Below are positions 1-64,000 of a stretch of DNA of 64,000 bases, in pieces. How positions within the stretch are numbered: the stretch's first letter is position 1; each line of letters opens with the position of its first letter. The notes under the pieces are model-generated. The model made no database searches. It had not been told where the DNA came from and saw nothing but the letters and a program-made list of their open reading frames with translations. Source of the stretch: Halorubrum sp. 2020YC2 (GTDB lineage: Archaea > Halobacteriota > Halobacteria > Halobacteriales > Haloferacaceae); assembly GCF_018623055.1 (NCBI RefSeq), contig NZ_CP076019.1:1674001-1738000 (forward strand). The letters are read 5' to 3'. Made by a program: the position numbers and the translations under genes.

Positions 1-501
1 CCCGCCTTCTCTGACGCCGACCTCGACGAGTCGTACTACCCGAGCGACTGGACGCTCGCGCGGCTCCCCGGCGACGACCCGCTGTTCGACGGGCGCTCGC
101 GCGGCTCCCTCGCGGTCGCGGCGCTCCGGGACGCGCTCGACGAAATCGACGAGGCGGGGTGGGAGGCGTACGGCGACTACAACACCACCCGGGCGATGGA
201 CCATCCGCTCGGCAGCGAGGCGCCGTTCCTGAACTACGACGAGCGCCCGGCGGACGGCTCGCCCGCGACCGTGAAGAACTACCGCGTCGAGTCCGCTGTC
301 GGGTCCAGCTGGCGGATGGTGGTGCGGCCGGGAACGGACGCGACCGCGGTCCTCCCGGGAGGGAACTCGGGCGACTACTTCTCGGAGCACTACGACGACC
401 AGCTCCGCCGGTGGCTCGACAACGACCAACGCCCGATGCCGCTCGGCGCCGGCGGCGATCCGGTGACGCGGTTCGAGCCGTCGGCGGAGGGGTCGCGGTG
501 A
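1..501 (+). CDS. Penicillin acylase family protein, C-terminal part
   Basis: The reading frame is open from the first base to the TGA at 499-501 and gives about 166 residues with no start, so the gene begins upstream of the window. The C-terminal pattern is that of penicillin amidase/acylase Ntn-hydrolases: an acidic stretch, then WRMVVRPG, then AVLPGGNSGDYFSEHY, then DDQLRRWLDNDQRPMPL, matching the family's conserved 'LPGG.SG...S.HY.DQL..W' ending. The family cleaves amide bonds of small acylated amines or acyl-homoserine lactones. The catalytic Ser lies outside the window, so substrate and activity cannot be judged. The next gene starts on the overlapping GTGA, implying translational coupling. 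Confidence 0.85.
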   Translation, partial: PAFSDADLDESYYPSDWTLARLPGDDPLFDGRSRGSLAVAALRDALDEIDEAGWEAYGDYNTTRAMDHPLGSEAPFLNYDERPADGSPATVKNYRVESAVGSSWRMVVRPGTDATAVLPGGNSGDYFSEHYDDQLRRWLDNDQRPMPLGAGGDPVTRFEPSAEGSR

Positions 502-878
502 GCGGCGCTCCCGAGTCGACCGCGTCGGGCTCGCCCCCGCCGTCGGAGTCCCCCTCGCTCCGCGACCGGGTCCGGACCGAGCCGCGGCCGCACGCGGTCG
601 CGCTCGTCGCCGCGCTCGCCGTCGGCGTCGCGCTCGCGTCGGTCCACTGGCTCGGGCTGATCGCGGCCGGCGCGCTCGCGTCGCTCGTGGCGCCGACGGT
701 TCGCAGAGGGGCCCTCTACGCGCTCGTCGCGGGCGCCGTCGTCCTCGTCGCGTTCGCCGCGTCGCTCGGGTCGGCCGCCGGGGCGGTTCCGGAGATGCGG
801 CCGGTCGCCTACGTCGCGGTCGGCGCGGGGCTGGGCCTCCCGCTGTTCGGGTCACTCGCGCGCGCCGTCGCGCCGTGA
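498..878 (+). CDS. Small haloarchaeal membrane protein
   Basis: I chose the GTG at 498, which overlaps the stop of the acylase gene as GTGA; this gives 126 residues. After a Ser/Pro-rich polar N-terminus of about 30 residues there are three to four hydrophobic segments (roughly residues 33-49, 51-66, 70-90 and 102-120), so it should be an integral membrane protein. No functional motif is visible. Coupling to the penicillin acylase gene suggests co-expression, perhaps as a membrane partner, but that is only inference from the overlap. Confidence 0.7.
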   Translation: MSGAPESTASGSPPPSESPSLRDRVRTEPRPHAVALVAALAVGVALASVHWLGLIAAGALASLVAPTVRRGALYALVAGAVVLVAFAASLGSAAGAVPEMRPVAYVAVGAGLGLPLFGSLARAVAP

Positions 879-879
879 G

Positions 880-1245
880 TCAGTCGAGACGCTCCAGGTC
901 GGTCACCGTCTCGTCGCTCTCGACGTCCCCCGTGTTGCGCGTCTCGCTCGGCTCGAAGAGCAGGATCTCTGCCTCCGGCTCCGCGACGGGTCGGTGTTCG
1001 GTCCCGCGCGGGACGACCGTGAACTCGCCCGCCTCCAACACCGTGTCCGCCTCGTCGCGGAACTCGATCCGGAGCCGGCCGGCGTTGACGAGGAACAGCT
1101 CGTCGGCGTCCGCGTGGCGGTGCCAGACGAACTCGCCGTCCGCCTTCGCGAGCTTCACCGCCTGCCCGTTGAGTTCGCCCGCGAGCCGCGGGGACCACGT
1201 CTCCTCGAACGAGTCGAACGCCCGCGAGAGATTCACCTTCTCCAT
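880..1245 (-). CDS. Single-domain cupin protein
   Basis: The protein has 121 residues if started at the ATG at 1245 (MEKVNLSRAF), where similarity to small cupins normally begins; an in-frame ATG at 1284 would add 13 unlike residues. Cupin motif 1 is visible as WHRHADADELFLVNAGRL (two His and a Glu for a metal) and motif 2 as VVPRGTEHRPVA. Such one-domain cupins bind a divalent metal, but their substrates are usually unknown. It is convergent with the upstream membrane-protein gene, ending 2 bp from it. A TATA-like stretch lies at 1383-1393, rather far from either start. Confidence 0.85.
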   Translation of the reverse strand: MEKVNLSRAFDSFEETWSPRLAGELNGQAVKLAKADGEFVWHRHADADELFLVNAGRLRIEFRDEADTVLEAGEFTVVPRGTEHRPVAEPEAEILLFEPSETRNTGDVESDETVTDLERLD

Positions 1246-1465
1246 GCCCCCGCTCGCCGGCGGAGCGGTAAAGTCGCTGTCCACCCGCGGCGAGGGGCGA
1301 GCCTCGACGAGGGATCGCCGGCGACCGCGCCCGCGACCCGGTCACCCGCAAGCCGGGCGGACGCAAGCCGGTCGGTCGCGGGCAGATATATACCGCTCCG
1401 GAGCGCTCCGGACGGCTCGGCCGCCCGCGATACCACTCATATAAGGGTTTACGAGCGGTCTGGGC

Positions 1466-2353
1466 GTGGCGTGGCGTATGGCAGCGACTCACGCGGACGG
1501 GGGGAGCGATCCGATCCGGGCGGCGCGGGCGGAACTCCGGGTCGAGCGGCGCCGAGTCGTCGACGAGCGGGAGGCGTTCCGGGCGTTCCGCGGCCGCGTG
1601 TCGTCGATCCCGAGCGAGGGCGGAAGCGCCGGCCCGCCGGGCCCGGGCGCGGCCGACGGGTTCGCCGGCGTCGGCGGCGCGATGGGCGGCGCGGTGGGAG
1701 GCGGGACGGGGAGCCGGCGGGACGCGTCCGCCGCTCCCGGCTCCCGGCTCGTCGCGGTGCGGGACGCGTACGAGGCCACGGTGATGTCGGTCCCGCACTA
1801 CGAGGCGGAGTACGACGACACCTACGAGCGGAGCGTCGCGGCGGAGCTGGGTCCCGAACTCGCGTACGCGCTCACCCGGACGAGCAGCTTCCACGAGGAG
1901 TACAAGCGGTCGCTCCTGAGCGCCGCCGAGACCGTGGTCCAGGAGCGCGAGGCGTTCCTCGACGCGCTGGAGTCGGAGACCGAGTCGGTCGGGCGCGCGG
2001 GCTCCCGGCTCGAACCGATACGGACCGAAATCGACGCCATCGACGAGGAACTCGACGGCCGCCCCGACGCCGCGTCGCCCGACGCCGCGTCGCTCGACTT
2101 CGGCGCGCTCGACGCCTGCCGGACCCGGACCGAGGCGCTCCGAGGGGACTGCGACCGGATCGCGGCCCGCCGCCAGCGCGCGCTCGCGGACCACGAGCGG
2201 CGGCTCGCGCTGGGGGACGAACTCGACCTGCCGGCGTACTGCTATCAGGACCTCGACGTCACCTATCCCGTCCTCGCGGCGGTCGGCGCCGTCGGGGACC
2301 GAATTGAGGCCCTTAAGCAACGAATCGAGACGGCGATGGCGCGGGCCCGCTGA
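1466..2353 (+). CDS. Coiled-coil haloarchaeal protein, DUF7260-like
   Basis: The start is GTG 1466 (295 aa) or ATG 1478 (291 aa). A TATA element at 1440-1445 sits about 26 bp before the GTG, favouring a leaderless GTG start. The protein is soluble and mostly helical: a charged N-terminal helix (residues about 18-45), a Gly/Pro-rich linker (50-85), the segment VMSVPHYEAEYDDTYERSV near residue 110, and a long Glu/Arg-rich coiled-coil region to the end. This order resembles the haloarchaea-restricted DUF7260 family, which has no known function. No enzyme motif, signal peptide or membrane segment is seen. Confidence 0.75.
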   Translation: MAWRMAATHADGGSDPIRAARAELRVERRRVVDEREAFRAFRGRVSSIPSEGGSAGPPGPGAADGFAGVGGAMGGAVGGGTGSRRDASAAPGSRLVAVRDAYEATVMSVPHYEAEYDDTYERSVAAELGPELAYALTRTSSFHEEYKRSLLSAAETVVQEREAFLDALESETESVGRAGSRLEPIRTEIDAIDEELDGRPDAASPDAASLDFGALDACRTRTEALRGDCDRIAARRQRALADHERRLALGDELDLPAYCYQDLDVTYPVLAAVGAVGDRIEALKQRIETAMARAR

Positions 2354-2456
2354 TCCGTCGGCTTTAGCTCGGACGTGAGCGGAGTGAGTAGTTATAAGCG
2401 GGCGAGCGGTGCTGCCGTCGTCGTTTATAAGTGATATCGGACCGCCGAGAACTCCT

Positions 2457-2477
2457 CCGAGGCCCCGGTCGCTCGGT
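2457..2477 (+). repeat. Degenerate 5' copy of the dispersed repeat
   Basis: About 17 of 21 bases match the head of the dispersed repeat family (CCGAGGCCCCGGTCGCTCGG here against CCGAAGCCCCAGCCGCTCGG at 30527). Like the other heads it follows a TATA box (TTTATAA at 2424-2430) by about 33 bp and is itself followed by the TATA box of the full copy (2477-2482). The rest of 2354-2505 holds no gene; a further TTATAA lies at 2392-2397. Confidence 0.55.
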
Positions 2478-2505
2478 TATAAGCTGTTGAGAGCGGATCG
2501 ACGAC

Positions 2506-2772
2506 GAACACCGCCAAAGCCCCAGCCGCGAGGAGGGCGTACGCTCGCTGCGGTCCTCGCTCGGTCGCTCACTCCATTCGCTCCCTCGCTGTGGTCCTTA
2601 CTTCGCCTACGCCCTCCTCGCGGCTGCCCCTTCGAGTCCCGCCCCGCCCCGCACCGCCCAGCACGGCACCTCATCCCTCCCCAGCCTCGTCGCGGCCGCC
2701 CCTGGCGGCCGCGACTCCCTCGCGCGTGCTGTCTCGCGGCCGCCAAGGGCGGCCGCTCGCAGGCACGCGCCG
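2506..2772 (+). repeat. Dispersed structured repeat, copy A
   Basis: First of three full copies in the window (others at 23249-23513 minus and 30589-30832). The conserved head AAAGCCCCAGCCG starts at 2516, 37 bp after a TTATAA box (2477-2482). Visible hairpins: a 17-bp perfect inverted repeat (2525-2541 with 2608-2624), a 12-bp stem with a 3-nt loop (2689-2700 with 2704-2715), and a terminal nested hairpin with outer arms GCGCGTGC and GCACGCGC. No convincing ORF lies inside. The long predicted proteins here are frame shadows of GC-rich DNA. Stem differences between copies are compensatory, so an RNA structure is likely. Confidence 0.8.
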
Positions 2773-2918
2773 CCGCGTGTATTTATAATCGACGTTGCTG
2801 CCGCTCACGATCAGTTATAAATCGTATCGCCTCCGTCGACGGGGTCCCTCGACGCACCCCAACCCGGTAACACCCGTGTCCGCGCCGATTCAAGTCCCTG
2901 CGCGGCGTAGACGGGTGT
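2773..2918. other. Gene-free segment with two TATA-like boxes
   Basis: Between repeat copy A and the VOC pseudogene I see only two TTATAA elements (2782-2788 and 2815-2820) and no ORF worth calling. They may drive transcripts from either side of the repeat. There is no clear TATA box 27 bp before the ATG at 2919. Confidence 0.5.
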
Positions 2919-3971
2919 ATGACGGACGAATCCGAGAACGGCGGAGACGGACGAATCCGAGAACGGCGGAGACGGACGACAGGACGGCCCGACACCTACC
3001 CCCGGAATCCACCACGTGACCTGCGTGGCGGGCGACCCGCAGCGGAACCTCGACTTCTGGGTCGAGACGCTCGGCCTCCGGCTGGTGAAGCAGTCGATCA
3101 ACCAGGACGACCCCGGGACGTACCACTTCTTCTACGGTGACGCCGAGGGGAACCCCGGCACCAGCATGACCTTCTTCCCGTGGACGAACCTCCCCGACGG
3201 CGAGGTCGGCGCCGGGCAGGTCTCCCGCACCGCGTTCCGCGTCCCCGAGGGAAGCCTCGACTACTGGGAGGAGCGGTTCGACGAGCGCGGCGTCGACTAC
3301 GACGACCGCGAGGAGCGCTTCGGCGAGACGGTCCTCCCTTCCGCGACCCCGACGGCCTCCCCGTCGAACTGGTCGCCGTCGAGATACCCGACGACGACCC
3401 GACGACGGCGTGGACCGCGTTCGTCCCCGAGTCGGCCGCGATCCGCGGCTTCCACTCCGTGACGCTGTGGCTCGACGACGCCGAGCGCACCGAGGGGCTC
3501 CTCCGGACGATGGGACTGGAGACGGAGGCGACCGAGGCGGACGTCGGAACCGGGAACGACCGTACTCGCTTCGCCGCAGGCGGCGCCGTGGGCGAGTACG
3601 TCGACGTCGTCGAGACGGACCGGCAGGGGAGTTCGGGGCGCGGCACGGTCCACCACGTCGCGTTCCAGACGCCGACGGACGCCGACCAGTCCGGGATGCG
3701 CGACGCGGTGGCGTCGATGGGACTGCGCCCGACCGAACAGATCGACCGGCACTGGTTCCGGTCCGTCTACTTCCGGGAGTTCGCCGGCGTCCTCTTCGAG
3801 CTGGCCACCGCCGACCCGGGGTACGCGAGCGACGAGCCGCTGGACGAACTGGGCGAGCGGCTGGTGTTGCCGGGGGGGTTCGAGGACCGCCGCGAGGAGA
3901 TCGAGTTCGGTCTCGCAGACGTGACGATCCCCCGTCCGGACGCGGCGTTCGCGGCGAACCGCGCCGACTGA
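2919..3971 (+). pseudogene. VOC-family ring-cleaving dioxygenase-like gene with two frameshifts
   Basis: The gene is readable only if two lesions are repaired. First, a 25-bp tandem duplication (2921-2945 and 2946-2970) breaks the frame right after the ATG at 2919; with one copy the start reads MTDESENGGDGRQDGPTPTP followed by GIHHVTCVAGDPQRN, the typical entry to a VOC domain. Second, one C is missing in the run at 3336-3338; restoring it joins FGETVLP to FRDPDGLPVELVA. The repaired protein (about 343 aa) has two VOC domains (GIHHVT near residue 22, GFHSVTLWLDD near 170) like extradiol ring-cleaving dioxygenases. Translation from GTG 3016 would still hit the second frameshift. A sequencing error could explain the 1-nt lesion but hardly the duplication. 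Confidence 0.85.
2921..2970 (+). repeat. 25-bp perfect tandem duplication
   Basis: Two identical 25-bp units (2921-2945, 2946-2970), with the first 9 bases of a third unit following. 25 is not a multiple of 3, so the duplication shifts the frame of the VOC gene. Loss of one unit by slippage would restore that junction. Confidence 0.95.
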
Positions 3972-4169
3972 GCGCGCCGACGCTCTGACCGCTCCGAGCG
4001 ATCTTCCGCTCCCGAGGCCGTTCCGTTCGAATGCGCGGCGTCGAACCCACGCTCACGACGGGAGACCTCGGCACGCCGGCGGTAAACGATCGCCTCCACC
4101 TCGGTCCGGCATGGCCGCGGGACCGAGGCGGTCGTCAAGTTAATGATTTTCCATGCCGCATGCTATCAC

Positions 4170-4349
4170 ATGCCATGTAAAATCACCTGTAACGAGTGCG
4201 ACCTCGACCGGTGGGTCGAGGACTGCGTGACCGCTCATAAGTTGGCGAAGGAGCACGAAGCCCGCTACACCGACCACTGGATCACGCTTCAGGATCCGCC
4301 CGAGAACGACGCCGTCCCCGGGCACAGCCAGCAGTCGGGGTCGGGGTAG
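4170..4349 (+). CDS. Small Cys-containing haloarchaeal protein
   Basis: I chose ATG 4170 (MPCKITCNECD, 59 aa) over the in-frame ATG 4143, because the only AT-rich promoter-like element (TTAATGATTTT, 4140-4150) is about 26 bp before 4170, fitting a leaderless transcript. The protein has a CKITCNECDLDRWV start, so Cys residues at 3, 7 and 10 (and one near 18) could bind zinc, and a His-rich middle (TAHKLAKEHEARYTDHW). Small proteins of this type are common and uncharacterised in haloarchaea. GC is lower than its neighbours. 4350-4534 holds nothing I can call. Confidence 0.75.
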   Translation: MPCKITCNECDLDRWVEDCVTAHKLAKEHEARYTDHWITLQDPPENDAVPGHSQQSGSG

Positions 4350-4534
4350 CCGTGACCGAGAACGCCGAGAGAGAGGCGTGCGCCTCCACGCGGTGGCGGA
4401 CCGGGTTCGCCGCGGCGGGCGAGTCGAGCCCAGCGCGGGACGGCGTCGTCGCATCGTCGCGGCCACCGTCGCGCGCAAACGCTCCGCCGTCGACCCCGCC
4501 GAAGAGTGACGGCCGAGCGGCCGAACGGTGACGG

Positions 4535-5056
4535 ATGAACGAACCGGTGTTCTGCTTCGACAGGGACAGGACGGTGGACGTGCGGCCGCCGGAGCGAGGG
4601 CGGGCGGTGCCGCTCGGGTGGGTCCAGTACTACGCGCACCGTACGGACCACGACGTCTGGGCCACGGGCAACCCGCGGCTCTGTCGCGAGGCGGGGGTTC
4701 CCTCGCCGCGCGAGGCCCGAGAGCTGCTCGTCGCGGCCGGGCGCGAGCCGGTGGCGGCGTACGACCGGATGAACAGCGGCCGGATCGACCGGCTTCGGCT
4801 CCTCGAACAACTGTACGCGGCGAGCTACGACCGGGAGGTGCGGTTCGTCGTGGTCGACGACACGGACGTCACCGAGTACACCGACGGGCGACCGTGGACG
4901 TACCACGGCCCGACGGAGTTCGTCGAGGCCGTGGAGAACGGGGCGTATCCGGCACCGGACCCCGGAGCGGTTCACGGGGATCCGTACGGCGATCCGGAGC
5001 GCGGCGACCGCTACCGAGCGCAGTTGGAGAGGTTCGAACGGCGCCTCTCGGAGTGA
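4535..5056 (+). CDS. HAD-like hydrolase-related protein
   Basis: The ORF has 173 residues starting MNEPVFCFDRDRTVDV. FDRDRT fits HAD motif I (DxDxT), and a plausible later acidic motif is VVVDDTD near residue 110, so a HAD-type phosphohydrolase fold is likely though the protein is short. The segment AVPLGWVQYYAHRTDHDVWATGNPRLCREAG is the recognisable haloarchaeal core. The C-terminus is acidic and Pro/Gly-rich. It leads the same-strand pair at the edge of the pterin-type cluster; involvement in that pathway is inference from position only. Confidence 0.65.
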   Translation: MNEPVFCFDRDRTVDVRPPERGRAVPLGWVQYYAHRTDHDVWATGNPRLCREAGVPSPREARELLVAAGREPVAAYDRMNSGRIDRLRLLEQLYAASYDREVRFVVVDDTDVTEYTDGRPWTYHGPTEFVEAVENGAYPAPDPGAVHGDPYGDPERGDRYRAQLERFERRLSE

Positions 5057-5127
5057 GACGGGCCGTCGGCTCCGAGCGCGAACCGTCGACGGGCTGGGTA
5101 TAAGTGGCGAACCGCCCTGTGTTCGGC

Positions 5128-5808
5128 ATGGAATACCAAGCCGACCCACACGCGGACCTGCCCTTCGAGGAGTGGAAGCGGACGAAGCGACTCCAGCGGC
5201 CGGCCGATCCGTTCACCGTGCGACGGGTCGACCCCGACCGGATCGGGCACGTGACCGTCTACACCGACACGGTCGACAAGGCGCAGGACGGGGAACGACA
5301 TCCCGTGTTCACGCCGTCGGACGCGCGGTTCGCGGGCTTCTTCCGCACCGCCGAGGCGGGGGCGGTGCGCCGCGGGGAGTGGGACCGGCGACTGCTTCCG
5401 TTCGACGAGTACCTCCCGTACGTCGGCCTCCGCCGACACTTCGTCGACGGCGTCGACTGGGACGACACGCGGTACTACCGGAACATCGTCGACTGTATCA
5501 CCGGCGGATCCCCGCTGTGGGGCTGTGAGACCGAGTCGGAGTTCCGCGACCGCTGCGAGGACTTGGACCGGCTGTACGACCGCATCGACCGCGAGGGGTA
5601 CCGACCGGCGAGCGAGCTGCGGGACGGGAGACTCCGCTACGACGAGATCGCCGTCAACGTCGGGCGCGACGGACACCTCCTGTTCAACGACGGCAAACAC
5701 CGCCTCTCGATCGCCAAGTTGCTCGACGTGGACAGCGTCCCGGTTCGGGTGATCGTCCGCCACCAAGGCTGGGTCGCCGACTCGGACCGCGAGTTCCCGT
5801 CGGAGTGA
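5128..5808 (+). CDS. ParB/Srx-like haloarchaeal protein
   Basis: Start chosen at ATG 5128 (MEYQADPHADL, 226 aa): a GTATAAG box at 5098-5104 lies 27 bp upstream, giving a leaderless start, while GTG 5104 overlaps that box. The C-terminal part LFNDGKHRLSIAKLLDVDSV then VRVIVRHQGW resembles the ParB/sulfiredoxin-like fold ('DGxHRxxAAxxLG'), here with His/Arg in the nucleotide-contacting motif. Proteins of this kind in haloarchaea sit in surface-polymer clusters with sulfatases, as here. A role as a phosphotransferase or NTP-using enzyme is inference; DNA partitioning is unlikely because no DNA-binding domain is seen. Confidence 0.6.
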   Translation: MEYQADPHADLPFEEWKRTKRLQRPADPFTVRRVDPDRIGHVTVYTDTVDKAQDGERHPVFTPSDARFAGFFRTAEAGAVRRGEWDRRLLPFDEYLPYVGLRRHFVDGVDWDDTRYYRNIVDCITGGSPLWGCETESEFRDRCEDLDRLYDRIDREGYRPASELRDGRLRYDEIAVNVGRDGHLLFNDGKHRLSIAKLLDVDSVPVRVIVRHQGWVADSDREFPSE

Positions 5809-5908
5809 GTCTGCGGTCGCAGTCGGAATTCGAGCGGTTCCCGCGGCCCGCTTCGGCACGCCCGACGCGACGGTCGTCCAGCGGACACTCGGCCGCGATG
5901 AGAATCGG

Positions 5909-7288
5909 TCAGGCGTAGCCCAGCTCTTCCAGCCGCTCGCGGATCGCCGGATCGACCGAGGTCGTCCCGTCACCGTCGCGGTTGTCGGGAACGGCCTCGC
6001 GGCGCGCGGCCACCTCCTCTCGCGGGGCCTCGAACGGCGACGCGCCGGTCTCGATCCACCCCTCGTCGCTCTGGAAACCGTAGTAGCCGTCCGCCACCAG
6101 CCCCCGGTACTCGACGTCGACGGCGTCGATCGCGTCGGGCGCGTAGCCGCGTTCGCAGAGCGCCTCGCGACGCATCGACGCGATGCCGTTGTACTCGGTG
6201 AGGTACGTCGCCCCGCGCTCGTCGTCGGCCGCTCGGAGGTCGCGGCCGCGGCGGTCAGGCTCGGTGCCGTCGGCAAGCGCCAGCACAGTGTGGTAGACGT
6301 CGAGCAGCGAGACCGGGGCGTCCACGCGCTCGTCGGAAAAGTCCGGGCCGGTGACGACCAGCGGGACGTTCGTCACTTCGGGGTAGAGGCCGTACCCGTG
6401 CTCCCAGACCCCGTGTTCACCGAACAGCTCGCCGTGGTCACCGAGGGTGACGACGTAGTCGAACCGCGCCGACAGCGCCTCGAACGCGTCGCGGTAGACG
6501 TCGCTCAGATATCGCACGCAGTCCTCGTACGCGGCCCGCGCTCGGTCCGGGTCCGGCCCCGCGTGCTCGCGGTCGACTCCCTCCGCCAGCGCCTCGTCGG
6601 GGTCGTCGAACCGGTTGCGAAGCGTCGTTTCGAACGCCGGGCCGAGGTCGTACGGATCACCCGACCGATACGACGCCGGGGGGCGGTACGGCTGGTGTGC
6701 CTCCATGAGGTTCGCGAACAGGAACGTCGGCTCCGAGGGCGACAGCGACCGTGCCAAGTCGCGGAACCGACCGGCGCCGTCGTCGTCGTCGCCCAGCGGG
6801 GTCCCAGCGACCGCTTCCGCGAGGCCGAACCGGAGCGATCGCCCGGTGTCGTAGTCGCCGCGCAGCGCCGCGGCCGCGCCCGTCAGGTACGCCAGTCGCG
6901 GGTGTTCGTGTTCCTCCAGGTGTCGATACCAGTTGAACACCGACGCCGTCGGGTACTCGATGTCGCGAGTCCCGTCGAACTCGTCGAAGCCGCGGTCGTA
7001 CCCGTACGCGGGCGAGATGTTAATATTCGCCGAGAAGGCGCGCGTCCGGTACCCCGCCGCCGAGAGCTGTTCGGCGAGGGTCCGCTCGGACGTCGAGAGT
7101 GACCAGTCGGCGACCGTCACGTCCGCCTCGCTTGGGTACATACCGGTGAACAGGGAGGCGTGCGCGCCGCCCGTCCAGTGGCTCGTTGAGTACGCGGCGT
7201 CGAACCACGTGCCCGGGAGCCACTCGAACGCCTCCTCGAACGCGTCCGCCCGGACGGTATCCAGCACTACGACCGCGATGTTCGTCAC
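5909..7288 (-). CDS. Sulfatase-fold (alkaline phosphatase superfamily) enzyme
   Basis: A 459-residue protein of the sulfatase/alkaline-phosphatase superfamily. Metal-binding Asp appears in VVLDTVRAD (D10), the nucleophile region is HWTGGAHASLFTG (T39, H43), and the second metal motif is TLGDHGELFGEHG. Where sulfatases have Cys/Ser of the formylglycine motif (C/S-x-P-x-R), this protein has Thr, and Pro and Arg are replaced by Gly and His. It is therefore more likely a phosphotransferase, phosphodiesterase or phosphonate-type hydrolase than a true sulfatase. TATATAT at 7314-7320 is 27 bp before the start. No signal peptide; probably cytoplasmic. It is divergent from the pterin operon. Confidence 0.85.
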   Translation of the reverse strand: MTNIAVVVLDTVRADAFEEAFEWLPGTWFDAAYSTSHWTGGAHASLFTGMYPSEADVTVADWSLSTSERTLAEQLSAAGYRTRAFSANINISPAYGYDRGFDEFDGTRDIEYPTASVFNWYRHLEEHEHPRLAYLTGAAAALRGDYDTGRSLRFGLAEAVAGTPLGDDDDGAGRFRDLARSLSPSEPTFLFANLMEAHQPYRPPASYRSGDPYDLGPAFETTLRNRFDDPDEALAEGVDREHAGPDPDRARAAYEDCVRYLSDVYRDAFEALSARFDYVVTLGDHGELFGEHGVWEHGYGLYPEVTNVPLVVTGPDFSDERVDAPVSLLDVYHTVLALADGTEPDRRGRDLRAADDERGATYLTEYNGIASMRREALCERGYAPDAIDAVDVEYRGLVADGYYGFQSDEGWIETGASPFEAPREEVAARREAVPDNRDGDGTTSVDPAIRERLEELGYA

Positions 7289-7442
7289 GTTTGCGTGTTC
7301 AGGCTGGCGCGGATATATATGCCACGTCGGTCCGTGCCGGCGTTCCGGCCGGCGCGCGAGAGAGACGTGTCGACTGCCAGCGATACCGATCCAACATATA
7401 GGGGTACGTTTTATTTAATTCGGTGTCTTATAACGGTTAGTA

Positions 7443-8234
7443 GTGACAAATACCAGAGACACCGTTCGTATCTCCGTCGTTCAACTCGACGAGTACGGGC
7501 CCTGGACGGTCGAACCGTCACCGCGACGGGAAACGGACTTACAGGCGCTCCAAGCGCGTCTGTACGCCGACTTCGCCGACTTCGTCGGCCGCAGCGACGG
7601 CTACGCGTTCTTCAACCGCTTCGACAACATGCTCGGCATCGCCAACGGCATCGATGTCGCGGAGTACGAGCGGTTCCAAGAACGCGTCCGCAACCGATAC
7701 CCGATCACCGTCAGTATCGGCGTCGGAGAGGGGAAAACGCCGGTCCGCGCGGTGGAAGTGGCGAGCCAGCAGCTCCAAGACGCGGGGAGCGCGCAGGACC
7801 CCGACCGGCGGGAGGTCCTCAGCGCCGGGGACACGAGCGGCTCGTCCGGTCACGTCACCATCGCACACTTCGATATCGTCGGCGTGACCGAGTCGTTTAC
7901 CGACACGGAACACGCCGCGACGGCCGGACTCGCGATCCAGCGGTCGATGCTCGCGCTCAAGCAGCGGCTCCTCTCCGAACACGACAGCATCGCCCAGTTC
8001 GTCGGCGGAGACAACATGATCGCCGTCTGTCCGCAGTTGAGCGAGGACGCGTTCGGCGACGTCGTCGACCACGTGTACGACCAGACCGGCATCGAGTACC
8101 AGGTCGGCATCGGCTCGGGACCGACGGCCCACGGCGCGGGCGACCGGGCGAAGGAGGCGCTCGAACACTGCCGGGAGACCGGGACGAGAGTCCACGAAGC
8201 CACGACGATACAGCAGCAGGCGACGGATGACTGA
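7443..8234 (+). CDS. gch3: GTP cyclohydrolase III (GTP cyclohydrolase IIa)
   Basis: A 263-residue homologue of archaeal GCH III (MJ0145/ArfA type), which opens GTP to the formamidopyrimidine FAPy, first step of archaeal riboflavin and F420 synthesis. Family signatures are FFNRFDNMLGIANG near residue 57, ITVSIGVGEGKTPVRAVEVA near 95, and FVGGDNMIAVCP near 184, the two half-domains of the nucleotidyl-cyclase-like fold. GTG at 7443 is 27 bp after an AT-rich TATA element (TTTTATTTAATT, 7410-7421). It overlaps the dehydrogenase gene by 8 bp, so its product probably feeds the downstream enzymes rather than, or as well as, flavin synthesis. Confidence 0.92.
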   Translation: MTNTRDTVRISVVQLDEYGPWTVEPSPRRETDLQALQARLYADFADFVGRSDGYAFFNRFDNMLGIANGIDVAEYERFQERVRNRYPITVSIGVGEGKTPVRAVEVASQQLQDAGSAQDPDRREVLSAGDTSGSSGHVTIAHFDIVGVTESFTDTEHAATAGLAIQRSMLALKQRLLSEHDSIAQFVGGDNMIAVCPQLSEDAFGDVVDHVYDQTGIEYQVGIGSGPTAHGAGDRAKEALEHCRETGTRVHEATTIQQQATDD

Positions 8235-9234
8235 ACGGGCGCTCGTGTTCACCGACGAACGGGAGGTCACCGTCGAGGAGACTGAGGCGACCGACCCGGG
8301 CGCGAACGAGGTGACGGTCGACGCCCACCTCTCGGCCATCAGCTCGGGGACGGAGCTGCTGGTCTACCGCGGTCAGGCACCGTCGGGTATCGCGGCCGAC
8401 TCGTCGTTGGAGACGCTGAACGGCGATCTCTCGTTCCCGCTCCAGTACGGCTACGCGTTGGTCGGCACCGTCGTCGACGCCGGAGGGAACGTCGACGACG
8501 CGTGGGTGGACCGAGAGGTGATCGCCTTCCACCCCCATCAGACGCGGTTCACCTCCACGACGGACTGTCTGACTCCCCTACCGCCGGATATCGAACGGCG
8601 AGCGGGCGCCCTGTTCCCGTCGGCCGAGACGGCGACGAACTTCCTGCTCGACGGCGCACCGAAGCTCGGCGAACGGGTGGTCGTGTTCGGCGCCGGCGTC
8701 ATCGGCCTCTGCACGATCCGCCTGCTCGCAGAGTTCCCGCTCGACTCGCTGGTCGTCGTCGAACCGCGGGCCTCGCGGCGCGACTTGGCCCGGGAGTTCG
8801 GCGCCGACGAGGCGGTCCCGCCGGCCGACGTCGACGCCCTGTTCGAGTCCGTCGGCGACGGTCACGCGGACCTCGTGTACGAGCTCTCGGGACGACCGGA
8901 CACGCTCAACGACGCGATAGACGTCGTCGGGTACGACGGCCGGATCGTCGTCGGATCGTGGTACGGGTCCAAGCGGTCGGATCTCCAGCTCGGGGGGTCG
9001 TTCCACCGCGACCGCGTCGACCTCATCTCGAGCCAGGTGAGCACGATCGACCCGTCGCTGCGCGGTCGGTGGTCGAAGGACCGCCGCACGGATACCGCGC
9101 TCGACGCTCTGCGAACGATCGACCACGAGGCGCTGATCACCGACGTGATCCCCTTCGAGCGGGCCGGAGACGCCTACGAACGACTCGACGAGGCGCCCGA
9201 TGGAACGATTCAGGTGCTGCTCTCGTACGACTGA
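8227..9234 (+). CDS. Medium-chain dehydrogenase/reductase (zinc-ADH superfamily)
   Basis: 335 residues with an MDR fold: a GroES-like N-terminus (ISSGTELLVYRGQAP near residue 40) and a Rossmann domain (VVFGAGVIGLCTIRLLAEF near 155). The usual catalytic zinc ligands (Cys ... GHE) are not seen, so it may be a zinc-free oxidoreductase like the BchC-type branch that shares the SGTELLVYRG segment. The start ATG overlaps the GCH III stop by 8 bp and the next gene begins 3 bp after its stop, so it is the second gene of a four-gene operon. The substrate is unknown; a pteridine or sugar alcohol is a context guess. Confidence 0.85.
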   Translation: MTERALVFTDEREVTVEETEATDPGANEVTVDAHLSAISSGTELLVYRGQAPSGIAADSSLETLNGDLSFPLQYGYALVGTVVDAGGNVDDAWVDREVIAFHPHQTRFTSTTDCLTPLPPDIERRAGALFPSAETATNFLLDGAPKLGERVVVFGAGVIGLCTIRLLAEFPLDSLVVVEPRASRRDLAREFGADEAVPPADVDALFESVGDGHADLVYELSGRPDTLNDAIDVVGYDGRIVVGSWYGSKRSDLQLGGSFHRDRVDLISSQVSTIDPSLRGRWSKDRRTDTALDALRTIDHEALITDVIPFERAGDAYERLDEAPDGTIQVLLSYD

Positions 9235-9237
9235 CAT

Positions 9238-9654
9238 ATGCCATCCAACAACGACTCTGACACGCCAGACGGAGCGCACAGACTGATGGTCAAACGCGAG
9301 TTCATCGCGCAGCACTTCCTGACGGTCCCCGACCCGGAGCCACCGGAGGGAGACGTTCACAGCCACCGGTTCACCGTGGAGGTAGAGTTCGCCGCCGACT
9401 CGCTGGCCGAGTACGGCTACCTCGTGAACATCAACGAGGTGGAGTCGCTCCTCGACGATATCGAGGGGCGGTACCGCGACGCGCTGCTCAACGATCTGCC
9501 GGAGTTCGAGGGGCTGAACCCGAGTGTCGAGCGCTTTGCCCGCATCGTCTGTGACCGATTCCGCGAGGCCCTCTCGGGTGATAATCCAGACGAGGTCACG
9601 GTCCGCATCTGGGAGGACGACCTCGCGTGGGCGAGCTACCGGACGGCGATATGA
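9238..9654 (+). CDS. 6-pyruvoyltetrahydropterin synthase / QueD family protein
   Basis: 138 residues of the PTPS/QueD tunnelling fold. The three zinc His are present: AQHFL near residue 26 and VHSHRF near 42-44, the family's HGHNY motif. The C-terminal Glu motif IWEDDLAWASY fits the substrate-binding Glu. The catalytic Cys that normally precedes the HGH motif is absent (the segment is VPDPEPPEGDVHSHRF), so the chemistry should differ from classical PTPS and QueD. It lies 3 bp after the dehydrogenase gene and overlaps the methyltransferase start as ATGA. It likely acts on a pteridine derived from the GCH III product. Confidence 0.85.
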   Translation: MPSNNDSDTPDGAHRLMVKREFIAQHFLTVPDPEPPEGDVHSHRFTVEVEFAADSLAEYGYLVNINEVESLLDDIEGRYRDALLNDLPEFEGLNPSVERFARIVCDRFREALSGDNPDEVTVRIWEDDLAWASYRTAI

Positions 9655-10505
9655 ACCACGCGCAGATCCGATACCTGGAGGCCAAACGCAGCGTCGACGA
9701 GCGCTCGCGGTCGCGCAGGGTCGCGGACCGACTGTTCGAGGCCCTGCCGGAGTCGCCGACGGTCGGCGAGGCCGGCGCGGGGACCGGGACGGCGGTCCCG
9801 TGGCTGCTCGAACGGGGGGTGACCGGGGGGTCGTACAGAGGGATCGACCTGTCGCCGACCGTGATCGCCCACGCGAAGCGGACGCAACCGGCGGCGCTCC
9901 GGTACAGAGGGTACGACGTCACCGACACCGAGACCGGCGGCACCGTCGGCGATTTCCGGTTCGGGTTCGAAGTGGGCGACGCGCTCGAAGAGCTCCGGGG
10001 GCACAGCCACGACCTCGTCGTCGCCCAGCAGTTCATGGATCTCGTCCCGCTCGAGTCGGCCGTCGACGCGCTGACGGCGGCGGTCGGCGGGGGCGGCCTC
10101 GTGTACTGCCCGCTGACGTTCGACGGCGTGACGGTCTTTCAGCCGGACCACCCCGCCGACGGCGAGATACAGCGAGCGTATCACGACGCGATCGACGCCG
10201 ACGCCGACCGCGAGACGCGCGCGGGGCGGCACCTCCTCGATGAGTTCCGCAACCGGGCCGGATCGCTGCTCGCCGTCGACGCCTCCGACGCCATCGTACG
10301 GCCCCGAAACGGTGGGTATCCCGCCGACGAGCGCTACTTCATGAGCTGCCTACTGGACTTCGTCGAGGAGTCGGTCCCGCCGGAGGCGACCCCGGCAGTC
10401 GGCGACTGGCTGTCGGCGAGACGTGACCAGCTGGCGGACGGGCGCCTCTCGTACGTCGGACACCGGTACGATTTCCTGTACCGAACGTCGGACGAGGAGA
10501 CGTGA
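9651..10505 (+). CDS. SAM-dependent methyltransferase of the pterin-type operon
   Basis: Start chosen at ATG 9651, overlapping the PTPS stop as ATGA, giving 284 residues. Motif I of class I methyltransferases reads VGEAGAGTGTAVPWLLERG near residue 43, followed by YRGIDLSPTVIAHAK and the acidic HDLVVAQQFMDLVPLESAVDAL motif. The tail CLLDFVEESVPP...SARRDQLADGRLSYVGHRYDF shows no further domain. As last gene of the operon it may methylate the pteridine or a conjugate. This is inference from operon structure; the fold assignment is firm. Confidence 0.85.
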   Translation: MNHAQIRYLEAKRSVDERSRSRRVADRLFEALPESPTVGEAGAGTGTAVPWLLERGVTGGSYRGIDLSPTVIAHAKRTQPAALRYRGYDVTDTETGGTVGDFRFGFEVGDALEELRGHSHDLVVAQQFMDLVPLESAVDALTAAVGGGGLVYCPLTFDGVTVFQPDHPADGEIQRAYHDAIDADADRETRAGRHLLDEFRNRAGSLLAVDASDAIVRPRNGGYPADERYFMSCLLDFVEESVPPEATPAVGDWLSARRDQLADGRLSYVGHRYDFLYRTSDEET

Positions 10506-10581
10506 AACGGCGGGCGGTCCGGGGGGCCACCTCACCGCCGCAGACCGATCCTTCTAATCGCGGGCGGCCGAATCCCCCTCC

Positions 10582-11439
10582 ATGACGGAGGACCTCGGCA
10601 CGCCCGTGCTGGACGACCACCTCCACCTCGACCCGCGACACGGCCGCGGGGTCGAGGCCGTCGAGGAGTTCGCTCACCTGGGTGGCACCCACCTGCTCGT
10701 GGTGAACAAGCCCTCGTGGCTGCTCGGCGTCGAGCCCGACGAGCCGGCCGACTTCCGGGCCGTCTTCGAGGAGACGCTGGAGACGGTCGCGGCCGCGACG
10801 GAGGCGCTCCCGGGGCGCGCGTGGCCCGTTCTGGGCGTCCATCCCGGCCTGATCAGCCGGCTCGTCGACGAGCGCAACTTTTCGCCCGAGGCGGCCCGCG
10901 ACCTCATGCGCGGCGGGCTGGCGGTCGCGAGCGAGTACGTCGCGGACGGCGACGCGCTCGCGCTGAAGTCCGGGCGGCCCCACTACGACGTGAGCGACGC
11001 GGTCTGGGAGGCGTCGAACGCGGTCACGCGGCGCGCGTTCGAGTTGGGCGCCGACGTCGACTGCGCGGTCCAGCTCCACACCGAGGCCACCGAGGACCTG
11101 ACCGGCCTCGCGGCGGTCGCCGACGAGGTTGGCCTCGACCCCTCGCGCGTCGTCAAACACTACGCAGCGGGGGAGCTGGCCGGCGTCACGCCGAGCGTGA
11201 TGAGCGACAAGGACCGACTGGAGCGCGCCGCCGAGGCCGGCGAGCCGTTCCTGATGGAGACGGACTTCGTCGACGACCCCGACCGCCCGGGGATGGTGCT
11301 GGGCCCGAAGACCGTCCCGCGGCGGGTGCGCTGGCTGCTGGCGGAGGGGTACGACGAGGCCGTTCGGCGCGCGCACGTTGAGACGCCCCGCGACGTGTAC
11401 GGGATCGACACCGAGGCGACGCTCGACCGAGCGCCCTGA
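10582..11439 (+). CDS. TatD-related metal-dependent hydrolase
   Basis: 285 residues of the amidohydrolase/TatD superfamily. Metal ligands are visible in order: DDHLHLDP (HxH, residue about 12), LGVHPGL near 90, VQLHTEATED near 160, RVVKHYAAGE near 190, and METDFVDDPDRPG near 220. The family comprises metal-dependent hydrolases, some with 3'-5' nuclease activity; archaeal members like this one are mostly uncharacterised. It follows the pterin-type operon by 76 bp on the same strand but has its own weak AT-rich element (TTCTAAT near 10552), so it is probably separate. Confidence 0.85.
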   Translation: MTEDLGTPVLDDHLHLDPRHGRGVEAVEEFAHLGGTHLLVVNKPSWLLGVEPDEPADFRAVFEETLETVAAATEALPGRAWPVLGVHPGLISRLVDERNFSPEAARDLMRGGLAVASEYVADGDALALKSGRPHYDVSDAVWEASNAVTRRAFELGADVDCAVQLHTEATEDLTGLAAVADEVGLDPSRVVKHYAAGELAGVTPSVMSDKDRLERAAEAGEPFLMETDFVDDPDRPGMVLGPKTVPRRVRWLLAEGYDEAVRRAHVETPRDVYGIDTEATLDRAP

Positions 11440-11523
11440 ATTCGGGATTCACGCGGGTGAGACCCTATCTCGGGCGGCGATCGATAGGAAAGGCATTTGA
11501 GTAGTCCGGGCGACGTACGGGAC

Positions 11524-12105
11524 ATGACCGACGACGACGCCGTTGAAACGTTCTATACCGACGAACGCTGGCAGAACTGGCTCGAGCGGCTGGCCGAAGA
11601 GGAGCTCGACCCCGAGAACGAGGACTCCGCGCGGCTCCTCCTCAACCTCCAAGACGACGCCGCGATCGCGGTCGTGAAGGTGCTCGCCGCGTTCGACGAG
11701 GACCGCATCGACGAGGACCGCGCCGTCGAGGAGATCCACGACATCCGCGACATCGTCCTCGACGACGTCGAGTTCGACGACGAGGACAAGGCGATGCTGA
11801 TCGACGGCGTCCAGACCTCGCTCGTCCCCGTCTTCTACGCGGCCGAGGAGTACGTCGTCGGCGGCGTCGTCGACGGCGACGTGAGCGAGTTCGTCCGCGC
11901 GGCCGCCGAGGCCGAGGAGGGCGACGACTTAGACGCCGCGCTCGGCTACGTCGTTCAAGCCGGCACGCGCGTCGTCGACGGCGAGGAACTCGACATCGAA
12001 CTCGTCGAGGACCTGGAGTACGGGCTCGTCTCCGAGTGGGTCAACGGCCTCGACTCCCTCCAGTCGGCCATCGAGGACCCGGAAGTCGTCGAGGAAGAGG
12101 ACTGA
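11524..12105 (+). CDS. DUF2150 family protein
   Basis: Start chosen at ATG 11524 (MTDDDAVETFYTDERWQNW, 193 aa) rather than an upstream in-frame GTG at 11497. The very acidic all-helical sequence, with WQNWLERLAEEELDPENEDSARLLLNLQDD near the N-terminus and AVVKVLAAFDEDRIDEDRAV after it, matches the haloarchaeal DUF2150 family. Function is unknown; no catalytic motif or membrane segment. It is monocistronic as far as the spacing shows. Confidence 0.88.
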   Translation: MTDDDAVETFYTDERWQNWLERLAEEELDPENEDSARLLLNLQDDAAIAVVKVLAAFDEDRIDEDRAVEEIHDIRDIVLDDVEFDDEDKAMLIDGVQTSLVPVFYAAEEYVVGGVVDGDVSEFVRAAAEAEEGDDLDAALGYVVQAGTRVVDGEELDIELVEDLEYGLVSEWVNGLDSLQSAIEDPEVVEEED

Positions 12106-12178
12106 CGGCGTCGGCGGATCCGCCCTCGCCGGGTCGATCGAGGTGAAGCGTTTTCAGCGCACGTAGCGTCCGGTCCGT

Positions 12179-12661
12179 ATGGTGACTCTCGCTGCCGGAC
12201 TGGCGATCGCGCTGCTCGTCGTCTGGACGGCCAGTTCGTTCGTCCCGCTCGTGCCGGGCGGCGCCCTCGCGGCGCTGACCGTCGTCGGCTACGCGTACAC
12301 CACCGGGTTCGCGGAACCGAGCCTCGCCGTGGTGGTCGCGCTCGTTCTCGTCTCGCTGCTGGCCTCGGCCGCGGACCTCGCGTCGGGAATGGTCTCCGGG
12401 CGGCTCGGCGGTGCCTCCACCCGGACCGTCGTCGTCGGGACGCTGGTGGGGATCGCCCTCTTGATCCCGCTCGGCCCGATCGGGCTCGTCGTCGGACTGG
12501 GCGGCACCGTCTTCCTCGCCGCGCTGAACGAACACGACGGCGACACGCGCGAGGCCGCTCGGCAGGCGGCCTACGCCGTGGTCGGCGCCCTCGCCAGCGC
12601 GTTCGTCCAGGCCGTCCTGCTCGCCGGCGTCACGGTCGCGTTCGCGCTGGCGGTCCTCTGA
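12179..12661 (+). CDS. DUF456 family membrane protein
   Basis: 160 residues, mostly hydrophobic, with about five membrane segments and two Gly-rich re-entrant repeats (SSFVPLVPGG near residue 20 and LLIPLGPIGLVVGLGG near 100), the DUF456 signature. The family is small, widespread and of unknown function. GCGTTTTCA at 12148-12156 is about 27 bp before the ATG, consistent with a leaderless message. It is convergent with the DUF63 gene, 7 bp away. Confidence 0.85.
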   Translation: MVTLAAGLAIALLVVWTASSFVPLVPGGALAALTVVGYAYTTGFAEPSLAVVVALVLVSLLASAADLASGMVSGRLGGASTRTVVVGTLVGIALLIPLGPIGLVVGLGGTVFLAALNEHDGDTREAARQAAYAVVGALASAFVQAVLLAGVTVAFALAVL

Positions 12662-12668
12662 TCCCTCT

Positions 12669-13478
12669 TCACGCCGCGACGGAGAACAGCAGCAGGTTGT
12701 GCGCCGCCGGGCCCAGCCCCATCGCCGCGACGAACCCTAAGAGGAGGTACCCCTCCCCCGGCGTCTCGCGGACGTACGCCGCGAACAGCCACGTCACGGC
12801 GCTCGCGACCGCGAGCTTCACGAGGAGGAACAGCCACCCCTCCCCAAGCACCGGCACCGGCGGAATCCCGCCGAGTTCGAGCAGGAACCGCGAGACCGGC
12901 GTCCGCTCTCCGAAGCCGAGCTGGGTCGTCCCGACCGCGGTGGAGACGCCGTCGAGCGCGTGGCCGAACACCGCGAGGGCGCCGACGCCGCCGGTGACCG
13001 CGGTCTCGGGGCGGAGCCGGGTGAGAGCGCCCCAAGCGACGCCGGCGACGAGGAGACTGAGCGCGAGCGCGACCCCCGACCACCCGGCGCCCTCAGGGGA
13101 GACTCCGGTCGAGGCCGCGACCGCGACGACTGGGACGAGACAGAGCACGCCGGCGGCCGCGAGCGCCGAGGCGACCCGGTCCGGGTGGACGGCGTCGGCG
13201 GCGAGCCACGCCGCGCCCGCCAGCGACCCGGCCGTGAGGTAGACGGTCGGAGAACCGGCGAGCGGGGAGAGCAGCGGCGGGAGCGCGTCGACGACGTAGA
13301 GGACGTGGGCCGCGGAGCCGAACGCCATCCACGGGGCGAGCGCGAGCACGCGCCGGGCGGTGACCGGGGGTCGACGGCGGCGGAGCGCGGCGACGACCCC
13401 GCCGGTCGCGAGCAGGACGGTGAGGAGGTACGGCGCGGGCGGGAGCGTCGTGCCCGCCGGGAGGAGGCCGCCGACCAT
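12669..13478 (-). CDS. DUF63 family membrane protein
   Basis: 269 residues starting at ATG 13478 (MVGGLLPAGTTLPPAPYLL); the frame stays open far upstream but that part is a GC-rich shadow. Seven or so membrane segments, with the DUF63 core LAVFGHALDGVSTAVGTTQLGF (His/Asp in a membrane helix), ERTPVSRFLLEL, and GLGPAAHNLLLFSV at the C-terminus. DUF63 proteins are archaeal and uncharacterised; the buried His and Asp suggest a transport or membrane enzyme role (inference). The start overlaps the UspA stop (TGATG), so the two are translationally coupled. Confidence 0.88.
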   Translation of the reverse strand: MVGGLLPAGTTLPPAPYLLTVLLATGGVVAALRRRRPPVTARRVLALAPWMAFGSAAHVLYVVDALPPLLSPLAGSPTVYLTAGSLAGAAWLAADAVHPDRVASALAAAGVLCLVPVVAVAASTGVSPEGAGWSGVALALSLLVAGVAWGALTRLRPETAVTGGVGALAVFGHALDGVSTAVGTTQLGFGERTPVSRFLLELGGIPPVPVLGEGWLFLLVKLAVASAVTWLFAAYVRETPGEGYLLLGFVAAMGLGPAAHNLLLFSVAA

Positions 13479-13927
13479 CAGACGGACAGCACGGGCTGGC
13501 TCGCGTACAGGAGGACGTACTCGGCGGCCTTCCCCAGCACCTCGCCGGGGTCGCCGGAGACCGGCTCGCGCGGGACGACGATGAAGTCGGACTCCAGCTC
13601 CTCGGCGGTGTCGAGGACGACGCTCCCGGGGTGGACGGTCTTCACCGAGGTGGAGAAGCCGTACGCGATGGAGTTGCTGTGGGGGACCTCGGCGGCCTCC
13701 GCGCGTCGCGCGACGGAGTCGGTGAACGCCTCGGAGTCGTCGGCCACCTCGCTCTCGTCGACCACGCCGTGGTCGATGGCCCGGACGACGTCCTCGTCGA
13801 GCACGTACAGCGCGTGGACGCTCGCCTCGTACTCCGCCGCGAGCGCGATGGCGTAATCGACCGCCTCGTGTGACTCCTCGCTGCCGTCGACGGGCACGAG
13901 GACGAGGTCGATGTCGAGATCGGTCAT
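13478..13927 (-). CDS. UspA family universal stress protein
   Basis: Start chosen at ATG 13927 (MTDLDIDLVLVPVDGSEES, 149 aa); an upstream ATG at 13954 adds nine unlike residues. The fold is clear from LVPVDGSEESHEAVDYAIALA, HALYVLDEDVVRAI and ESDFIVVPREPVSGDPGEVLGKAAEYVLLYASQPVLSV. The usual ATP-binding G-2x-G-9x-G(S/T) motif is poorly kept (GDPGEVLGKAAEYVL), so it may not bind ATP. It is the first gene of a two-gene unit with the DUF63 membrane protein, whose activity it might modulate. Confidence 0.88.
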   Translation of the reverse strand: MTDLDIDLVLVPVDGSEESHEAVDYAIALAAEYEASVHALYVLDEDVVRAIDHGVVDESEVADDSEAFTDSVARRAEAAEVPHSNSIAYGFSTSVKTVHPGSVVLDTAEELESDFIVVPREPVSGDPGEVLGKAAEYVLLYASQPVLSV

Positions 13928-13987
13928 ACCCGAGTCGTCGGCGGGGGAGGTCAAAAAGCCCGCCCCAACGCCGCGACCGCAGCGGTC

Positions 13988-14908
13988 TCAGTACCCGGAC
14001 AGCTCCCGCTGGCCGGCCTCCCGGCGCTCGGCGGGCGGGACGTTCGTCGCGACGATCTCGTCGACCGCGTCCCGGTTGTCGCCGTCGCTGTTGATCGCGC
14101 GGGTCGCGTCCTCGCGGTCGACGCGGAACCCCGCCTCGTCGTACGCGTCGTACATCACGCCGCTGTTCGAGAGCACGACCCACACCCCGGCCTCGTCCAG
14201 TTCGCCGGCGACGTCGAGCAGGCGGCGCTGGTCCTCGCGGTCGAACCCCGAGGCGCTGTACTCGTTGAACTTCGCGGTCGCGCTCATCGGCTCGTACGGC
14301 GGGTCGAAGTAGACCAGATCGCCCGGCTCCGCGGCGTCGAGGACGTACGCGAAGTCGCCGTTACGGAGCTCGGCGTCGTCGAGCAGGTCGCTCGCGAGCC
14401 GGATCCGGTCGCGCTGGACCCAGTCGGGGTCGGCGTACCGACCGATCGGGACGTTGAACCCGCCGTCGGCGTTCTCGCGGTAGAGTCCGTTGTAGCAGGT
14501 GCGGTTGAGGTAGAGGAGGAGCGCGGCCTCCTCCAGCGGGTCGAACGCCCCCTCGTACGGGCGGCGGTTGAACCGCGCGCGCTGCTGGTAGTAGTAGGCG
14601 TCCACATCGCGGCCGCGCGCGGTCTCCTCGGCGTGCGGGAGGGCCGGGTCCGGGTCGCTCTCGGGGTCGTCGAACGCCGCGAGGCGGTCGATCAGCTCCT
14701 TGGGCCGGTCGCGGACCTGCTCGTAGAAGTTCACGAGCCGGGGGTTCGCGTCGTTGACCGTCGCGTCGGCGGGCTCTAAGTCGAAGAAGACGGCGCCGCC
14801 GCCGAGGAACGGCTCGTGGTACCGGCCGAACTCGGCCGGAAACCGAGCGTACAGCTCGTCGAGCAGCTGCCGCTTCCCGCCGGCCCACTTCAGGATCGGC
14901 TCGGCCAT
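13988..14908 (-). CDS. dam: DNA adenine methylase, D12 class (Dam-like)
   Basis: Start chosen at ATG 14908 (MAEPILKWAGGKRQLL, 306 aa), the canonical beginning of D12-class N6-adenine methyltransferases. Motif X is KWAGGKRQLL, motif I is EPFLGGGAVFFDL near residue 32, and catalytic motif IV is LVYFDPPYEPMSATAKF (DPPY) near 195; NRTCYNGLYRENADGGFNVPIG is also typical. The enzyme should methylate adenine in a short palindrome, GATC being the classical target. No cognate endonuclease is adjacent, so it looks like an orphan methylase. It sits 60 bp upstream of the uspA gene on the same strand. Confidence 0.93.
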   Translation of the reverse strand: MAEPILKWAGGKRQLLDELYARFPAEFGRYHEPFLGGGAVFFDLEPADATVNDANPRLVNFYEQVRDRPKELIDRLAAFDDPESDPDPALPHAEETARGRDVDAYYYQQRARFNRRPYEGAFDPLEEAALLLYLNRTCYNGLYRENADGGFNVPIGRYADPDWVQRDRIRLASDLLDDAELRNGDFAYVLDAAEPGDLVYFDPPYEPMSATAKFNEYSASGFDREDQRRLLDVAGELDEAGVWVVLSNSGVMYDAYDEAGFRVDREDATRAINSDGDNRDAVDEIVATNVPPAERREAGQRELSGY

Positions 14909-14999
14909 CCGTCGGGTGTCGCCCGCGCCCGGGGATAAACGTCCCGGGCCGCGTCCGCCGCGCCCGTCCACTCGTCTCTCGGGTCGCGCGGTCGACCGC

Positions 15000-15290
15000 T
15001 CAGTCGTCGTCGGACTCCGGCAGCGGGAGGCCGTCGACGTGGTCGGCGGCCTCCTCGAAGTTCGGGCCGGGTTCGATGGTGCCGGCCTCCCGGTCCCACT
15101 CGATGTAGCCGGCCTCTTCGAGGGCCGGGAGGTGGGTTTCGCGGAGCTCGGCCGCTATCTCCTCGGCCCGTCCGCGAACGCGCAGATCCGCGACCGTCTC
15201 GACGGTCCCGTCCGCGAGACCGGCGACCACGCGCCTGCGCTCCGGCGCCGCGACGACCGCTGGATCGGTGGTGCGAGTGTCGATTGACAT
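15000..15290 (-). CDS. Winged-helix DNA-binding protein, DUF7344-like
   Basis: Start chosen at ATG 15290 (MSIDTRTTDPAVV, 96 aa); the longer upstream frame is non-homologous. The helix pattern RRRVVAGLADGTVETVADLR, then ELRETHLPALEEAGYIEWDREAGTI, is a compact winged helix with a beta wing, like haloarchaeal DUF7344 regulators. No sensor domain is attached. An AT-rich element (TTTTATTTCG on the minus strand, 15327-15337) lies 40 bp upstream. The target is unknown. Confidence 0.8.
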   Translation of the reverse strand: MSIDTRTTDPAVVAAPERRRVVAGLADGTVETVADLRVRGRAEEIAAELRETHLPALEEAGYIEWDREAGTIEPGPNFEEAADHVDGLPLPESDDD

Positions 15291-15628
15291 CGTGTGTCTA
15301 TCCGTATCTACGGGAGGTATCGAACCGAAATAAAAGCACCGGCGAGCGCACGCGGACATCGGTCCGCGCCGCCGACCGAGCGCGGCGTCGAGGCGGGTCC
15401 CGCGAGCGGCGCGTTCGCCCTCGGAGAGCCCCGGACGCGGGGGCCGATCGATGCCGCGTTCGGCGTAAGTCACAGAAGTGTGAGAAGTATACCAACGAGT
15501 ACCATGGTACAGTTTACACCTCATTAACAACCGTTTTAGAACTTCTAGCAGGATGGTGTGTGGTACCGATTCTCAGAACTTATTTGGAAAGTGAAAGGTT
15601 TTAGTCGCCGGAGTTCGTACGGAGTAGT

Positions 15629-15916
15629 ATGAATCGAGACACCACCGCTACGGGGGCGCGGCGCCGACCCGTTGGCTCCGAATCGCCGCCCGCCGCCCGC
15701 TCGTCGCTGGGGACGCTCGCGTACCTGGCGCTCGTCGTCGTCCCGTTCGTCGCGCTCGCGTACCCCGTGCCGACCGTCGCGCTGCTGACCGGCACCGTCG
15801 CGCTCGCCGTCCTCTCGCGGTCCGTCCTGCGGACCCTTCGCCGGCGCAGCGGCCGCGTCCGGACGCTCACGCTCCCCGGACTGGGGACCGTCGAGTACCG
15901 CATCACGACGAACTGA
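15629..15916 (+). CDS. Small two-TM membrane protein
   Basis: 95 residues: a polar Arg-rich N-terminus, two hydrophobic segments (about 28-45 and 48-64) split by a Pro, then a basic stretch VLRTLRRRSGRVRTL and a short beta tail. GGTTTTAG at 15598-15605 is about 27 bp before the ATG, a normal leaderless arrangement. The family is not recognised. The AT-rich gap before it (15480-15600) shows only a 12-bp palindrome (15499-15510), which chance could give. Confidence 0.65.
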   Translation: MNRDTTATGARRRPVGSESPPAARSSLGTLAYLALVVVPFVALAYPVPTVALLTGTVALAVLSRSVLRTLRRRSGRVRTLTLPGLGTVEYRITTN

Positions 15917-16002
15917 ACGCGCGAGCGACCGACCGCCGGTCGGAACGCCGCCGAGCCGCCCTCGAAGAAAAATCGCAGCCGCCGTGCGACCTGCCGTCCT
16001 TC

Positions 16003-17046
16003 TCAGACCCGATACGCGACGCGCTCGCCGACGTCGAGTCCGTTCGCCAGCGCGGCGTGGAGTCGCCCCTCGCCCGCGACCCAGTCACCGAGCAGGAATA
16101 ACCCGGCGTCCCGCGCCGAGTCGACCGGGCCGCGGTCGACGCCCGCGTCGGGGTGCGCGTAGCGCCACCCCTGATGGTCGGTCCACGCGGGGTCGGCCAG
16201 CCGCTCGTCACCGACGATGTTGGCGGCGTGGTCGGCCAGCGCGGCGACGTTCTCGGCCGGGTCGTCGTCGTAGTGCGCGTCGGACCACGCGTCGCTCGCC
16301 TGAACGACGAGCAGCGTCTCGCCGTCGGGGACGTGGCCGGCCTTACACTCCTCGCGAGATATCCAGCCGACCGCGTGCTCCTTGTCCGTGTTGACGAGCG
16401 CGTAGTAGGGCACGTCGAGCGCGAACGGGTAGTGTAACACCGCGGTCCAGACGCTGCCGTACTCGACTCCGCCGACCGCCTCGACGAGCGTCTCGCGGAG
16501 CGGGTCGTCCCACTCGGCGGTCCGGAGCAGTTCGGCGGTCTGCGGGGCCGGCGGGTTCATGAGGAGGACGTCGAACGGGCCGTGCGTCTCGCCGTCGGCG
16601 TCGTCGAGTTCCCACTCACTGCCTGCCTCGACCCGCCGAACCGTCTCGACGCGGGTCCGGCGGTGGACGGTGGCGTCGGTGCGGCCGAACAGCCGCTTCG
16701 CTATCTGGGTGAGACCCCGGCGGTAGCTCCACTTGTGCTCGTCGGCGTCGCGGCCCGGCGACACCGCCTCGTCGGCCTCGAAGGTGTACACCGGCTCCGT
16801 CACGTCGACGAGCCCCTCGTCGTCGAGCGTCTCGGTGATCAGTTCGACGACGCGGTCCTCGTCGCTCTTCAGGTAGTTCGCCCCGTAGTCGTACGTCAGG
16901 TCTTCGTGGCGGCGGGTCGCGGCGCGCCCGCAGAGCCCGCCGGACTTCTCCAGCACGGTCACGTCCGCGTCGGGCACTGTCTCGCCGATGACGAACGCCG
17001 CCGCGGCCGCCCCCGCGCCCGCGCCGACGATGCCTACGTCTGTCAC
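16003..17046 (-). CDS. Renalase-like FAD/NAD(P)-dependent oxidoreductase
   Basis: Leaderless GTG 17046 chosen (347 aa): TTAAG/GATTAAG at 17071-17077 lies 27-28 bp upstream, while GTG 17068-17070 directly abuts that box. The N-terminus VGIVGAGAGAAAAAFVI is the FAD-binding GxGxxG motif with VTVLEKSGGLCGRAATRR as the second nucleotide contact, and the C-terminus LFLLGDWVAGEGRLHAALANGLDVGERV is the usual second FAD motif of renalase/amine-oxidase-like flavoproteins. The substrate is unknown. Monocistronic; convergent with the small membrane protein gene. Confidence 0.85.
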   Translation of the reverse strand: MTDVGIVGAGAGAAAAAFVIGETVPDADVTVLEKSGGLCGRAATRRHEDLTYDYGANYLKSDEDRVVELITETLDDEGLVDVTEPVYTFEADEAVSPGRDADEHKWSYRRGLTQIAKRLFGRTDATVHRRTRVETVRRVEAGSEWELDDADGETHGPFDVLLMNPPAPQTAELLRTAEWDDPLRETLVEAVGGVEYGSVWTAVLHYPFALDVPYYALVNTDKEHAVGWISREECKAGHVPDGETLLVVQASDAWSDAHYDDDPAENVAALADHAANIVGDERLADPAWTDHQGWRYAHPDAGVDRGPVDSARDAGLFLLGDWVAGEGRLHAALANGLDVGERVAYRV

Positions 17047-17178
17047 ACCGATCCTTCGGGTCCGATCCACTTAATCGGTCGCGTCCGACGGAGTCGGCGG
17101 CGAAAGCGGCGCGGCGGACGGCGAAGAGCCGACGGACCGGACGGCGAAAGGGCGGAAGTGTGAGGTGCGAGGGGACGG

Positions 17179-17685
17179 TCACCCGTCGTCCGGGCCGACG
17201 ACCATGACCGGGGCGTCGACGCCGCGCCGGACGCGGCCGGGGACCGGGTCGGGGTGCAGCAGCCGGTCGATCCCGGTTCGGCGGGCGGACCCGACCACCA
17301 CGAGGTCGGCGTCGTGCGCGGCGGCGAAGTCGATCGCCTCCTGGTGCGGGGCGCCGTAGCGGAACCACTTCTCGACGTCGACGCCGGCCGCCGCGCCCGC
17401 CTCCGCGGCGGCCTCGACGACTTCCTCCCCGGTCCGCTCGCGGCGCTCGACGACTAAGTCCCAGCCCTCGGTGGTGTCGACGACGTACAGCGCGTCGACG
17501 GTCGCCCCGTGAGTCGCCGCGAGGCCGACGGCCGTCGACACCGCCGCCCGCCCGGCGGGGTCGTCGGTCGCGACGACCAGCACGCGCTCGAAGCGCCCCG
17601 CCCCGGCACCCGTCACGGCGGTGTCGGTACGGGACCTCCTCGCGGTTCCGTCGGTCCGGTCGATGGCGTCGATGTCGGTTGACAT
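17179..17685 (-). CDS. UspA family universal stress protein
   Basis: Start chosen at ATG 17685 (MSTDIDAIDRTDG, 168 aa) after which a disordered N-terminal stretch of about 40 residues precedes the Usp domain. The domain starts FERVLVVATDDPAGRAAVSTAVGLA and carries the ATP-type motif VVVGSARRTGIDRLLHPDPVPGRVRRGVDAPVMVV (G-x2-G-like with Arg insertions). The usual first-strand Asp (VDGS) is replaced by ATDDPAG. It is a single gene; the AT-rich region right upstream (17741-17790) probably contains its promoter. Confidence 0.82.
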   Translation of the reverse strand: MSTDIDAIDRTDGTARRSRTDTAVTGAGAGRFERVLVVATDDPAGRAAVSTAVGLAATHGATVDALYVVDTTEGWDLVVERRERTGEEVVEAAAEAGAAAGVDVEKWFRYGAPHQEAIDFAAAHDADLVVVGSARRTGIDRLLHPDPVPGRVRRGVDAPVMVVGPDDG

Positions 17686-18180
17686 GAGTTTAGCTCTGAG
17701 CCGTCGATCTGACGACTCGTGTTTGAATATCGGTACGGACGGATCCATCTTAACAATTTTCGACAGGATAGACAATTATCATAATTTACTACGAGGTGCG
17801 ACCGGTCGGCTGGCCCGGACGGCCCGTCTCGGGATCGCTCGGTGGCCACGGGAGGACCGCGGCGATCCGCGCGGAGCACCCCGAACCGCGGAACGACGTG
17901 AACTCCGGAGAACTCTGTTCGAAACATTCGCGGCGTAAATCCGACCGTCCGATCGGTCCTTCGTCGAAATTACCTGTAACAACCTATTACACTACTCGAA
18001 ATCAAGTCGATTAGTATTTCACCGATCTGTATTATGAGCAACCTTTTGTAAACCAATAAAGCACTCAAACTCGTCGTCCAATGAGAAAATCGAACGAAAC
18101 CTGAGAGATTCGTCGGAACGACGAGGGCGAACGAACGAGTCGGAGCCGACCGGCGTACGGTCCGTCACCGCGGACGGGGG
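17686..18180. other. Gene-free AT-rich intergenic region
   Basis: Nearly 500 bp between uspA (minus) and the lactate permease gene (plus). Two AT-rich patches (17741-17790 and 17935-18085) stand out against the GC-rich chromosome and must contain the divergent promoters. I see no ORF, tRNA or strong hairpin. No TATA box lies 27 bp before the permease GTG, so that message probably has a leader. Confidence 0.6.
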
Positions 18181-19893
18181 GTGAACGTCGTGCTGCCAGT
18201 TGACCCGACGTACGCCGCGCTGGCGCTGTTGCCGCTCGCGCTGCTCCTCTTCACGCTCGTCGTGCTGCGCTGGCGGGCGCACGAGGCCGCGTCGGTCGGG
18301 ATGTTCGCGGCGGCCGCGGTCGCGCTGACCGCGTACGGCATGCCCGCGGAGGCCCTCGCCGTCGCGAGCGGCAAGGGGGTGTGGGACGCGGTGTTCGTCC
18401 TCTACGTCATCCTCCCGGCGCTCGTCTTCTACCACGTGATCGACCGGGCCGACGGGTTCGAGGCGCTCCGCACTCGGATCACCGAGTTCACAGACAACGA
18501 GCTGTTCTTAGTGCTGGCGTTCGGCTGGGTGTTCGTCTCGTTCATGCAGTCGATATCCGGCTTCGGGACCCCCATCGTCGTGGTCGCGCCGCTGCTGCTC
18601 GCGCTCGGCGTGAAGCCGGTGTACTCGGTCGCCATCCCGCTCATCGGCCACGCGTGGGCGAACACCTTCGGCACGCTCGGCGTGGCGTGGCTGGCGCTGG
18701 TACAGGTCACGGAGATGCAAAGCGTCGCGGTCACGGCGCTCGCGCTCGCCGTCCTGCTGTGGATCCCCAACCTCGTCGCCGGGTTCTCGATCGCGTGGAT
18801 CTACGGCCGGACGGAGGCGGTGCGGTACGCTGCCCCGATGATTCTGGTCATCTCGCTGATCCACGGCGGCGGCCAGCTGGCCGCGGTGACCGTCATCCCG
18901 CCGGAGTTCGCGAACTTCTTCGCGGCGACGGTCGGGCTGCTCGCGCTCGCGCCGCTCGCGGCGTGGGACCGGTACGCCAGCGCCACCGACGCGATCGGCG
19001 AGCGGCTCGTGATGGCCGAGGAGCGGAGCCCCGCGGCCGGCGCGGACGGCGACGGGACCGCGGTGGCCGACGGCGGCGCGGCGACGCCCGCCGACGCGGC
19101 CGAACACGACGACGACCTGATGGGCCTCCCGCTCGCGGCGCTGCCGTTCGCGGTACTCGCCGGGATCGCGTTCGTCACCGCGGTCGTGACCCCGCTCGGG
19201 GACGCGCTCGGGAGCCTCCAGGTCGGCTTGTCCTTCCCGGAGATATCGACGGGCCTCGGCGTCGTCACCGAGGCGACGGCGCCGTACTCGCCGTTCTCGC
19301 CGCTGTCGCACCCGGGAACGTTCCTGCTCGTCAGCGCGCTGGCCGCGTTCCTCGCGTACCGGCGCGGCGGCTACTACGAGAACGCCGCGACGCGTGCCGA
19401 CGCCGACCGGTCCGGCTTCACGCGGGCGGTACTGGCGACCGCGATCCCGGCGTCGATCGCGGTCATCTCCTTCCTCGTGATGGCGAAGCTGATGGACCAC
19501 AGCGGGCAGGTGCTCGTCCTCGCGGAGGGGGCCGCGAGCGTCGCGACGCCGAACACCTACGGGTTCCTCTCGCCGCTCATCGGCTCGCTTGGCGCGTTCA
19601 TGACGTCGAGCAACACGGCGTCGAACATCCTGTTCGGCGGGCTCCAACAGCAGACGGCCGCCCAGCTCGGCGGCCTCTCGGAGGCGCTGATCCTCGGCGG
19701 CCAGAGCGCCGGCGGCGCCATCGGGAACGCGATATCGCCGGGGAACGTCATCCTCGGCACGACCGCCGCCGGGGTCGTCGGCCGCGAGGGCGACGTCCTC
19801 CGCGTGACGATCCCGTGGGTCGCCGCGGTCGGCGCGCTGGTCGGGCTCGCCATCGTCCTGTTGAACGCCGCCGGGCTGCTGGGGGTGGCCTGA
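18181..19893 (+). CDS. lctP: L-lactate permease family transporter
   Basis: 570 residues, starting at GTG 18181, with about 13 membrane segments, the length typical of LctP/LldP lactate/glycolate:H+ symporters. Conserved stretches include SFMQSISGFGTPIVVVAPLL near residue 120, GHAWANTFGTLGVAWLAL, and near the end GSLGAFMTSSNTASNILFGGLQQQTA and GGAIGNAISPGNVILGTTA. An acidic cytosolic loop (about 280-315) is a haloarchaeal feature. It is followed after 1 bp by a small membrane protein gene, so the two form an operon; uptake of lactate or a related monocarboxylate is the likely role. Confidence 0.92.
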   Translation: MNVVLPVDPTYAALALLPLALLLFTLVVLRWRAHEAASVGMFAAAAVALTAYGMPAEALAVASGKGVWDAVFVLYVILPALVFYHVIDRADGFEALRTRITEFTDNELFLVLAFGWVFVSFMQSISGFGTPIVVVAPLLLALGVKPVYSVAIPLIGHAWANTFGTLGVAWLALVQVTEMQSVAVTALALAVLLWIPNLVAGFSIAWIYGRTEAVRYAAPMILVISLIHGGGQLAAVTVIPPEFANFFAATVGLLALAPLAAWDRYASATDAIGERLVMAEERSPAAGADGDGTAVADGGAATPADAAEHDDDLMGLPLAALPFAVLAGIAFVTAVVTPLGDALGSLQVGLSFPEISTGLGVVTEATAPYSPFSPLSHPGTFLLVSALAAFLAYRRGGYYENAATRADADRSGFTRAVLATAIPASIAVISFLVMAKLMDHSGQVLVLAEGAASVATPNTYGFLSPLIGSLGAFMTSSNTASNILFGGLQQQTAAQLGGLSEALILGGQSAGGAIGNAISPGNVILGTTAAGVVGREGDVLRVTIPWVAAVGALVGLAIVLLNAAGLLGVA

Positions 19894-19894
19894 G

Positions 19895-20077
19895 ATGGGC
19901 GTCCTCGACCGGTTCGTCCTGGCGTTCGTCCTGATGGCGCTGTCGCTCCCGCTGATCAGCTACGGCGCGTCCGCCGGGGTCGCGGCGCTGTGGGTCGGCG
20001 GCCTCGCGATGCTGGCGGCCGGCGGCCTGATCCCGCCGGCGGTGCGCTACACCGCGGCGGACCCGGACGCGCTCTGA
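19895..20077 (+). CDS. Small two-TM protein coupled to lactate permease
   Basis: A 60-residue hydrophobic protein (MGVLDRFVLAFVLMALSL start) with two membrane helices (about 6-25 and 28-50) and a short acidic tail. Its ATG is 1 bp after the permease stop (TGAGATG), so translation is likely coupled. It may be an accessory subunit or stabiliser of the permease (inference). No family is recognised. Confidence 0.72.
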   Translation: MGVLDRFVLAFVLMALSLPLISYGASAGVAALWVGGLAMLAAGGLIPPAVRYTAADPDAL

Positions 20078-20227
20078 GGGTCCGCCACACCGGGGACCGA
20101 TCCGGCCGCGAGTCGACGCGGTAAGTACGGCCCCAACGACGCGTTTTAATCGATCAGTCCGAACAGTGTCGGTACGAACGAGCGCGGCGCGACGGACCGC
20201 CCTCGGGACGCGGTCGGAGCACACGAC

Positions 20228-20275
20228 ATGACACCGAACACCACCACGCGGCCGACGGACGGAAACGATGGGTGA
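20228..20275 (+). CDS. Possible 15-residue leader ORF before the MFS gene
   Basis: ATG 20228 opens a 15-codon frame (MTPNTTTRPTDGNDG) whose stop TGA (20273-20275) overlaps the first codons of the MFS gene (ATG 20268). A TATA-like element (GTTTTAATCG, 20142-20151) would start a transcript near 20172, upstream of both. It could control downstream initiation, but so short an ORF may be chance. Confidence 0.3.
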   Translation: MTPNTTTRPTDGNDG

Positions 20276-21650
20276 GGACAGCGACGAAGGCGGGAGCGCG
20301 GTCGACGAGGGCGAGGTCGGGGGCGGACCGGCCGACGGCCGCGACGGCGAGGCGGCCGGCGGCGTCGACTACGCGGCGCGGGCGGCCGAGGTCCTCGGCT
20401 TCTCGCGGTGGTGGCAGATCGCCGCCGCGGCCGGGATGATGGCCGCGGTGAGCCCGTACCAGTACGTCTGGTCGTCCATCGAACAGCCGCTCGCGGACAG
20501 CCTCGACATCGCGCTGCCGGCGCTGGGCGCGGTGTTCTCCTTCTACGTGGTGTTCCAGTCGCTCTCGCAGTTCCCCGCCGGTAAGTGGCGCGACAGCCGC
20601 GGGCCGGGCGCGCTCACGTTCCTCGCCGCGCTGCTGGCCGGCGGCGGGTACATCGGGCTGGCGTACGCGACGAGCCTCTGGCAGCTGTACCTGCTGTACT
20701 CGCTGGGCGCGGTCGGCGTCGGCATCGTCTACACCGTCGCGGTCAACACCGCGGTCAAGTGGTTCCCCGACCGGACGGGGCTGACGACCGGCGTCGGCAC
20801 GATGGCGTTCGCGGCCGGGAGCGCCCTCGTCGTCCCGTACGTCCGCGCGAACGCGACCGTGTCGGCGTACAGCGACGTGCTCCGCAACGTCGGGCTCGGA
20901 ATCTTGGTCGTGACGCTCGTCGGCTCGTTCCTCCTGCGAGACCCGCCGACGGACTGGCTGGATCGGCAGAACGGCGGCGACGACGGCGACGAGGCCGGCG
21001 ACGAGGGACTCGCGGCGTCGATCCGCGGCCGCAACTACTCCACGCGGGAGATGCTCTCGACGTGGCAGTTCTGGCTCCTGTACGCGATGTTCATCGCGAT
21101 GGCGAGCGCCGACCTGATCGTCATCGCGAACGTGGTCCGGTTCGCGGAGAACTTCGGGCTGGCGGCGCTCGTCGCGACGCTCTCCGCCACCCTCCTCCCC
21201 GTCGCCGCGGGCGTTTCGCGGCTGATCCTCGGCGAGGCGATAGACCGGTTCAGCCGCAAGCGCGTGATGGCCGGATCCTTCCTCCTCGCCGGGCTGTTCC
21301 GGATCGGGCTGGTGGGCGCCGGCGAGGCCGGAAACGGCGCCGTCTTCGTCGCGTTCGTCCTCGGCGCGATGTTCTTCTCCTCGCCGCTGTACGTCTTCTT
21401 CCCGTCGCTCCTGGCCGACTACTACGGCGCGGCCAACTCCTCCGGCAACTACGCGGTCCTGTACACCGCGAAGGTCGGCGGCGGCGTCTTCTCCGGCACC
21501 GTCGCCGGCTACCTCGTCGCCACGCTCGGGTGGACCCCGACATTCACGCTGGGCGGCGGACTCGCGCTCGCGGCCGGGCTGGCGGTGTTCGCTCTCCGGC
21601 CGCCGAGCGGGTCCGGACTGAAGACGGGGGGGCCGGCGGCCACGGACTGA
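20268..21650 (+). CDS. MFS transporter, OFA (oxalate/formate antiporter) type
   Basis: 460 residues: an acidic Gly/Asp-rich N-terminal tail of about 40 residues, then 12 membrane segments. The OFA pattern is seen in SPYQYVWSSIEQPLADSLDI, SQFPAGKWRDSRGP (loop 2-3 motif), GVGIVYTVAVNTAVKWFPDR, RNYSTREMLSTWQFWLLY between the halves, and RFSRKRVMAGSFLL. OFA members exchange small mono- and dicarboxylates. Placed 190 bp after lctP and its small partner on the same strand, it makes this a carboxylate-uptake locus. The substrate is not determinable from sequence. Confidence 0.88.
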   Translation: MGEDSDEGGSAVDEGEVGGGPADGRDGEAAGGVDYAARAAEVLGFSRWWQIAAAAGMMAAVSPYQYVWSSIEQPLADSLDIALPALGAVFSFYVVFQSLSQFPAGKWRDSRGPGALTFLAALLAGGGYIGLAYATSLWQLYLLYSLGAVGVGIVYTVAVNTAVKWFPDRTGLTTGVGTMAFAAGSALVVPYVRANATVSAYSDVLRNVGLGILVVTLVGSFLLRDPPTDWLDRQNGGDDGDEAGDEGLAASIRGRNYSTREMLSTWQFWLLYAMFIAMASADLIVIANVVRFAENFGLAALVATLSATLLPVAAGVSRLILGEAIDRFSRKRVMAGSFLLAGLFRIGLVGAGEAGNGAVFVAFVLGAMFFSSPLYVFFPSLLADYYGAANSSGNYAVLYTAKVGGGVFSGTVAGYLVATLGWTPTFTLGGGLALAAGLAVFALRPPSGSGLKTGGPAATD

Positions 21651-21662
21651 GGGCGCGGCGGG

Positions 21663-22271
21663 TCACGGCGCGGTCCCGACCACGGCGTAGAACGGGTCCC
21701 CGCTTGGGCGCTCCGCGATCCGTTCCGAGGCCGGGAACCCGCCGGCCGCGAGGTACCGCTCGACGAGGTCGGCGCGCTCGTCCATCGAGGCGGCCCGCCA
21801 CGCGCGGACCGCCTTGGTCGGGAACATCCGGTTCGAGAAGCTGACGACGGCCGTCCCGCCGGGCGCGAGGACCCGGGCGAACTCCGCGAAGACGGCTCCC
21901 GGGTACTGGAGGTACTGGACCGACAGCGCACAGCAGACGGCGTCGAAGGCGTCGTCGGCAAAGGGGAGCGACTGGTCCCGGTTCAGGTCGCTGACGACGT
22001 GCTCGTCGAGCCGGTCGTTGGCGGCCAGTTCCGCCTCGTTGAGTCCGTGGCCGACGACGCGTTCGTAGTCCGCGTCGGGCAGGTGCGAGACCCAGCTGCT
22101 CATCGCGTCGAGGACGCGGTCGCCGGGGTCGGTCACGGACGCGTACAGCGCGGTCAGCCTGTCGAGGAAGGCGTCGTCGGCGTGGGTGACGAACCGCGGC
22201 TCGTCGTAGAACGCCCCGTCGGGCCGGTCGTCCCGCTTGCGCCGGTCGCGGTTGGAAAGGACGGTCGTCAC
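21663..22271 (-). CDS. SAM-dependent methyltransferase
   Basis: 202 residues. The class I fold is visible although motif I is altered: DRVLDAMSSWVSHLP instead of a Gly-rich loop, followed by motif II-like VVGHGLNEAELAAN, then LPFADDAFDAVCCALSVQYLQYP (motif IV) and VFAEFARVLAPGGTAVVSFSNRMFPTKAVRAWR (motif V/VI). The missing Gly-rich loop is common in this haloarchaeal and bacterial group and may still bind SAM. The substrate is unknown. It is convergent with the MFS transporter gene, 12 bp apart. Confidence 0.85.
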   Translation of the reverse strand: MTTVLSNRDRRKRDDRPDGAFYDEPRFVTHADDAFLDRLTALYASVTDPGDRVLDAMSSWVSHLPDADYERVVGHGLNEAELAANDRLDEHVVSDLNRDQSLPFADDAFDAVCCALSVQYLQYPGAVFAEFARVLAPGGTAVVSFSNRMFPTKAVRAWRAASMDERADLVERYLAAGGFPASERIAERPSGDPFYAVVGTAP

Positions 22272-22360
22272 GGTACCGGAACACGGGGCGCGGGAAGTAA
22301 GAGGGCGTCGCCGGTGGCCCCCGAGCCGCGGTCCACCGGACGGCTTTTTGCGACGCGCGT

Positions 22361-22374
22361 TTTACCAATTGGTA
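22361..22374. promoter_or_regulatory. 14-bp palindrome at the pirin transcription start
   Basis: TTACCAATTGGTAA is a perfect palindrome ending right before the pirin ATG (22375). The probable TATA element (GGCTTTTTGC, 22342-22351) is about 27 bp before that ATG, so the palindrome would cover the start site of a leaderless message, an ideal operator position. The regulator is not known. Confidence 0.5.
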
Positions 22375-23139
22375 ATGAACAACGCCGCCAGGGCCGACAG
22401 CGGCCTCTTCCACGCGCCGCGGTCCGACGTCTTTCAGAACCAGGGGACGTTCCGCACTCGGTTCAATTTCCCGGGCCGGAACCTCCCGGACCGCGACGAC
22501 CACGGGTACGGCCCGCTCTCGACGGTCGTCGAGTCGTTCATGGACCCCGGCACGCTGATCCGGATGCACCAGCACCGCGACGAGGAGATCGTCTCGTGGG
22601 TCCCCGCGGGCGTGATGCGCCACGACGACCGCGAGGGCAACGAACTCGTCACCGACTCCGAGCACCTCCTCGTGATGAACGCGGGCGCGGGGTTCTGGCA
22701 CGCCGAGGAGACGCTCGCGGACGACCCGCCCCTCCGGATGCTCCAGATATTCGTCCGCCCGCAAGAGACCGGCTTGGAGCCCGGAATCCAGCACGGGCCG
22801 CTCCCGGACCCCGAGCCGAACGCGTGGCGTCGCGTGTTCGCGCCCGCGGGGTCCGACCACCCGTTCACCGTGCGCAACGCGGTCGACTGCTACGACGTCC
22901 GCCTCGACGCGGACGCAGGGGCGACGCTCCCCGAAATTGAGGGCCGCGACGCCTACGTGTACGTCTTCGAGGGGGACGCCGACGTCGACGGCGTCGCGCT
23001 CGACGAGACGGAGAGCGCCCTGTGGACCGGCGACGGCGCCCCGCCGACCGTGACCGCGGGCGACGAGGGCGCGACCGCCGTAGCGTTCCTCATCGACCCG
23101 GACGCGCCCGTGACGCGGCAGGGGACGATCGGGCGATAA
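22375..23139 (+). CDS. Pirin family bicupin protein
   Basis: 254 residues. The N-terminal cupin has the pirin-type sequence HGYGPLSTVVESFMDPGTLI then MHQHRDEEIVSWVPAGVMRHDD (metal His and Glu), HLLVMNAGAGFWHAEE, and LQIFVRPQETGLEPGIQHG. The C-terminal cupin is degenerate. Pirins bind Fe and can act as quercetinase-like dioxygenases or redox sensors. The start is set by the leaderless promoter described for the palindrome at 22361-22374. Monocistronic; divergent from the methyltransferase gene. Confidence 0.88.
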   Translation: MNNAARADSGLFHAPRSDVFQNQGTFRTRFNFPGRNLPDRDDHGYGPLSTVVESFMDPGTLIRMHQHRDEEIVSWVPAGVMRHDDREGNELVTDSEHLLVMNAGAGFWHAEETLADDPPLRMLQIFVRPQETGLEPGIQHGPLPDPEPNAWRRVFAPAGSDHPFTVRNAVDCYDVRLDADAGATLPEIEGRDAYVYVFEGDADVDGVALDETESALWTGDGAPPTVTAGDEGATAVAFLIDPDAPVTRQGTIGR

Positions 23140-23248
23140 GGGACGGCGGGACCGACTTCGGGAGTGTGCGAATCGCGGCTGCGGGAGCGATACGGTATTT
23201 AAATATTCGCGAGCGGCGGCGACAATCGCTTATAAAGAATGGTGCGGC
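23140..23248. other. Gene-free flank of repeat copy B
   Basis: After the pirin stop there is no ORF; TTATAA at 23230-23235 and an AT-rich TATTTAAATATT at 23195-23206 mark the 3' flank of repeat copy B. Confidence 0.5.
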
Positions 23249-23513
23249 GGCGCGTGCCTGCGAGCGGCCGCCCTCGGCGGCCGCGAGACAGCACGCGCGA
23301 GGGAGTCGGCGGTCCGGAGCGAAGCGGAGGACCGCCGACGAGGCTGGGGAGGCGTGAGGCTGCGGTGCTGTGCGGGGCGGGACTCAAAGGGGCAGCCGTG
23401 AGGCGGGCGCAGGCGACGTAAGGACCACAGGGAAGGAGCGAGCAGCGCGAGCGACCGACCGAGGACCGCAACGAGCGTGCGCCCGCCTCACGGCTGGGGC
23501 TTTGAAGATGTCC
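23249..23513 (-). repeat. Dispersed structured repeat, copy B
   Basis: Full copy on the minus strand. The head AAAGCCCCAGCCG is at 23503-23491; the TATA box TTTATAA (minus strand, 23537-23543) lies 38 bp upstream, the same spacing as in copy A. Stem I is 23478-23494 with 23395-23411 (17 bp perfect), stem II is 23329-23339 with 23305-23315 (11 bp, sequence unlike copies A and C), and stem III is the nested GCGCGTGC/GCACGCGC hairpin at the left end. No ORF inside is credible. Confidence 0.8.
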
Positions 23514-23680
23514 GCCATCGATCCGTCAGTAGCAGTTTATAAACAAGCGGTTGTGACTTCGGAGAGGTACCCCGTAGAGTCGCTGTTTGTTTATAAACGA
23601 CCAACAGAGACGACCAATTCAACTTATAAATCCTCATCGAGTCGGAAAGGCTCAACTCCCGGCCCGACGAACCCCGAGCC
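23514..23680. other. TATA-rich upstream region of repeat copy B
   Basis: Read on the minus strand this stretch has three TTTATAA-type boxes (23537-23543, 23590-23598, 23622-23629) and a degenerate repeat head (about 12 of 16 bases, AAGTCACAACCGCTTG, near 23545-23562). The box at 23622-23629 reads TTATAA on the plus strand as well and may serve the gene at 23681. Confidence 0.5.
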
Positions 23681-24241
23681 ATGCGCACCCCGCTCGCGGC
23701 CGCCGGACTCGTCGCGCTCGGCGTCCTCCTGATGGCGAACCCCCTGTTCCTCCCCGTCTCGGTCGGCGAGCCGAACCCCGCCTACACGCACACCGTTCAG
23801 CCGGTGACCGATGGGTCGGTCGCCGGCATCGAGTCGCCCGCGACCGGCGCGGGCAACGGGACCGACGGAGACAGCGGGTCCGACGGAGAAAACGACTCCA
23901 ATGCCTCGGACGCGGTCGTCGCGTACGCCGACCTCGCCCCCGACGCCCGCGAGGCGTTCGACCGTGCCCGCGACGCGCCGGAGGGCGGGTTCGGCGTCGA
24001 GGACCCGGCCGAGCGCGTCGACTCGCTGCCGTACCCGACCGAGCCGACGCTCGGGGACGGACTGCTGATCGTCGAGTACGGCGGCGAGCGGTACGAGTTC
24101 TGGACTCGGACCGTCGAGCGCGAACCGGGCGCCGTCATCGCGCAGCGGGTCCTGCTCCAGCCGGCCGCGTTCCTCGGCGGGTTCCTCGCGGTCGTCGCCG
24201 GCGCCGCGGTCGGGCTTCGGGGACGCCTCGGCGGCCGCTAA
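23681..24241 (+). CDS. Membrane-anchored haloarchaeal protein
   Basis: 186 residues: an N-terminal hydrophobic helix (LAAAGLVALGVLLMANPLFL) acting as signal or anchor, an extracytoplasmic acidic, Gly/Ser/Asn-rich domain with YADLAPDAREAFDRARDAPEGGF and LLIVEYGGERYEFWTRTVER, and a C-terminal membrane helix ending in RGRLGGR. The middle part resembles a small secreted domain common in haloarchaea but unassigned. No enzyme motif. It stands alone between the repeat and the convergent aspartoacylase gene. Confidence 0.72.
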   Translation: MRTPLAAAGLVALGVLLMANPLFLPVSVGEPNPAYTHTVQPVTDGSVAGIESPATGAGNGTDGDSGSDGENDSNASDAVVAYADLAPDAREAFDRARDAPEGGFGVEDPAERVDSLPYPTEPTLGDGLLIVEYGGERYEFWTRTVEREPGAVIAQRVLLQPAAFLGGFLAVVAGAAVGLRGRLGGR

Positions 24242-24336
24242 CCGGTCGGTCCCTCGCTACGACCGCGACCCGCCGTACCGCGCCGCACTGCGGCCGCGAC
24301 CCGCCACGACCACAACTCGCCGCGACCGCGACCCGA

Positions 24337-25371
24337 CTACTGCGGCGTCGGCTGGCCGACCGGCTCGGGCGCGTCGCCGGCCTCGATCGCCCGGCGTGTC
24401 GCCTCACCGATCTCGACGAGGTGACACAGGGGGTTGCCGGGGTAGACGACCGGGTTCTCCAGGAGGCCGATCAGGAGGCCGGTGAAGGGCGCCTCGACCG
24501 CGACGGCGTCCTGCTTGAACGGGTTGGTGATCGTCGCGATGCGCTCGCCCTCGCGGACGAGCGACCCGCTCTCGAAGTGGGTGTCGACGATGCCGCCGGA
24601 GTCGGCGCGCAGCCACGTCTTCTCGCCCGCGCCGGCGACGATGGTGCGCCAGCCGGGCCACCGCACCGTGTCGGTCTCCAGCAGGCCGTACTCCGCGAAG
24701 ACGGATCGGACGCCGGCGAGCGCGTCGTCGATCAGCGGCCGCTGGAACCGGTGGGCCTCGCCCATCTCGATCGTGATCGTCGGGATGCCGTCGGCGGTCG
24801 CCTCGCCGCGGAGGGTTCCCCCCGGGCCGTCGCTGTCGATGACCACCTTGGAGCCGAACGCCAGCGCGAGCCGGTGGACGCCCTCGTCGGTCATGTCGGC
24901 CCGGACGTGGAGCATGTTCGTCCGCCCGCGGGTGGAGGTGTGGAAGTCGAGCCCGAAGTCGCAGGGCGCGATGAAGTTCTCGTAGATCTGGTGGGCCATC
25001 CGCTTCGAACTGGTCGACCCCCGTTTCCCGGGGAACGACCGGTTGAGGTCGCGGTCGTACACCGGGAGGTACCGCTGTTGGGCGAGGAAGCCGGGGACGT
25101 TGAGGACGGGGAGACAGACCAACGTGCCCGCGAGCGCCGAGAGGTCCCACTCGTGGGCGACCTCGCGGACGACCTCGATGCCGTTCAGTTCGTCGCCGTG
25201 GGCGGCCGCGGTGAGGAACGCGGTCGGCCCGTCGCGCTCGCCGTTGACGATGGTGACGGGGATCCGAACCGGGTCGCCGAGGTACGTCTCGCTGATGCCG
25301 TAGCGGATGTTCTGCGTCTCGCCGGGCGGCACCGCCCCGCCGTTGTACGTGAACGCCCGGTCGTCGCTCAT
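24337..25371 (-). CDS. Succinylglutamate desuccinylase/aspartoacylase family hydrolase
   Basis: Start chosen at ATG 25371 (MSDDRAFTYNGG, 344 aa): a TATATATAT box at 25396-25404 lies 27 bp upstream; the longer frame is a shadow. The M14-like zinc site is present: AAAHGDELNGIEVVREVA (HxxE) and CDFGLDFHTSTRGR (His), followed by the catalytic-side EMGEAHRFQRP. A C-terminal barrel-sandwich domain (VREGERIATITNPF) is also typical. The family hydrolyses N-acylated amino acids. It is divergent from a RimK-RimB fusion gene with start codons 133 bp apart, suggesting a ligase/hydrolase pair acting on the same amide bond (inference). Confidence 0.88.
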   Translation of the reverse strand: MSDDRAFTYNGGAVPPGETQNIRYGISETYLGDPVRIPVTIVNGERDGPTAFLTAAAHGDELNGIEVVREVAHEWDLSALAGTLVCLPVLNVPGFLAQQRYLPVYDRDLNRSFPGKRGSTSSKRMAHQIYENFIAPCDFGLDFHTSTRGRTNMLHVRADMTDEGVHRLALAFGSKVVIDSDGPGGTLRGEATADGIPTITIEMGEAHRFQRPLIDDALAGVRSVFAEYGLLETDTVRWPGWRTIVAGAGEKTWLRADSGGIVDTHFESGSLVREGERIATITNPFKQDAVAVEAPFTGLLIGLLENPVVYPGNPLCHLVEIGEATRRAIEAGDAPEPVGQPTPQ

Positions 25372-25504
25372 GCCGGAGCGGAACACGGCGGCGGCTATAT
25401 ATATGGCGACCCGCGAGCGGGCCGCTCCCCCGACGCGTCTCCCCGTCCGCTCGGGGGCGAGACCGATCGGTCGAACTTTTAGGAACCCCCACGCAGGGAC
25501 GCGT

Positions 25505-26860
25505 ATGAGTTCGGACTCGGTTCGGGTGGGAGTGCTGTCGCTGCACAACAGCAAGGAGACGAAGGCGATCTGTAACGCGGTCGAGGACCTCGGCCACGAG
25601 CCGGTGTGGCTCCGCGAGGAGAACGCGGCGGTCAGCGTCGAGGACGGCGACGTGTCCGTCGAGCCCGCGGTCGACGTGATCGCGAACCGCCTCCTCTTGT
25701 CGAACACCGACCAGCCCGCGGAGCTACTGGGGCTGGCGGCGACGTTCGAGCGCATCCGGCCGATGCTGAACGAGCCGAACGCGGTGCTGGCGTCGATCCA
25801 CAAGTTCGCCACGGCCGCGACGCTGGCGGACTGGAACATCCGCGTGCCCGACGCGCTGCTCGCGCTCTCGAACGACCGGCTCAACGAGGGCCGCGAGCGG
25901 TTCGGGGACGTGGGCGTGTACAAGACCGCGATCGGCACCCACGGCGGCGGGACGTGGAAGGTCGACCTCACGGAGCGGGTGAACCCGAAGGTCGGGAACC
26001 GGCAGGCGTTCCTCCAGCAGCTGATCGACCGCGACGACGAGAAGCACCGCGACCTGCGGGTGTACGTCGTGGGCGACGAGATAGTCGGGTCGATGTACCG
26101 CTACGCGCCCGAGGGCGACTGGCGGACCAACGTCGCGCTCGGCGGCGCGGTCGAGGACGCCACCGACGACATGCCGCAGGAGGCGGCCGACACCGCCCTC
26201 TACGCGGCCGAGGTGATGGGCCTCGACTACGCCGGCGTCGACCTCGTCGAGGGGTACGACGGCTGGTACGTCCTCGAAGTGAACCCCACCGCCGGCTTCA
26301 AGGGCCTCTTCGAGGCGACCGGCACCAGCCCGGCGCCCCACATCGCGAAGCTCGCGATCGAGACGGTCGGCGGCGAGGTGGACGACGAGGCGGTCGAGCG
26401 GGTCGCCGCGACCCTCGACGACTCGCGGCCCTCCTGCGCGCCGGCGCCGAAGCCGACCTCGACCGAGCAGCCCGACATCGGCTACATCGAGGAGGTCGTC
26501 GTCACCGGCACCTCCGGCTCCACGCAGGCGCTCGCGAAGTCGGACACGGGCGCGACCCGGACGAGCATCGACACCCAGCTGGCCGCCGAGATCGGGGCCG
26601 GCCCGATCAAGAGCATGACGCGCGTCAAGTCGGGCAGCGTGAAGGGGGGGAAGGCCCGCCCGGTCGTCGACCTCGTCATCGGCATCGGCGGCAACCAGCA
26701 CACCGTCACCGCGAGCGTCGAGGACCGCGGCCACATGGAGTACCCGCTGCTGCTCGGCCGCGACATCCTCACCGACTACCGGGTCGACGTGCGCCGGCGC
26801 GCCGACACCGACGAGGCGGAGCGCGACGAGGCGGGCGAGATCTTAGAAGAGGAGGAGTGA
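25505..26860 (+). CDS. RimK-type ATP-grasp ligase fused to RimB-type retropepsin-like domain
   Basis: Start chosen at ATG 25505 (451 aa): the element ACTTTTAG at 25474-25481 is 27 bp upstream. Residues about 5-300 form an ATP-grasp ligase (VGVYKTAIGTHGGGTWKVDL, LRVYVVGDEIVGSMYRYAPEG, VDLVEGYDGWYVLEVNPTAGF for Mg/ATP). A low-complexity linker leads to residues about 325-430, an aspartyl-protease-like RimB domain with KSDTGATRTSID (DTGA) and YPLLLGRDIL. In bacteria RimK-like ligase, RimB-like protein and an aspartoacylase-like enzyme are often separate neighbours; here two are fused and the third is divergent next door. The amino-acid ligated and its acceptor are unknown. Confidence 0.87.
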   Translation: MSSDSVRVGVLSLHNSKETKAICNAVEDLGHEPVWLREENAAVSVEDGDVSVEPAVDVIANRLLLSNTDQPAELLGLAATFERIRPMLNEPNAVLASIHKFATAATLADWNIRVPDALLALSNDRLNEGRERFGDVGVYKTAIGTHGGGTWKVDLTERVNPKVGNRQAFLQQLIDRDDEKHRDLRVYVVGDEIVGSMYRYAPEGDWRTNVALGGAVEDATDDMPQEAADTALYAAEVMGLDYAGVDLVEGYDGWYVLEVNPTAGFKGLFEATGTSPAPHIAKLAIETVGGEVDDEAVERVAATLDDSRPSCAPAPKPTSTEQPDIGYIEEVVVTGTSGSTQALAKSDTGATRTSIDTQLAAEIGAGPIKSMTRVKSGSVKGGKARPVVDLVIGIGGNQHTVTASVEDRGHMEYPLLLGRDILTDYRVDVRRRADTDEAERDEAGEILEEEE

Positions 26861-26939
26861 CGCCGGCGGATCGCTCTCGAATCGAACGCCGGAGCCGTCT
26901 CAAGAAGTTATAAGACCGAGGGTGTCAATGGCACGGCAC

Positions 26940-27386
26940 ATGGTGAAGAGCACGGTTCGGTTCCCCGAGTCGGTCGTCGAGGAGATCGAATCGCTCGTCG
27001 ACGAGGGGCAGTTCGAGAGCAAGTCGGAGTTCTACCGCTTCTCGGCCGACTACGTGCTCTCCCGGACGCTGGACGAGTACGACCCGGAGACGATCGACTA
27101 CGAGTCGATCGAGGCCGAGGTGATCCCGCAGACCGATCGGGAACTCGGCACCGACGGCGACGCGGAGGGGCCGCCGTTCTTCGAGTCCGTCGCGTTCGTG
27201 CGGAAGCTCGCGCTCCGCGGGAAGTTCAGCGACGCCGAGGACTTCATCGACCACCAGTATGTCCCCGGCGACCGCCACGCGGTCCTCCTCGAGGAGATCC
27301 TCCGGCTGTACCGCGAGGACACACCGAGCGACGGGCGGCCGCCGGCGCCCGAGCGCGAGCAGGAGCCGCCGACCCGGAGCCGATAG
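26940..27386 (+). CDS. Ribbon-helix-helix transcription regulator
   Basis: The N-terminus MVKSTVRFPESVVEEIESLVDEGQFESKSEFYRFSADYVL is a CopG/Arc-type ribbon-helix-helix domain. TTATAA at 26908-26913 puts transcription start near 26938, favouring the ATG at 26940 (148 aa); in-frame ATG 26928 or GTG 26922 would add four or six residues. The C-terminal 100 residues (VAFVRKLALRGKFSDAEDFIDHQYV) are helical and acidic with a disordered Pro/Arg tail. It is followed after 21 bp by a zinc-ribbon protein gene on the same strand. Confidence 0.82.
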   Translation: MVKSTVRFPESVVEEIESLVDEGQFESKSEFYRFSADYVLSRTLDEYDPETIDYESIEAEVIPQTDRELGTDGDAEGPPFFESVAFVRKLALRGKFSDAEDFIDHQYVPGDRHAVLLEEILRLYREDTPSDGRPPAPEREQEPPTRSR

Positions 27387-27407
27387 CCCGGTCGGCGCCG
27401 CGTGCGC

Positions 27408-27671
27408 ATGAACGTCGTCACGCTCGAACGGACCCGGACCTGTATCCGGTGTCACGAGCGGTTCACCGAACCCTCCGGAACGGTCACGCGGATCTGTGAC
27501 GACTGTCCGGGCCGCAGGCTCGGGGCGGCCGCCGGCTCGGCGGGCGAGAGCGTCGTGGGACGCGCCCGCGAACGGACGTGTATCCGCTGTGAGGAGTCGT
27601 TCCTCGAACTGCCGGGCGAGGTCTCGCGGCTCTGTCGGTCGTGCGACCCGGACCACGTCGTCCTCGACTGA
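27408..27671 (+). CDS. Tandem zinc-ribbon small protein
   Basis: ATG 27408 gives 87 residues with two similar zinc ribbons: CIRCHERF...ICDDC (about residues 12-35) and CIRCEESF...LCRSC (about 58-80), each four Cys in CxxC pairs. No other domain. Such proteins bind Zn and often nucleic acid or another protein. The adjacency to the ribbon-helix-helix gene suggests a common regulatory unit, which is inference. Confidence 0.75.
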   Translation: MNVVTLERTRTCIRCHERFTEPSGTVTRICDDCPGRRLGAAAGSAGESVVGRARERTCIRCEESFLELPGEVSRLCRSCDPDHVVLD

Positions 27672-27689
27672 CGCCGAACCGCCGACCGG

Positions 27690-28286
27690 TCAGGACTCGT
27701 ACTCGGCCCAGACGTACCGCGTCCCGTAGCTCCGGTAGGGCCGCCACGCCGCCCCGATCTCCCGCATCTCCGCGCGCGACAGCTCCTCGCCGTCGTTGTA
27801 GATCCGCTCTATCCCCTTCCGCACCGCGAGGTCCCCGAGCGGCAGCACGTCCCCGCGGCCGAGCGCGAAGATGAGGTACATCCGCGCGGTCCACGCCCCG
27901 ACGCCGCGGATCTCGGTGAGCCGGTCGACGACCGCCTCGTCGCTCACGCCCGCCAGCCCCTCCCGGGTGAAGTCGCGCTCGCCGTCGCGGAAGGCGGCGG
28001 CGACGTTACGTAGGTACTCGACCTTCGTGCCGCTGAGTCCGGCCTCGCGCAGGGCCGCCTCGTCGGCGGCGAGGACGCGGTCTGGCGTCGGCGCGCCGCC
28101 GAGGACGTCCACGAAGCGCTCGCGGATCGCCGCCGCGGAGGCCGTCGAGAGCTGCTGGTTCACGATCGAGGTACAGAGCCGGGCGAACTCGTCGTCCGCG
28201 GGCGCGACGTCGAGGGGGCCGCGCCGGTCGACCAGCGCCGCCATCGTCGGGTCCTCGCGGAGGGTCGCCGCGACGGAATCGTCCAT
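27690..28286 (-). CDS. HhH-GPD DNA glycosylase, AlkA-like
   Basis: Start chosen at ATG 28286 (MDDSVAATLREDP, 198 aa). The helix-hairpin-helix is LTEIRGVGAWTARMYLIF near residue 130, with the catalytic Asp in VLPLGDLAVRKGIERIY about 20 residues later, and the N-terminal part FARLCTSIVNQQLSTASAAAIRERF is the usual AlkA/endonuclease III start. There is no Cys cluster, so no iron-sulfur site; this fits alkylbase (3-methyladenine) glycosylases of base excision repair. It is convergent with the zinc-ribbon gene. Confidence 0.92.
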   Translation of the reverse strand: MDDSVAATLREDPTMAALVDRRGPLDVAPADDEFARLCTSIVNQQLSTASAAAIRERFVDVLGGAPTPDRVLAADEAALREAGLSGTKVEYLRNVAAAFRDGERDFTREGLAGVSDEAVVDRLTEIRGVGAWTARMYLIFALGRGDVLPLGDLAVRKGIERIYNDGEELSRAEMREIGAAWRPYRSYGTRYVWAEYES

Positions 28287-28451
28287 GGCGGTGGGCGGGA
28301 CCGCACGCACGAGTGCGATTCGGTTCCGCGCCGACCCGGCGGCCGCCTCGGTGCGCGTCGTCCCGCCCCTTCCTCACCGCGATAAACTCACCGCGCGTTT
28401 GGCGTTTGGAAGATGGAAAGGTTCAATCATGACGGTTCCGACCGTTCGGGT

Positions 28452-30437
28452 ATGCAACTCGAAGACGTCCAGCGCGTGGTAGTGCTCGGCGCCGGAAACA
28501 TGGGACACGGGATCGCGGAAGTGGCCGCGCTCGCCGGCTACGACGTGTCGCTCCGCGACATCAACGACGAACTCGTCCAGAAGGGGTACGACCAGATCGA
28601 GTGGTCGCTCGGCAAGCTCGCGGAGAAGGACCGCATCGGCGGCGACGAGGCCGACGCCGCGCTCGACCGCGTCGAGGCGTTCGTCGACCTCGAGGACGCG
28701 CTCGACGGCGCCGACGTGGTCGTCGAGGTCGTCCCCGAGAAGATGGCGATCAAGAAGGACGTGTACGACGAGGTGGTCGAACACGCCCCCGACGAGGCCG
28801 TCTTCGTCACCAACACATCCAGCCTCTCTATCACCGAACTGTCGGAGGTCACCGACCGCCCCGAGCGCTTCTGCGGGATGCACTTCTTCAACCCGCCGGT
28901 GCGGATGGACCTCGTCGAGGTCATCTCGGGGAAACACACCTCGGAGGACACCCTCGACCTGATCGAGGGGCTCGCGGAGTCGATGGGGAAGACCCCGGTC
29001 CGCGTCCGAAAGGACAGCCCCGGGTTCGTCGTCAACCGCATCCTCGTCCCGCTGATGAACGAGGCGGCGTGGATCGTCGAGTCCGGCGACGCCGATGTCG
29101 AGACGGTCGACTCCACGACGAAGTTCGGCATGGGCCTCCCGATGGGGTCGTTCGAACTCGCGGACCAGGTCGGCATCGACGTGGGCTACCACGTGCTGGA
29201 GTACATGCACGAGGTCCTCGGCGACGCCTATCGCCCGTGCCCGCTGCTCGGTGAGAAGGTGGAGGCGGAGACCCTCGGGAAGAAGACCGGGAAGGGCTTT
29301 TACGACTACGAGGACGGCGACGGCGCCCAGATCCCGAGCGACGCGCTCGACGAGGAGATCAGCCGCCGCCTGCTCGCGGTGATGGCCAACGAGACGGCCG
29401 GCCTGATCGGCAACGACGTGGCCGACGCGGACGACATCGACGAGGCGGTCAAGCTCGGCGCCGGCTTCCCCGACGGCCCGGCCAAGCTGGCCGACGCCGA
29501 GGGGCTCGACGCCTTGGTCGAGACGCTCGACGACCTCGCGGAGGAGACGGGCGAGGCGCGCTACGAGGCGGCCGACTACCTGCGCGAGGCCGCCGAGTCC
29601 GGCGGCTTCCGCGGCGGCGCAGACGGGGGGAGCGGCGACGCGGACGCCGGTCCCGAATTCGATGTCCTGAACGTCAGCGTCGACGAGCGGGTCGGCCACA
29701 TTGAGATCGACCGCCCGCACCGGATGAACACGATCAGCGGCGAGGTGCTCGACGAGCTGGAGACGGCGATCGACCGGCTCGACGCCGACGACGACGTGCG
29801 GGCCATCCTGCTGTCCGGCGCGGGCGACCGCGCCTTCTCCGCGGGCGCGGACGTCCAGAGCATGGCCGCGGGCGGCGCCGACCCGATCCACGCCGTCGAG
29901 CTCTCCCGGCAGGGCCAGCGGACGTTCGGCAAGTTAGAGGAGTCGGACAAGCCCGTGATCGCCGCCATCGACGGCTACTGCCTCGGCGGCGGGATGGAGC
30001 TGGCGACCGCGGCGGACATGCGGATCGCCTCCGAGCGCTCCGAGCTGGGCCAGCCCGAACTCGACCTCGGCCTGCTCCCGGGGTGGGGCGGCACGCAGCG
30101 GCTCGCCCGGATCGTGGGTGAGGGGCGCGCGAAGGAGATCATCCTCACCGCGGACCGCTACGACGCCGAGACGATGGCCGACTACGACTTCGTCAACGAG
30201 GTCGTCCCGGACGACGAGCTCGATGAGCGGGCGCGCGAGCTGGCCGAGAAGCTCGCCCGCGGTCCGCCGATCGCCCAGAAGTACACGAAGCGCGCGATCC
30301 ACGCCGGCCGCACCGACAACGAGGCCGGACTGGAGGTCGAGGCGATGGGCTTCGGCCACGTGATGAACACCGACGACCTCATCGAGGGGGTCACGGCGTT
30401 CATGGGCGACGGCGAGCCGGAGTTCGAAGGGAAGTAA
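28452..30437 (+). CDS. 3-hydroxyacyl-CoA dehydrogenase / enoyl-CoA hydratase fusion
   Basis: 661 residues from ATG 28452 (MQLEDVQRVVVLGAGNMGHG). Residues 1-390 are 3-hydroxyacyl-CoA dehydrogenase: NAD motif GAGNMGHGIAEVAALAGY, catalytic region FCGMHFFNPPVRMDLVEVI (His) and DSPGFVVNRILVPLMNEA. Residues about 405-661 are crotonase: FSAGADVQSMAAGG, AIDGYCLGGGMELATAADM, LGLLPGWGGTQRLARI with the oxyanion Gly and acidic residues. The domain order is reversed compared with bacterial FadB/FadJ, a known archaeal arrangement. It performs two consecutive steps of beta-oxidation (or the crotonyl-CoA part of a carbon pathway). Confidence 0.95.
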   Translation: MQLEDVQRVVVLGAGNMGHGIAEVAALAGYDVSLRDINDELVQKGYDQIEWSLGKLAEKDRIGGDEADAALDRVEAFVDLEDALDGADVVVEVVPEKMAIKKDVYDEVVEHAPDEAVFVTNTSSLSITELSEVTDRPERFCGMHFFNPPVRMDLVEVISGKHTSEDTLDLIEGLAESMGKTPVRVRKDSPGFVVNRILVPLMNEAAWIVESGDADVETVDSTTKFGMGLPMGSFELADQVGIDVGYHVLEYMHEVLGDAYRPCPLLGEKVEAETLGKKTGKGFYDYEDGDGAQIPSDALDEEISRRLLAVMANETAGLIGNDVADADDIDEAVKLGAGFPDGPAKLADAEGLDALVETLDDLAEETGEARYEAADYLREAAESGGFRGGADGGSGDADAGPEFDVLNVSVDERVGHIEIDRPHRMNTISGEVLDELETAIDRLDADDDVRAILLSGAGDRAFSAGADVQSMAAGGADPIHAVELSRQGQRTFGKLEESDKPVIAAIDGYCLGGGMELATAADMRIASERSELGQPELDLGLLPGWGGTQRLARIVGEGRAKEIILTADRYDAETMADYDFVNEVVPDDELDERARELAEKLARGPPIAQKYTKRAIHAGRTDNEAGLEVEAMGFGHVMNTDDLIEGVTAFMGDGEPEFEGK

Positions 30438-30487
30438 TAGGCGAAAGGGTCCGCCGTAGTAGGGATCATCGCGTCTCCGACTACGCA

Positions 30488-30555
30488 TTTATAACTGAGT
30501 GATCACGGAGTCGAAAAGAACGCCACCGAAGCCCCAGCCGCTCGGCTGTACGCTA
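30488..30555 (+). repeat. Truncated head copy of the dispersed repeat with own TATA box
   Basis: TTTATAA at 30488-30494 is followed after 38 bp by GAAGCCCCAGCCGCTCGGCT (30528-30547), the first part of the repeat family, which then stops. Immediately after comes the TATA box of full copy C (30559-30565). Confidence 0.65.
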
Positions 30556-30588
30556 CTGTTTATAAACCGATGATCAACACCGATACCA

Positions 30589-30832
30589 CCGAAGCCCCAG
30601 CCGCGAGGCGGGCGCACACTCGCTGCGCTCCTCGGTCGCTCACTGCGTTCGCTCCCTGCGGTGCTTGCGTCGTCTGCGCCCGCCTCGCGACTGCCCCTTC
30701 GATTCCCGCCCCGCACCGCTCCGCACAGCACCTCACGCCTCCCCAGCCTCGTCAGTCACCTCCGCTTCGCTCCGGCGACTGACTCCCTCGCGCGTGCGGT
30801 TCGCGGCCTGCGGCCGCTCACCGGCACGCGCC
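30589..30832 (+). repeat. Dispersed structured repeat, copy C
   Basis: Full copy with the head GAAGCCCCAGCCGCGAGG from 30591 and a TTTATAA box at 30559-30565, about 30 bp before the head. Stem I is 30600-30616 with 30675-30691 (16 of 17 paired), stem II is 30751-30757 with 30777-30783 plus inner pairs, and stem III is the nested GCGCGTGC/GCACGCGC hairpin with the inner GCGGCC-TGC-GGCCGC. The segment is gene-free. 30833-30929 holds only an AT-rich TTATTTAAAAG near 30876. Confidence 0.8.
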
Positions 30833-30929
30833 ACTGGAAATTTGAGGTTCCGATCCGCGGTCCAGTCGCTGCCGGTTATTTAAAAGAAGTCGCGGTCGCT
30901 GGAAACGACGGTCGCGACCGAATTCGACC

Positions 30930-31976
30930 TTAGACGTACCCTTCCTCGACGAGCAGTTCGCCGTTGAGCAGCGAGGCGCCGGCCGCGCCGCGGATCGTGT
31001 TGTGCGCGAGGCAGTTGTACTTCGCGCCGGCGTCGGTCGACTGGACGCCGCCGGCGACGATGCCCATCCCGTCCGCGTACGTGCGGTCGAGGCGCGGCTG
31101 CGGGCGCTCCGGCTCGTCGTCACCGAACACCTTGATCAGCCGGTCGGGCGAACTGGGGAGGTCCCCGGCGCCCTCGAACGAGCGCATCGCCTCGCGGAGG
31201 TCCTCGGGCGACGGGTCCGCGGCGAACTCCGCGAAGACGTTCTCCAAGTGCCCGTCGAGCGTTGGGATCCGGTTGCAGGAGGCGGCCACGTCGGCGCCGT
31301 GAAGACTGACCTCGGCGCCGTCGAACTCGCCCAGCAGCTTCCGCGACTCCGTCTCCATCTTGTTCTCTTCGCCGCCGATGTGCGGGATGGCGTTGTCGAT
31401 GATCTCCATCGAGGTGACGCCGGAGTAGCCGGCGCCCGAGACGGCCTGAAGCGTCGAGACGCGGACGCTTTCGAGGCCGAACTCGTCGATGGCGGCGAGC
31501 GTCGGCACCATCGTGATCGTCGAGCAGTTCGGGTTCTTCACTAAGGCGCCGTCCCAGCCCCGCTCGTCGCGCTGGACCTCGATCAGGTCGAGGTGGTCGG
31601 GGTTGATCTCGGGGATGGTGAGCGGCACGTCCGCGGCCATGCGGTCGTTCGAGGAGTTCGAGGAGACGACGTACCCCTCCGCTAAGAACGCCGGTTCGAC
31701 CTCGGCGGCGACGCCGGAGGGCAGCGAGGAGAAGAGGAGGTCCACGTCGTCGTCCGCGATCCCCGCGGGCGTCGTCTCCGCGACCTCCATCTCGGCCACG
31801 TCGTCGGGGATGGGCGTGTCGACGCGCCACTTGGCCGCCTCGCGGTAGGTCTCCCCCGCGCTCTCCGAACTCGCGGTGACCGCGGCGAGGTCGAACGTCG
31901 GGTGGTCGTCGAGCAACTGGATGAATCGCTGGCCCACGGCGCCCGTCGCGCCGAGGATGCCGACTCGGACTGACAT
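30930..31976 (-). CDS. asd: Aspartate-semialdehyde dehydrogenase
   Basis: 348 residues of the archaeal-type enzyme that reduces aspartyl phosphate to the semialdehyde for Lys, Met, Thr and Ile synthesis. The NADP motif is [20 protein letters not shown] at the N-terminus, the catalytic Cys is in [18 protein letters not shown] near residue 148, followed by [14 protein letters not shown], and the substrate-side [18 protein letters not shown] near 235. Starts [12 protein letters not shown] at 31976. It is divergent from the NhaC gene. Confidence 0.95.
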
Positions 31977-32140
31977 TGCGCGTGGGTCCGTGACAGGGAC
32001 GTAAGTGCGTTCGGATAGGCGTCGATACCGCCGGTCGCGGCCGGCGTCGCACTCGCGAGCCGGCGCGATCCCGCCACGGTCCCGCGATCGGCCCCGTTAG
32101 GCAACGCATTATAAATAGGGGAGCGTGGTACTGCCGCGCT

Positions 32141-33823
32141 ATGTCCGAGTTCGGGGTACTCTCGATTCTGCCGCCGCTGCTCGCCATCGCGCTGGCGATC
32201 GTTACCCGTAAGGCGATCCTCTCGCTGTTCCTCGGCATCTGGTCGGGGGCCGTGGTCTACACGGGCGGACTGGGGATCGTCCAGACGTTCGACTGGATCG
32301 TCGCGGCGATCGTCGCCGACGACGGGTTCCAAGCGACGATCCTCGTGTTCACGCTGCTGCTCGGCTCCGGCGTGGCCATGGTGTGGAACCTCGGCGGGAC
32401 CTACGCCGTCCGCGACTGGGCGATCGAACGCCTCGACACGCAGCGCAAGGCGGGGCTGGCCGCGTGGGTCCTCGGAGTGGTCCTGTTCTTCGACGACTAC
32501 GCGAACACCGCCATCGTCGGCTCGGCCATGAAAGACGTCTCCGATCAGCTCCGGATCTCCCGCGAGAAGCTCTCGTACGTCGTCGACTCCACCGCCGCGC
32601 CCGTCGCCACGCTGGGCATCTCCTCGTGGGTCGCGTTCCAGCTGTCGCTGATCGACGACGGGTACGCGGAGGCGGGCGTCGCGGAGGCGAACCGGCCCAG
32701 CACCTTCGAGGTGTTCCTCTCCTCCATCCCGTTCAACATGTACGCGATCCTCGCGGTCGCGATGGTCGCCATCGTCGTGCTGTGGGGCCGCGACTACGGC
32801 GAGATGCTGACGGCCGAACACCGGTCGTGGACGACCGGGCGGGTCACCCGCGAGGGCGCGGACCCGATGCAGGACGTGGCCGGGGAACTGGGCGAGCCGC
32901 CGGCGTCGACGCCGCGGCTGATCAACTTCTTCGCGCCGGTCGCCGTCCTGATCGCCGTCACGGTCGCGACCGCGTTCTGGTCCGGCGGCTTCGCGCCGAC
33001 CGGCTTCCTGTCCGACCTCCTCGCGGCCGAGTTCGCGAGCGCGGGCGACCGCCTCTGGGAGGCGGTCATCGGCGCCGACTTCGCGACCGCGCTGATGATC
33101 GGCGCGTTCGGCATGGTGCTGTCCGGGTTCGCCCTCGGGAAGGCGTACCGGATCTTCGGGTTCGGTGACGCGACGGAGTACGCGGTCGACGGGTTCGGGA
33201 TCATGCTCACCGCGGTGTCCATCCTCGTGCTCGCGTGGGGGATCGGCGAGGTCATCTCCGCGCTGGAGACGGGGCAGTACGTCGCCGAGGCGACGGTCGG
33301 GACGGTGCCACGGCCCGTGCTCCCGGCGCTCGTGCTCGTCGTCGCCGGCTTCATCGCCTTCTCGACGGGGACCTCCTGGGGGACGATGGGGATCATGACG
33401 CCCATCGCGGTCCCCATCGCGTGGGAGATCAGCGGGGGCGGCGCCGAGGGACACACCCTCGTCGCGGTCATGGTCGGCGTCATCTTCTCGGGGGCGATCT
33501 TCGGGGACCACAGCTCGCTCATCTCCGACACGACGGTGCTGTCCGCGACGTTCACCGGCGCAGACCTCGTCGACCACGTCCGCACGCAGATCTACTACGC
33601 CGTCACCGTCGGGCTGGTCTCGGTGGCGCTGCTGCTCGCGTGGGGGTTCTTCGGAATCTCGCCGTTCGTGCTGCTCCCGGTCGGCGTCCTGACGCTCGTC
33701 GCGCTCGTCTACCTCCTCTCCGAGTTCGACGCCAATCGCCGCGGGATCGACCCCGTCTCGGTCTCGGAGCCGCAGGCGGACGACGGGGAGCGCGTGGTCG
33801 TCGCCGGCAGCGAGAAGGACTGA
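32141..33823 (+). CDS. NhaC-type Na+/H+ antiporter family protein
   Basis: 560 residues with about 12 membrane segments and the family pattern LVFTLLLGSGVAMVWNLGG, LGVVLFFDDYANTAIVGSAM (the FFDDY motif), PVATLGISSWVAFQ, FIAFSTGTSWGTMGIMTPI, and SGAIFGDHSSLISDTTVLS near 455. These motifs define the NhaC/ion transporter superfamily; the substrate could also be an organic anion. TTATAA at 32110-32115 is about 28 bp before the ATG. The gene is monocistronic; Na+ export fits a halophile. Confidence 0.9.
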   Translation: MSEFGVLSILPPLLAIALAIVTRKAILSLFLGIWSGAVVYTGGLGIVQTFDWIVAAIVADDGFQATILVFTLLLGSGVAMVWNLGGTYAVRDWAIERLDTQRKAGLAAWVLGVVLFFDDYANTAIVGSAMKDVSDQLRISREKLSYVVDSTAAPVATLGISSWVAFQLSLIDDGYAEAGVAEANRPSTFEVFLSSIPFNMYAILAVAMVAIVVLWGRDYGEMLTAEHRSWTTGRVTREGADPMQDVAGELGEPPASTPRLINFFAPVAVLIAVTVATAFWSGGFAPTGFLSDLLAAEFASAGDRLWEAVIGADFATALMIGAFGMVLSGFALGKAYRIFGFGDATEYAVDGFGIMLTAVSILVLAWGIGEVISALETGQYVAEATVGTVPRPVLPALVLVVAGFIAFSTGTSWGTMGIMTPIAVPIAWEISGGGAEGHTLVAVMVGVIFSGAIFGDHSSLISDTTVLSATFTGADLVDHVRTQIYYAVTVGLVSVALLLAWGFFGISPFVLLPVGVLTLVALVYLLSEFDANRRGIDPVSVSEPQADDGERVVVAGSEKD

Positions 33824-33857
33824 GCGGCCGATCCGACCTTTTAAACGCGCTCACCGG

Positions 33858-33881
33858 CTAATGGGGGTCGCGCGCCATTAG
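33858..33881. terminator. Hairpin after the NhaC gene
   Basis: CTAATGG (33858-33864) and CCATTAG (33875-33881) form a 7-bp stem with a 10-nt GC-rich loop 35 bp after the NhaC stop. There is no clear T-run behind it, so a terminator role is only likely from position. Confidence 0.35.
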
Positions 33882-34131
33882 TCCCCGCCCGAGTACTCCC
33901 CGATGGGAGCGATGATAGCGCGGAGAACCCAGGCGCGCGACACCGGTCGCTGACGCGACCCGCCCGTCGCCGCGCAGGCGACCGCCCGCCACGAGGGTTT
34001 CCCGGTTGACGCGGCACGCCGCCGGAGATGAGACCGGTCGTTAGTGTCGCGGGCGTACATTTCACGTATTGCAGTCCCCTCTCAACCCAGTCAACAGTAT
34101 ATTTTTGCGGGAGTAGCAGCAACGCCCATGT
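33882..34131. other. Gene-free segment with left 22-bp direct repeat
   Basis: No credible gene. It contains a small GGTCGC/GCGACC hairpin (33942-33961), the left copy of the 22-bp direct repeat (34042-34063), and the TATA element TATATTTTT (34098-34106) of the antitoxin gene. Confidence 0.55.
34042..34063 (+). repeat. Left 22-bp direct repeat of the TA cassette
   Basis: The sequence begins TAGTGTCGCGGGCGTAC and recurs exactly at 34855-34876. The two copies bracket the DUF433/PIN-like gene pair (813 bp apart). Confidence 0.9.
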
Positions 34132-34425
34132 ATGGCTGAGGGTGAATCGAGGCGGATCGCACGCGAGCTCATGAGCGAGCCCCACATTCGTGGCCGTCGA
34201 ATCAGCGTCCGGCAGGTGTACGCCCTCGTCGAAGACCGGGGTGAAAACCCCGAGACCGTTGCCGATCGGTACGATCTCGACGTAGCTGACGTGTACCACG
34301 CGCTGGCGTACTATCACGACCACCCACGAGAGATGCGTGAGGCCGAACGAGAGCGCGAAGACGCGATAGTGGACTTCCACGAGTCGATCGATCGTCCCGA
34401 AGGTATCGATCCGGACGCTGCCTGA
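34132..34425 (+). CDS. DUF433 family antitoxin-like protein
   Basis: 97 residues with the DUF433 helix-turn-helix pattern: MSEPHIRGRRISVRQVYALV (the P-x-IxGTRI-type entry), then PETVADRYDLDVADVYHALAYYHDHPREM. DUF433 proteins are VapB-like antitoxins partnered with DUF5615 PIN-like toxins. The toxin gene follows 1 bp later but carries an early stop codon. TATATTTTT at 34098-34106 is about 30 bp upstream. The pair has lower GC than its surroundings and sits between 22-bp direct repeats, so it was probably acquired as a unit. Confidence 0.88.
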   Translation: MAEGESRRIARELMSEPHIRGRRISVRQVYALVEDRGENPETVADRYDLDVADVYHALAYYHDHPREMREAEREREDAIVDFHESIDRPEGIDPDAA

Positions 34426-34426
34426 A

Positions 34427-34771
34427 ATGGGTGGATAGCGTTTTCTTCTCGACGAGAACATCGATCTAAAGACGGCGACGTATCTGGAGAAGGAAGGAAT
34501 CCACGCCGAGCACGTCCGTGATGCGCTCTGGCAGGGAGCCGATGACGAAGCGGACGTCCTGCCGTACGCGCGGGAACACCAACTGATCACCGTAACGAGT
34601 GAGGTGAAAGACTTCGGTGGACTACCACCAGATGCCCACGCAGGCATCGTTCTCCTCTACGACGATACGATGCCGGCGTATCAGGTCGCGGCTGGCCTTA
34701 TCACGATAGTCGATACGTATCCGACCCGAGAGGCGTTCGGTGGACGAGAAGAACTCGACCCGTGGATCTGA
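34427..34771 (+). pseudogene. DUF5615 PIN-like toxin gene with TAG at codon 4
   Basis: The frame from ATG 34427 reads Met-Gly-Gly-TAG-Arg-Phe-Leu-Leu-Asp-Glu-Asn. After the TAG (34436-34438) it stays open to TGA 34769-34771 and encodes a complete DUF5615 PIN-like nuclease: RFLLDENIDLKTATYLEKEG (acidic metal residues), AEHVRDALWQGADDEADVLPY, LITVTSEVKDFGGL and the tail EAFGGREELDPWI. One base change from a Tyr codon (TAC/TAT to TAG) explains the break, as family members often start with a Tyr/Arg-Phe-Leu-x-Asp-Glu-Asn segment. No suitable downstream start keeps the catalytic N-terminus, so the toxin should be inactive. Confidence 0.85.
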
Positions 34772-34854
34772 TCAGATACTCCAATTTCACAGCTATGAGG
34801 CCTTCAGAAAGGCTAATTCACTTTCACTAAGCCTACTAGTAGATTTTCGTCCGG

Positions 34855-34876
34855 TAGTGTCGCGGGCGTACATTTC
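34855..34876 (+). repeat. Right 22-bp direct repeat of the TA cassette
   Basis: Exact copy of 34042-34063, 83 bp after the toxin stop. Between toxin stop and repeat the DNA is AT-rich and gene-free. Confidence 0.9.
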
Positions 34877-34902
34877 CGCACTCCGAGAGCGACGGCGACC
34901 GG

Positions 34903-35973
34903 TCACTCCGAGTCTCGCAACACCATCGGCCCGACGGCGAGGGTGCGCTTCGCGAGGGTGAGGACGCGGAGCAGGTAGGAGACGAAAAGCGAGAACGGGA
35001 GGAGCGTGACCGCGAACGCGCCCGCGACGACGAGCGTCACGTGGTCGACCCCGAGGGTCCGTCCCGGGACCGTTCCGGCGCCGACGCCCGCCAGCATGAG
35101 GCCTGCGACGACCAACGCCGGCACCGCGGCGTAGAGGATCTGTCGCGAGAGGTCGATCAGCGCCCACTGGAAGTACAGGGTCTTGACGTGCTCGCGGGCG
35201 GGACCGAACAGCGACAGCGACTCCGTCAGTTCCCCGAGGAGGTCGCGCTCGTCGTCGGTGAGCGCCTCGTCGTGATTCCTGACGAGACGCTCGATCCCGC
35301 CTATCTTCGGGCCGTAGTCGAAGTTGATCGCGGCGAACACGACGTCGAAGGAGCCGAACTCGGCGCCGTCGAGCTGGCCGCGCACGGCGTCGGCGTTCTC
35401 GGTCACTCCCGCGGCGAGGTCGTCGACGTCGCCCCGAAGTGCGGCCCGGTCCGGTCCGTCGCCTTCCCGGTCGTCGACCAGGTCGCGGAGCTCTCGGGCG
35501 CGCTCCGCCGCGGCGTCGAGGATCGCGTCGAGGAACGCGGCCGGGTCCGTGGGGGTCGGCGCGCCCGTCAGGGCCGCGATGTCGTCCCGGACCGCGAGCG
35601 TGCCGTCCATGCGCTCCTGCTGGTCCCCGAGGGGGCCGTTCTCCTGTGTGAGCACGAGCTGGCCGATCGTGACGACGAGCGTCGCCCCCGTGACGATGGC
35701 CGTGATCATCGACGCGAACAGCGTCTCGATCGGGTCGCTCGCTCCGACCTTCTCCGCGAGCGGCGGCGAGAGGACGGCCGCGACGGCGACGAACGCGACG
35801 AAGACGGCGAGCGTCAGGACGGCGGCGACGACGAGCCGGTCCGCGCGCAACAACAGCCAGAGCTTCAGCCGGTTCTCGCCGGCGCGCTCGCGCATCGTGT
35901 CGGCGGTGTCCGTGTCGCTCTCGGCGTCGGGAGCGTCGTCCGTGCCCGACGTCGCCCCCGCCGGACCGGTCAT
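34903..35973 (-). CDS. Haloarchaeal membrane protein with cytosolic helical domain
   Basis: 356 residues from ATG 35973 (MTGPAGATSGTDD). Two membrane helices near residues 45-70 and 85-110, a soluble helical domain (about 120-275) with PAAFLDAILDAAAERARELRDLV, INFDYGPKIGGIERLVRNHDEAL and SLSLFGPAREHVKTLYFQWALID, then two more membrane helices ending YLLRVLTLAKRTLAVGPMVL. Related proteins occur throughout haloarchaea without assigned function. The start overlaps the stop of an upstream 72-codon ORF (ATGA), so it is the second gene of an operon. Confidence 0.75.
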   Translation of the reverse strand: MTGPAGATSGTDDAPDAESDTDTADTMRERAGENRLKLWLLLRADRLVVAAVLTLAVFVAFVAVAAVLSPPLAEKVGASDPIETLFASMITAIVTGATLVVTIGQLVLTQENGPLGDQQERMDGTLAVRDDIAALTGAPTPTDPAAFLDAILDAAAERARELRDLVDDREGDGPDRAALRGDVDDLAAGVTENADAVRGQLDGAEFGSFDVVFAAINFDYGPKIGGIERLVRNHDEALTDDERDLLGELTESLSLFGPAREHVKTLYFQWALIDLSRQILYAAVPALVVAGLMLAGVGAGTVPGRTLGVDHVTLVVAGAFAVTLLPFSLFVSYLLRVLTLAKRTLAVGPMVLRDSE

Positions 35974-36188
35974 CGCCGCCCGACGCACGCCGCGAGTTCG
36001 TCGGCGTCGCGCCCGGGACCGATCGCGGAACCGGTCGCCCGACCGCCGAGTCCGCCTTCGAACCCCTCCTCGAACGCGGTGCCGTGGCGACCGGGACACC
36101 CGTCGAGGGCGCCGAGAAATCCGGTCTCTACCGCCGCGTCGGCCCGAATCGCGTCCCGTCGGTTCAGACGCCTGTGGGGTTCGGTCAT
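35970..36188 (-). CDS. Small ORF translationally coupled to the membrane protein gene
   Basis: 72 residues (MTEPHRRLNRRDAIRADAAV start), with a Gly-rich acidic C-terminal half and no membrane segment. Support comes from layout: TTTTATTCCG on the minus strand (36212-36221) lies about 28 bp before its ATG, and its TGA overlaps the next ATG as ATGA. The sequence itself has no recognisable family, and its composition could also be that of a leader region. Confidence 0.55.
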   Translation of the reverse strand: MTEPHRRLNRRDAIRADAAVETGFLGALDGCPGRHGTAFEEGFEGGLGGRATGSAIGPGRDADELAACVGRR

Positions 36189-36369
36189 ACTCAGAGGGAT
36201 AACCTCCCATCGGAATAAAACTCGCCCGTGAGGGGAGCGGCGGCCGGCCGCGTCGACGCCGAATGGACCCGTATCGACGGCGTTCGAGCGGGCGTACCGC
36301 GAGTTCGCAACCGCGTGCGCGGAGCGAGCGCGCCGCAAGTCACAACCCGCGACTCCCCGAAGGAGAGGT

Positions 36370-37104
36370 ATGCCGACAGACGCCGGCGCCGCCGTCACCC
36401 TCGTCCGCAACGCCACCGTTCTCGCGACCGTCGACGGGACGACGTTCCTCGTCGACCCGCTGTTCGCCCCGCAGGGCGCGATGCCGCCGATCGACGACAC
36501 CCCGAACGACCGGAACAACCCGCTGGTCCCGATGCCCGATGTCGACCGCTCGCACGACGCGGTGATCGTCACCCACCGCCATCCGGACCACTTCGACGAC
36601 GCCGCGAGGGAGGAACTCGGCGCCGACGTGCCGCTGTTCTGCCAGCCCGCGGAAGCCGATGAGTTCGTCGAAGAGGGGTTCACCGACGTGCGACCGGTCG
36701 ACGAGGAGGCGTCCTTCGACGGTGTCACGCTCCACCGGACGCCCGGCCGACACGGCCACGGGGAGTTGGCCGAGCGGATGGGTCCCGTCTCCGGGTTCGT
36801 CCTCGACGCCGAGGAGACGCTGTACCTCGCCGGCGACACGGTCTGGTACGGGCCGGTCGCGGAGACGCTGGACCGGTACGACCCCGACTCGGTCGTCCTC
36901 AACGGCGGCGCGGCGCGGTTCAATCAGGGCGAGCCGATCACGATGGGCGTCGACGACGTGACCGCCGTGCGCGACGCCACCGACGCCGCGGTCGCCGTGG
37001 TCCACATGGAGGCGATCAACCACTGCCTGCTCTCGCGCGAGGAGCTCCGGGCCGAGACGGAGGACGTGCTGGTGCCTGAGGACGGCGAGCGGATCGAGTG
37101 CTGA
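36370..37104 (+). CDS. UlaG/RNase Z-like metallo-beta-lactamase fold hydrolase
   Basis: 244 residues of the MBL superfamily. Metal motifs: VTHRHPDHFDDAA (HxHxDH) near residue 62, HGHGELAERMG near 125, LYLAGDTVWYGPV (Asp) near 153, and the final VHMEAINHCL (His) near 220. No signal peptide, so it acts in the cytoplasm. The family includes UlaG-type lactonases and phosphodiesterases; the substrate is unknown. It is the last chromosomal gene before the integrated element, ending 28 bp before the left attachment sequence. Confidence 0.88.
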   Translation: MPTDAGAAVTLVRNATVLATVDGTTFLVDPLFAPQGAMPPIDDTPNDRNNPLVPMPDVDRSHDAVIVTHRHPDHFDDAAREELGADVPLFCQPAEADEFVEEGFTDVRPVDEEASFDGVTLHRTPGRHGHGELAERMGPVSGFVLDAEETLYLAGDTVWYGPVAETLDRYDPDSVVLNGGAARFNQGEPITMGVDDVTAVRDATDAAVAVVHMEAINHCLLSREELRAETEDVLVPEDGERIEC

Positions 37105-37131
37105 TCGGTTCGGCACTCCGTTCGTCGGAAA

Positions 37132-37175
37132 AGGTCCGGGTGCGAGAATCGAACCCGCGTCTCAGCCTCCACAAG
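37132..37175 (-). repeat. Left attachment site (tRNA-His 3' fragment)
   Basis: 44 bp identical to 58091-58134. It ends inside the anticodon loop region; the next bases differ except for a short ATCCTTCAG match (minus strand, 37212-37220), which also occurs in the tRNA 5' half and may be chance or a trace of an older event. Confidence 0.92.
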
Positions 37176-37367
37176 CGCCCTCAGACCCAATTGCGATCTT
37201 CGGGCGCGAACTGAAGGATGGGACCTATACCGGTTCTCACCTAATACACAGGATACCACCCGATATAAAACAGCGCCTTTGTGCCGCAAGGGTCAACAAA
37301 GGTTCAGAGAGTTCTCCACCTCTCATCGAATACTTTGATATGATAACCGTCTGAACTACGACCATCT

Positions 37368-38450
37368 ATGGATGAGGACGCGGTGAAAGACTACGTCGAT
37401 CACGCCCAAGCGACTATTGAGGCGGCCCCACAGATGGATGAGGCCAACACGAAAGCCGCCGTTCTACGTGACTTTCTCGACCTTCTCGACTGGACGATCC
37501 CCGATAACACTCAACTGGAATACTCTGTCGAAGCTTTCGGGAAGACCTACAAGGTAGATTACGCCCTGATTCTGGACGGTACCCCCGTTGCCTTCCTCGA
37601 AGCCAAAGGCGTAGACACGTCGCTTACGGACAAGCACAGAAAGAAGTTGGAAGCCTATCTCAAGAACGAGGATGTAAACTTGGGTATCCTCACGAACGGA
37701 GAGGAATACGAGTTCTATCGGCGGGAAGTGGTTGACACCAAAGTCAACGTGAATACACTCGGGAGAACGGGCCTTCAAAGTCTTCCTGATAGGGTTACAA
37801 CACTAAGAGCATTCACCAAAGACGCGATCCAGAGCAACGAGTGGGAAAAGATTCTCAACCGAATCAAGGAACTCCGCGAAGCACGGACGACACTTGAAAG
37901 AGAGAAGGATGATTTAGCGACAGAAGTTGCGGAACTGTTCTCTGAGCGGATTTCGGGTAAGATCACTCCTCAGACGGAGTCGCAAGCAAAGGAGATGATT
38001 GACCGTCTAATCGATGATATTGAGAACGAAATCAATAGTGACGGAGATTCTCCTGAGCGAGACGATATAGAGGAATCACCTCAAGCTATAGTTGAGAAAG
38101 ATCAGACGAACTCTAACGGAGCTTATCAGATTACGTTCTTTGATGGAGAGAACGAGCTTGCGGAGTTCGGTGCGTCAAAACAGGCCGACGTGTTTATTGA
38201 GGCTGTGGATTACCTCGTCAGAAATCATAACCTCATCTCGGAACTTGAGCCACTTCCGTACATTCCGGGACGGACGCGCCCTATCATACATGACGAGAAC
38301 AGCTTTGAGGGAAAGCAGATGAAGCAACCTCGGGAACTTGCTGGCGGATATTATCTTGAAGTCAACCTAAGCTCTGGACAGAAGCAGAGGGAAATTGGTC
38401 GTTTAGTAGAAGTGTGTGACTGCTCTGTTCAGTTCGGCGGTGGTTGGTAG
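37368..38450 (+). CDS. HSDR_N-type restriction endonuclease-like protein
   Basis: 360 residues. The N-terminal 150 residues resemble the nuclease domain of type I HsdR: TKAAVLRDFLDLLDWTI, then YKVDYALILDGTPVAFLEAKG, a PD-(D/E)xK core with Asp near residue 63 and ExK near 74-76, then NLGILTNGEEYEFYRRE. A helical linker (KILNRIKELREARTTLE) follows, and the C-terminal 110 residues (AYQITFFDGENELAEFG) are a separate small domain of unknown role. It lacks a helicase. AT-rich GATATGATAA near 37336-37345 is about 27 bp before the ATG. It opens the cargo region and may be a modification-dependent or phage-directed nuclease. Confidence 0.8.
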   Translation: MDEDAVKDYVDHAQATIEAAPQMDEANTKAAVLRDFLDLLDWTIPDNTQLEYSVEAFGKTYKVDYALILDGTPVAFLEAKGVDTSLTDKHRKKLEAYLKNEDVNLGILTNGEEYEFYRREVVDTKVNVNTLGRTGLQSLPDRVTTLRAFTKDAIQSNEWEKILNRIKELREARTTLEREKDDLATEVAELFSERISGKITPQTESQAKEMIDRLIDDIENEINSDGDSPERDDIEESPQAIVEKDQTNSNGAYQITFFDGENELAEFGASKQADVFIEAVDYLVRNHNLISELEPLPYIPGRTRPIIHDENSFEGKQMKQPRELAGGYYLEVNLSSGQKQREIGRLVEVCDCSVQFGGGW

Positions 38451-38534
38451 TAAGTTCAGCTACACTGTCTGTAGCTTTACTGCCAATTCGTAAGTGATCG
38501 AAAACTGGATATGTCCCTGTCATAATGATTTGCC

Positions 38535-39995
38535 GTGGCAACGCTTCGCAATAAGACTACCAGTAAGGGTGTGATTGTTAGATGGAAGCCATATCCAGAT
38601 CACAATCGCCCAAGCACATATCAGGTCAAAACTAGGGCTGTATCATTTCTTGCGGAACTTGGATTTAGTGTTCCTAATCAAGGGGATGAGGTAGATGTTC
38701 CATGGGACATTTGCCGTCCACTCCGCGTATTAGGTGATCTACATTTCAAATCAGATAGTACTGGAGAAGTAGAGACAGATGATATTGGAGAAATAAACGA
38801 AGATTTTGCTCAAGATCTTTCAGAGTCCCAACGCGAAGATCTTAGACGATATATTGCTACACATGACAATTATCAAAAGCAGAGTTCCACACTCGCTGGT
38901 GAAATATCTTCATTACCAGAAGGCGATGAAGAAAATGATGAGAGTACTGATCTATATAAAAACCAGTTACAGGAGGGGGATCGATTCGTAGCCACAATAG
39001 ATAGAATCAGCAACTCAGGAAATGGCATTGTCAACACAAATGAATCACACATCAATATTGGTCCTGTAAAACCGAATGCTGACGGGACAAAAGTAGGGGT
39101 GGAAATGTATTCTGGTGCTTCTGGTATCTGTATAACGGAAAGCGTTCGAGCCGAGAACTATACTTCGAACTTTTGGAGGGCAAATCGCCATCAGTTCCAC
39201 AAATTTGGAAAAGAGACTATTGACTCGGCGATGTTCTGCGAGGATTGTGGCTCAGTCGCACTGAAATCAGGAGAGAAATGGAAGTGTGGTACCTGTGGTA
39301 GTGAATTCCCACCTGACAACGCCGGTGGTAGTAGTGAAACTATAGACCTCGGTATAGCTGAATCCTCGGACCCGGGAGAAGTAATTGAAGGAGTAGCGGT
39401 TGTGTATGACTCTGAGAATAACTTCTGTTCAAGAAGAGAAAAAAGAATAAAAATCGTAGGAGATCAAGATCTTGGTACGGAGGTTGATGTAGAGATACAA
39501 TCTCGGCGAGATGGTTACGTAGTGGCCAAAGTGGTTGATTTATCCAATGAAAACAAGAATTCACCTCCAGAGGATACCACGACACAGAAATCTCTTGATG
39601 AACTAAGGAAAGAAGCTGAAGAAGCGGCTACTGATAACGTTTCAGCCACCGTAAGTAAATCGAGTTCTACGACAACTCGTTATTCACGGTCACAAGAAAT
39701 CAAGGATTATGTAAAAGCTCGTGCTGATGGTGTCTGCGAGGGTTGTAATGAACCAGCGCCATTCACCGACAAAAGCGGCGATCCATATCTCCAAGTTCAC
39801 CACATCCACGAACTAAGTGATGGAGGTTCTGACGCACCAGAGAATGTAGTAGCACTTTGCCCAAACTGTCACTATAGGGTTCATCACGGACAGGATGGTG
39901 AGAGTTATAACCAAGAATTGTCGTCTGAATCTGATGAGCAGAATAATGATGGGGGTTTGTCCTCCTTACTTGAGGAAATATCTGAAAGCAATTAG
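38535..39995 (+). CDS. TRAM / zinc-ribbon / HNH endonuclease
   Basis: 486 residues starting GTG 38535 (MATLRNKTTSKGVIVRW). An N-terminal stretch of unknown fold is followed by a TRAM-like OB domain (GDRFVATIDRISNSGNGIV...SGASGIC, about residues 145-205), a zinc ribbon (CEDCG...CGTCG, about 233-257), a possible second TRAM-like repeat (GEVIEGVAVVYDSENNFC, about 275-330), and a C-terminal HNH nuclease: CEGCNEPAPF...LQVHHIHELSDGGSD...NVVALCPNCHYRVHHG (about 400-455). HNH plus RNA/DNA-binding modules suggests a restriction factor of the type IV or solitary kind. It is AT-rich compared with the chromosome and sits between two restriction loci. Confidence 0.82.
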   Translation: MATLRNKTTSKGVIVRWKPYPDHNRPSTYQVKTRAVSFLAELGFSVPNQGDEVDVPWDICRPLRVLGDLHFKSDSTGEVETDDIGEINEDFAQDLSESQREDLRRYIATHDNYQKQSSTLAGEISSLPEGDEENDESTDLYKNQLQEGDRFVATIDRISNSGNGIVNTNESHINIGPVKPNADGTKVGVEMYSGASGICITESVRAENYTSNFWRANRHQFHKFGKETIDSAMFCEDCGSVALKSGEKWKCGTCGSEFPPDNAGGSSETIDLGIAESSDPGEVIEGVAVVYDSENNFCSRREKRIKIVGDQDLGTEVDVEIQSRRDGYVVAKVVDLSNENKNSPPEDTTTQKSLDELRKEAEEAATDNVSATVSKSSSTTTRYSRSQEIKDYVKARADGVCEGCNEPAPFTDKSGDPYLQVHHIHELSDGGSDAPENVVALCPNCHYRVHHGQDGESYNQELSSESDEQNNDGGLSSLLEEISESN

Positions 39996-40104
39996 TCGTT
40001 TGAGGTGCCTCCATTAGTTCTTAGGTCTACTTTTTGTACCACTATCTCCTCCGACTATTACTCACACCACAGGAGATATGACCCCCTGAACACACTACTC
40101 CTCT

Positions 40105-41610
40105 ATGTCGCTGTCACTCCCCGACCTCGATTCTCACCTCTTCAAATGTGCCGACATAATTCGGGACGCCGTCGATCCAACCGACTACAAAGAGTTCATT
40201 CTCCCGCTCGTCTACTATAAGGCGATCTCCGACGAGTACGAGAAGCAATACCAAGAAAACGTTGAGAAGTACGGTGACGAAGACCTCGCCCGACGCCCGA
40301 AACTCTACGACGTTCCCGTTGTTCCCGAAGGCTACCTGTGGGAAGACCTCCGGAGCGTTAGCGACAACGTTGACCAAGCGCTGAACGAGGCTTTCGACGC
40401 CGTCACCGATGCGAACCCCGAGCTACAAGGCGTCTTCCGGGCCGACTACATCGACGCCGACGCCCTTGACGACGATCGCCTCGGGAAACTGGTCGAACAC
40501 CTCTCCACACACGACCTCGACCGAGACAGTATCCCGCCGGATATGCTCGGAGAGGCGTACATGGATCTCGTCCGTCAGTTTGCCGAAGAAGAAGGGAAAT
40601 CGGGCGGCCAATTCTTCACGCCGCCGCATATTGTCAACCTGTGTGTGCGGCTCGTAGACGACTTTGAGGACGGTCAAACGTTCCACGACCCAACGGTCGG
40701 ATCCGGGGGAATGCTCATTGAGGCGGCTCGCTACTACCGTGAGGAGCAAGGTGGTGACCCCGAGAAGCTCCGGTTCTCCGGACAAGAGATTAATCCGGAC
40801 ATTGCCGCGATCGCGAAGATGAACCTCTCCATCCACGGATTGAATGGGACCATCGAGCGTGAGGACTCTCTCTCGAAGCCAGCGTTTACCAATGAGGACG
40901 AAAACGAACTCACTCGGTTCGATCGGGTTCTCGCCAACTTCCCCTTCTCGGCGGATTGGGCGAAAGACGAACTACAGGATGACCCTTACAATCGATTCGA
41001 TTGGCACGAGAAGCTTCCCCGAGCAGACCGTGGCGATTATGCCTTTATTCAGCACATCGCAAAACAACTGAAGCGTCCCGAAGATGATGGGAACGGCGGG
41101 AAAGCGGCCATCGTTATCCCTCACGGCGTTCTGTTCCGGAAACACGAGAGTCGGTATCGAAAGTCGATGTTGGAGAACGACATGGTGGAGGCGATTGTCG
41201 GCCTCCCCGAAAACCTATTCCAGAACAATTCGATCCCTTCGGCTGTCCTCGTGCTGAATACGAACAAGCCAGAGGATCGGGAGAACGAAGTACAGTTCGT
41301 TCACGCCGCTGATGAGGACTTCTACACCGAACTCTCGAATCAAAACGAACTAACCGAGGACGGGCTTGACCACATTATTGAGAACTTCCGTGGGTGGTCA
41401 ACCGAAGAAAGGGTGAGCCGAACTGTCTCATTGGACGAGATCCGGGAGAACGATTATAATCTCAATATTGCGCTCTACGTGGACACGACTGAGCCTGAAG
41501 AAGACATAGATGTAAAAGAAGAACTAGCTAAATTACGGGAGTTACAATCTGAGCGTGATGAGATTGAGGCGACGATGACAGAGCATATGGAGGCGCTGGA
41601 TTATGAGTAA
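40105..41610 (+). CDS. hsdM: Type I restriction-modification, methyltransferase subunit HsdM
   Basis: 501 residues. The N-terminal helical domain is SHLFKCADIIRDAVDPTDYKEFILPLVYYK. Motif I reads FFTPPHIVNLCVRLVDDF...FHDPTVGSGGMLIEAARYY, and motif IV reads DRVLANFPFSADW. The second position of the N-P-P-F/Y motif is Phe here, a variant to be noted. The C-terminus carries a coiled coil (ELAKLRELQSERDEIEATM) for HsdS contact. hsdS starts inside its end with an 8-bp overlap. The complex methylates adenine at a bipartite target. Confidence 0.95.
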   Translation: MSLSLPDLDSHLFKCADIIRDAVDPTDYKEFILPLVYYKAISDEYEKQYQENVEKYGDEDLARRPKLYDVPVVPEGYLWEDLRSVSDNVDQALNEAFDAVTDANPELQGVFRADYIDADALDDDRLGKLVEHLSTHDLDRDSIPPDMLGEAYMDLVRQFAEEEGKSGGQFFTPPHIVNLCVRLVDDFEDGQTFHDPTVGSGGMLIEAARYYREEQGGDPEKLRFSGQEINPDIAAIAKMNLSIHGLNGTIEREDSLSKPAFTNEDENELTRFDRVLANFPFSADWAKDELQDDPYNRFDWHEKLPRADRGDYAFIQHIAKQLKRPEDDGNGGKAAIVIPHGVLFRKHESRYRKSMLENDMVEAIVGLPENLFQNNSIPSAVLVLNTNKPEDRENEVQFVHAADEDFYTELSNQNELTEDGLDHIIENFRGWSTEERVSRTVSLDEIRENDYNLNIALYVDTTEPEEDIDVKEELAKLRELQSERDEIEATMTEHMEALDYE

Positions 41611-42982
41611 GGATACGACGTTGGACGAGTTTGCTGAAACAGATTCCGATTCCTCTGAACCAGAGGCAGAGGATTTAGTCCGGAAAACGGTCTGCGGTAT
41701 TCCACCACAAGACTGGACTGTAGCAAGATTAGGCGAATTGGTTCATGTAGTCAGCGGGAACTCACTACCGACAGAGTATCAGAATGGAAATGAAAGCGGG
41801 CATCCCGTTTACAAAGTTTCCGACATGAATGCTACTGGAAATCAGAAATACGTCTCTGACAGCTCAAACCGACTCTCAAAAGAAAATTTAGAAAAAATAA
41901 ATCATACGCTCTATCCAGAAGGAACGACAATTCTCCCTAAGGTTGGAGCCGCACTGTTGACAAACAAGCGCCGTCTGCTTACCGAGCCTTCTTCATTTGA
42001 TAATAATGTGATGGGTTGGGTTCCTGATGAAATCAATCCAGAGTTCCTCTACTATATATCGTGTGTCATTGACATGGAGGCAGTCGCACAGAAAGGGGCA
42101 GTACCTTCCATCAGTAAGGCGATTGCCAAATCCCTCAAAGTCCCCTCTCCACCGCTCCCTGAACAGCGCAAGATCGCCACCGTACTCTACACGGTTGACC
42201 AGGCGATCGAGAAGACAGAGGAAATCGTAGAAGAATATCAAACTATCCTATCAGGCCTTATTGAGGATATAGCTACGACAGGTATTGGTAATGAGAATTT
42301 AGTCGAACATAAAGTGCCAATGCTTCCAGAAAGGTGGGAAATCCCAAATCATTGGAGATTAGAATTTTTGGAAGATATAACGACTCTAATTACAGACGGC
42401 GCCCATCAGACACCGACGTATGTAGAAAGTGGAATCCCATTTTTAAAAGTGGAAAATATCAAACAAGATAGAATCGATTGGGGTTCAGTAGCCAGAATAC
42501 CTGAAGAAGAGCATGAGAAGCTAACCAATCGAAGTAATCCAACAGAAGGAGATGTTCTATTATCCAAGAATGGAACTATTGGTATCTCAAAAGTAGTTGA
42601 TTGGGATAACGAATTCAGCCATTTCGTTAGTCTCGCGCTGATACGTCCCAATAAGAGTACAATTCATCCAGATTATTTGGCTACACTATTAGAATCACGA
42701 ATCTGTATGAGACAGGCAAATGCCCGGTCAAAGACAGGAACTGTAACAAACTTACACCTTGAGGAAATTAAGAAACTGTCAATACCAGTACCGCCGCTAT
42801 CTGAACAAAAGGAGATTCTTAAGAAAGTTTCAGTTGTTGAGGACGGCCTCCATTCGGAAAGTAGGTATCTAAATCAGCTACGACGTGTTAAACAGGGTCT
42901 CATGCGAGACCTTCTCTCTGGAACAGTCAGAACAACCAACACTAACATAGAGGTGCCCGACAAAATCACCCAACATGGTTAG
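41603..42982 (+). CDS. hsdS: Type I restriction-modification, specificity subunit HsdS
   Basis: 459 residues with two target-recognition domains. The first (about 15-185) ends in PLPEQRKIATVLYTVDQAIEKTEEIV, the conserved spacer helix; the second (about 235-420) ends in PLSEQKEILKKVSVVEDGLHSESRYLNQLRRVKQGLMRDLLSG, the distal helix. Each TRD begins like WTVARLGELVHVVSG or WRLEFLEDITTLITDG. The two domains differ, so the target should be an asymmetric bipartite sequence. It overlaps hsdM and hsdR by 8 bp each. Confidence 0.94.
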   Translation: MSKDTTLDEFAETDSDSSEPEAEDLVRKTVCGIPPQDWTVARLGELVHVVSGNSLPTEYQNGNESGHPVYKVSDMNATGNQKYVSDSSNRLSKENLEKINHTLYPEGTTILPKVGAALLTNKRRLLTEPSSFDNNVMGWVPDEINPEFLYYISCVIDMEAVAQKGAVPSISKAIAKSLKVPSPPLPEQRKIATVLYTVDQAIEKTEEIVEEYQTILSGLIEDIATTGIGNENLVEHKVPMLPERWEIPNHWRLEFLEDITTLITDGAHQTPTYVESGIPFLKVENIKQDRIDWGSVARIPEEEHEKLTNRSNPTEGDVLLSKNGTIGISKVVDWDNEFSHFVSLALIRPNKSTIHPDYLATLLESRICMRQANARSKTGTVTNLHLEEIKKLSIPVPPLSEQKEILKKVSVVEDGLHSESRYLNQLRRVKQGLMRDLLSGTVRTTNTNIEVPDKITQHG

Positions 42983-45941
42983 CGTCCCCAACGAAGGCGG
43001 CGTCGAACGATCCCTCCTCTCATGGCTTGACGCCGTCGGTTGGGAAACACACGGGCAAGATGGAAGCCGGGGCGCAAACGTTCTCGACGGGAAGTACGAC
43101 CGCCGGAGTAACGAGGTCATCTACTGGAACCTCCTGAAAGAGCAAATAATTGAAATCAATGAGGAAATTACTGAGGACAACGCCGATCGGTTCCTCAATT
43201 CACTCCGTCGAGAGCTTGATTACGAGAATTTATTGGAAGGCAATCAGAACTTCCATGAACTTCTCACAAAGGGCAAAACCTTTGGAGTGGAGAATGCCCA
43301 CGGCGGGAACGACACGATCTACGTTGACCTGATCGACTTCGGTCCGAAGACCTTCTCAGAATCAAACCGATTCCACGCTGTCAATCAGTTCTCTGTCTCC
43401 CGAGGAGCAACCATTCGCCCGGACGTGACGCTGTTCGTCAACGGGATCCCCCTCGTCACGATGGAGTTGAAGTCTCTGGCACAAGATAACGACTACTACG
43501 ACGCCATAAACGACCTCCAACAGTACGAGGAAGACGTCCCCCGGATGTTTATTCCCGGACTGTTCAACGTCGCCGCCGACACCATGGAGTTCCGATACGG
43601 CTCTGTGGGTGCCCCTGACGAGTTCTACGAGTTGTGGAACGAGGCCCCCGAACAGTACGCCAACGAGGACAACCAGATGAAACAGGCTGTCCAAGCCTTG
43701 TGTAATCCGGCGACTCTTGTGGACGTCCTCAAGAACTTCGTCTTCTTCGAGAAGCGACCGGGTGGCGACGCCAAGATCATCCCGAGATACACCCAATACT
43801 ACGCCGTCAACAGAATCCTCGACAGAGTCCGTGAGGGGGTTCACGATCGAGGACTTATCTGGCACACCCAAGGCTCAGGGAAGTCGTTCACTATGCTCTA
43901 TGCGGCTGAGAACCTTCTCTCTCGAAGCGAGGTAGTTCGCAACCCGCAAGTCTTCATCATCGTCGATACGGACAAGCTCAACAGCCAAATGCGGGACCAG
44001 CTTTCGAACCTCTCGCTGGCCCAATGGACAGAGGCCAAATCCATCGATCATCTCCAAGAACTGATCGAGGAAGGGAGTAGCCAACTGATTCTCACGACTA
44101 TTCAGAAGTTCCAAGACGTAGAGCCGGACACGCAAGGGAACGACGAAGTGATCGTCATGTCCGACGAGGCCCACCGATTCATGGAGGCCGACCTCGGAAG
44201 CCGTCTCGACGCCGCACTCCCCAATAGTTCACATTTCGGCTTCACCGGGACTCCCGTGCGGGAAGGGGAACGAGAGAAGGACCGAAACACATTCACCGAG
44301 TTCAGTCCCGAAGGTGAGGACTATCTCCACCGGTACTCGGTCAAACAGGGGATCGAAGACGGCCTCATTCTCCCGGTCTACTTCACTCTCCGACACGAGA
44401 TGGAGTGGAAAGTATCCGAAGACGCCCTTGACGAGAAGTTCGAACACGAGTTCCGTGGGATGACGACCGAGGAGAAGCGAGAGTTCATCAGTAAAAACGT
44501 CACCAGCCGGACCATGGCCGAACTCGAGCCTCGGGTTGATCGGGCCGTCGAAGAGATAGACGCCCATTATCAGGAGAAGGTCGCCCCCAACGGCTGGAAA
44601 GGAATGGTCGTTACACCGAGCCGGCGGTCAGCCGCCATGTACGGGGAACGATTGAGAGAGCGTCGGGGAGAGGACGCCGTCGAAGTCCTCTTTACATCCA
44701 CCAACGACGATCCCGACCTCATTCGGAAGTTCCACACGGACCCCGAGGAGCGTGACAGTATCGTTGAAAGCTTCAAGGAACCCGAGGAGAATCCGAGCCT
44801 TCTCGTCGTTCACAATATGCTCCTTACGGGCTTCGACGCTCCGATCCTGAAGACGATGTATCTCGATCGGAACCTGACAGACCACAATCTCCTCCAAGCT
44901 ATTGCCCGGACAAATCGGCCAGCCGATGGGAAACAGAACGGGGAGATCGTAGACTTTCAAGGGGTCTTTGAGAACATCGACGACGCTCTCGACTACGACG
45001 CCGAGACGAAGGCATACGCGGCTCGTGACGAGGAAGAGCTATTCGACGATCTCGTTGACCAGTTGGAGACGGTCATGGACATTTTCGACGGGATCCCGAA
45101 AGACGATTCCCAAGAGGCTACAAACGCCGCAGTCTCCCGGATCAGTAAGCACCCTGAACGCCGCGAATTCAAACAGGGCTTCCGAGGGCTCCAGAACCTC
45201 TACGAATCCGTGGCCCCGGACGGTCGGTTGATTAAAGAAGGGATTCAGGACCAGTACAAGTGGTTGAGTCGGATTCAGGTAGCCTTTGAGCGAACTACTT
45301 CCGGGAAAGAGGCCCCTGAAGACGATATGCGGGAGAAGACACGCCAGATAATCAACGAGAACGTGGATGTGGGTGAGATCCGCGACGATTTCCCGACGTA
45401 CAAATTGGGAGAAGAATTCCTTGAAGACGCAGAAGGGCTGGACAATCCCGGCGTGAAAGCCTCTCAGATAGCTCACGCAACTCAGGATCACCTCCATCCG
45501 AGAACGGGTCAGAATCCCCGCTACCAGCGTTTAAGCGAACGGGTGACAGAGATCGTTGAACGCTGGCAAGGCGGTGACGTGGCTGATCCGGAAGCGGTTG
45601 AGGCACTCAAATCAGTTGAAGAAGAAGTCATTGAAGTTGAGAAAGAAGCTGGTGATGACTCCGACGAGCGTGCCAAATACGCCATTGAGAATCACCTAAC
45701 AGAGGAGCTTGACGAGGAATTTGAACGGGGAAATGCCGCCGACATAGCAGATTCCATTGTCGATCAGTTTGAGGACCGCGTGGATCGTGCTTATTCAGGG
45801 TGGGAGACTAACAAGGCGACCGAACAAGATGTGGAGGAGCTGATCCTCGACGTGGTCGCGCTTGAATACAACCGGCCCGACCTGATCGATGACCCACTCG
45901 TAGACGCGATCCGGAATTACCTCGTGAACAATTATGCCTGA
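42975..45941 (+). CDS. hsdR: Type I restriction-modification, endonuclease subunit HsdR
   Basis: 988 residues, the usual length. Nuclease core: IRPDVTLFVNGIPLVTMELKS (Asp near 147, ExK near 158-160). Motor: HTQGSGKSFTMLYAA (Walker A, near 297), SDEAHRFME (DEAH box), FGFTGTPV (motif III), and HNMLLTGFDAPILKTMYLDR then LLQAIARTNRPADGKQNG (motifs V and VI). The C-terminal 250 residues are helical for complex assembly. ATP-driven translocation and cleavage of unmodified DNA are expected. It is bracketed by 8-bp overlaps with hsdS and the metallopeptidase gene. Confidence 0.95.
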   Translation: MVSVPNEGGVERSLLSWLDAVGWETHGQDGSRGANVLDGKYDRRSNEVIYWNLLKEQIIEINEEITEDNADRFLNSLRRELDYENLLEGNQNFHELLTKGKTFGVENAHGGNDTIYVDLIDFGPKTFSESNRFHAVNQFSVSRGATIRPDVTLFVNGIPLVTMELKSLAQDNDYYDAINDLQQYEEDVPRMFIPGLFNVAADTMEFRYGSVGAPDEFYELWNEAPEQYANEDNQMKQAVQALCNPATLVDVLKNFVFFEKRPGGDAKIIPRYTQYYAVNRILDRVREGVHDRGLIWHTQGSGKSFTMLYAAENLLSRSEVVRNPQVFIIVDTDKLNSQMRDQLSNLSLAQWTEAKSIDHLQELIEEGSSQLILTTIQKFQDVEPDTQGNDEVIVMSDEAHRFMEADLGSRLDAALPNSSHFGFTGTPVREGEREKDRNTFTEFSPEGEDYLHRYSVKQGIEDGLILPVYFTLRHEMEWKVSEDALDEKFEHEFRGMTTEEKREFISKNVTSRTMAELEPRVDRAVEEIDAHYQEKVAPNGWKGMVVTPSRRSAAMYGERLRERRGEDAVEVLFTSTNDDPDLIRKFHTDPEERDSIVESFKEPEENPSLLVVHNMLLTGFDAPILKTMYLDRNLTDHNLLQAIARTNRPADGKQNGEIVDFQGVFENIDDALDYDAETKAYAARDEEELFDDLVDQLETVMDIFDGIPKDDSQEATNAAVSRISKHPERREFKQGFRGLQNLYESVAPDGRLIKEGIQDQYKWLSRIQVAFERTTSGKEAPEDDMREKTRQIINENVDVGEIRDDFPTYKLGEEFLEDAEGLDNPGVKASQIAHATQDHLHPRTGQNPRYQRLSERVTEIVERWQGGDVADPEAVEALKSVEEEVIEVEKEAGDDSDERAKYAIENHLTEELDEEFERGNAADIADSIVDQFEDRVDRAYSGWETNKATEQDVEELILDVVALEYNRPDLIDDPLVDAIRNYLVNNYA

Positions 45942-46656
45942 AACGGCACCCCGGAAGGTCACACTTCAAGGGGAGAACGTCGCCTATGAGGTACGCCAGA
46001 GCGACGAGGCAACGCAACCACGGATAGATTTGGATTTACATGGAGTTCGGGTCGTTCTTCCAGATGACTCCACCACGGACCCCGAGGAGCTTCTCAAGGA
46101 GAACGCCGTGTGGGTTCTGGAAAAGAAGCGAAAGTACGACGCCTATCGTGAGCAAATCCCTGATCGGGAATTCGAAGAAGGAGAACGATTTCCGTATCTC
46201 GGGGAACAGTACGAAATTGTCGTGGAACAACGTCCCGCTTCACAGGTAGTCGAGAACGAATTTCGACTGGCAAAGCACCATGTGGAACAGACATCTATCA
46301 AGCGGGCTTTGGAGACTCTTTATCGGCGGAAAGCTCGGGAACTCTTTGAAAACCGGGCTAATCACTTCTCGGAGGAGATAGGAGTCGAGTACGACAAGAT
46401 CGAGGTCAGAAATCAACGGACGAAGTGGGGATCGTGTTCCACCACAGGCACTCTCGGTTTGAACTGGCGATTGATGATGGCTCCATCAGATATTGTCGAT
46501 TACGTCGTTGTTCACGAGCTGGCCCATCTCCGTGAACAGAATCATACTGACGAGTTCTGGTCGCTGGTCGCAGAACACGATCCTGAGTACACAGAACACT
46601 CTGAGTGGTTAGAAGATAACAGCACATCTCTCATCTTTTCAACGGATGACCTATAG
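45934..46656 (+). CDS. YgjP/DUF45-type (M48-like) metallopeptidase coupled to hsdR
   Basis: 240 residues. The C-terminal half is the YgjP-like peptidase domain: VEYDKIEVRNQRTKWGSCSTTGTLGLNWRL and the zinc motif VVHELAHLREQNHTDEFW (HExxH with a third His, about residues 192-209). The N-terminal half is a beta-rich domain typical of the family. It overlaps hsdR by 8 bp and so belongs to the R-M operon. Genes of this family are recurrent neighbours of type I systems, but their role in restriction is unknown; proteolytic control of the HsdR subunit is a natural guess. Confidence 0.88.
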   Translation: MPETAPRKVTLQGENVAYEVRQSDEATQPRIDLDLHGVRVVLPDDSTTDPEELLKENAVWVLEKKRKYDAYREQIPDREFEEGERFPYLGEQYEIVVEQRPASQVVENEFRLAKHHVEQTSIKRALETLYRRKARELFENRANHFSEEIGVEYDKIEVRNQRTKWGSCSTTGTLGLNWRLMMAPSDIVDYVVVHELAHLREQNHTDEFWSLVAEHDPEYTEHSEWLEDNSTSLIFSTDDL

Positions 46657-46679
46657 GTAGTAGTATATTTAGAGTCCAA

Positions 46680-47420
46680 TCATTTTGGCTTAACAATCTC
46701 GATTGGAAGCGGCTCTGTCTTTGAGCGATCCAGTTCTGGATCTTCCGGAAGTGTGGTTCGTTCCTCCTCAGATAGTTGAGCAGTATAGGCTAAAACCAGT
46801 GAATCAAGCACGTCGTCTTTTCCATTCTTGCTAACGCGTCGTGCCCAAGACGGTGGTTCAACAAGCGTCTCAATTACACTTTCATACAGCGCTTCAAGTG
46901 ATTCATCTTCGTCAAAGAGAAACTCCTTACGCTCACTGAGTCCCTCCTCGGTACTCTTCTTGTGTTCCATGGCGGACCCATTAAGAGCGGCAAAACAGAC
47001 TTCAGGATGTGATTCCCGTACTCTTCCTGTTGCCTCACTGAATTCGTCGAACAGCTCATCTACTTCACGAATACGAAGACAGATCGACCAAGCTTGATTG
47101 GAAATACTGAATCCGAATTCCTCGTTGATTTCTTTCGCCTCTGTGAGCGTCTTAGCGTAGACTGCCTCTCGGACAGGAGTTGAGAAGACGCTATTGTGAC
47201 GAGTTGGCTCGAGTAACTCCACCGCACGTTCGTCACAGGTTCGCTTCCCGTTTTTACTCAGGCCAATTGGGATATCGATGAGAATTTGATCTGCGTCTTT
47301 GTAATTGCTCCAGACACTGAGAATTGATGGGAACAGGTCGAAGTCATGATTACCATCGTCCCGTAGAATGATACCAAGCCATCCGTTTCCGGCCCAATCC
47401 AGACCAAGATACTCTGCCAT
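46680..47420 (-). CDS. DUF429 family protein (RNase H-like fold)
   Basis: Start chosen at ATG 47420 (MAEYLGLDWAGNGWLG, 246 aa); a GTG at 47429 would add three residues. The N-terminal YLGLDWAGNGWLGIIL is the first strand and Asp of an RNase H-like fold, followed by QILIDIPIGLSKNGKRTCDERAVELL (second Asp) and, near the end, KDDVLDSLVLAYTAQ (third acidic site), the DUF429 pattern of putative nucleases. Function unproven. It is convergent with the R-M operon, 23 bp away, and could be a further defence gene. Confidence 0.82.
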   Translation of the reverse strand: MAEYLGLDWAGNGWLGIILRDDGNHDFDLFPSILSVWSNYKDADQILIDIPIGLSKNGKRTCDERAVELLEPTRHNSVFSTPVREAVYAKTLTEAKEINEEFGFSISNQAWSICLRIREVDELFDEFSEATGRVRESHPEVCFAALNGSAMEHKKSTEEGLSERKEFLFDEDESLEALYESVIETLVEPPSWARRVSKNGKDDVLDSLVLAYTAQLSEEERTTLPEDPELDRSKTEPLPIEIVKPK

Positions 47421-47531
47421 GTTCTCCACCCTATTGGTGAGCCGATATCACTGTTTCCGATAAGAATCACCCATACAGTCGAAGTTAGAAAGAGAGACTG
47501 ATCTCCGGACGTTTCTCTTATACAGAATAGT

Positions 47532-47740
47532 CATTCGTCTTTAGTTAAGCCCAATGGTAATATTCAGATATAAATTATCTGTTCAGTATTAGCAACAAGG
47601 GAATTCACAGCTCAGACTCCCGCGTTGCTGATATCGAACGGTAAGTATCTCTCGAAAATGTTATTTTCATCCCATAGCCGGCGTCAGAGTGCCGAATCTG
47701 GCCAGAAGTGAGGCTGTTGAGTATTAACTAAAGACGAATG
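47532..47740. repeat. 209-bp segment with 17-bp perfect terminal inverted repeats (MITE-like)
   Basis: The ends are CATTCGTCTTTAGTTAA (47532-47548) and its exact reverse complement (47724-47740). The interior is AT-rich and codes for nothing. I see no target-site duplication directly outside the ends. The structure fits a non-autonomous transposon or a long-range hairpin. The rest of 47421-48688 contains the tRNA-Ala, a TTTTATAAG box near 48495 and the 25-bp repeat, but no credible protein gene. Confidence 0.7.
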
Positions 47741-48025
47741 GCCACTTGTGGTTCCCTCTGAGTGGGCGGTTCTCTCGTAACTCGGGCACCGGAACGCAGG
47801 AGACCGTCAACGATGGGGATCTTCCCGGTGGGCAGACAATCGTTCCTTTCAAAAAAAAACCGCGACATGGTCCGCCCGCGACCCCATTACCGAATCAACT
47901 GTAGGCGGCAATCCCGTCCACGAGACGGATTTAAATGGCATTCTCGGGTGATTCCCGAATACAAATATTGATGTTTTAGGCCTTCTAAAGGATGAATACA
48001 GCCATTCAGCGGCTTCCAAAAATGA

Positions 48026-48097
48026 TGGACTCGCGGGGATTTGAACCCCGGGCCTCTTCCTTGCGAAGGAAGCGATCTGCCACTGATCTACGAGCCC
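48026..48097 (-). tRNA. tRNA-Ala (CGC)
   Basis: 72 nt on the minus strand. Acceptor GGGCTCG pairs with CGAGTCC with the G3:U70 wobble that identifies alanine tRNAs, and A73 is the discriminator. The anticodon arm CTTCC-TTCGCAA-GGAAG gives anticodon CGC; the T arm is CCGGGGTTCAAATCCCCG-like. No intron, no encoded CCA. It lies inside the integrated element. CTTACTTATTCG upstream (48131-48142) may be its promoter. Confidence 0.93.
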
Positions 48098-48546
48098 TTA
48101 CGACAAGCCAATCGCCGTTCGTACTTGTACCTTACTTATTCGTCTTTGTGGGTAGAGAACTAACTGTTCTTAACCCCCTCTTGTCAATCTATTCTCACCC
48201 CCCTCCAACTGTGTGATGGTGCGAAAAACGCCAGACGAGGATACGACAGTACCTTCGAGATCCCAATAGAGTGTATAAATAAAATCGTTGGTGAAACTTC
48301 TATTGAGACTTTGCCTATATCTCATCTATCCTTGTCCACACGTGGGTCTCACGACACTCTGACGCGCGTTTTACAGATACAGAAGACCCACTATGTCTCA
48401 TAGACCAAGTCGTCTATGTCGCACACACGCGGCGTGTACACGAGAGGTATAGACTGACCAGAAGGCCATCTGACTCAAGTGGCTATGAGTATTCTTTTAT
48501 AAGTACTGTTAACGCAGAATTCATTCATCCCATTGCTGTGTTGCGG

Positions 48547-48571
48547 TTCTCGCAACATAACACAGTGAGGT
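48547..48571 (+). repeat. 25-bp repeat, copy 1 (3' of the GIY-YIG-like gene)
   Basis: Identical over 25 bp to 51947-51971, with similarity continuing to TACAATAA about 25 bp further. Here it forms the right arm of a hairpin (TGTTGCG GTTCT CGCAACA, 48539-48557). The two copies bracket the GIY-YIG-like and primase-like genes. Confidence 0.85.
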
Positions 48572-48688
48572 TGTTGGGGTACTACAATAACAAGTACAGA
48601 CAAGAGAGAGTCAATCACTACTCGGAGCAGTATCTCATTGGTGGTTCACCGGGCAACACGTAGTTGGAGTGTGTCAAGAATGGTGGAG

Positions 48689-50074
48689 CTATGTTGAAGA
48701 TGGATCAAACTCAAACTGCTTCTGGTTCGCTGGTGCCCCATTTGGAACCTCATGGTGATTGAGCAGTTGATGAGGGTTCGTTTGGTAGGCTAACCCGATC
48801 AACAACGCCTCGACTTCAGCCAAGTAGGCTGGATAGCCGTACGGCCCCGTGTACTTTTCTGGATCCCATGCTCGGATCCACAGATAGGTTTGCTCTTTGA
48901 GTTGGTGTGTTCCCTGTTCGAATAGCTCGCTCGCCCAACTGAGTTTCTTCGAATCCACGCCAAAGACAGTATCTGATAGCTCTCCGACGTGCCAGTAACT
49001 CCCATCGCCCCATCGAGCGAAGCTTCGTGTTCCACTTCGGTCCTTCGCGATCTCTTCGAAGTTCGCACTCAACTCGTTCTTTTTGCCATACGCCTCTGCT
49101 TTGCCGATATATCGAGGGATAATTTGCTCGGGAGAAGGCGGGTCGGACTCAAGCTGGTACATAACATAGAGTAATCCATTAGGACCATCCTTCACTCCGG
49201 TTCTGTGAACACATCGTTTTCCTTCCTGGCGGATTCGAGTATCAATCGCTTCAGAACGCTTGAGGACCGTAGAAGAACCGACCTCAGTGAGTTCAACGAC
49301 GAGATCGTCGTCCGTCTCGAAGAGTGGTATTGGATCCTCACCTTCGGGGTCATGAATCTCTTTGTGGATAGTTTGTTCAACCCACTCATGCCAAAGATCT
49401 GCTTTACTCGTGCCGCTGACGCCGTCTCCCGCGTTATCAGCGGCTACCACCGCCTCTTCGTTTGGTGAATCGTTTTCTAAATCAACCCAATCGGGGCCTA
49501 CCTTCCCCATCTCATGGGCGACTCTATTTGGAACAAAATCCCGGTTTGCGAACACCCGATTGAATTGGGGATGTGAGTGGACAAGCCCGACGGTCTTTGC
49601 CTCAAGCTCCTGTCGATATGTGGAATATCCGTACGGCCCCGTCTCAATCTCATTCACATCGACGACCCACACATACAGGGGTGAATTTGCTTTCTCGAAT
49701 ACCGTCGCGATATGATCGTATTTTCCGTAACTTCCCCACGAGCCATCATCCTTCCACTCAGAGGTTGGGAGAGAGTTACGGAGCTTTCTGAAGTGGTCCA
49801 GTAGTCTACTGGAGACCTGACTCGTTTCTCCGATGTAGACCGGGATAATATCAGACGAGCCGCTCACAGGCTCGTCAAGGACATACAGTAGGTACAGATA
49901 ATCTCCGTTCCCTCGTCCCAAGCGATACGAGTCGTATTCATCGGTCATCTCCAGTTGCGATCCGGACTCGTCAACCATGGGAACCGGATCGGGTGTGACT
50001 GGAGAGGTAATGTCGGTGAGTATCGTCTCAGAAACCCACTGATCCCACAACTCATTTTTGCTCTCTCTGTCCAT
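48689..50074 (-). CDS. Tandem GIY-YIG-like domain protein
   Basis: 461 residues made of two related halves of about 190-220 residues. Each half has an LW-x2-WV-x2-TI helix (residues 9 and 227), a YL-LYV / LLYVMY strand followed by IIPVYIGETS or IIPRYIGKAE (GIY-YIG core), and TGPYGYSTYRQELEAKTVGL or TGPYGYPAYLAEVEALLIGL with the expected catalytic Glu. The first half keeps an Arg after the core (SSRLLDHF); the second has KKNELSANF and may be inactive. Nuclease or DNA-end binding is likely; no other domain. It is transcribed after the primase-like gene with a 72-bp gap. Confidence 0.7.
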   Translation of the reverse strand: MDRESKNELWDQWVSETILTDITSPVTPDPVPMVDESGSQLEMTDEYDSYRLGRGNGDYLYLLYVLDEPVSGSSDIIPVYIGETSQVSSRLLDHFRKLRNSLPTSEWKDDGSWGSYGKYDHIATVFEKANSPLYVWVVDVNEIETGPYGYSTYRQELEAKTVGLVHSHPQFNRVFANRDFVPNRVAHEMGKVGPDWVDLENDSPNEEAVVAADNAGDGVSGTSKADLWHEWVEQTIHKEIHDPEGEDPIPLFETDDDLVVELTEVGSSTVLKRSEAIDTRIRQEGKRCVHRTGVKDGPNGLLYVMYQLESDPPSPEQIIPRYIGKAEAYGKKNELSANFEEIAKDRSGTRSFARWGDGSYWHVGELSDTVFGVDSKKLSWASELFEQGTHQLKEQTYLWIRAWDPEKYTGPYGYPAYLAEVEALLIGLAYQTNPHQLLNHHEVPNGAPANQKQFEFDPSST

Positions 50075-50146
50075 TAGTCGGGTATTAGAGGTTGTACGGA
50101 TAAGCGGTCATGATATTAATTTCACAGAGATAATTGAATACCTGAT

Positions 50147-51805
50147 TTAGTTCGGCTTCGGTGGAATCGAGACATGTATGTTATCATAATACTCAATAAT
50201 CTCTTTGAGATTTTCCCATGTCCTCTTCGGTTTGAATTGCGCCCCATACTGTTCTTCAAGCCACTCCCATGCGAGGGGCCAACCCCCAATCTGGAGAAGA
50301 CGGTTCGCTACGTTTGCGACCTCTGTGTAGCCTAAGAGTTGAATTCCGTCATCTTCGGCCAGACGTTGTAGCCGTGAGGCTTTCGTCTCAGACTTTCCGC
50401 TTGATTGTGATTGAGAGTAAGTTTGTTGTCGTTTGTTATCTGTGAAAGGCTTTGATTCACTTTTACCAGCCTTCCCAACATCGTACCCCTCATCTTTCAG
50501 GTAATCAAGAGCGGCTTGACGGCTTCCGTCCTCCCCGGTGAGAGAGTTTCCAATGTCGGAGGCTTGGAACGAATCTACACTGAAAATGACCGACTCATTG
50601 CTCTTGCCCCCGATAATCACCACATTATCTCCCGGTTCGTAGTCCCATTTTTTGTAGTCAGCTTTCGAGAGCTGAAGTGGCGCGTGTACATGATCTTTGG
50701 TGAATTCTTCACCAGCACACCCTCTGGCTCCGTAGAAGTATGATGGAATCAGAGCGTGGATCGGCTCGCTACGGTTTCCAATCGTTTTGTTTCGTCGAGC
50801 AAACGGAGTTCCTTTGATTTCCACGACCGCAACACTCCGAGAACCACCTGTGGCAAGAGCATACGGCGAGAACTCTTTGTCGTTGTATTGGGCCCACTTT
50901 GGGACGTTCCCGTTCTGGTCTGGATACTCTTCCTTCTCTATTAGTGGAGTCTCGATATATGGTTCAGCTGACTCGAACGAGAGAACCGACTTCTCACCAT
51001 CGAGGTTCCGAAACAAGCTAAACGGGTCATTTTGAACAGTCTGACTTGAATCTACAGTTAGGGATGGTTGGGAGAGGAATACGTGTTGAAGCACGTCTAC
51101 ATACGACTCGGGCGTGTCATCCGCACCCGACTGAACTTTACCAGCGAGAACGGCGTTGTCCCATTCTCCCTCAAATTCTATTTTTCTGACTCCCGTTTTT
51201 GAGTGTTCTACACCCGGAATTCGGAATAATGGTTTGGAAGAGTAGATCCCGCAATCAAACTCCGCACCAGTTCTTTTACAGTACGATTCGGCCAATTCTT
51301 TCAGCTCTCCCCGGCCATGTTCCTTTACGAAACGAGGAACATGAATGTGAATCGAACGGTTTCCAGAAAAATACCGTTTACACGTTTGAAACGGTATTTC
51401 AAGATATTCTTCGACAAATACCTCGAACCATCTCATGAGCTTGTCCGGGCCAACTTCGTTTAGCGCGTCGCTCTCGATATAGATGGGGTAGAGAACACGA
51501 TCGTCTACTTCGCACTCCTCCTGGAGTTCAGTGGCAATCGATGTGTACTCTCCATCGATTTGGTATCCGCTTTCGAGGTTCTGTTGGCGGTCATACTGAT
51601 CACGAGTAAGCACGTAGACCGCACTTGCTGTCTCTACACCATCGGGTATCGGCTCAAAGATCGTCCGGAGTGTTGGAGCCCGCTTCGGTCCTTCTCCTTC
51701 AGCAAATCCGTACTGAACACACGGTATGTCGTTCCAGTTCTCGGGAACTGCGTTATTCGCCGCACCATTCTTGGACTGTTCAATCGCTGTATTATCAGTT
51801 GACAT
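50147..51805 (-). CDS. Archaeo-eukaryotic primase-like replication protein
   Basis: 552 residues. The N-terminal part resembles the AEP primase/polymerase catalytic core: YPIYIESDAL (residues 106-115, acidic metal site), RYFSGNRSIHIHVPRF (145-159, the SGxxxxH motif), and LFRIPGVEHSKTGVRKI (192-208, the R-PG-x-HxKTG motif). A middle beta-rich domain and a C-terminal helical domain (SRLQRLAEDDGIQLLGYTEVANV, ...WENLKEIIEYYDNIHV) follow. No helicase is fused. It is probably the replication initiator or primase of the element. Just upstream are the 25-bp repeat and a 24-bp satellite, which would suit an origin. Confidence 0.75.
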   Translation of the reverse strand: MSTDNTAIEQSKNGAANNAVPENWNDIPCVQYGFAEGEGPKRAPTLRTIFEPIPDGVETASAVYVLTRDQYDRQQNLESGYQIDGEYTSIATELQEECEVDDRVLYPIYIESDALNEVGPDKLMRWFEVFVEEYLEIPFQTCKRYFSGNRSIHIHVPRFVKEHGRGELKELAESYCKRTGAEFDCGIYSSKPLFRIPGVEHSKTGVRKIEFEGEWDNAVLAGKVQSGADDTPESYVDVLQHVFLSQPSLTVDSSQTVQNDPFSLFRNLDGEKSVLSFESAEPYIETPLIEKEEYPDQNGNVPKWAQYNDKEFSPYALATGGSRSVAVVEIKGTPFARRNKTIGNRSEPIHALIPSYFYGARGCAGEEFTKDHVHAPLQLSKADYKKWDYEPGDNVVIIGGKSNESVIFSVDSFQASDIGNSLTGEDGSRQAALDYLKDEGYDVGKAGKSESKPFTDNKRQQTYSQSQSSGKSETKASRLQRLAEDDGIQLLGYTEVANVANRLLQIGGWPLAWEWLEEQYGAQFKPKRTWENLKEIIEYYDNIHVSIPPKPN

Positions 51806-51946
51806 TTATGTACTGTTATCAGATATTTCCCGAATCTGTTAATACGACTTCTCGCTTCTACCGAACTCAGTTATACAGACTCACAGCAGAATTCTTTTAT
51901 ATATCTCTCTGAATTTCTGCCATCCTATCCCGCTACAGTCATGCGA

Positions 51947-51971
51947 TTCTCGCAACATAACACAGTGAGGT
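51947..51971 (+). repeat. 25-bp repeat, copy 2 (5' of the primase-like gene)
   Basis: Exact copy of 48547-48571, here 142 bp upstream of the primase-like start and directly before a G-run (TGGCGGGGGG) and the 24-bp satellite. Confidence 0.85.
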
Positions 51972-52038
51972 GGCGGGGGGTAGTACAATAAGAGAAAGAA
52001 CGGTTAACCAGCAGAGACGGCATAGTAACAACTCATTG

Positions 52039-52160
52039 CTGTTGCTATTGTTGCTGTTGTTGCTGATGCTGTTGTTGCTGTTGTTGCTGATGCTGTTGTT
52101 GCTGTTGTTGCTGATGCTGTTGTTGCTGTTGTTGCTGATGCTGTTGTTGCTGTTGCTGTT
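52039..52160 (+). repeat. 24-bp satellite of TTG/CTG triplets (possible iterons)
   Basis: A unit starting CTGATGCTGTTGTTGCTG repeats every 24 bp at 52063, 52087, 52111 and 52135, the last one slightly changed; the flanks continue the triplet pattern. It lies between the primase-like gene and a long gene-free region, and is followed by GTTAACAAC. Possible origin iterons, or slippage-prone simple sequence. An apparent poly-Leu ORF over it is rejected. Confidence 0.85.
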
Positions 52161-52614
52161 AACAACTGTTTTTAATGAGGGGTGTTCTCCTTTACAACTT
52201 CTCTACTAAAGTTGCTGTAATGTACTCAACAGGGATACCATAAGGGACCCCTGTGAGACTATTAGCACACCCCCTGTCCCCACGTCCTCCCTGAGCGATT
52301 TCACGTGTGAGGTGGGCCAAGGGTCGTAGACGGTGGGGGAGCTTCACCACGGGTCCAGCAAGCCTCTTAGAATTGATTGTGATTCTATCCGGAACATTCG
52401 ATATTGGATTAGTACAGTTGAACTGCCTTGAGATCCGCTTATGATGACTCGTTTACAGAGTGAGCTACATCTCCGAGCGAATTCCTGTAGATTACACTGA
52501 GTCGGCTCACGGGCCGCTGGTGGAATTTGATTTCTAAACGTCCCACGGGTCACGTACAGCTATCAAGTTCTAAAGACTGCTCTCGCACGGCAGTCATTGA
52601 GCGAGAACCACACG
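52161..52614. other. Gene-free region downstream of the satellite
   Basis: No ORF here has coding character. The segment includes CACGTGTGAGGTGGG and GGTGGGGGAGCTTCACCACGGG patches (52302-52353) with partial inverted symmetry. With the satellite it forms an 800-bp noncoding block, the best place for an origin on this element. Confidence 0.4.
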
Positions 52615-52890
52615 TCAGTCGTGAGGTGAGACGATGGAGTTGAATGAGCCACCCGTTCGAGCATGTTGTGAGATCTTGAGTGCGCCCATAGGTAGTGTTC
52701 CAGTTAGTGCGACAATCACTCCGTCGTCATCTGTTCTGTTCGCTGTTTGCTCGAAATCATCACGAGTAAGTAATGCTCGATTGACACTGCCGATCTCTGA
52801 ATGAACTACTACGACTTGATCGGACTTGTTCACACGAAATGTGACTTCCTTTTCAAGACTCGATAGTTCGCTGTCTTCTCTTGCTATCAT
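52615..52890 (-). CDS. Unknown 91-residue protein, second gene of a pair
   Basis: ATG 52890 (MIAREDSELSSLEKEVTF) overlaps the stop of the upstream gene as TAATG. The sequence alternates beta strands and helices: TFRVNKSDQVVVVHSEIGS, ALLTRDDFEQTANRTDDDGVIVALTGTLPMGALKIS. The pattern (a small alpha/beta protein with a GVIVALTGTLP strand-loop) recalls compact regulatory domains such as CARF/Csx3-like or acetyl-sensing folds, but I cannot assign a family. Coupled to the 138-residue partner. Confidence 0.6.
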   Translation of the reverse strand: MIAREDSELSSLEKEVTFRVNKSDQVVVVHSEIGSVNRALLTRDDFEQTANRTDDDGVIVALTGTLPMGALKISQHARTGGSFNSIVSPHD

Positions 52891-53306
52891 TATCGGAATA
52901 TCTCGTCCGCGTTCCAGCTGTGGCGACGAGTCTCGATGGGAACACATCGGTGGCTGTTATCGGAGTCTCCATCGAGTTTGGTACCGTGTAGGTAGTCGTT
53001 GAGAGTGAACTCAAGAACCCGACCAGTTTTCTCTTCGATGATGAATATCTCGGTAGCGTTGTGCGACTTACACGCCTCCAGAACTTCTTCAGAGATAGGA
53101 TAGCCGTTTATTTCCTTGGAGAAGTGGTTATTTTGGCTTGTTCGCTGTCTCTTAGCTAAGTAGCCTGTCTTTGGTTTACCTCTTCCAATGTCTTCCCCAA
53201 TATATCCGATACACTGTCCTACAGATATTGTATCGAAATATGATAATTTGTTCAAAAACTCTGGTATCTGACTACTCTCGTACGCGAATATACTTTTTTG
53301 AATCAT
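52890..53306 (-). CDS. Unknown 138-residue protein, first gene of a pair
   Basis: Starts MIQKSIFAYESSQIPEFL at ATG 53306. Beta-alpha pattern with FDTISVGQCIGYIGEDIGRG near residue 25, a basic KTGYLAKRQRTSQNNHFSKEI, and ACKSHNATEIFIIEEKTGRVLEFTL near 85. No family recognised. Its stop overlaps the ATG of the next gene, so both products probably act together. Codon use and AT content fit the element, not the chromosome. 53307-53642 upstream holds no gene that I trust. Confidence 0.6.
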   Translation of the reverse strand: MIQKSIFAYESSQIPEFLNKLSYFDTISVGQCIGYIGEDIGRGKPKTGYLAKRQRTSQNNHFSKEINGYPISEEVLEACKSHNATEIFIIEEKTGRVLEFTLNDYLHGTKLDGDSDNSHRCVPIETRRHSWNADEIFR

Positions 53307-53642
53307 CGTTCTACGGGGGAATTGTCGCCTAGAGAAGGATCACCAGAGTCAGCACTCTCTCTGGTAGTAGCTTAGAACTGGTAATCGCTGATCGCTGAAC
53401 GTAGACCTGACTACTCAGAGCAAAACATCCGTCAGGACTCTCCCTCTTTTACAAAGGTTGCCGGCGCGTATAACCCTTCGTATTTCAACGTTCTATTTCA
53501 AACGGACATGGGTGTTGTCTTGTATATTATCTCTATTTGGATCTCGATTTGTCATATACCGGATCAGGGGAAGCTACGATAAACTTGTCTCAGTTTATAT
53601 TGTGTGTTCGTTCTCCAGTTCCAAGTTGGGGGTAGCATCAGT

Positions 53643-54698
53643 CTATATTCTGTTGGTCGCTTCTCCTCCATCAGTAGTTGCTGGATTGGGTTGGTCGTCC
53701 GCAAGGTGCCTCACATCTCTCCAATTGGTGTCCATGGGCTCGTCCATTACCTCGTCCACTTCCTCCTGAGCCTCTTCCAGTTCCTCTTCGAAGTCCGTGT
53801 CTTCGAGGATGTTAACCGTCTCCCCGCTGATCGGGTGAGTCACAATGAGGCCGGAACCCTCGCAATGGTTCTGGATGTACTTCTCGGCCTCGTCCGGCTC
53901 AAGGTTCTCACGCGCCTTCTCCTTGGCACGTTCAACCACCTTTGACCAATCGAGCTTGGCCTGTTCCGACACGTCGATGGACTGTCCGAACGGGCTTGCG
54001 GAATACGCGACCGGATTCTCTTCATGCCTCTCAACATACAACTTCTCGATCATGTCTTCGAGGGACTGACGAATCTCGGAAACCGCCCGGTTCTCCCCGT
54101 ACTCAGGCCGCCCCATTTCCTTCTGTAAGTCCATCGCGGAATACTTCTGGTTGGTTCGTGCCCGAAGGAAGTGGAGCATTTTCCGGTCGAGGGGCTTGAG
54201 ATTCAGGGCGCTCATAACCAGTTCCTCTCCGAAAATCTTGAAGCCGTACCAAGCGTCGGCGGGTGCGACCAAGAGTTTCTGAGGATATTCACTCGTAATT
54301 TCCATTCGGTCTTCGTGATGAAACAGGGCAACCGCGTCGATGAAGTCCATGAGACGGGAAATGTCGCGCCTCGCTTTCACGAACTTCGGCGGAAGCGGTT
54401 CCTGTTCCTGAACCCCGGCCATCGTGAGATTCAGGATTTCACCGGCCTCCGACTCCGTGTACTTCTTGATCGGAATTCCGCGGTAGTATTGACGGATTTC
54501 AGCGAGCCGATTATCGTCAACTCGCTGTTCGTAGGTTCCGTCGCGCATTTCCACCTGTCGGGTGTTGATCGCGCGGGTCTGTTCCTCGGACGAGTCCGGG
54601 GTCAGAGTGAACGCACGACTGTCCATCTCAGACAGGTTCTTCATGTCGATCGCGTAGCGGTTCGTTCTCCTTGCTTCCGAACTATCCAGAAACACCAA
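53643..54698 (-). CDS. C-terminal remnant of a replication-type protein (probable)
   Basis: 351 residues if read from GTG 54698; an in-frame stop lies only 18 bp before that GTG, although the codons between still look coding (FRLVFLDSSEA). The N-terminus RRTNRYAIDMKNLSEMDSRAF reads like the inside of a domain, suggesting that an N-terminal (ATPase or helicase) part has been lost; an ATG at 54643 is the alternative start. The middle (PLDRKMLHFLRARTNQKYSAM) looks like a winged helix and the acidic C-terminus is disordered. GC is higher than that of nearby element genes. Confidence 0.5.
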   Translation of the reverse strand: MVFLDSSEARRTNRYAIDMKNLSEMDSRAFTLTPDSSEEQTRAINTRQVEMRDGTYEQRVDDNRLAEIRQYYRGIPIKKYTESEAGEILNLTMAGVQEQEPLPPKFVKARRDISRLMDFIDAVALFHHEDRMEITSEYPQKLLVAPADAWYGFKIFGEELVMSALNLKPLDRKMLHFLRARTNQKYSAMDLQKEMGRPEYGENRAVSEIRQSLEDMIEKLYVERHEENPVAYSASPFGQSIDVSEQAKLDWSKVVERAKEKARENLEPDEAEKYIQNHCEGSGLIVTHPISGETVNILEDTDFEEELEEAQEEVDEVMDEPMDTNWRDVRHLADDQPNPATTDGGEATNRI

Positions 54699-54869
54699 TC
54701 TGAAACAGGCGCATTAGGAGATTACTCCGGAGTATATGTTTGACACCAAGTAGATCTTCTCATCAACAGGGTTTGTTGGGTCTCATTGGTTTTCACACCG
54801 TGACAGATAGACGCTGATAGCAACGACCAATTATTCGTTTGGTCCGGTTACCAATCTGGTTATCACCCC

Positions 54870-55908
54870 GTGCCACGCAGTGCCGTTGTGGAAACGTTAT
54901 ACGAAGATCTTGAGGAGAGCAATCAATACGAGATCGTTGTTAGAGTTCGAGATTACTCGCGTACAAAAGAAGACAATCGTGCGTTTGAGCTGAGCTTAGA
55001 GGACTCTAATGGGACGCGGTTCCCGTTTATTGTATGGGAGAAGTCGGAGGAAGGACGCAATTACAATTGGCAGAACAGTTGCTGGTATCGGCTGAGTGGA
55101 GTATCAATAAACAATTGGCCCTCTGGAAAAGTGCTTCATGGTACCTCTTCACTTGGGATTGAGAAGCTTGGGATGCGCCAAAGCGGTAGCCAAGTGAATC
55201 TGATCTACCTGACTGATAGTCATCTTGGTAAATCAGAACACACCTATAGTGGGTCGTGTTGGCCGGTATCCCCTGTAGATGGATTCCGTACTGCGATAGA
55301 GCGTGCGATCCAAGAGAATGTGAATGCCGTTATCCATGGCGGCGATTTATTCCATAATCCTGGAAGTGGTATTGAGGATGAAGATGTTGCCGTCTGTCGC
55401 GAGAGTTTGACAAAGTTGGCAGAGCATGGTATTCCATTCTATTTCATTTACGGAAACCACGAACGCCAAGCTGGCCGACAAACTATGGAACGGTTCGTTG
55501 ATGATGGCCTTGCTGTACATCTTGGCCCACGTTACGAAGTAATCGATGACGCTGTAGCAGTCTACGGAGTTGATTATCGGTCTAACTGGAGTGATTTTGT
55601 TTTTGACCTCGAATCTGGTACTGGTGATTTTCCAACAATACTCTGTGTACACCAATCTATAGCCCCATTTACGACGAGTAACAACCCGGACTGTTCAGTC
55701 AATAGTATCTTAGAGGCTTCCAACGTTCCGCTCGATTTAATCATATCTGGACACACATTCTCGTTCGGAATACCAAAATGATGGATTCCAAGCGTTGTCT
55801 GGAGGGGCAACTGCGAAAGTTGGTGAATCACATGATGACCTTAACCCGAGTGCTGAGTTAGTTACCGTACAAAGAGATCAAATCAGCTCAAAAAGACTGT
55901 ATCTGTGA
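54870..55908 (+). pseudogene. Mre11-like calcineurin-type phosphoesterase with a CA-run frameshift
   Basis: An N-terminal OB-like region (about 1-95) precedes a calcineurin-like phosphoesterase: LIYLTDSHLGK (about 113), VIHGGDLFHN (157), FIYGNHERQ (193), ILCVHQS (265), then LIISGHT at 294. Here the frame shifts in ACACACA (55751-55757), ending GHTFSFGIPK at 55781. If two bases (CA) are added, the conserved GHTH metal motif is restored and the frame runs on as SRSEYQNDGFQALSGGATAK to TGA 55906-55908. So a 2-bp loss in a CA run disabled the gene (or it is phase-variable). The truncated product lacks the last metal ligand. Confidence 0.8.
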
Positions 55909-56001
55909 TTATGCTCATTAGATCAGTTCGGAGAGAAATTATAATTTTAAATTGGTAAGATAGGGATACACTTTTGTATTCTACTGAGACAATACGTATA
56001 G

Positions 56002-56436
56002 ATGGAATTACAGAAGGGAGATGTTCTCTTAGTGAAACTGACCGGTGGTCGGAGTTCAAAACCGGCTAATCCCGCCGGACAGGTGTATTCAGACAGGAAT
56101 ATTCCACTCTTCGGAGGATCCAATCCGGCATATCATCGGGGTGATGATGGTGATGTAATCTGTGTTGAACTAATTCCAGCGTCGGGCACTCTGAAGGGTA
56201 AATGGAAGAACACTACAGAATCCTTTGATACTATATTCAAAAAATTCAAGAAAAAATTAACATACCGAGATAGCGACCTTGATTACACGGTTTCGCTTGA
56301 AGAGGTTCCAGATGACTACAAATTTCCGGATGAGTATACGCAAGATCAGGCTAAAGATGATGCGCGCGAGACAGAAGAGCGAGATGAGTGGAATGAGCGA
56401 AGTTCTGATCTAATGGCTGACTTGAGCGATCTATAA
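56002..56436 (+). CDS. Unknown 144-residue protein
   Basis: Starts MELQKGDVLLVKLTGGRSSK at ATG 56002; ACTTTTGTATT (55969-55979) is about 27 bp upstream, giving a leaderless start. The N-terminal half is beta-rich, with SDRNIPLFGGSNPAYHRGDDGDVICVELIPASGTLKGKWK resembling a small SH3/AbrB-like barrel. The C-terminal part is charged and helical (TQDQAKDDARETEERDEW). No family is recognised. It is on the plus strand alone and opposite to the integrase. Confidence 0.6.
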   Translation: MELQKGDVLLVKLTGGRSSKPANPAGQVYSDRNIPLFGGSNPAYHRGDDGDVICVELIPASGTLKGKWKNTTESFDTIFKKFKKKLTYRDSDLDYTVSLEEVPDDYKFPDEYTQDQAKDDARETEERDEWNERSSDLMADLSDL

Positions 56437-56524
56437 ACTCAGGAATTAACGCTTTTATTGTTATCTATTTCAAAATTTAAATATCCAATTAGTCAGTGTC
56501 GATATTGGGTCCGCGTGAGTTTAT

Positions 56525-56809
56525 TTATAGAATTCTACCCTCAGCGAACGTGACCAGATCGTTAAATTCCTGAGTCGGGAGCATCAGGGGTTTGTTTCTC
56601 CATCCAGATTTGGTGTAGTACCCTGATCGAATTTGTTCTGATCCATCATCAAGTTCAACTACTTCAAAGGTTTTCCAGTAAACTGTAGAATCGGTTTCAT
56701 GGAGTACCCCAACCCCATCGGTAGCAGTTCCCTTCGGTTTGCTTACATCCCGCGGATAGTCACCAACCCAATCCGGTGGCGAAGCAGACAGAGCGAATGT
56801 GTCTGACAT
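56525..56809 (-). CDS. Unknown 94-residue protein
   Basis: ATG 56809 (MSDTFALSASPPDWVGD) is chosen over one at 56833, because TATATAA on the minus strand (56832-56840) lies about 27 bp upstream. Contains VYWKTFEVVELDDGSEQIRSGYYTKSGWRNKPLML, a short beta-rich region, with a final helix EFNDLVTFAEGRIL. No family recognised; probably a small accessory protein of the element. Confidence 0.6.
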   Translation of the reverse strand: MSDTFALSASPPDWVGDYPRDVSKPKGTATDGVGVLHETDSTVYWKTFEVVELDDGSEQIRSGYYTKSGWRNKPLMLPTQEFNDLVTFAEGRIL

Positions 56810-56930
56810 ACAATCATATCGAGTTAGAATCAATATATAAATCCAGCGTTTTTGGATGTTTATTACTGATTGTATTATTTGGATAAAATAAGTGTGTCTG
56901 TTATTATACTGAAAGTGGTGGTGTCACTTC

Positions 56931-58037
56931 CTATCCCATCCGATTCAACGCGTCCCGTCGATCTTCTACCGGCGCCTGATCGTATCGCATGGTCGTCTGA
57001 GCGCTCTTATGTCTGAGTTGGGCCTGTGCCGCTCCCAAATCTTCTTCTCGGGCCATATAGGTTGCCGTCGAGTGACGGATCGAATAGAACGTGCGGCCTT
57101 CAGAGGGAATACACGCAGTCTCGCAGACTTGTCGAAACAGACGGTTCAGAGAGTAGTACTTGTACGGATTCCCCGATCGATTGAGCCACAGAGAATCCGA
57201 ATCCAGATACTTGTCGTATTGCTGTCTCTCGGTGAGCCATCTATCCAGCGCGTTCGCAGTACGATCCGTGAGAGAGACGGTCCAATTATCCGTGTTCTTT
57301 GACGAATCCTCTTTAGGAATCCGCAAGAGGGAGTTCCTAACGTCTACCCATCCGACTTTTGCTCGTTTCACCTCTACCGGGCGCAAACCAGTATCGAGTG
57401 CGGTCCAGAACAAGCTCGGGATCTTCCACGAGTTGGCCTGTTTGAATTCGTCGGGGCCGACGTCCCTCTTAGGCTTCTCAAAGCGCTGTGCGAGGTGTAT
57501 CTTCCATCGGTCGCGCTGTTCGGGTGTGAGGTTGTTGTAGCTCGGAACGCTCCCGTGTTCCAGCACGGCCTCTCTGACGGCACTCCGCTCTTCGCGGGTG
57601 AGGAAGTCCTTGGGATTCGTGTTCCCGGTGTTCGTGGAGAACGTGATTTCTGGTTCCCACTCTTCCCCGTCAAGCGTGTGCGTACGCCAGCGGAACAGCA
57701 TTTTGACCGCTTTCAGGTGGCTTGCCTTGTTCTCCTGAGAGGTCTCTCCGTAGGCAAGCTTCCTCATGTAGGCGTCTGCGTGGTCGTGTGTGATCTCGGT
57801 AGTATAGCGGTCTTCTTCGTCCCAAACGAACCGGTAGAAGGCGTCAAGACGATATGCTCGTCCGTTCGCAGTATCGTAGGCGTATCCGTCTCCGTGGTCG
57901 GGATCTTTCCCGATGTTTACCATCCATCCGATGAGGCGTTCTCGGTGTTCTCGGTAGTCGGTCAACTGACGTTGTGACAGGTACTCTTCGGACGGTTTTG
58001 GAACCACCCGGATACCCGCCTTTTTGACTTGAGACAT
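56931..58037 (-). CDS. int: Tyrosine-family integrase of the element
   Basis: 368 residues from ATG 58037 (MSQVKKAGIRVVPKPSEEYL). A SAM-like N-terminal domain (to about 130) precedes the catalytic domain with R219 (DTGLRPVEVKRAK), R321 (FYSIRHSTATYMA), H343 (QLRHKSAQTTMRYDQ) and the nucleophile Y352. The His of the HxxR box is Tyr here (Y318), seen in some archaeal recombinases. It starts 54 bp from the tRNA-His end and reads away from the tRNA, the usual layout of an integrase beside its attachment site. Confidence 0.93.
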   Translation of the reverse strand: MSQVKKAGIRVVPKPSEEYLSQRQLTDYREHRERLIGWMVNIGKDPDHGDGYAYDTANGRAYRLDAFYRFVWDEEDRYTTEITHDHADAYMRKLAYGETSQENKASHLKAVKMLFRWRTHTLDGEEWEPEITFSTNTGNTNPKDFLTREERSAVREAVLEHGSVPSYNNLTPEQRDRWKIHLAQRFEKPKRDVGPDEFKQANSWKIPSLFWTALDTGLRPVEVKRAKVGWVDVRNSLLRIPKEDSSKNTDNWTVSLTDRTANALDRWLTERQQYDKYLDSDSLWLNRSGNPYKYYSLNRLFRQVCETACIPSEGRTFYSIRHSTATYMAREEDLGAAQAQLRHKSAQTTMRYDQAPVEDRRDALNRMG

Positions 58038-58090
58038 ATGGTTCTCGTTGTGTTGAGAACCGGTGAAAACGCAACACGGCTCCGCCGTGT

Positions 58091-58134
58091 AGGTCCGGGT
58101 GCGAGAATCGAACCCGCGTCTCAGCCTCCACAAG
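58091..58134 (-). repeat. Right attachment site within tRNA-His
   Basis: 44 bp identical to 37132-37175; spans the acceptor 3' strand, T arm, variable region and 3' side of the anticodon arm. Recombination between both copies would release a 21-kb circle and leave one intact tRNA gene. Confidence 0.92.
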
Positions 58135-58166
58135 GCTGAAGGATAGTCCACTACCCTAACCCGGAC
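58092..58166 (-). tRNA. tRNA-His (GTG)
   Basis: On the minus strand, acceptor GTCCGGG pairs with CCCGGAC and C73 follows, as in archaeal tRNA-His. The anticodon arm CAGCC-TTGTGGA-GGCTG gives GTG; the T arm is CGCGGGTTCGATTCTCGCA-like. No intron and no encoded CCA. The gene stayed intact after integration because the element supplied an identical 3' half. Confidence 0.93.
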
Positions 58167-58331
58167 ACGCGTCGTCAAGTACCCCGCTTCGATAAATAAC
58201 GGTTACGACTCCCGGACGGGCGTGGCACCGAGTGGCGCCCGAATCGGATCGAGGAGTTCGGACCGGGCACCGCTTGATTCCTCGATCACCGCGTCGCTTT
58301 TGAGGGTCGCGGGCGTATTGAGGGGTAACTC

Positions 58332-58787
58332 GTGGCCTTTACCGACAAGATCTACGTGAAGAACCACCGGCAGCTCGCCTCCCAACTGGAGACGAACATC
58401 CCGAAGGGCGCGTTCGCCGGCGCCACCCTCGACCTGCTTTTCACCGGCGACGGCCTCTCGAAGCTCGACGAGACGACCCGGGACCGCGTCCTCGACTTCG
58501 CGGAGGACTTCCTCGACTGCGACTGCGACGCGAACCCCTACTGCGGCTGTCCCGAGGAGAAGTTCATGCGCTACGTCCTCGAACTGCGCGCCGAGGGGCT
58601 AGGCCCGCAGGCCATCGTCGACGTGATGACCGACGATTACATGGTGTACGCGTACACCGGCGACGTGCTCTCCTTCCTCGACGACTCCGTCCGGAAGCTG
58701 GAGGCGATCGAGACGCTCGCGGACGTTGACGGCAACGGGGAGATGTCGGAGCGGGCGCGGAAGGCGAAGCGCGAACTGTCTGGATAG
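58332..58787 (+). CDS. DUF5814-like Cys-rich haloarchaeal protein
   Basis: 151 residues, GTG start 58332 (MAFTDKIYVKNHRQLASQL). Conserved core GAFAGATLDLLFTGDGLSKLDE then DFLDCDCDANPYCGCPEEKFMRY, with five Cys in a short stretch that could bind a metal, and GPQAIVDVMTDDYMVYAYTGDVLSFLDD. This matches my memory of the DUF5814 family of haloarchaea, also found attached to helicases; the assignment is from recall. It is a chromosomal gene just outside the element and has the high GC of the host. Confidence 0.75.
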   Translation: MAFTDKIYVKNHRQLASQLETNIPKGAFAGATLDLLFTGDGLSKLDETTRDRVLDFAEDFLDCDCDANPYCGCPEEKFMRYVLELRAEGLGPQAIVDVMTDDYMVYAYTGDVLSFLDDSVRKLEAIETLADVDGNGEMSERARKAKRELSG

Positions 58788-58882
58788 CGCTCTACGTCCC
58801 GAGGGTCGACGCTCGCAGACGTTCTTCGAGATGTGACCAGCGAGCCGAGCGCATCGAGCGGGTCCGCTCGGCTCGTCCGCGG

Positions 58883-60382
58883 TCAGTCGTCGGGCGACGA
58901 GACGTTCGACCCGATCTCCTCGGCCGACGGGCCCTCGTCGGTGAGGTTCCCGTCGCGCCAGGTGTTGCGGTTAAACCAGAGGTAGGCGACGACCCCGCCG
59001 ACGACGTTCGAGATCGGGAACGCGATCCACAGCCCCATCGCGCCGAGCGACCCGGCGGCGACCCACGCGACCGGCAGGCGGACGAACCCGAGCGTGACGA
59101 GCGAGATGACGGCCGCGATCATCGTGTGGCCGGCGCCGCGGAACCCGCCGGTGTACGCTCGCATGGCGCCGATGAACCCGAACGAGAGGCCGCTCACGCG
59201 GAGGAACGTCGTCGCGTGGTCGACGACCGCCGGGTCCGGGGAGAAGGCGGTCGCGATCGGCCGCGCGGCGAGGACGATTATCCCGCCACCGACCGTGAGC
59301 AGCGCGAGCATGGCGCGCGCGCCGAAGTGGTTCGTCTCGGCGGCGCGGTCCAGCTCTCCCGCGCCGATGTTCTGCCCGGTCATCGTCTCGATCCCCTGGG
59401 AGACGGCGAGCGCCGGCAGGAAGATCACCGAGAAGATCCGCGTGCCGATGCCGTACGCCCCGCTGACCGCGTTCGGGAAGTTCGCGACCACGACGAGGAG
59501 CGCGGTGATCGACACCGACCGGGCCGCCCCCTCCGCGGAGGCCGGCAGGCCGATGCCGAGGACGGTCTTGCCGAACTCGGGGTCCGGGAGCATCTCCGAG
59601 AGCCGGATCTGAACCCCTCGGTCGCCGCGGAACATGATCTGGAGCCCGACGAGGAGCGCGAGCGCCCGCGAGCCGACCGTCGCGATCGCGGCGCCCGCGA
59701 TCCCCCAGCCGGTGAACCCGGTCGCGTCGAGCGCCGCAGCCTCCAGTCCGCCGAGACCGAGGAATCCGAACAGGGGGTTCGCGTCGAACCCGAAGATGAA
59801 TATCGGGTCGAGGAGGATGTTGAGCACCACCGAGCCGGCCATGACGTACATCGGGGTCACCGTGTCGCCGTAGCCGCGCATCAGCGCCATGAACACCGCG
59901 AAGCCGAAGACGGCGAAGAGGCCGACCGCGTAGACGCGCATGTACTCGACGACGAGGGGCGCGACGGTCGCGTTCACCCCGAGGAGCGCGGTGACGTCGT
60001 CGACGAAGACGTACCCGAGCACCCCGAGGACGACGGAGATGACGGCCGCGTACGCCATCGTCTGCGAGGCGGCGTAGGCGGCGCGCTCCTCGTTGCCGGC
60101 GCCGGTATGTTGGGCGACGAGGACGCTCCCCGCGACGGAGACGCCCAGCGCCAGCGAGATCATCAGGAAAACGATGGGGAACGCGAACGTGATCGCGGAG
60201 AGCGCCTCGGTGCTGTAGCGGCCGAGCCAGAAGGTGTCGGCCAGGTTGTACAGCACCTGAAAGAGGTTCTGGACGACGATCGGTAAAGAGAGGAAAAACA
60301 GCGGCCACCCGATGTCGCCCGAGGTGAGGTCGAGCTCGTCGGCGCCCTTGAACAGCGAGTCGATCGAGTCGCGAAGCCCCAT
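58883..60382 (-). CDS. MATE family efflux transporter
   Basis: 499 residues, 12 membrane segments in two halves, with MATE features: PIVVQNLFQVLYNLADTFWLGRY in TM1, VAQHTGAGNEERA, GYGDTVTPMYVMAGSVVLNILLDPI, and in the second half FLPALAVSQGIETMTGQNIGAGE and YTGGFRGAGHTMIAAVISL. Drug or metabolite extrusion by Na+ or H+ exchange is expected. Its ATG overlaps the stop of a 29-codon leader ORF (TGATG), and a TetR-type palindrome lies about 110 bp upstream, so expression is probably repressor-controlled. Confidence 0.92.
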   Translation of the reverse strand: MGLRDSIDSLFKGADELDLTSGDIGWPLFFLSLPIVVQNLFQVLYNLADTFWLGRYSTEALSAITFAFPIVFLMISLALGVSVAGSVLVAQHTGAGNEERAAYAASQTMAYAAVISVVLGVLGYVFVDDVTALLGVNATVAPLVVEYMRVYAVGLFAVFGFAVFMALMRGYGDTVTPMYVMAGSVVLNILLDPIFIFGFDANPLFGFLGLGGLEAAALDATGFTGWGIAGAAIATVGSRALALLVGLQIMFRGDRGVQIRLSEMLPDPEFGKTVLGIGLPASAEGAARSVSITALLVVVANFPNAVSGAYGIGTRIFSVIFLPALAVSQGIETMTGQNIGAGELDRAAETNHFGARAMLALLTVGGGIIVLAARPIATAFSPDPAVVDHATTFLRVSGLSFGFIGAMRAYTGGFRGAGHTMIAAVISLVTLGFVRLPVAWVAAGSLGAMGLWIAFPISNVVGGVVAYLWFNRNTWRDGNLTDEGPSAEEIGSNVSSPDD

Positions 60383-60471
60383 CAGCGGGTCACCCCCGAA
60401 GGGGTCGGATCGTCGCGTTCGCGGAGAGGGCCGTGCGCGGCGTCGGGGGTCGGTCGTTCCGTGTGTTCCAT
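60382..60471 (-). CDS. Possible 29-residue leader ORF of the MATE gene
   Basis: ATG 60471 (MEHTERPTPDAAHGPLRE) runs to a TGA that overlaps the MATE ATG (TGATG). A TATTAG element and the palindrome at 60489-60506 precede it. It has no family. It could be a coupling peptide or simply the 5' leader. Confidence 0.35.
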   Translation of the reverse strand: MEHTERPTPDAAHGPLRERDDPTPSGVTR

Positions 60472-60488
60472 TCGGTTCGTACTAATAC

Positions 60489-60506
60489 TGACTGACTGGT
60501 CAGTCA
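60489..60506. promoter_or_regulatory. TetR-type operator between MATE and ctaA genes
   Basis: TGACTGAC-TG-GTCAGTCA: two perfect 8-bp arms around a 2-bp centre, the form of AcrR/TetR operators common in haloarchaea. It lies at the expected promoter of the MATE transcript; the ctaA promoter is 65 bp further. No TetR gene is in the window. Confidence 0.6.
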
Positions 60507-60600
60507 AAAGCGTTCTGAAGCCGGCGGGCGCGACGCCCGCGCTTCCCGGGCGCGGGGAGCGGCCGAACGGTCTAAGTGCGCGCGCGCCCGAAATCGGCCA

Positions 60601-61497
60601 ATGAGTCTTCGGCCCGCGTGGCTAACGTTCAGGCGATACGCGGCGGCGACGACCGGGATGACGCTCGTCCTCTTCTCGCTCGGCGTCTACACCGCGGCGA
60701 CCGGCTCCGGGCTGGCGTGTCAGGCCCAATGGCCGCTGTGTTCCGACCAGCTAATTCCGGCACTCACGATCAACCCCGACTTCATCGAGTGGTTCCACCG
60801 GGCGTGGGCGATGGTCACCGGCTTCCTCATGGTCGGGGTCGTCGGGTGGACGTGGCTCGGCTCCGGATTCGAGCGCCGCACGAAGCTCGCGGCGACGCTC
60901 GCGGTCGCAATCTTACCGCTCCAGATAACCGTCGGCGCGATCACCGTCACCCTCGGCGGGCTCATCGAGGGCGGGTACACGGTGTCGACCCACGCCGCGC
61001 ACCTGATCGGGGCGCTGACCATCTTCACGCTGCTCGGGCTGGCGACCATCTGGGGCGGCGGCCGAGGAAACTCGCGGCTGCTCCGCGCCGCCGCGGGGGT
61101 CGCGGTCGCCGGCATCGTCGCCAGCGCGGTCTTCTCGCGGGCGGTGCCGTTCCTCACCTACGCGCCGCCCGCGCAGGCCGCCTTCTACGTCACCGGACTC
61201 GCCGGACACCTCGGGCTCGTCGCGACAATAGCGTACGCGACGGAGGCGGTTCGAGGGGGTTACGACGGTCTCGACGGCGGGACCGCGGGCACCGTTCGCG
61301 CGCTCGCCGCCGGGTCGATGGCCGCGCTTGTCGTGACGCTGCTGCTCGGCCGCGATCTGGTCCTCTACACCGCGACGTGGCAGCAAATCAACCTCGTCGC
61401 GTTAGGCGTCGCAGTCGCGCTCGCCGCGGGCGCGGCGTGGACGCTCCGCGGGACGGACGAGATGCGCGACGGCTCCGTTCCGATCGGCGGCGACTGA
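60601..61497 (+). CDS. ctaA: Heme A synthase, CtaA/Cox15 family
   Basis: 298 residues with eight membrane segments. Heme-ligand His residues lie in WFHRAWAMVTGF near residue 62 and VSTHAAHLIGALTIF near 130, with a second-half GLAGHLGLVATIAYA near 205. The first extracytoplasmic loop has the Cys pair CQAQWPLC (as in Bacillus CtaA). It oxidises heme O to heme A for cytochrome oxidase. The leaderless start ATG 60601 is 28 bp after GTCTAAG (60571-60577). Confidence 0.93.
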   Translation: MSLRPAWLTFRRYAAATTGMTLVLFSLGVYTAATGSGLACQAQWPLCSDQLIPALTINPDFIEWFHRAWAMVTGFLMVGVVGWTWLGSGFERRTKLAATLAVAILPLQITVGAITVTLGGLIEGGYTVSTHAAHLIGALTIFTLLGLATIWGGGRGNSRLLRAAAGVAVAGIVASAVFSRAVPFLTYAPPAQAAFYVTGLAGHLGLVATIAYATEAVRGGYDGLDGGTAGTVRALAAGSMAALVVTLLLGRDLVLYTATWQQINLVALGVAVALAAGAAWTLRGTDEMRDGSVPIGGD

Positions 61498-61619
61498 CCG
61501 GCGCTGCACGGCCGAGTTCTTGTTAGCCATCTTGGCAAAGGCTGTGTTGGACCGCCAGAGACGGGGTGAGCCTGCCCGAGGGAGGAAAGGTTGAAATCAC
61601 TCGCCGTACTCGCACGGGT

Positions 61620-62423
61620 ATGACACGCCGCACCCAAGCCGACGTGAGCCGTCGGACGTACCTGAAACTGACCGGCGGAACGGCCGCCGTGGGAGCTACC
61701 GGCCTCGCCGGCTGTCTTGGCGAGAGCGGGGGCAGCATGACGATCACGCCCGGAACCGCTCCCGGGTTCCCGCCGTTCGAAATGCGGGAGGACGGCGAGC
61801 TGGTCGGGTTCGACGTCGACCTGCTCGAAGCCGTCGTGGCCGAGACCGACTACGAGCTCGGCGAGTGGGCCACCTTCGACTTCGACGGGCTCATCCCCGC
61901 CCTCACGCAGAACGAGGAGATCGATGTGATCGCCGCCGCGCTGACGATCAGCGAAGATCGTCAGGAGACGATCGCCTTCTCCGACCCCTACTGGGAGGCC
62001 AACCAGGCCGTCCTCGTCCGCGAGGACGGCGACTTCCAGCCGTCCGGGTGGGCGGACTTCGAGGGCACCCGGGTAGGCGCGCAGTCCGGGACCACCGGCG
62101 CCGCCGAGGTGGAGTCGAACCTCGTCGACGAGGGGATCATCTCGGAGGACAGCTTCTCGACGTACGACAGCTACGTCCTCGCGGTCGAGGACCTCTCGAA
62201 CGGGAACATCGACGCGGTCGTCGTCGACACCCCCGTCGCGGACACGTTCACCGCGAGCCGTGACGTGACGGTCGCGTTCGTCGAGGAGACCGGCGAACAG
62301 TACGGATTCGGGATCCGTCAGAACGAGTCGGAGCTCCAGTCTGCGCTCAACAGCGGGCTCCAGACCGTCCAAGACGGCGGGACGTTCGGAGAGCTCAGAG
62401 ACACCTGGTTCGGGCAGGAGTAG
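61620..62423 (+). CDS. ABC transporter substrate-binding lipoprotein (polar amino acids)
   Basis: 267 residues from ATG 61620; GTTGAAATCAC (61590-61600) is about 26 bp upstream. The N-terminus SRRTYLKLTGGTAAVGATGLAGC has the twin Arg and a lipobox, so it is exported by Tat and lipid-anchored outside. The mature protein is a family 3 solute-binding protein: PGFPPFEMREDGELVGFDVDLLEAV, IPALTQNEEIDVIAAALTISEDRQETIAFSDPYW, and the C-terminal GFGIRQNESELQSALNSGL. Polar amino acids are the likely ligands. First gene of a three-gene operon. Confidence 0.93.
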   Translation: MTRRTQADVSRRTYLKLTGGTAAVGATGLAGCLGESGGSMTITPGTAPGFPPFEMREDGELVGFDVDLLEAVVAETDYELGEWATFDFDGLIPALTQNEEIDVIAAALTISEDRQETIAFSDPYWEANQAVLVREDGDFQPSGWADFEGTRVGAQSGTTGAAEVESNLVDEGIISEDSFSTYDSYVLAVEDLSNGNIDAVVVDTPVADTFTASRDVTVAFVEETGEQYGFGIRQNESELQSALNSGLQTVQDGGTFGELRDTWFGQE

Positions 62424-62424
62424 G

Positions 62425-63255
62425 ATGTCGGTCGCGGGGCCCCTCGCGCTCGACGCGTCCGATAGCCTCGGCGCTCTCGCGCCGAGTACTGCCTCCGGCG
62501 AGACGCCGCCGACGGCCGCCGCCGTCGGGTCCGTGATCGAGTCGATCGACTGGTGGCTGGTCGGCGATCCCGCCGACTGGTGGTTCGTCGTCCGGAACGT
62601 CGACTACCTGGCCGGCGGCGTCCTGCTGACGGTCGGGCTCACCGTCGCGTCGATCCTGCTCGGGTTCCTCGTCGGCTTCCCCGCCGGCGCGGTGGAGGTG
62701 TACGGCGAGGGGCTCCCGAAGCGGCTCGTGAGTACCGCCGGCGTGGTCCTCCGCGGGACGCCGATCGTCGTCATCCTCCTCGTGATGTACTTCGTGATCG
62801 GCGTCCCGCAGGTGAACACCGGCGTCGGGTCGATTTCACCGGCGGTCTCGGCGGGCATCTTGGGACTGGGGCTGCGGAGCGCGGCGTACCAGTCGCAGAT
62901 ATTCCGGGCGTCCCTGTCGAGCGTCGACGACGGCCAGCTGGAGGCGGGTCGCTCCGTCGGGCTCTCGCAGTTCGAAGCGATCCGGTACGTCGTCGTGCCG
63001 CAGGCGCTTCGGCGGTCGATCCCGGGGTTCCAAAACGAGTTCACCATCGTGTTGAAGGACACGAGCATCGTCTTCGCGATCGGGCTCGCGGAGCTGCTGA
63101 CCCGCGGGTACGACCTGTTCACGCAGGAGACGACCGCGGTCCTCGAAGTCATCCTGTTCATCAGTGGTATCTACTTCGTCCTCACGTTCACGACGAACCG
63201 CGCGCTCGATTACCTCGGTACCCGGTACGCGATCCCGGAGGGGGAGTCGGCGTGA
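62425..63255 (+). CDS. ABC transporter permease (polar amino acids, HisM/GlnP type)
   Basis: 276 residues, ATG 1 bp after the binding-protein stop. After a low-complexity N-terminus (about 55 residues) come five membrane segments and the ATPase contact (EAA) loop: QLEAGRSVGLSQFEAIRYVVVPQALRRSIPGF near residue 170. KDTSIVFAIGLAELLTRG and the FISGIYFVLTF helix follow as usual. It probably works as a homodimer because only one permease gene is seen. The ATPase gene starts on its stop (GTGA). Confidence 0.93.
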   Translation: MSVAGPLALDASDSLGALAPSTASGETPPTAAAVGSVIESIDWWLVGDPADWWFVVRNVDYLAGGVLLTVGLTVASILLGFLVGFPAGAVEVYGEGLPKRLVSTAGVVLRGTPIVVILLVMYFVIGVPQVNTGVGSISPAVSAGILGLGLRSAAYQSQIFRASLSSVDDGQLEAGRSVGLSQFEAIRYVVVPQALRRSIPGFQNEFTIVLKDTSIVFAIGLAELLTRGYDLFTQETTAVLEVILFISGIYFVLTFTTNRALDYLGTRYAIPEGESA

Positions 63256-63998
63256 CTGACGGCGACTTCCTCCGGGTGAGCGACGTCTCGAAGTGGTACG
63301 GCGACGAGCAGGTGCTCGACGAGGTCTCCTTCGAGATGGACCGGGGCGACGTGACCGTGCTGATCGGCCCGTCCGGCTCCGGGAAATCGACATTGCTGCG
63401 CTGCGTCAACCGGCTCGCGGAGGCCCAAGAGGGCTCGATCACGTTCGACGGCGAGGAGGTGCTCTCGCCCGAGACCGACGTCGACAGGCTCCGTCGGGAG
63501 GTCGGCATGGTGTTCCAGAGCTTCAACCTGTTCGCGCACCTGAGCGCGGTCGGAAACGTCGCGCTCGGGCCCCGCCGCGTCCTCGGACTCTCCGAGGACG
63601 AGGCCCGCGAGCGCGCCGCGGCGCAGCTGGAGCGCGTCGGCCTTGGCGACCAGTTCGACTCGTATCCGGCCGAGCTGTCCGGCGGCCAACAACAGCGTGT
63701 GGGGATCGCCCGCGCGCTGGCGATGGAGCCGAAGCTCATGCTGTTCGACGAGCCGACGAGCGCGCTCGACCCCGAGCTCATCGGCGAGGTGTTGGAGGTG
63801 ATGCGGGCCTTAGTCGACGAGGGGATGACGATGCTCGTCGTCACCCACGAGATGAGCTTCGCGCGGGCGGTCGCCGACGAGGTCGTGTTCTTAGACGACG
63901 GTCGGGTCGTCGAGCGCGGCCCGCCGGAGCAGCTGTTCGAACGGCCCGAGAAAGAGCGGACCGGCCGCTTCCTCGAACGCATCGCGAGCCACGAGTGA
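63252..63998 (+). CDS. ABC transporter ATPase (polar amino acids, GlnQ type)
   Basis: GTG 63252 overlaps the permease stop (GTGA); 248 residues. Walker A is GPSGSGKSTLLRCVNRL, the signature LSGGQQQRVGIARALA, Walker B KLMLFDEPTSALDPEL, the switch His in VVTHEMSFARAVAD, and the Q-loop VFQSFNLFAHLSAVGNV, all typical of the polar amino-acid subgroup. It completes the operon binding protein-permease-ATPase and ends 2 bp before the window end. Confidence 0.95.
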   Translation: MTDGDFLRVSDVSKWYGDEQVLDEVSFEMDRGDVTVLIGPSGSGKSTLLRCVNRLAEAQEGSITFDGEEVLSPETDVDRLRREVGMVFQSFNLFAHLSAVGNVALGPRRVLGLSEDEARERAAAQLERVGLGDQFDSYPAELSGGQQQRVGIARALAMEPKLMLFDEPTSALDPELIGEVLEVMRALVDEGMTMLVVTHEMSFARAVADEVVFLDDGRVVERGPPEQLFERPEKERTGRFLERIASHE

Positions 63999-64000
63999 TG

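Follow-up and report, generated by a model that had tools for sequence, protein, structure and literature searches.

What are the three gene-free repeats in the window, the whole 64,000-nucleotide stretch of Halorubrum sp. 2020YC2 DNA analysed here, whose stems differ in sequence and still pair? The first-pass annotation had recognized copies A (2506-2772, plus strand), B (23249-23513, minus strand), and C (30589-30832, plus strand) and had proposed a promoter-led structured RNA or, in an alternative wording, a structured DNA element. All three copies were found between predicted genes: A between a DUF7260 gene and a VOC-like open reading frame (ORF), B between pirin and a secreted ORF, and C between 3HCDH-ECH and a semialdehyde dehydrogenase. 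As described, copies A and B show exactly three pair differences in stem I, each of them compensatory, and stem II, whose sequence varies among the three copies, spans 12, 11, and about 10 bp. In the head that had been ascribed to all three, copy C has GAAGCCCC rather than AAAGCCCC, with the matching change CTTCG opposite. The TTATAA box placed 30-38 bp before each copy lies approximately 25 bp upstream of copy C. In the family, TATA-like boxes are enriched at 33-38 bp upstream, and 70 of 110 copies have one at this fixed distance.

The repeat is dispersed, as had been claimed, and belongs to a much larger family, with about 110-130 intergenic copies, including the three of the window, in this Halorubrum-type genome of 3.06 Mb. 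BLAST of the genome gave 40 scored copies. A covariance model of domain I, the core of the family, gave 128 matches (66 on the plus and 62 on the minus strand), which are spaced approximately at random with a median of 17 kb and of which 110 score above 60 bits. The conserved tail motif alone, with at most one mismatch, was found 138 times, compared with 0 for the reversed control. By gene calls from a simple home-made codon-usage script, which make the context counts approximate, none of the 110 strong copies lies inside a predicted gene; 55 lie in tandem, 37 in convergent, and 18 in divergent gaps, compared with 320:90:127 for the other gaps, and copies are twofold over-represented between convergent genes (p = 1e-4). 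Copies within tandem gene pairs showed no orientation bias (31 in the same direction, 24 opposite), and no convergent excess was observed in other genera; a terminator role was rejected on both grounds. This genomic context does not point to a leader or terminator acting in cis. A coding role was also rejected: mechanical ORFs span the copies and carry no coding signature under the home-made codon model. A search for a recurrent neighbour gene found none, the flanking-protein clusters being ordinary paralogues (ABC transporter, aminotransferase; 5 at most). Elsewhere in the window, an island of approximately 48% GC at 38000-58000 (surroundings approximately 70%) holds no repeats; a type I restriction-modification operon (HsdM, HsdS, HsdR, HNH; 37368-46656) is found in this island, with tRNA-His (58092-58165) at its right edge.

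Domain I forms one long hairpin, mostly of 113-123 nt, and was matched at 2514-2636 in copy A (plus strand; model R1, 116.7 bits), 23383-23505 in copy B (minus; 119.8 bits), and 30589-30703 in copy C (plus; 120.4 bits). Its foot, AAAGCCCC/GCCCCTTT, contains a helix of CAAAG with CTTTG, the second pair of which covaries between A-U and G-C, and a conserved CCC/CCC internal loop. In copy A, on the plus strand, the 5' side of the foot helix (AAAG, 2516-2519) faces the 3' side at 2630-2634 with one A.C pair, and is followed by the unpaired CCC (2520-2522) of the 3x3 internal loop, which is invariant in alignment A1. Above the foot stands a 19-bp stem, variable in sequence yet paired (stem I; 5' arm 2523-2541 and 3' arm 2608-2626), and the apex is conserved, with short helices broken by conserved mismatches. 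The 3' arm runs into a conserved C-tract tail, CCC-CTTCGAGT-CCC-G-CCCC (2627-2645), which together with 2520-2522 makes four G-tracts on the complementary strand. The head CCCC is present in 107 of 110 own copies and the C-rich tail AGTCCC-R-CCC in 100 of 110; two tracts of at least three C's follow the foot in 100/110 own copies and 27/33 elsewhere.

To this core Halorubrum adds two further hairpins and TATA-bearing units at both sides. Domain I is followed by an unstructured spacer, CTCCCCAGCC, stem II, CTCCCTCGC, and stem III. In copy A, stem II (GTCGCGGCCGCC/GGCGGCCGCGAC) occupies 2689-2715 and stem III (outer GCGCGTGC/GCACGCGC plus an inner hairpin) 2722-2770, both on the plus strand; spacer, stem II, and stem III together take up 23249-23382 (minus) in copy B and 30704-30832 (plus) in copy C. 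Copy A has a TTATAA box upstream at 2477-2482 and a second TATA box directly downstream at 2782-2789, and its whole unit, from the upstream TATA/head units through domains I-III to the downstream TATA, covers 2361-2862 (plus); that of copy B lies approximately at 23150-23650 (minus). The upstream unit of 51-57 bp consists of a TATA box and a truncated head and is tandem in some copies, with at least one extra head in 42 of 110 copies and a maximum of five; copy C has an extra one (TATA ... GAAGCCCCAGCCGCTCGG) at 30488-30550 (plus). Members of these upstream arrays are near-identical within an array and different between arrays, in the manner of a minisatellite (L090, L092; G000:C1:524514-524737; G000:C1:2771140-2771290). 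A CRISPR array was rejected, as the tandem head units are near-identical throughout and have no unique spacers. In other genera, domain I is solitary or forms tail-to-tail inverted pairs: a tail-to-tail partner, mostly 24-37 nt apart, was seen for 31 of 87 elements outside Halorubrum and for 0 of 179 within it, whereas the CTCCCCAGCC linker lies 3' of 155/179 elements inside Halorubrum and 16/87 outside.

Some copies carry inserts. Small two-hairpin cassettes (e.g., CAGCGAGAATC-GAA-GATTCTCTGGCA-GCCGGCG..CGCCGGC-GAC) occur in L014, L021, L024, L031, L096, L311, L316, and L342, where they sit within stem I, at the apex, or in the stretch separating stem II from stem III, and leave the host stem unbroken. 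A second type of approximately 80 nt (CCGGAAGACGTTCCTGCTCGC...GCGGGA) recurs across copies and species in the spacer that separates domain I from domain II (L045, L122, and the G178 copy L380:9944-10059).

The family was present in 23 of 23 genus genomes of our first relatives search. Across a sample of the order, domain I matches were obtained in 88/146 genomes and 38/56 genera, Haloarcula, Natrinema, Halorussus, Haladaptatus, Halobaculum, Halopiger, and Haloparvum among those with the motif, and the class as a whole conserves the foot, apex, and tail. Among the matches listed in a motif scan, 118 of 120 stretches came from Halobacteria; the two bacterial matches had no hairpin and were dismissed as chance. 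Copy number is patchy, as the tail motif found 138 times here occurs 164 times in G129, 5 times in G020 of the same genus, and 0 times in 22 of 59 haloarchaea. A phage origin was rejected: phage sequences gave no match to the element, and three motif matches on viral contigs had no hairpin and were attributed to chance. A plasmid-borne insertion sequence was also rejected; Halorubrum plasmids gave one partial match, and other haloarchaeal plasmids have one to three copies each. Rfam gave no match to the repeat at the gathering score, only two tRNAs in the window, and at E<5 only chance-level matches, in agreement with the earlier statement that no known family fits; nor did we find a description of the motif in the open-access literature. 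These repeats are a previously unlisted, new class-wide family of dispersed hairpin-forming DNA repeats of the haloarchaea.

A larger alignment, suggested in the first-pass annotation as a check on covariation, upheld the claim made from three copies. In 108 copies (107 distinct) fitted to the covariance model, a procedure that makes counts lean towards structure, 94.8% of cells at 36 pairs were paired, compared with 82.8% after shuffling and 32-43% after sliding, and double-change cells numbered 396, compared with 102 +/- 8 shuffled and 11-73 slid, with double changes at 24 of the 36 pairs. The 35 copies from other genera, fitted to the model with the same leaning, gave 283 double-change cells against 90 shuffled. 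Plain MAFFT alignment A1 of 48 copies had 97.5% of cells paired against 88.6% shuffled, and 137 double-change cells against 35. Elements found with the tail motif alone, without the model, have the same anatomy. A1 and these elements are independent of the model. These data support selection or maintenance acting on pairing and not on sequence. Much of the covariation, however, is whole-stem replacement between copies and not stepwise compensation, and one and the same stem II sequence can recur at as many as 8 unrelated loci. The covariation is significant, yet compatible with DNA-level causes.

The history of individual sites bears on how stems change. Several species carry copies at sites A, B, and C, which in other species are empty. 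Site A is filled in the own genome, G169, G178, G017, and G007; G064 has approximately 22 bp instead, and the site is also short in G165 and G171. Both A and B are missing from G064 as whole blocks of approximately 500 bp, flanking TATA units included. When filled and empty sites A and B were compared for the terminal inverted repeats and target-site duplication of a MITE, no duplication was visible, the flanks being too diverged for exact ends. Same-site copies have common adjacent flanks (e.g., the sequence directly after GGCACGCGCC at site C), and these flanks are mostly 80-95% identical. Median identity of the copies themselves was 0.736 at the same site, 0.738 at different sites, and 0.727 within the genome; stems are common across loci, and copies at the same site therefore resemble each other no more than arbitrary pairs of copies do. 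The simplest reading of the site data is that paired modules are exchanged between copies. One copy (L137, site C of G008) has collapsed to remnants of the head and stem III through a deletion between its two direct repeats of CCCCAGCC.

We give about an even chance to the reading that best accommodates these observations, in which the family is a non-autonomous REP/PATE/BOX-like dispersed hairpin repeat whose copies exchange sequence with one another and are thereby homogenised and held in the paired state; the wording "structured DNA element" was the better fit of the two originally offered. The family is probably a resident selfish element. A putative trans-acting enzyme would read the hairpin in its folded single-stranded form, most likely that of the G-rich strand, and would spread copies. 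Recombination via the conserved linkers would swap stems as ready-paired modules, unpaired variants would be lost by selection or overwritten by conversion, and the two processes together would generate the covariation. That copies have long kept both their positions and their pairing could equally mean that each of them has a function.

If the repeats are instead multicopy small-RNA genes of the G-rich strand, the downstream TATA would drive a transcript that reads stem III first, then stem II and stem I, on the strand opposite to the given one, a proposal that we regard as unlikely although several features agree with it. Non-canonical cells of stem I, read on the given strand, are A.C in 72 cases and G.U in 15 (23 versus 6 outside Halorubrum and 49 versus 9 within; combined p approximately 4e-10, or 7e-4 without the commonest pair), counts that are not fully independent because sequence is exchanged between copies. 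A.C on the given strand is G.U on its complement; thus the preference for G.U over A.C expected of an RNA is found only for the complementary strand, and the folding strand, if single, would be the G-rich one. Strand-biased deamination could mimic this asymmetry. The core is also the more structured on the G-rich strand, with z-scores of -6.8 versus -4.9 in Halorubrum and -5.9 versus -4.7 elsewhere, computed at 37 C under standard conditions and not in molar KCl. A second TATA lies within 60 bp 3' of stem III in 70/90 copies, mostly at 12-22 bp. However, G.U on the favoured strand makes up only approximately 2% of stem cells, compared with approximately 7% in tRNAs of the same loci, where ARAGORN's own rules favour such pairs, so that this strand, too, does not look obviously like an ordinary RNA gene. 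Inspection of the same core in other genera revealed no TATA boxes beside it, making the boxes a Halorubrum-only feature of the family; BRE scoring did not decide the promoter direction, and some haloarchaeal genomes have no copies. The box is palindromic and is accompanied by a second box downstream, and therefore fixes no direction itself. Judged from sequence, the boxes may serve the neighbour genes, the element, or both, and an RNA gene is possible, more likely so for the strand opposite to the one given.

Covariation without any selection on folding might be a mutational by-product of template-switch (quasipalindrome) correction combined with gene conversion. The stems do change wholesale, and they are nearly free of mismatches (495 Watson-Crick, 2 G.U, and 4 A.C cells in stem II). 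However, the mismatches that such correction should erase are conserved, namely the CCC/CCC loop and a U.U flanked by a pair that covaries between C-G and G-C; the fivefold excess of A.C over G.U would not be expected unless deamination is strand-biased; and foot, apex, and tail are conserved class-wide. We consider this explanation quite improbable.

The original proposal of RNAs of approximately 250 nt from the given, C-rich strand, each with its own TATA box, appears more doubtful still. T[TA]TA[AT]A was found within 60 bp upstream of domain I in 70/110 copies, compared with 45 of 700 control stretches (6%), mostly at -36/-38; a conserved GAACACC falls where the start site would be, and the fixed G.U pairs of the apical part are on the given strand. 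Against this, the apical part is no more structured than shuffles on either strand by z-score, the stem I asymmetry is opposite to expectation, the boxes are confined to Halorubrum and matched by a second box downstream, and whole stems are replaced.

The G-rich strand has four G-tracts, of which the tail supplies two and stem I joins the other two (GGGG-C-GGG-ACTCAAA-GGGG-[hairpin]-GGGG; in other genera, GGGTGGGACTGAAAGGGGC-[hairpin]-GGGG). It is a long shot that, in the molar-potassium cytoplasm, these tracts of RNA or extruded DNA build a quadruplex that stacks on the duplex stems and acts as a class-wide regulatory or recombination signal.

Returning to the dispersed hairpin repeat, we compared the family with known systems; it is of the broad REP/PATE/BOX kind and, by the tests made, a member of none. 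BOX and Correia/NEMIS-type repeats are modular and intergenic, vary in the number of internal units, and may carry promoters. The family is likewise modular and intergenic with variable internal units, but is archaeal, of unrelated sequence, and built of three distinct hairpins. REP, BIME, and REPIN sequences are repetitive extragenic palindromes of bacteria and go together with RAYT Y1 transposases (PMC2817692). The family resembles them in its high-copy intergenic palindromes and inverted pairs (here tail-to-tail, in other genera). In contrast to their 20-40 bp, it measures 115-265 bp with several hairpins, and in place of a short REP hairpin with a GTAG- or CGTC-type tag it has a domain I of approximately 115 nt with the foot AAAGCCCC/GCCCCTTT. 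We found no transposase or other partner gene for the element. Y1 transposases were present in 14 of 20 genomes and absent from the element-rich Halorubrum genomes G004 and G005, and no elements were found near the Y1 genes at 25 loci; a REP/RAYT partnership was therefore rejected, as the family neither needs Y1/RAYT nor flanks it.

PATE and SMR elements were described from Haloquadratum walsbyi (PMC3119063). Like them, the family is haloarchaeal, transposase-free, and palindrome-bearing, shows no visible target duplication, and has small hairpin inserts inside hairpins and core deletions between direct repeats (as in L137); the two-hairpin cassettes recall SMR elements, which target palindromes. 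It differs from PATE, compared by description, in that its stems covary and are exchanged between loci, and the IS605-type end link of PATE was not found for it beside Y1 genes. The halovirus HF2, whose host is Halorubrum, has promoter-carrying intergenic repeats of 56-58 bp (PMC8707807), which by description are like the upstream 51-57-bp TATA units; a hairpin domain, however, is not described in the HF2 repeats.

The family, which can exceed 100 copies per genome, occurs in many genera, and is unannotated, represents a sizeable gap in haloarchaeal annotation. In haloarchaea amenable to genetics, its copies offer ready markers, substrates for recombination, and promoter units that can be tested. 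For RNA discovery it is a caution, as strong covariation here is not by itself proof of a functional RNA. It is also an example from nature of secondary structure undergoing concerted evolution, in which addresses are inherited while their contents are apparently swapped as ready-paired modules.

Follow-up and report, generated by a model that had tools for sequence, protein, structure and literature searches.

A haloarchaeal four-gene operon belongs to an archaeal and bacterial gene set that seems to turn an early GTP-derived vitamin B2 intermediate into a probably lipid- or sugar-linked compound

What might a GTP cyclohydrolase III (GCH III) make in company with a dehydrogenase, a PTPS homologue and a methyltransferase? 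The question is raised by a four-gene operon at 7443-10505, all on the (+) strand, of a 64,000-nucleotide stretch (G000:C1:1674001-1738000, hereafter the window) of a haloarchaeal chromosome of 3.06 Mb. Reading the sequence confirmed the layout, and both the families and the junctions of the original prediction stood. GCH III (7443..8234) begins with GTG and overlaps by 8 bp (8227-8234) the gene for a zinc-less, BchC-like medium-chain dehydrogenase (ADH, 8227..9234), which a 3-bp gap (9235-9237) separates from the PTPS homologue (9238..9654); the latter shares an ATGA (9651-9654) with a SAM-dependent methyltransferase (MT, 9651..10505), whose ATG lies at 9651. A TATA-like element, TTTATTTAAT (7410..7419, + strand), was located by eye 24-33 nt upstream of the GTG start, a position that would be compatible with a leaderless archaeal transcript. 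Divergent from the operon is a gene for an alkaline-phosphatase/sulfatase-fold protein (5909..7288, - strand; PF00884, 1e-24), a doubtful member of the set. It had been proposed as a pathway helper together with ParB-like and HAD-like neighbours, and all three were rejected as non-recurrent: the sulfatase-fold gene was found at the same place in only one relative (G005), and the other two had no match in 67 related loci. By eye, the sulfatase-fold protein apparently has Thr (TGGAH) at the formylglycine position.

The window GCH III matches PF05165 over its full length and both domains (4e-92; 308 bits, cut-off 21.3) and PDB 2qv6 over residues 8-244 (9e-60). The product established for this family, a formylamino-pyrimidine nucleotide formed from GTP, is the one predicted for the window enzyme as well. 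A housekeeping arfA would be expected to be the only GCH III of its genome, and the original prediction had asked for another GCH III elsewhere; a second copy is indeed present (G000:C1:1943938-1944684), 48% identical to the first and adjoined by a HAD phosphatase gene. In the tree, the window GCH III clusters with that of G005 and with two plasmid copies (support 100, long branches flagged); the two plasmid genes, from Haloarcula pelagica and Natrarchaeobaculum, adjoin ADH. As the window-type enzyme is the only GCH III found in G005, riboflavin synthesis must depend on it in that genome too, so that it is not a strictly dedicated enzyme.

The dehydrogenase (PF00107, 1e-13; TIGR01202 at 4e-20, below cut-off) is a conserved partner of the PTPS homologue in haloarchaeal loci. 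In an alignment of 13 sequences, it retains the Rossmann glycines, and the zinc ligands (Cys and the His of GHE) are absent, with SGTE and YGY at these sites, the latter in 13/13. The missing catalytic ligands rule out a zinc-dependent medium-chain alcohol dehydrogenase.

The PTPS homologue (PF01242, 2e-26) belongs to the COG0720 T-fold family. Its AlphaFold model (pLDDT 90) matches PTPS and QueD structures with Z of about 11-17; the best solved match is SCO6650 (3d7j, Z 17.2), with QueD/PTPS next at 15.3. H26, E37 and H43 are shared by all 48 haloarchaeal sequences compared, H41 and D81 by 47 each, and E126, which we take to be the pterin-binding Glu, is present wherever the sequence extends that far. 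Aligned with QueD, E37 falls at the position of the catalytic Cys and D81 at that of the catalytic His. The motif of the haloarchaeal protein is ExxxHSH and not the CxxxHGH of PTPS-I (QueD), and TIGR03367 gives 43.7 bits against a cut-off of 89.25. In PTPS-III Glu replaces Cys (PMC5041015), yet the motif there is ExxHGH, and here one more residue separates the Glu from the first His. The PTPS-IV signature FGPAQ is replaced by P-GPEG..HSH in haloarchaeal proteins (PEPPEGDVHSH in the window) and was found in bacterial PTPS of the gene set only; in these FGPAQ proteins the third zinc His is missing (HGA), whereas the archaeal ones keep it. On these residues, the archaeal protein is probably a zinc enzyme for a pterin-like ring that uses other catalytic groups than QueD. 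The original prediction had noted a paradox, namely that PTPS acts on dihydroneopterin triphosphate, which GCH III does not make. It would be real only for a true PTPS; since the catalytic Cys and His are absent here, dihydroneopterin triphosphate need not be the substrate and the paradox is removed. In the records examined, PTPS genes of this type are annotated as a queuosine enzyme (6-carboxytetrahydropterin synthase), probably wrongly.

The methyltransferase scores weakly in Pfam (Methyltransf_11/12/25; about 1e-5 for Methyltransf_11/12), yet it has clear orthologues, which adjoin PTPS or GT4 in haloarchaea and, judged by position, in bacteria. Related loci add four conserved partners, the genes for GT4, a CDP-alcohol phosphotransferase, Gfo/Idh/MocA and DUF7475. 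By eye, the CDP-alcohol transferase of one locus (L027) has the active-site motif DxxDGxxAR...GxxxDxxxD. DUF7475 was dropped as a marker: although frequent near ADH, it occurs genome-wide in 4/10 ADH-negative genomes and is thus unspecific.

Do these genes form one functional unit? Across 60 genomes of the source's own family, GCH III is present in 60, ADH in 50, PTPS in 49, MT in 49 and the CDP-alcohol transferase in 46. Neither PTPS nor the CDP-alcohol transferase occurs in any of the ten ADH-negative genomes; MT is missing from nine of them, and the tenth has a weak 29% MT match. The sole ADH-positive genome without PTPS is an assembly that is 62% complete. Fisher's test gives p values of 1e-10, 1e-8 and 4e-8 for the co-loss, phylogeny being ignored. 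A Gfo/Idh gene is found genome-wide in 22 of 50 ADH-positive and 0 of 10 ADH-negative genomes. The ten ADH-negative genomes span seven genera, and four genera (g5, g8, g12 and g16) contain both states, so that several independent joint losses are needed. GCH III, MptA and a CofH homologue are nevertheless retained in 10/10 of them (CofH in 60/60 genomes, below the curated cut-off and hence as a homologue only). The survey of co-occurrence that the original prediction had called for thus shows ADH, PTPS, the CDP-alcohol transferase and MT lost or kept together within the family, and their joint loss beside retained GCH III, MptA and CofH homologue marks them as one dispensable module, separate from riboflavin, folate and F420 synthesis as such.

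Linkage tells the same story. At 45 haloarchaeal ADH loci, we found PTPS 41 times, GT4 26 times, MT, the CDP-alcohol transferase and GCH III 21 times each, and Gfo/Idh 12 times, against 0/10 for PTPS, GT4, MT, CDP-alcohol transferase and Gfo/Idh at ten GCH III loci taken as controls from genomes without ADH. ADH-PTPS is therefore kept beside GCH III in relatives, the conservation of neighbours on which the original prediction also depended, and co-loss together with linkage rules out a chance grouping. The HAD, OsmC and MBL genes that accompany a single-copy GCH III were rejected as partners: they also occur in ADH-negative genomes and are thus housekeeping neighbours of arfA.

The module extends to bacteria and to other archaea. 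The gene order ADH-PTPS-GT4, followed by MT or by an unnamed gene that aligns with MT, recurs in plasmid records from Streptomyces, Agrobacterium, Microbacterium, Methylosinus, Neorhizobium and Thiodictyon; several also carry RibA, RibD_C and the CDP-alcohol transferase, and Streptomyces a creatininase. A scan of GTDB genomes gave at least 579 confirmed relatives. Among the best 80 of these, 53 long loci, mostly from Proteobacteria, contain ADH (51), GT4 (51), MT (50), RibD_C (27) and RibA (22). A flippase-like protein and cytochrome b561 also occur in bacterial loci, and two archaea of the source's phylum have RibA-ADH-PTPS-GT4. Although unrelated to each other, GCH III and RibA supply one and the same pathway, and the slot that they share hence defines the precursor, a 2-amino-4-oxo-pyrimidine, and probably one taken after reduction, as the RibD protein of the Agrobacterium cluster has the reductase domain only. 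This would make the shared starting point a riboflavin-type aminopyrimidine and not dihydroneopterin triphosphate. Both Streptomyces RibA copies have Met (KLRAM/KLQAM) where others have Tyr, and a creatininase adjoins. SCO6655, which has Met in place of Tyr, makes a formylated product, like GCH III. The two Streptomyces loci and SCO6655 hint that Met in RibA goes with a separate deformylase; in four proteobacterial loci with creatininase, RibA keeps Tyr.

We consider it unlikely that the module serves ordinary riboflavin biosynthesis, with ADH and PTPS filling gaps early in that pathway and PTPS acting, for instance, as the deformylase. Such a role would suit the T-fold that PTPS shares with GTP cyclohydrolase I, which hydrolyses a formyl group, and single GCH III genes often lie directly upstream of ADH-PTPS. 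In Haloferax volcanii, moreover, deletion of the GCH III gene HVO_1284 leads to riboflavin auxotrophy (PMC8305020). However, the ten genomes that have GCH III without ADH and PTPS include within-genus cases, bacteria have the same module with riboflavin-type enzymes of their own, and the source genome has two GCH III.

The source genome also holds a second set of module genes at about 177-186 kb, some 1.5 Mb from the window, comprising MT, GT4, a frameshifted PTPS, Gfo/Idh, DUF7475, the CDP-alcohol transferase and ADH. The window copy might accordingly be no more than a spare of that set, whether acquired by lateral transfer, redundant or in decay, since ADH, MT and PTPS each have a second copy and the window GCH III groups with those of two plasmids and G005. 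We regard this as similarly improbable. The four window frames are intact and tightly overlapping, whereas it is the other PTPS that is frameshifted in the present assembly, likely by assembly indels, as mptA of the same genome is also frameshifted. The spare-copy reading would in any case touch the importance of the window copy and not the reading of the pathway. The Gfo/Idh and CDP-alcohol genes of G005 are grouped at a site distant from the operon, just as they are in the window's genome.

A role of the module in making coenzyme F420 seems very unlikely. It would agree with the statement of Zallot et al. (2016, PMC5041015), given in their PTPS-IV passage as unpublished data, that PTPS-IV is involved in F420 synthesis, and F420 shares the pyrimidine precursor. 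Against it, the CofH homologue, although below the curated cut-off, occurs in every one of the 60 genomes, the ten module-negative ones included, and no known F420 step is of such kinds. Many module-bearing bacteria, among them Agrobacterium, Methylobacterium and Roseibium, are not known as F420 producers. Just as remote is the synthesis of a folate or archaeosine pterin by a PTPS of type I or III: for all the conserved fold and pterin-binding Glu and the Glu-for-Cys exchange of PTPS-III, the motif is of neither type, MptA (its gene split by frameshifts in the assembly) and another PTPS-family gene, probably QueD (G000:C1:1494793-1495161), are present, and the module is absent from ten MptA-bearing genomes and travels with lipid and sugar enzymes. 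The second GCH III, MptA and the conserved neighbours strengthen the earlier suggestion of a pathway with the GCH III pyrimidine as its starting point, separate from flavin and F420 synthesis.

We therefore favor, as reasonably probable, that the operon is a partial second copy of a module in which an early riboflavin-type pyrimidine is drawn off towards another product. From the co-location, co-loss, GCH III/RibA swap and residue changes described above, we infer its substrate, step order and product as follows. GCH III would open GTP to the formylamino-pyrimidine nucleotide, which a deformylase (ArfB or creatininase-like) and a RibD-type reductase would convert to 2,5-diamino-6-ribitylamino-4-oxopyrimidine 5'-phosphate, two steps proposed because bacterial versions include RibD_C, RibA and creatininase genes. 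The zinc-less ADH would then oxidise a side-chain hydroxyl. If this were the 2'-OH, the product would be the ketone that GTP cyclohydrolase I passes through as its Amadori intermediate; this ketone could close on the 5-amino group to give a dihydropterin phosphate (dihydroneopterin phosphate); such ring closure would resolve how PTPS and GCH III can share a pathway. The PTPS homologue, with its zinc histidines, pterin-binding Glu and Glu/Asp in place of the Cys/His of QueD, may reshape the side chain of the monophosphate. MT, and elsewhere GT4 and the CDP-alcohol phosphotransferase, would modify the compound further and link it to a sugar or a lipid alcohol. The presence of GT4, the CDP-alcohol transferase and, in bacteria, cytochrome b561 and the flippase-like protein hints at an end product tied to the membrane.

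Several points speak against this branch pathway. The reactions of the module enzymes are all predicted from sequence, bacterial and archaeal PTPS differ in the third zinc His and so may differ in chemistry, the window-type GCH III doubles as the riboflavin enzyme of G005, in the window neither GT4 nor the CDP-alcohol gene adjoins the operon, and it would seem uneconomical to reduce a sugar and then oxidise it again.

A more speculative extension, which we put forward tentatively, is that the diaminopyrimidine becomes a methylated, glycosylated pterin or pyrimidine head group, joined to lipid by the CDP-alcohol phosphotransferase. This would be an undescribed membrane redox or signal lipid of haloarchaea and bacteria, with an ADH route to pterins that bypasses GTP cyclohydrolase I and MptA. 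A pteridine lipid, if such is the product, would found a new class of membrane molecules, and pterins would have a third route of synthesis. Module-type PTPS genes are common, with at least 579 relatives in the GTDB scan, and a module of four to seven genes, lost or kept jointly and accepting unrelated cyclohydrolases in one slot, likely fixes the precursor and makes the product searchable. A literature search for the cluster, its H. volcanii genes and a pteridine lipid returned nothing beyond PMC8305020, PMC5041015 and PMC5445326, in which neither the product nor the haloarchaeal module is named.

How does the module compare with known systems? Toxoflavin-type azapteridine pathways likewise recruit a riboflavin-type cyclohydrolase and reductase together with a methyltransferase for a non-flavin product; they are not known to include PTPS, dehydrogenase or lipid enzymes. 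The archaeal riboflavin gene arfA (GCH III, MJ0145/HVO_1284) is of the same family as the window GCH III, which matches it in full length but is a diverged extra copy grouping with plasmid copies. SCO6650 (PDB 3d7j), a protein reported to lack zinc, is the nearest solved structure to the window PTPS, yet the two are only 26-27% identical, and SCO6650-type proteins have LHGAT where haloarchaeal PTPS has HSH. Its Streptomyces relatives nevertheless lie in ADH-PTPS-GT4-MT loci with the CDP-alcohol transferase, creatininase and RibA, the last in the place of GCH III. A further counterpart is PTPS-IV of COG0720. As already described, FGPAQ-bearing PTPS-IV members neighbour PF00925 (there called FolE2; RibA) and RibD_C in the AGeNNT report (PMC5445326), and the attribution to F420 is unpublished; bacterial module PTPS share this signature and these neighbours. 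The haloarchaeal proteins, in contrast, lack FGPAQ and have three zinc histidines. In the window GCH III takes the place of RibA and PTPS has no RibD_C neighbour; two other archaea have RibA. The PTPS-IV passages of these reports describe neither lipid and sugar partners nor co-loss. What the present analysis adds to them is the exchange of GCH III for RibA, the coordinated loss of the module and its link to lipid and sugar enzymes.

Beside the operon, a sulfatase-fold protein is encoded at window positions 5909-7288. The residue at its formylglycine position is apparently Thr, not Cys or Ser; it may therefore be a phosphoesterase or transferase instead of a sulfatase. Next to the housekeeping GCH III, a divergent HAD phosphatase gene is found in many haloarchaea (locus L024, 7754-8674; also L032, L033, L036, L038 and L041), and in eight of the ten control loci from genomes without ADH. 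Riboflavin synthesis has a missing phosphatase step (EC 3.1.3.104), for which this enzyme is a candidate.

In the Halorubrum sp. 2020YC2 genome, mptA is split among three frames (L193, G000:C1:2210501-2213500 of this chromosome), and the second PTPS copy carries a one-base shift at about 6741-6786 of locus L023, which together suggest assembly indels or real gene decay.

Window positions 37368-58178 have a low GC content of about 44-55% versus 69%. This stretch is an integrated defence island. It holds a type I restriction-modification set (HsdM at 40105, HsdS at 41603 and HsdR at 42975) and, at 38535, an HNH endonuclease resembling type IV enzymes. It also contains a YgjP-like gene, and its integrase, of phage type (56931-58178), overlies a tRNA-His gene (58092-58165).

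In proteobacterial versions of the ADH-PTPS-GT4-MT set (L043, L044 and L096-L175), among the matches listed, an MdoH-like membrane glycosyltransferase gene nearly always lies beside the set, and a cytochrome b561 gene often does.
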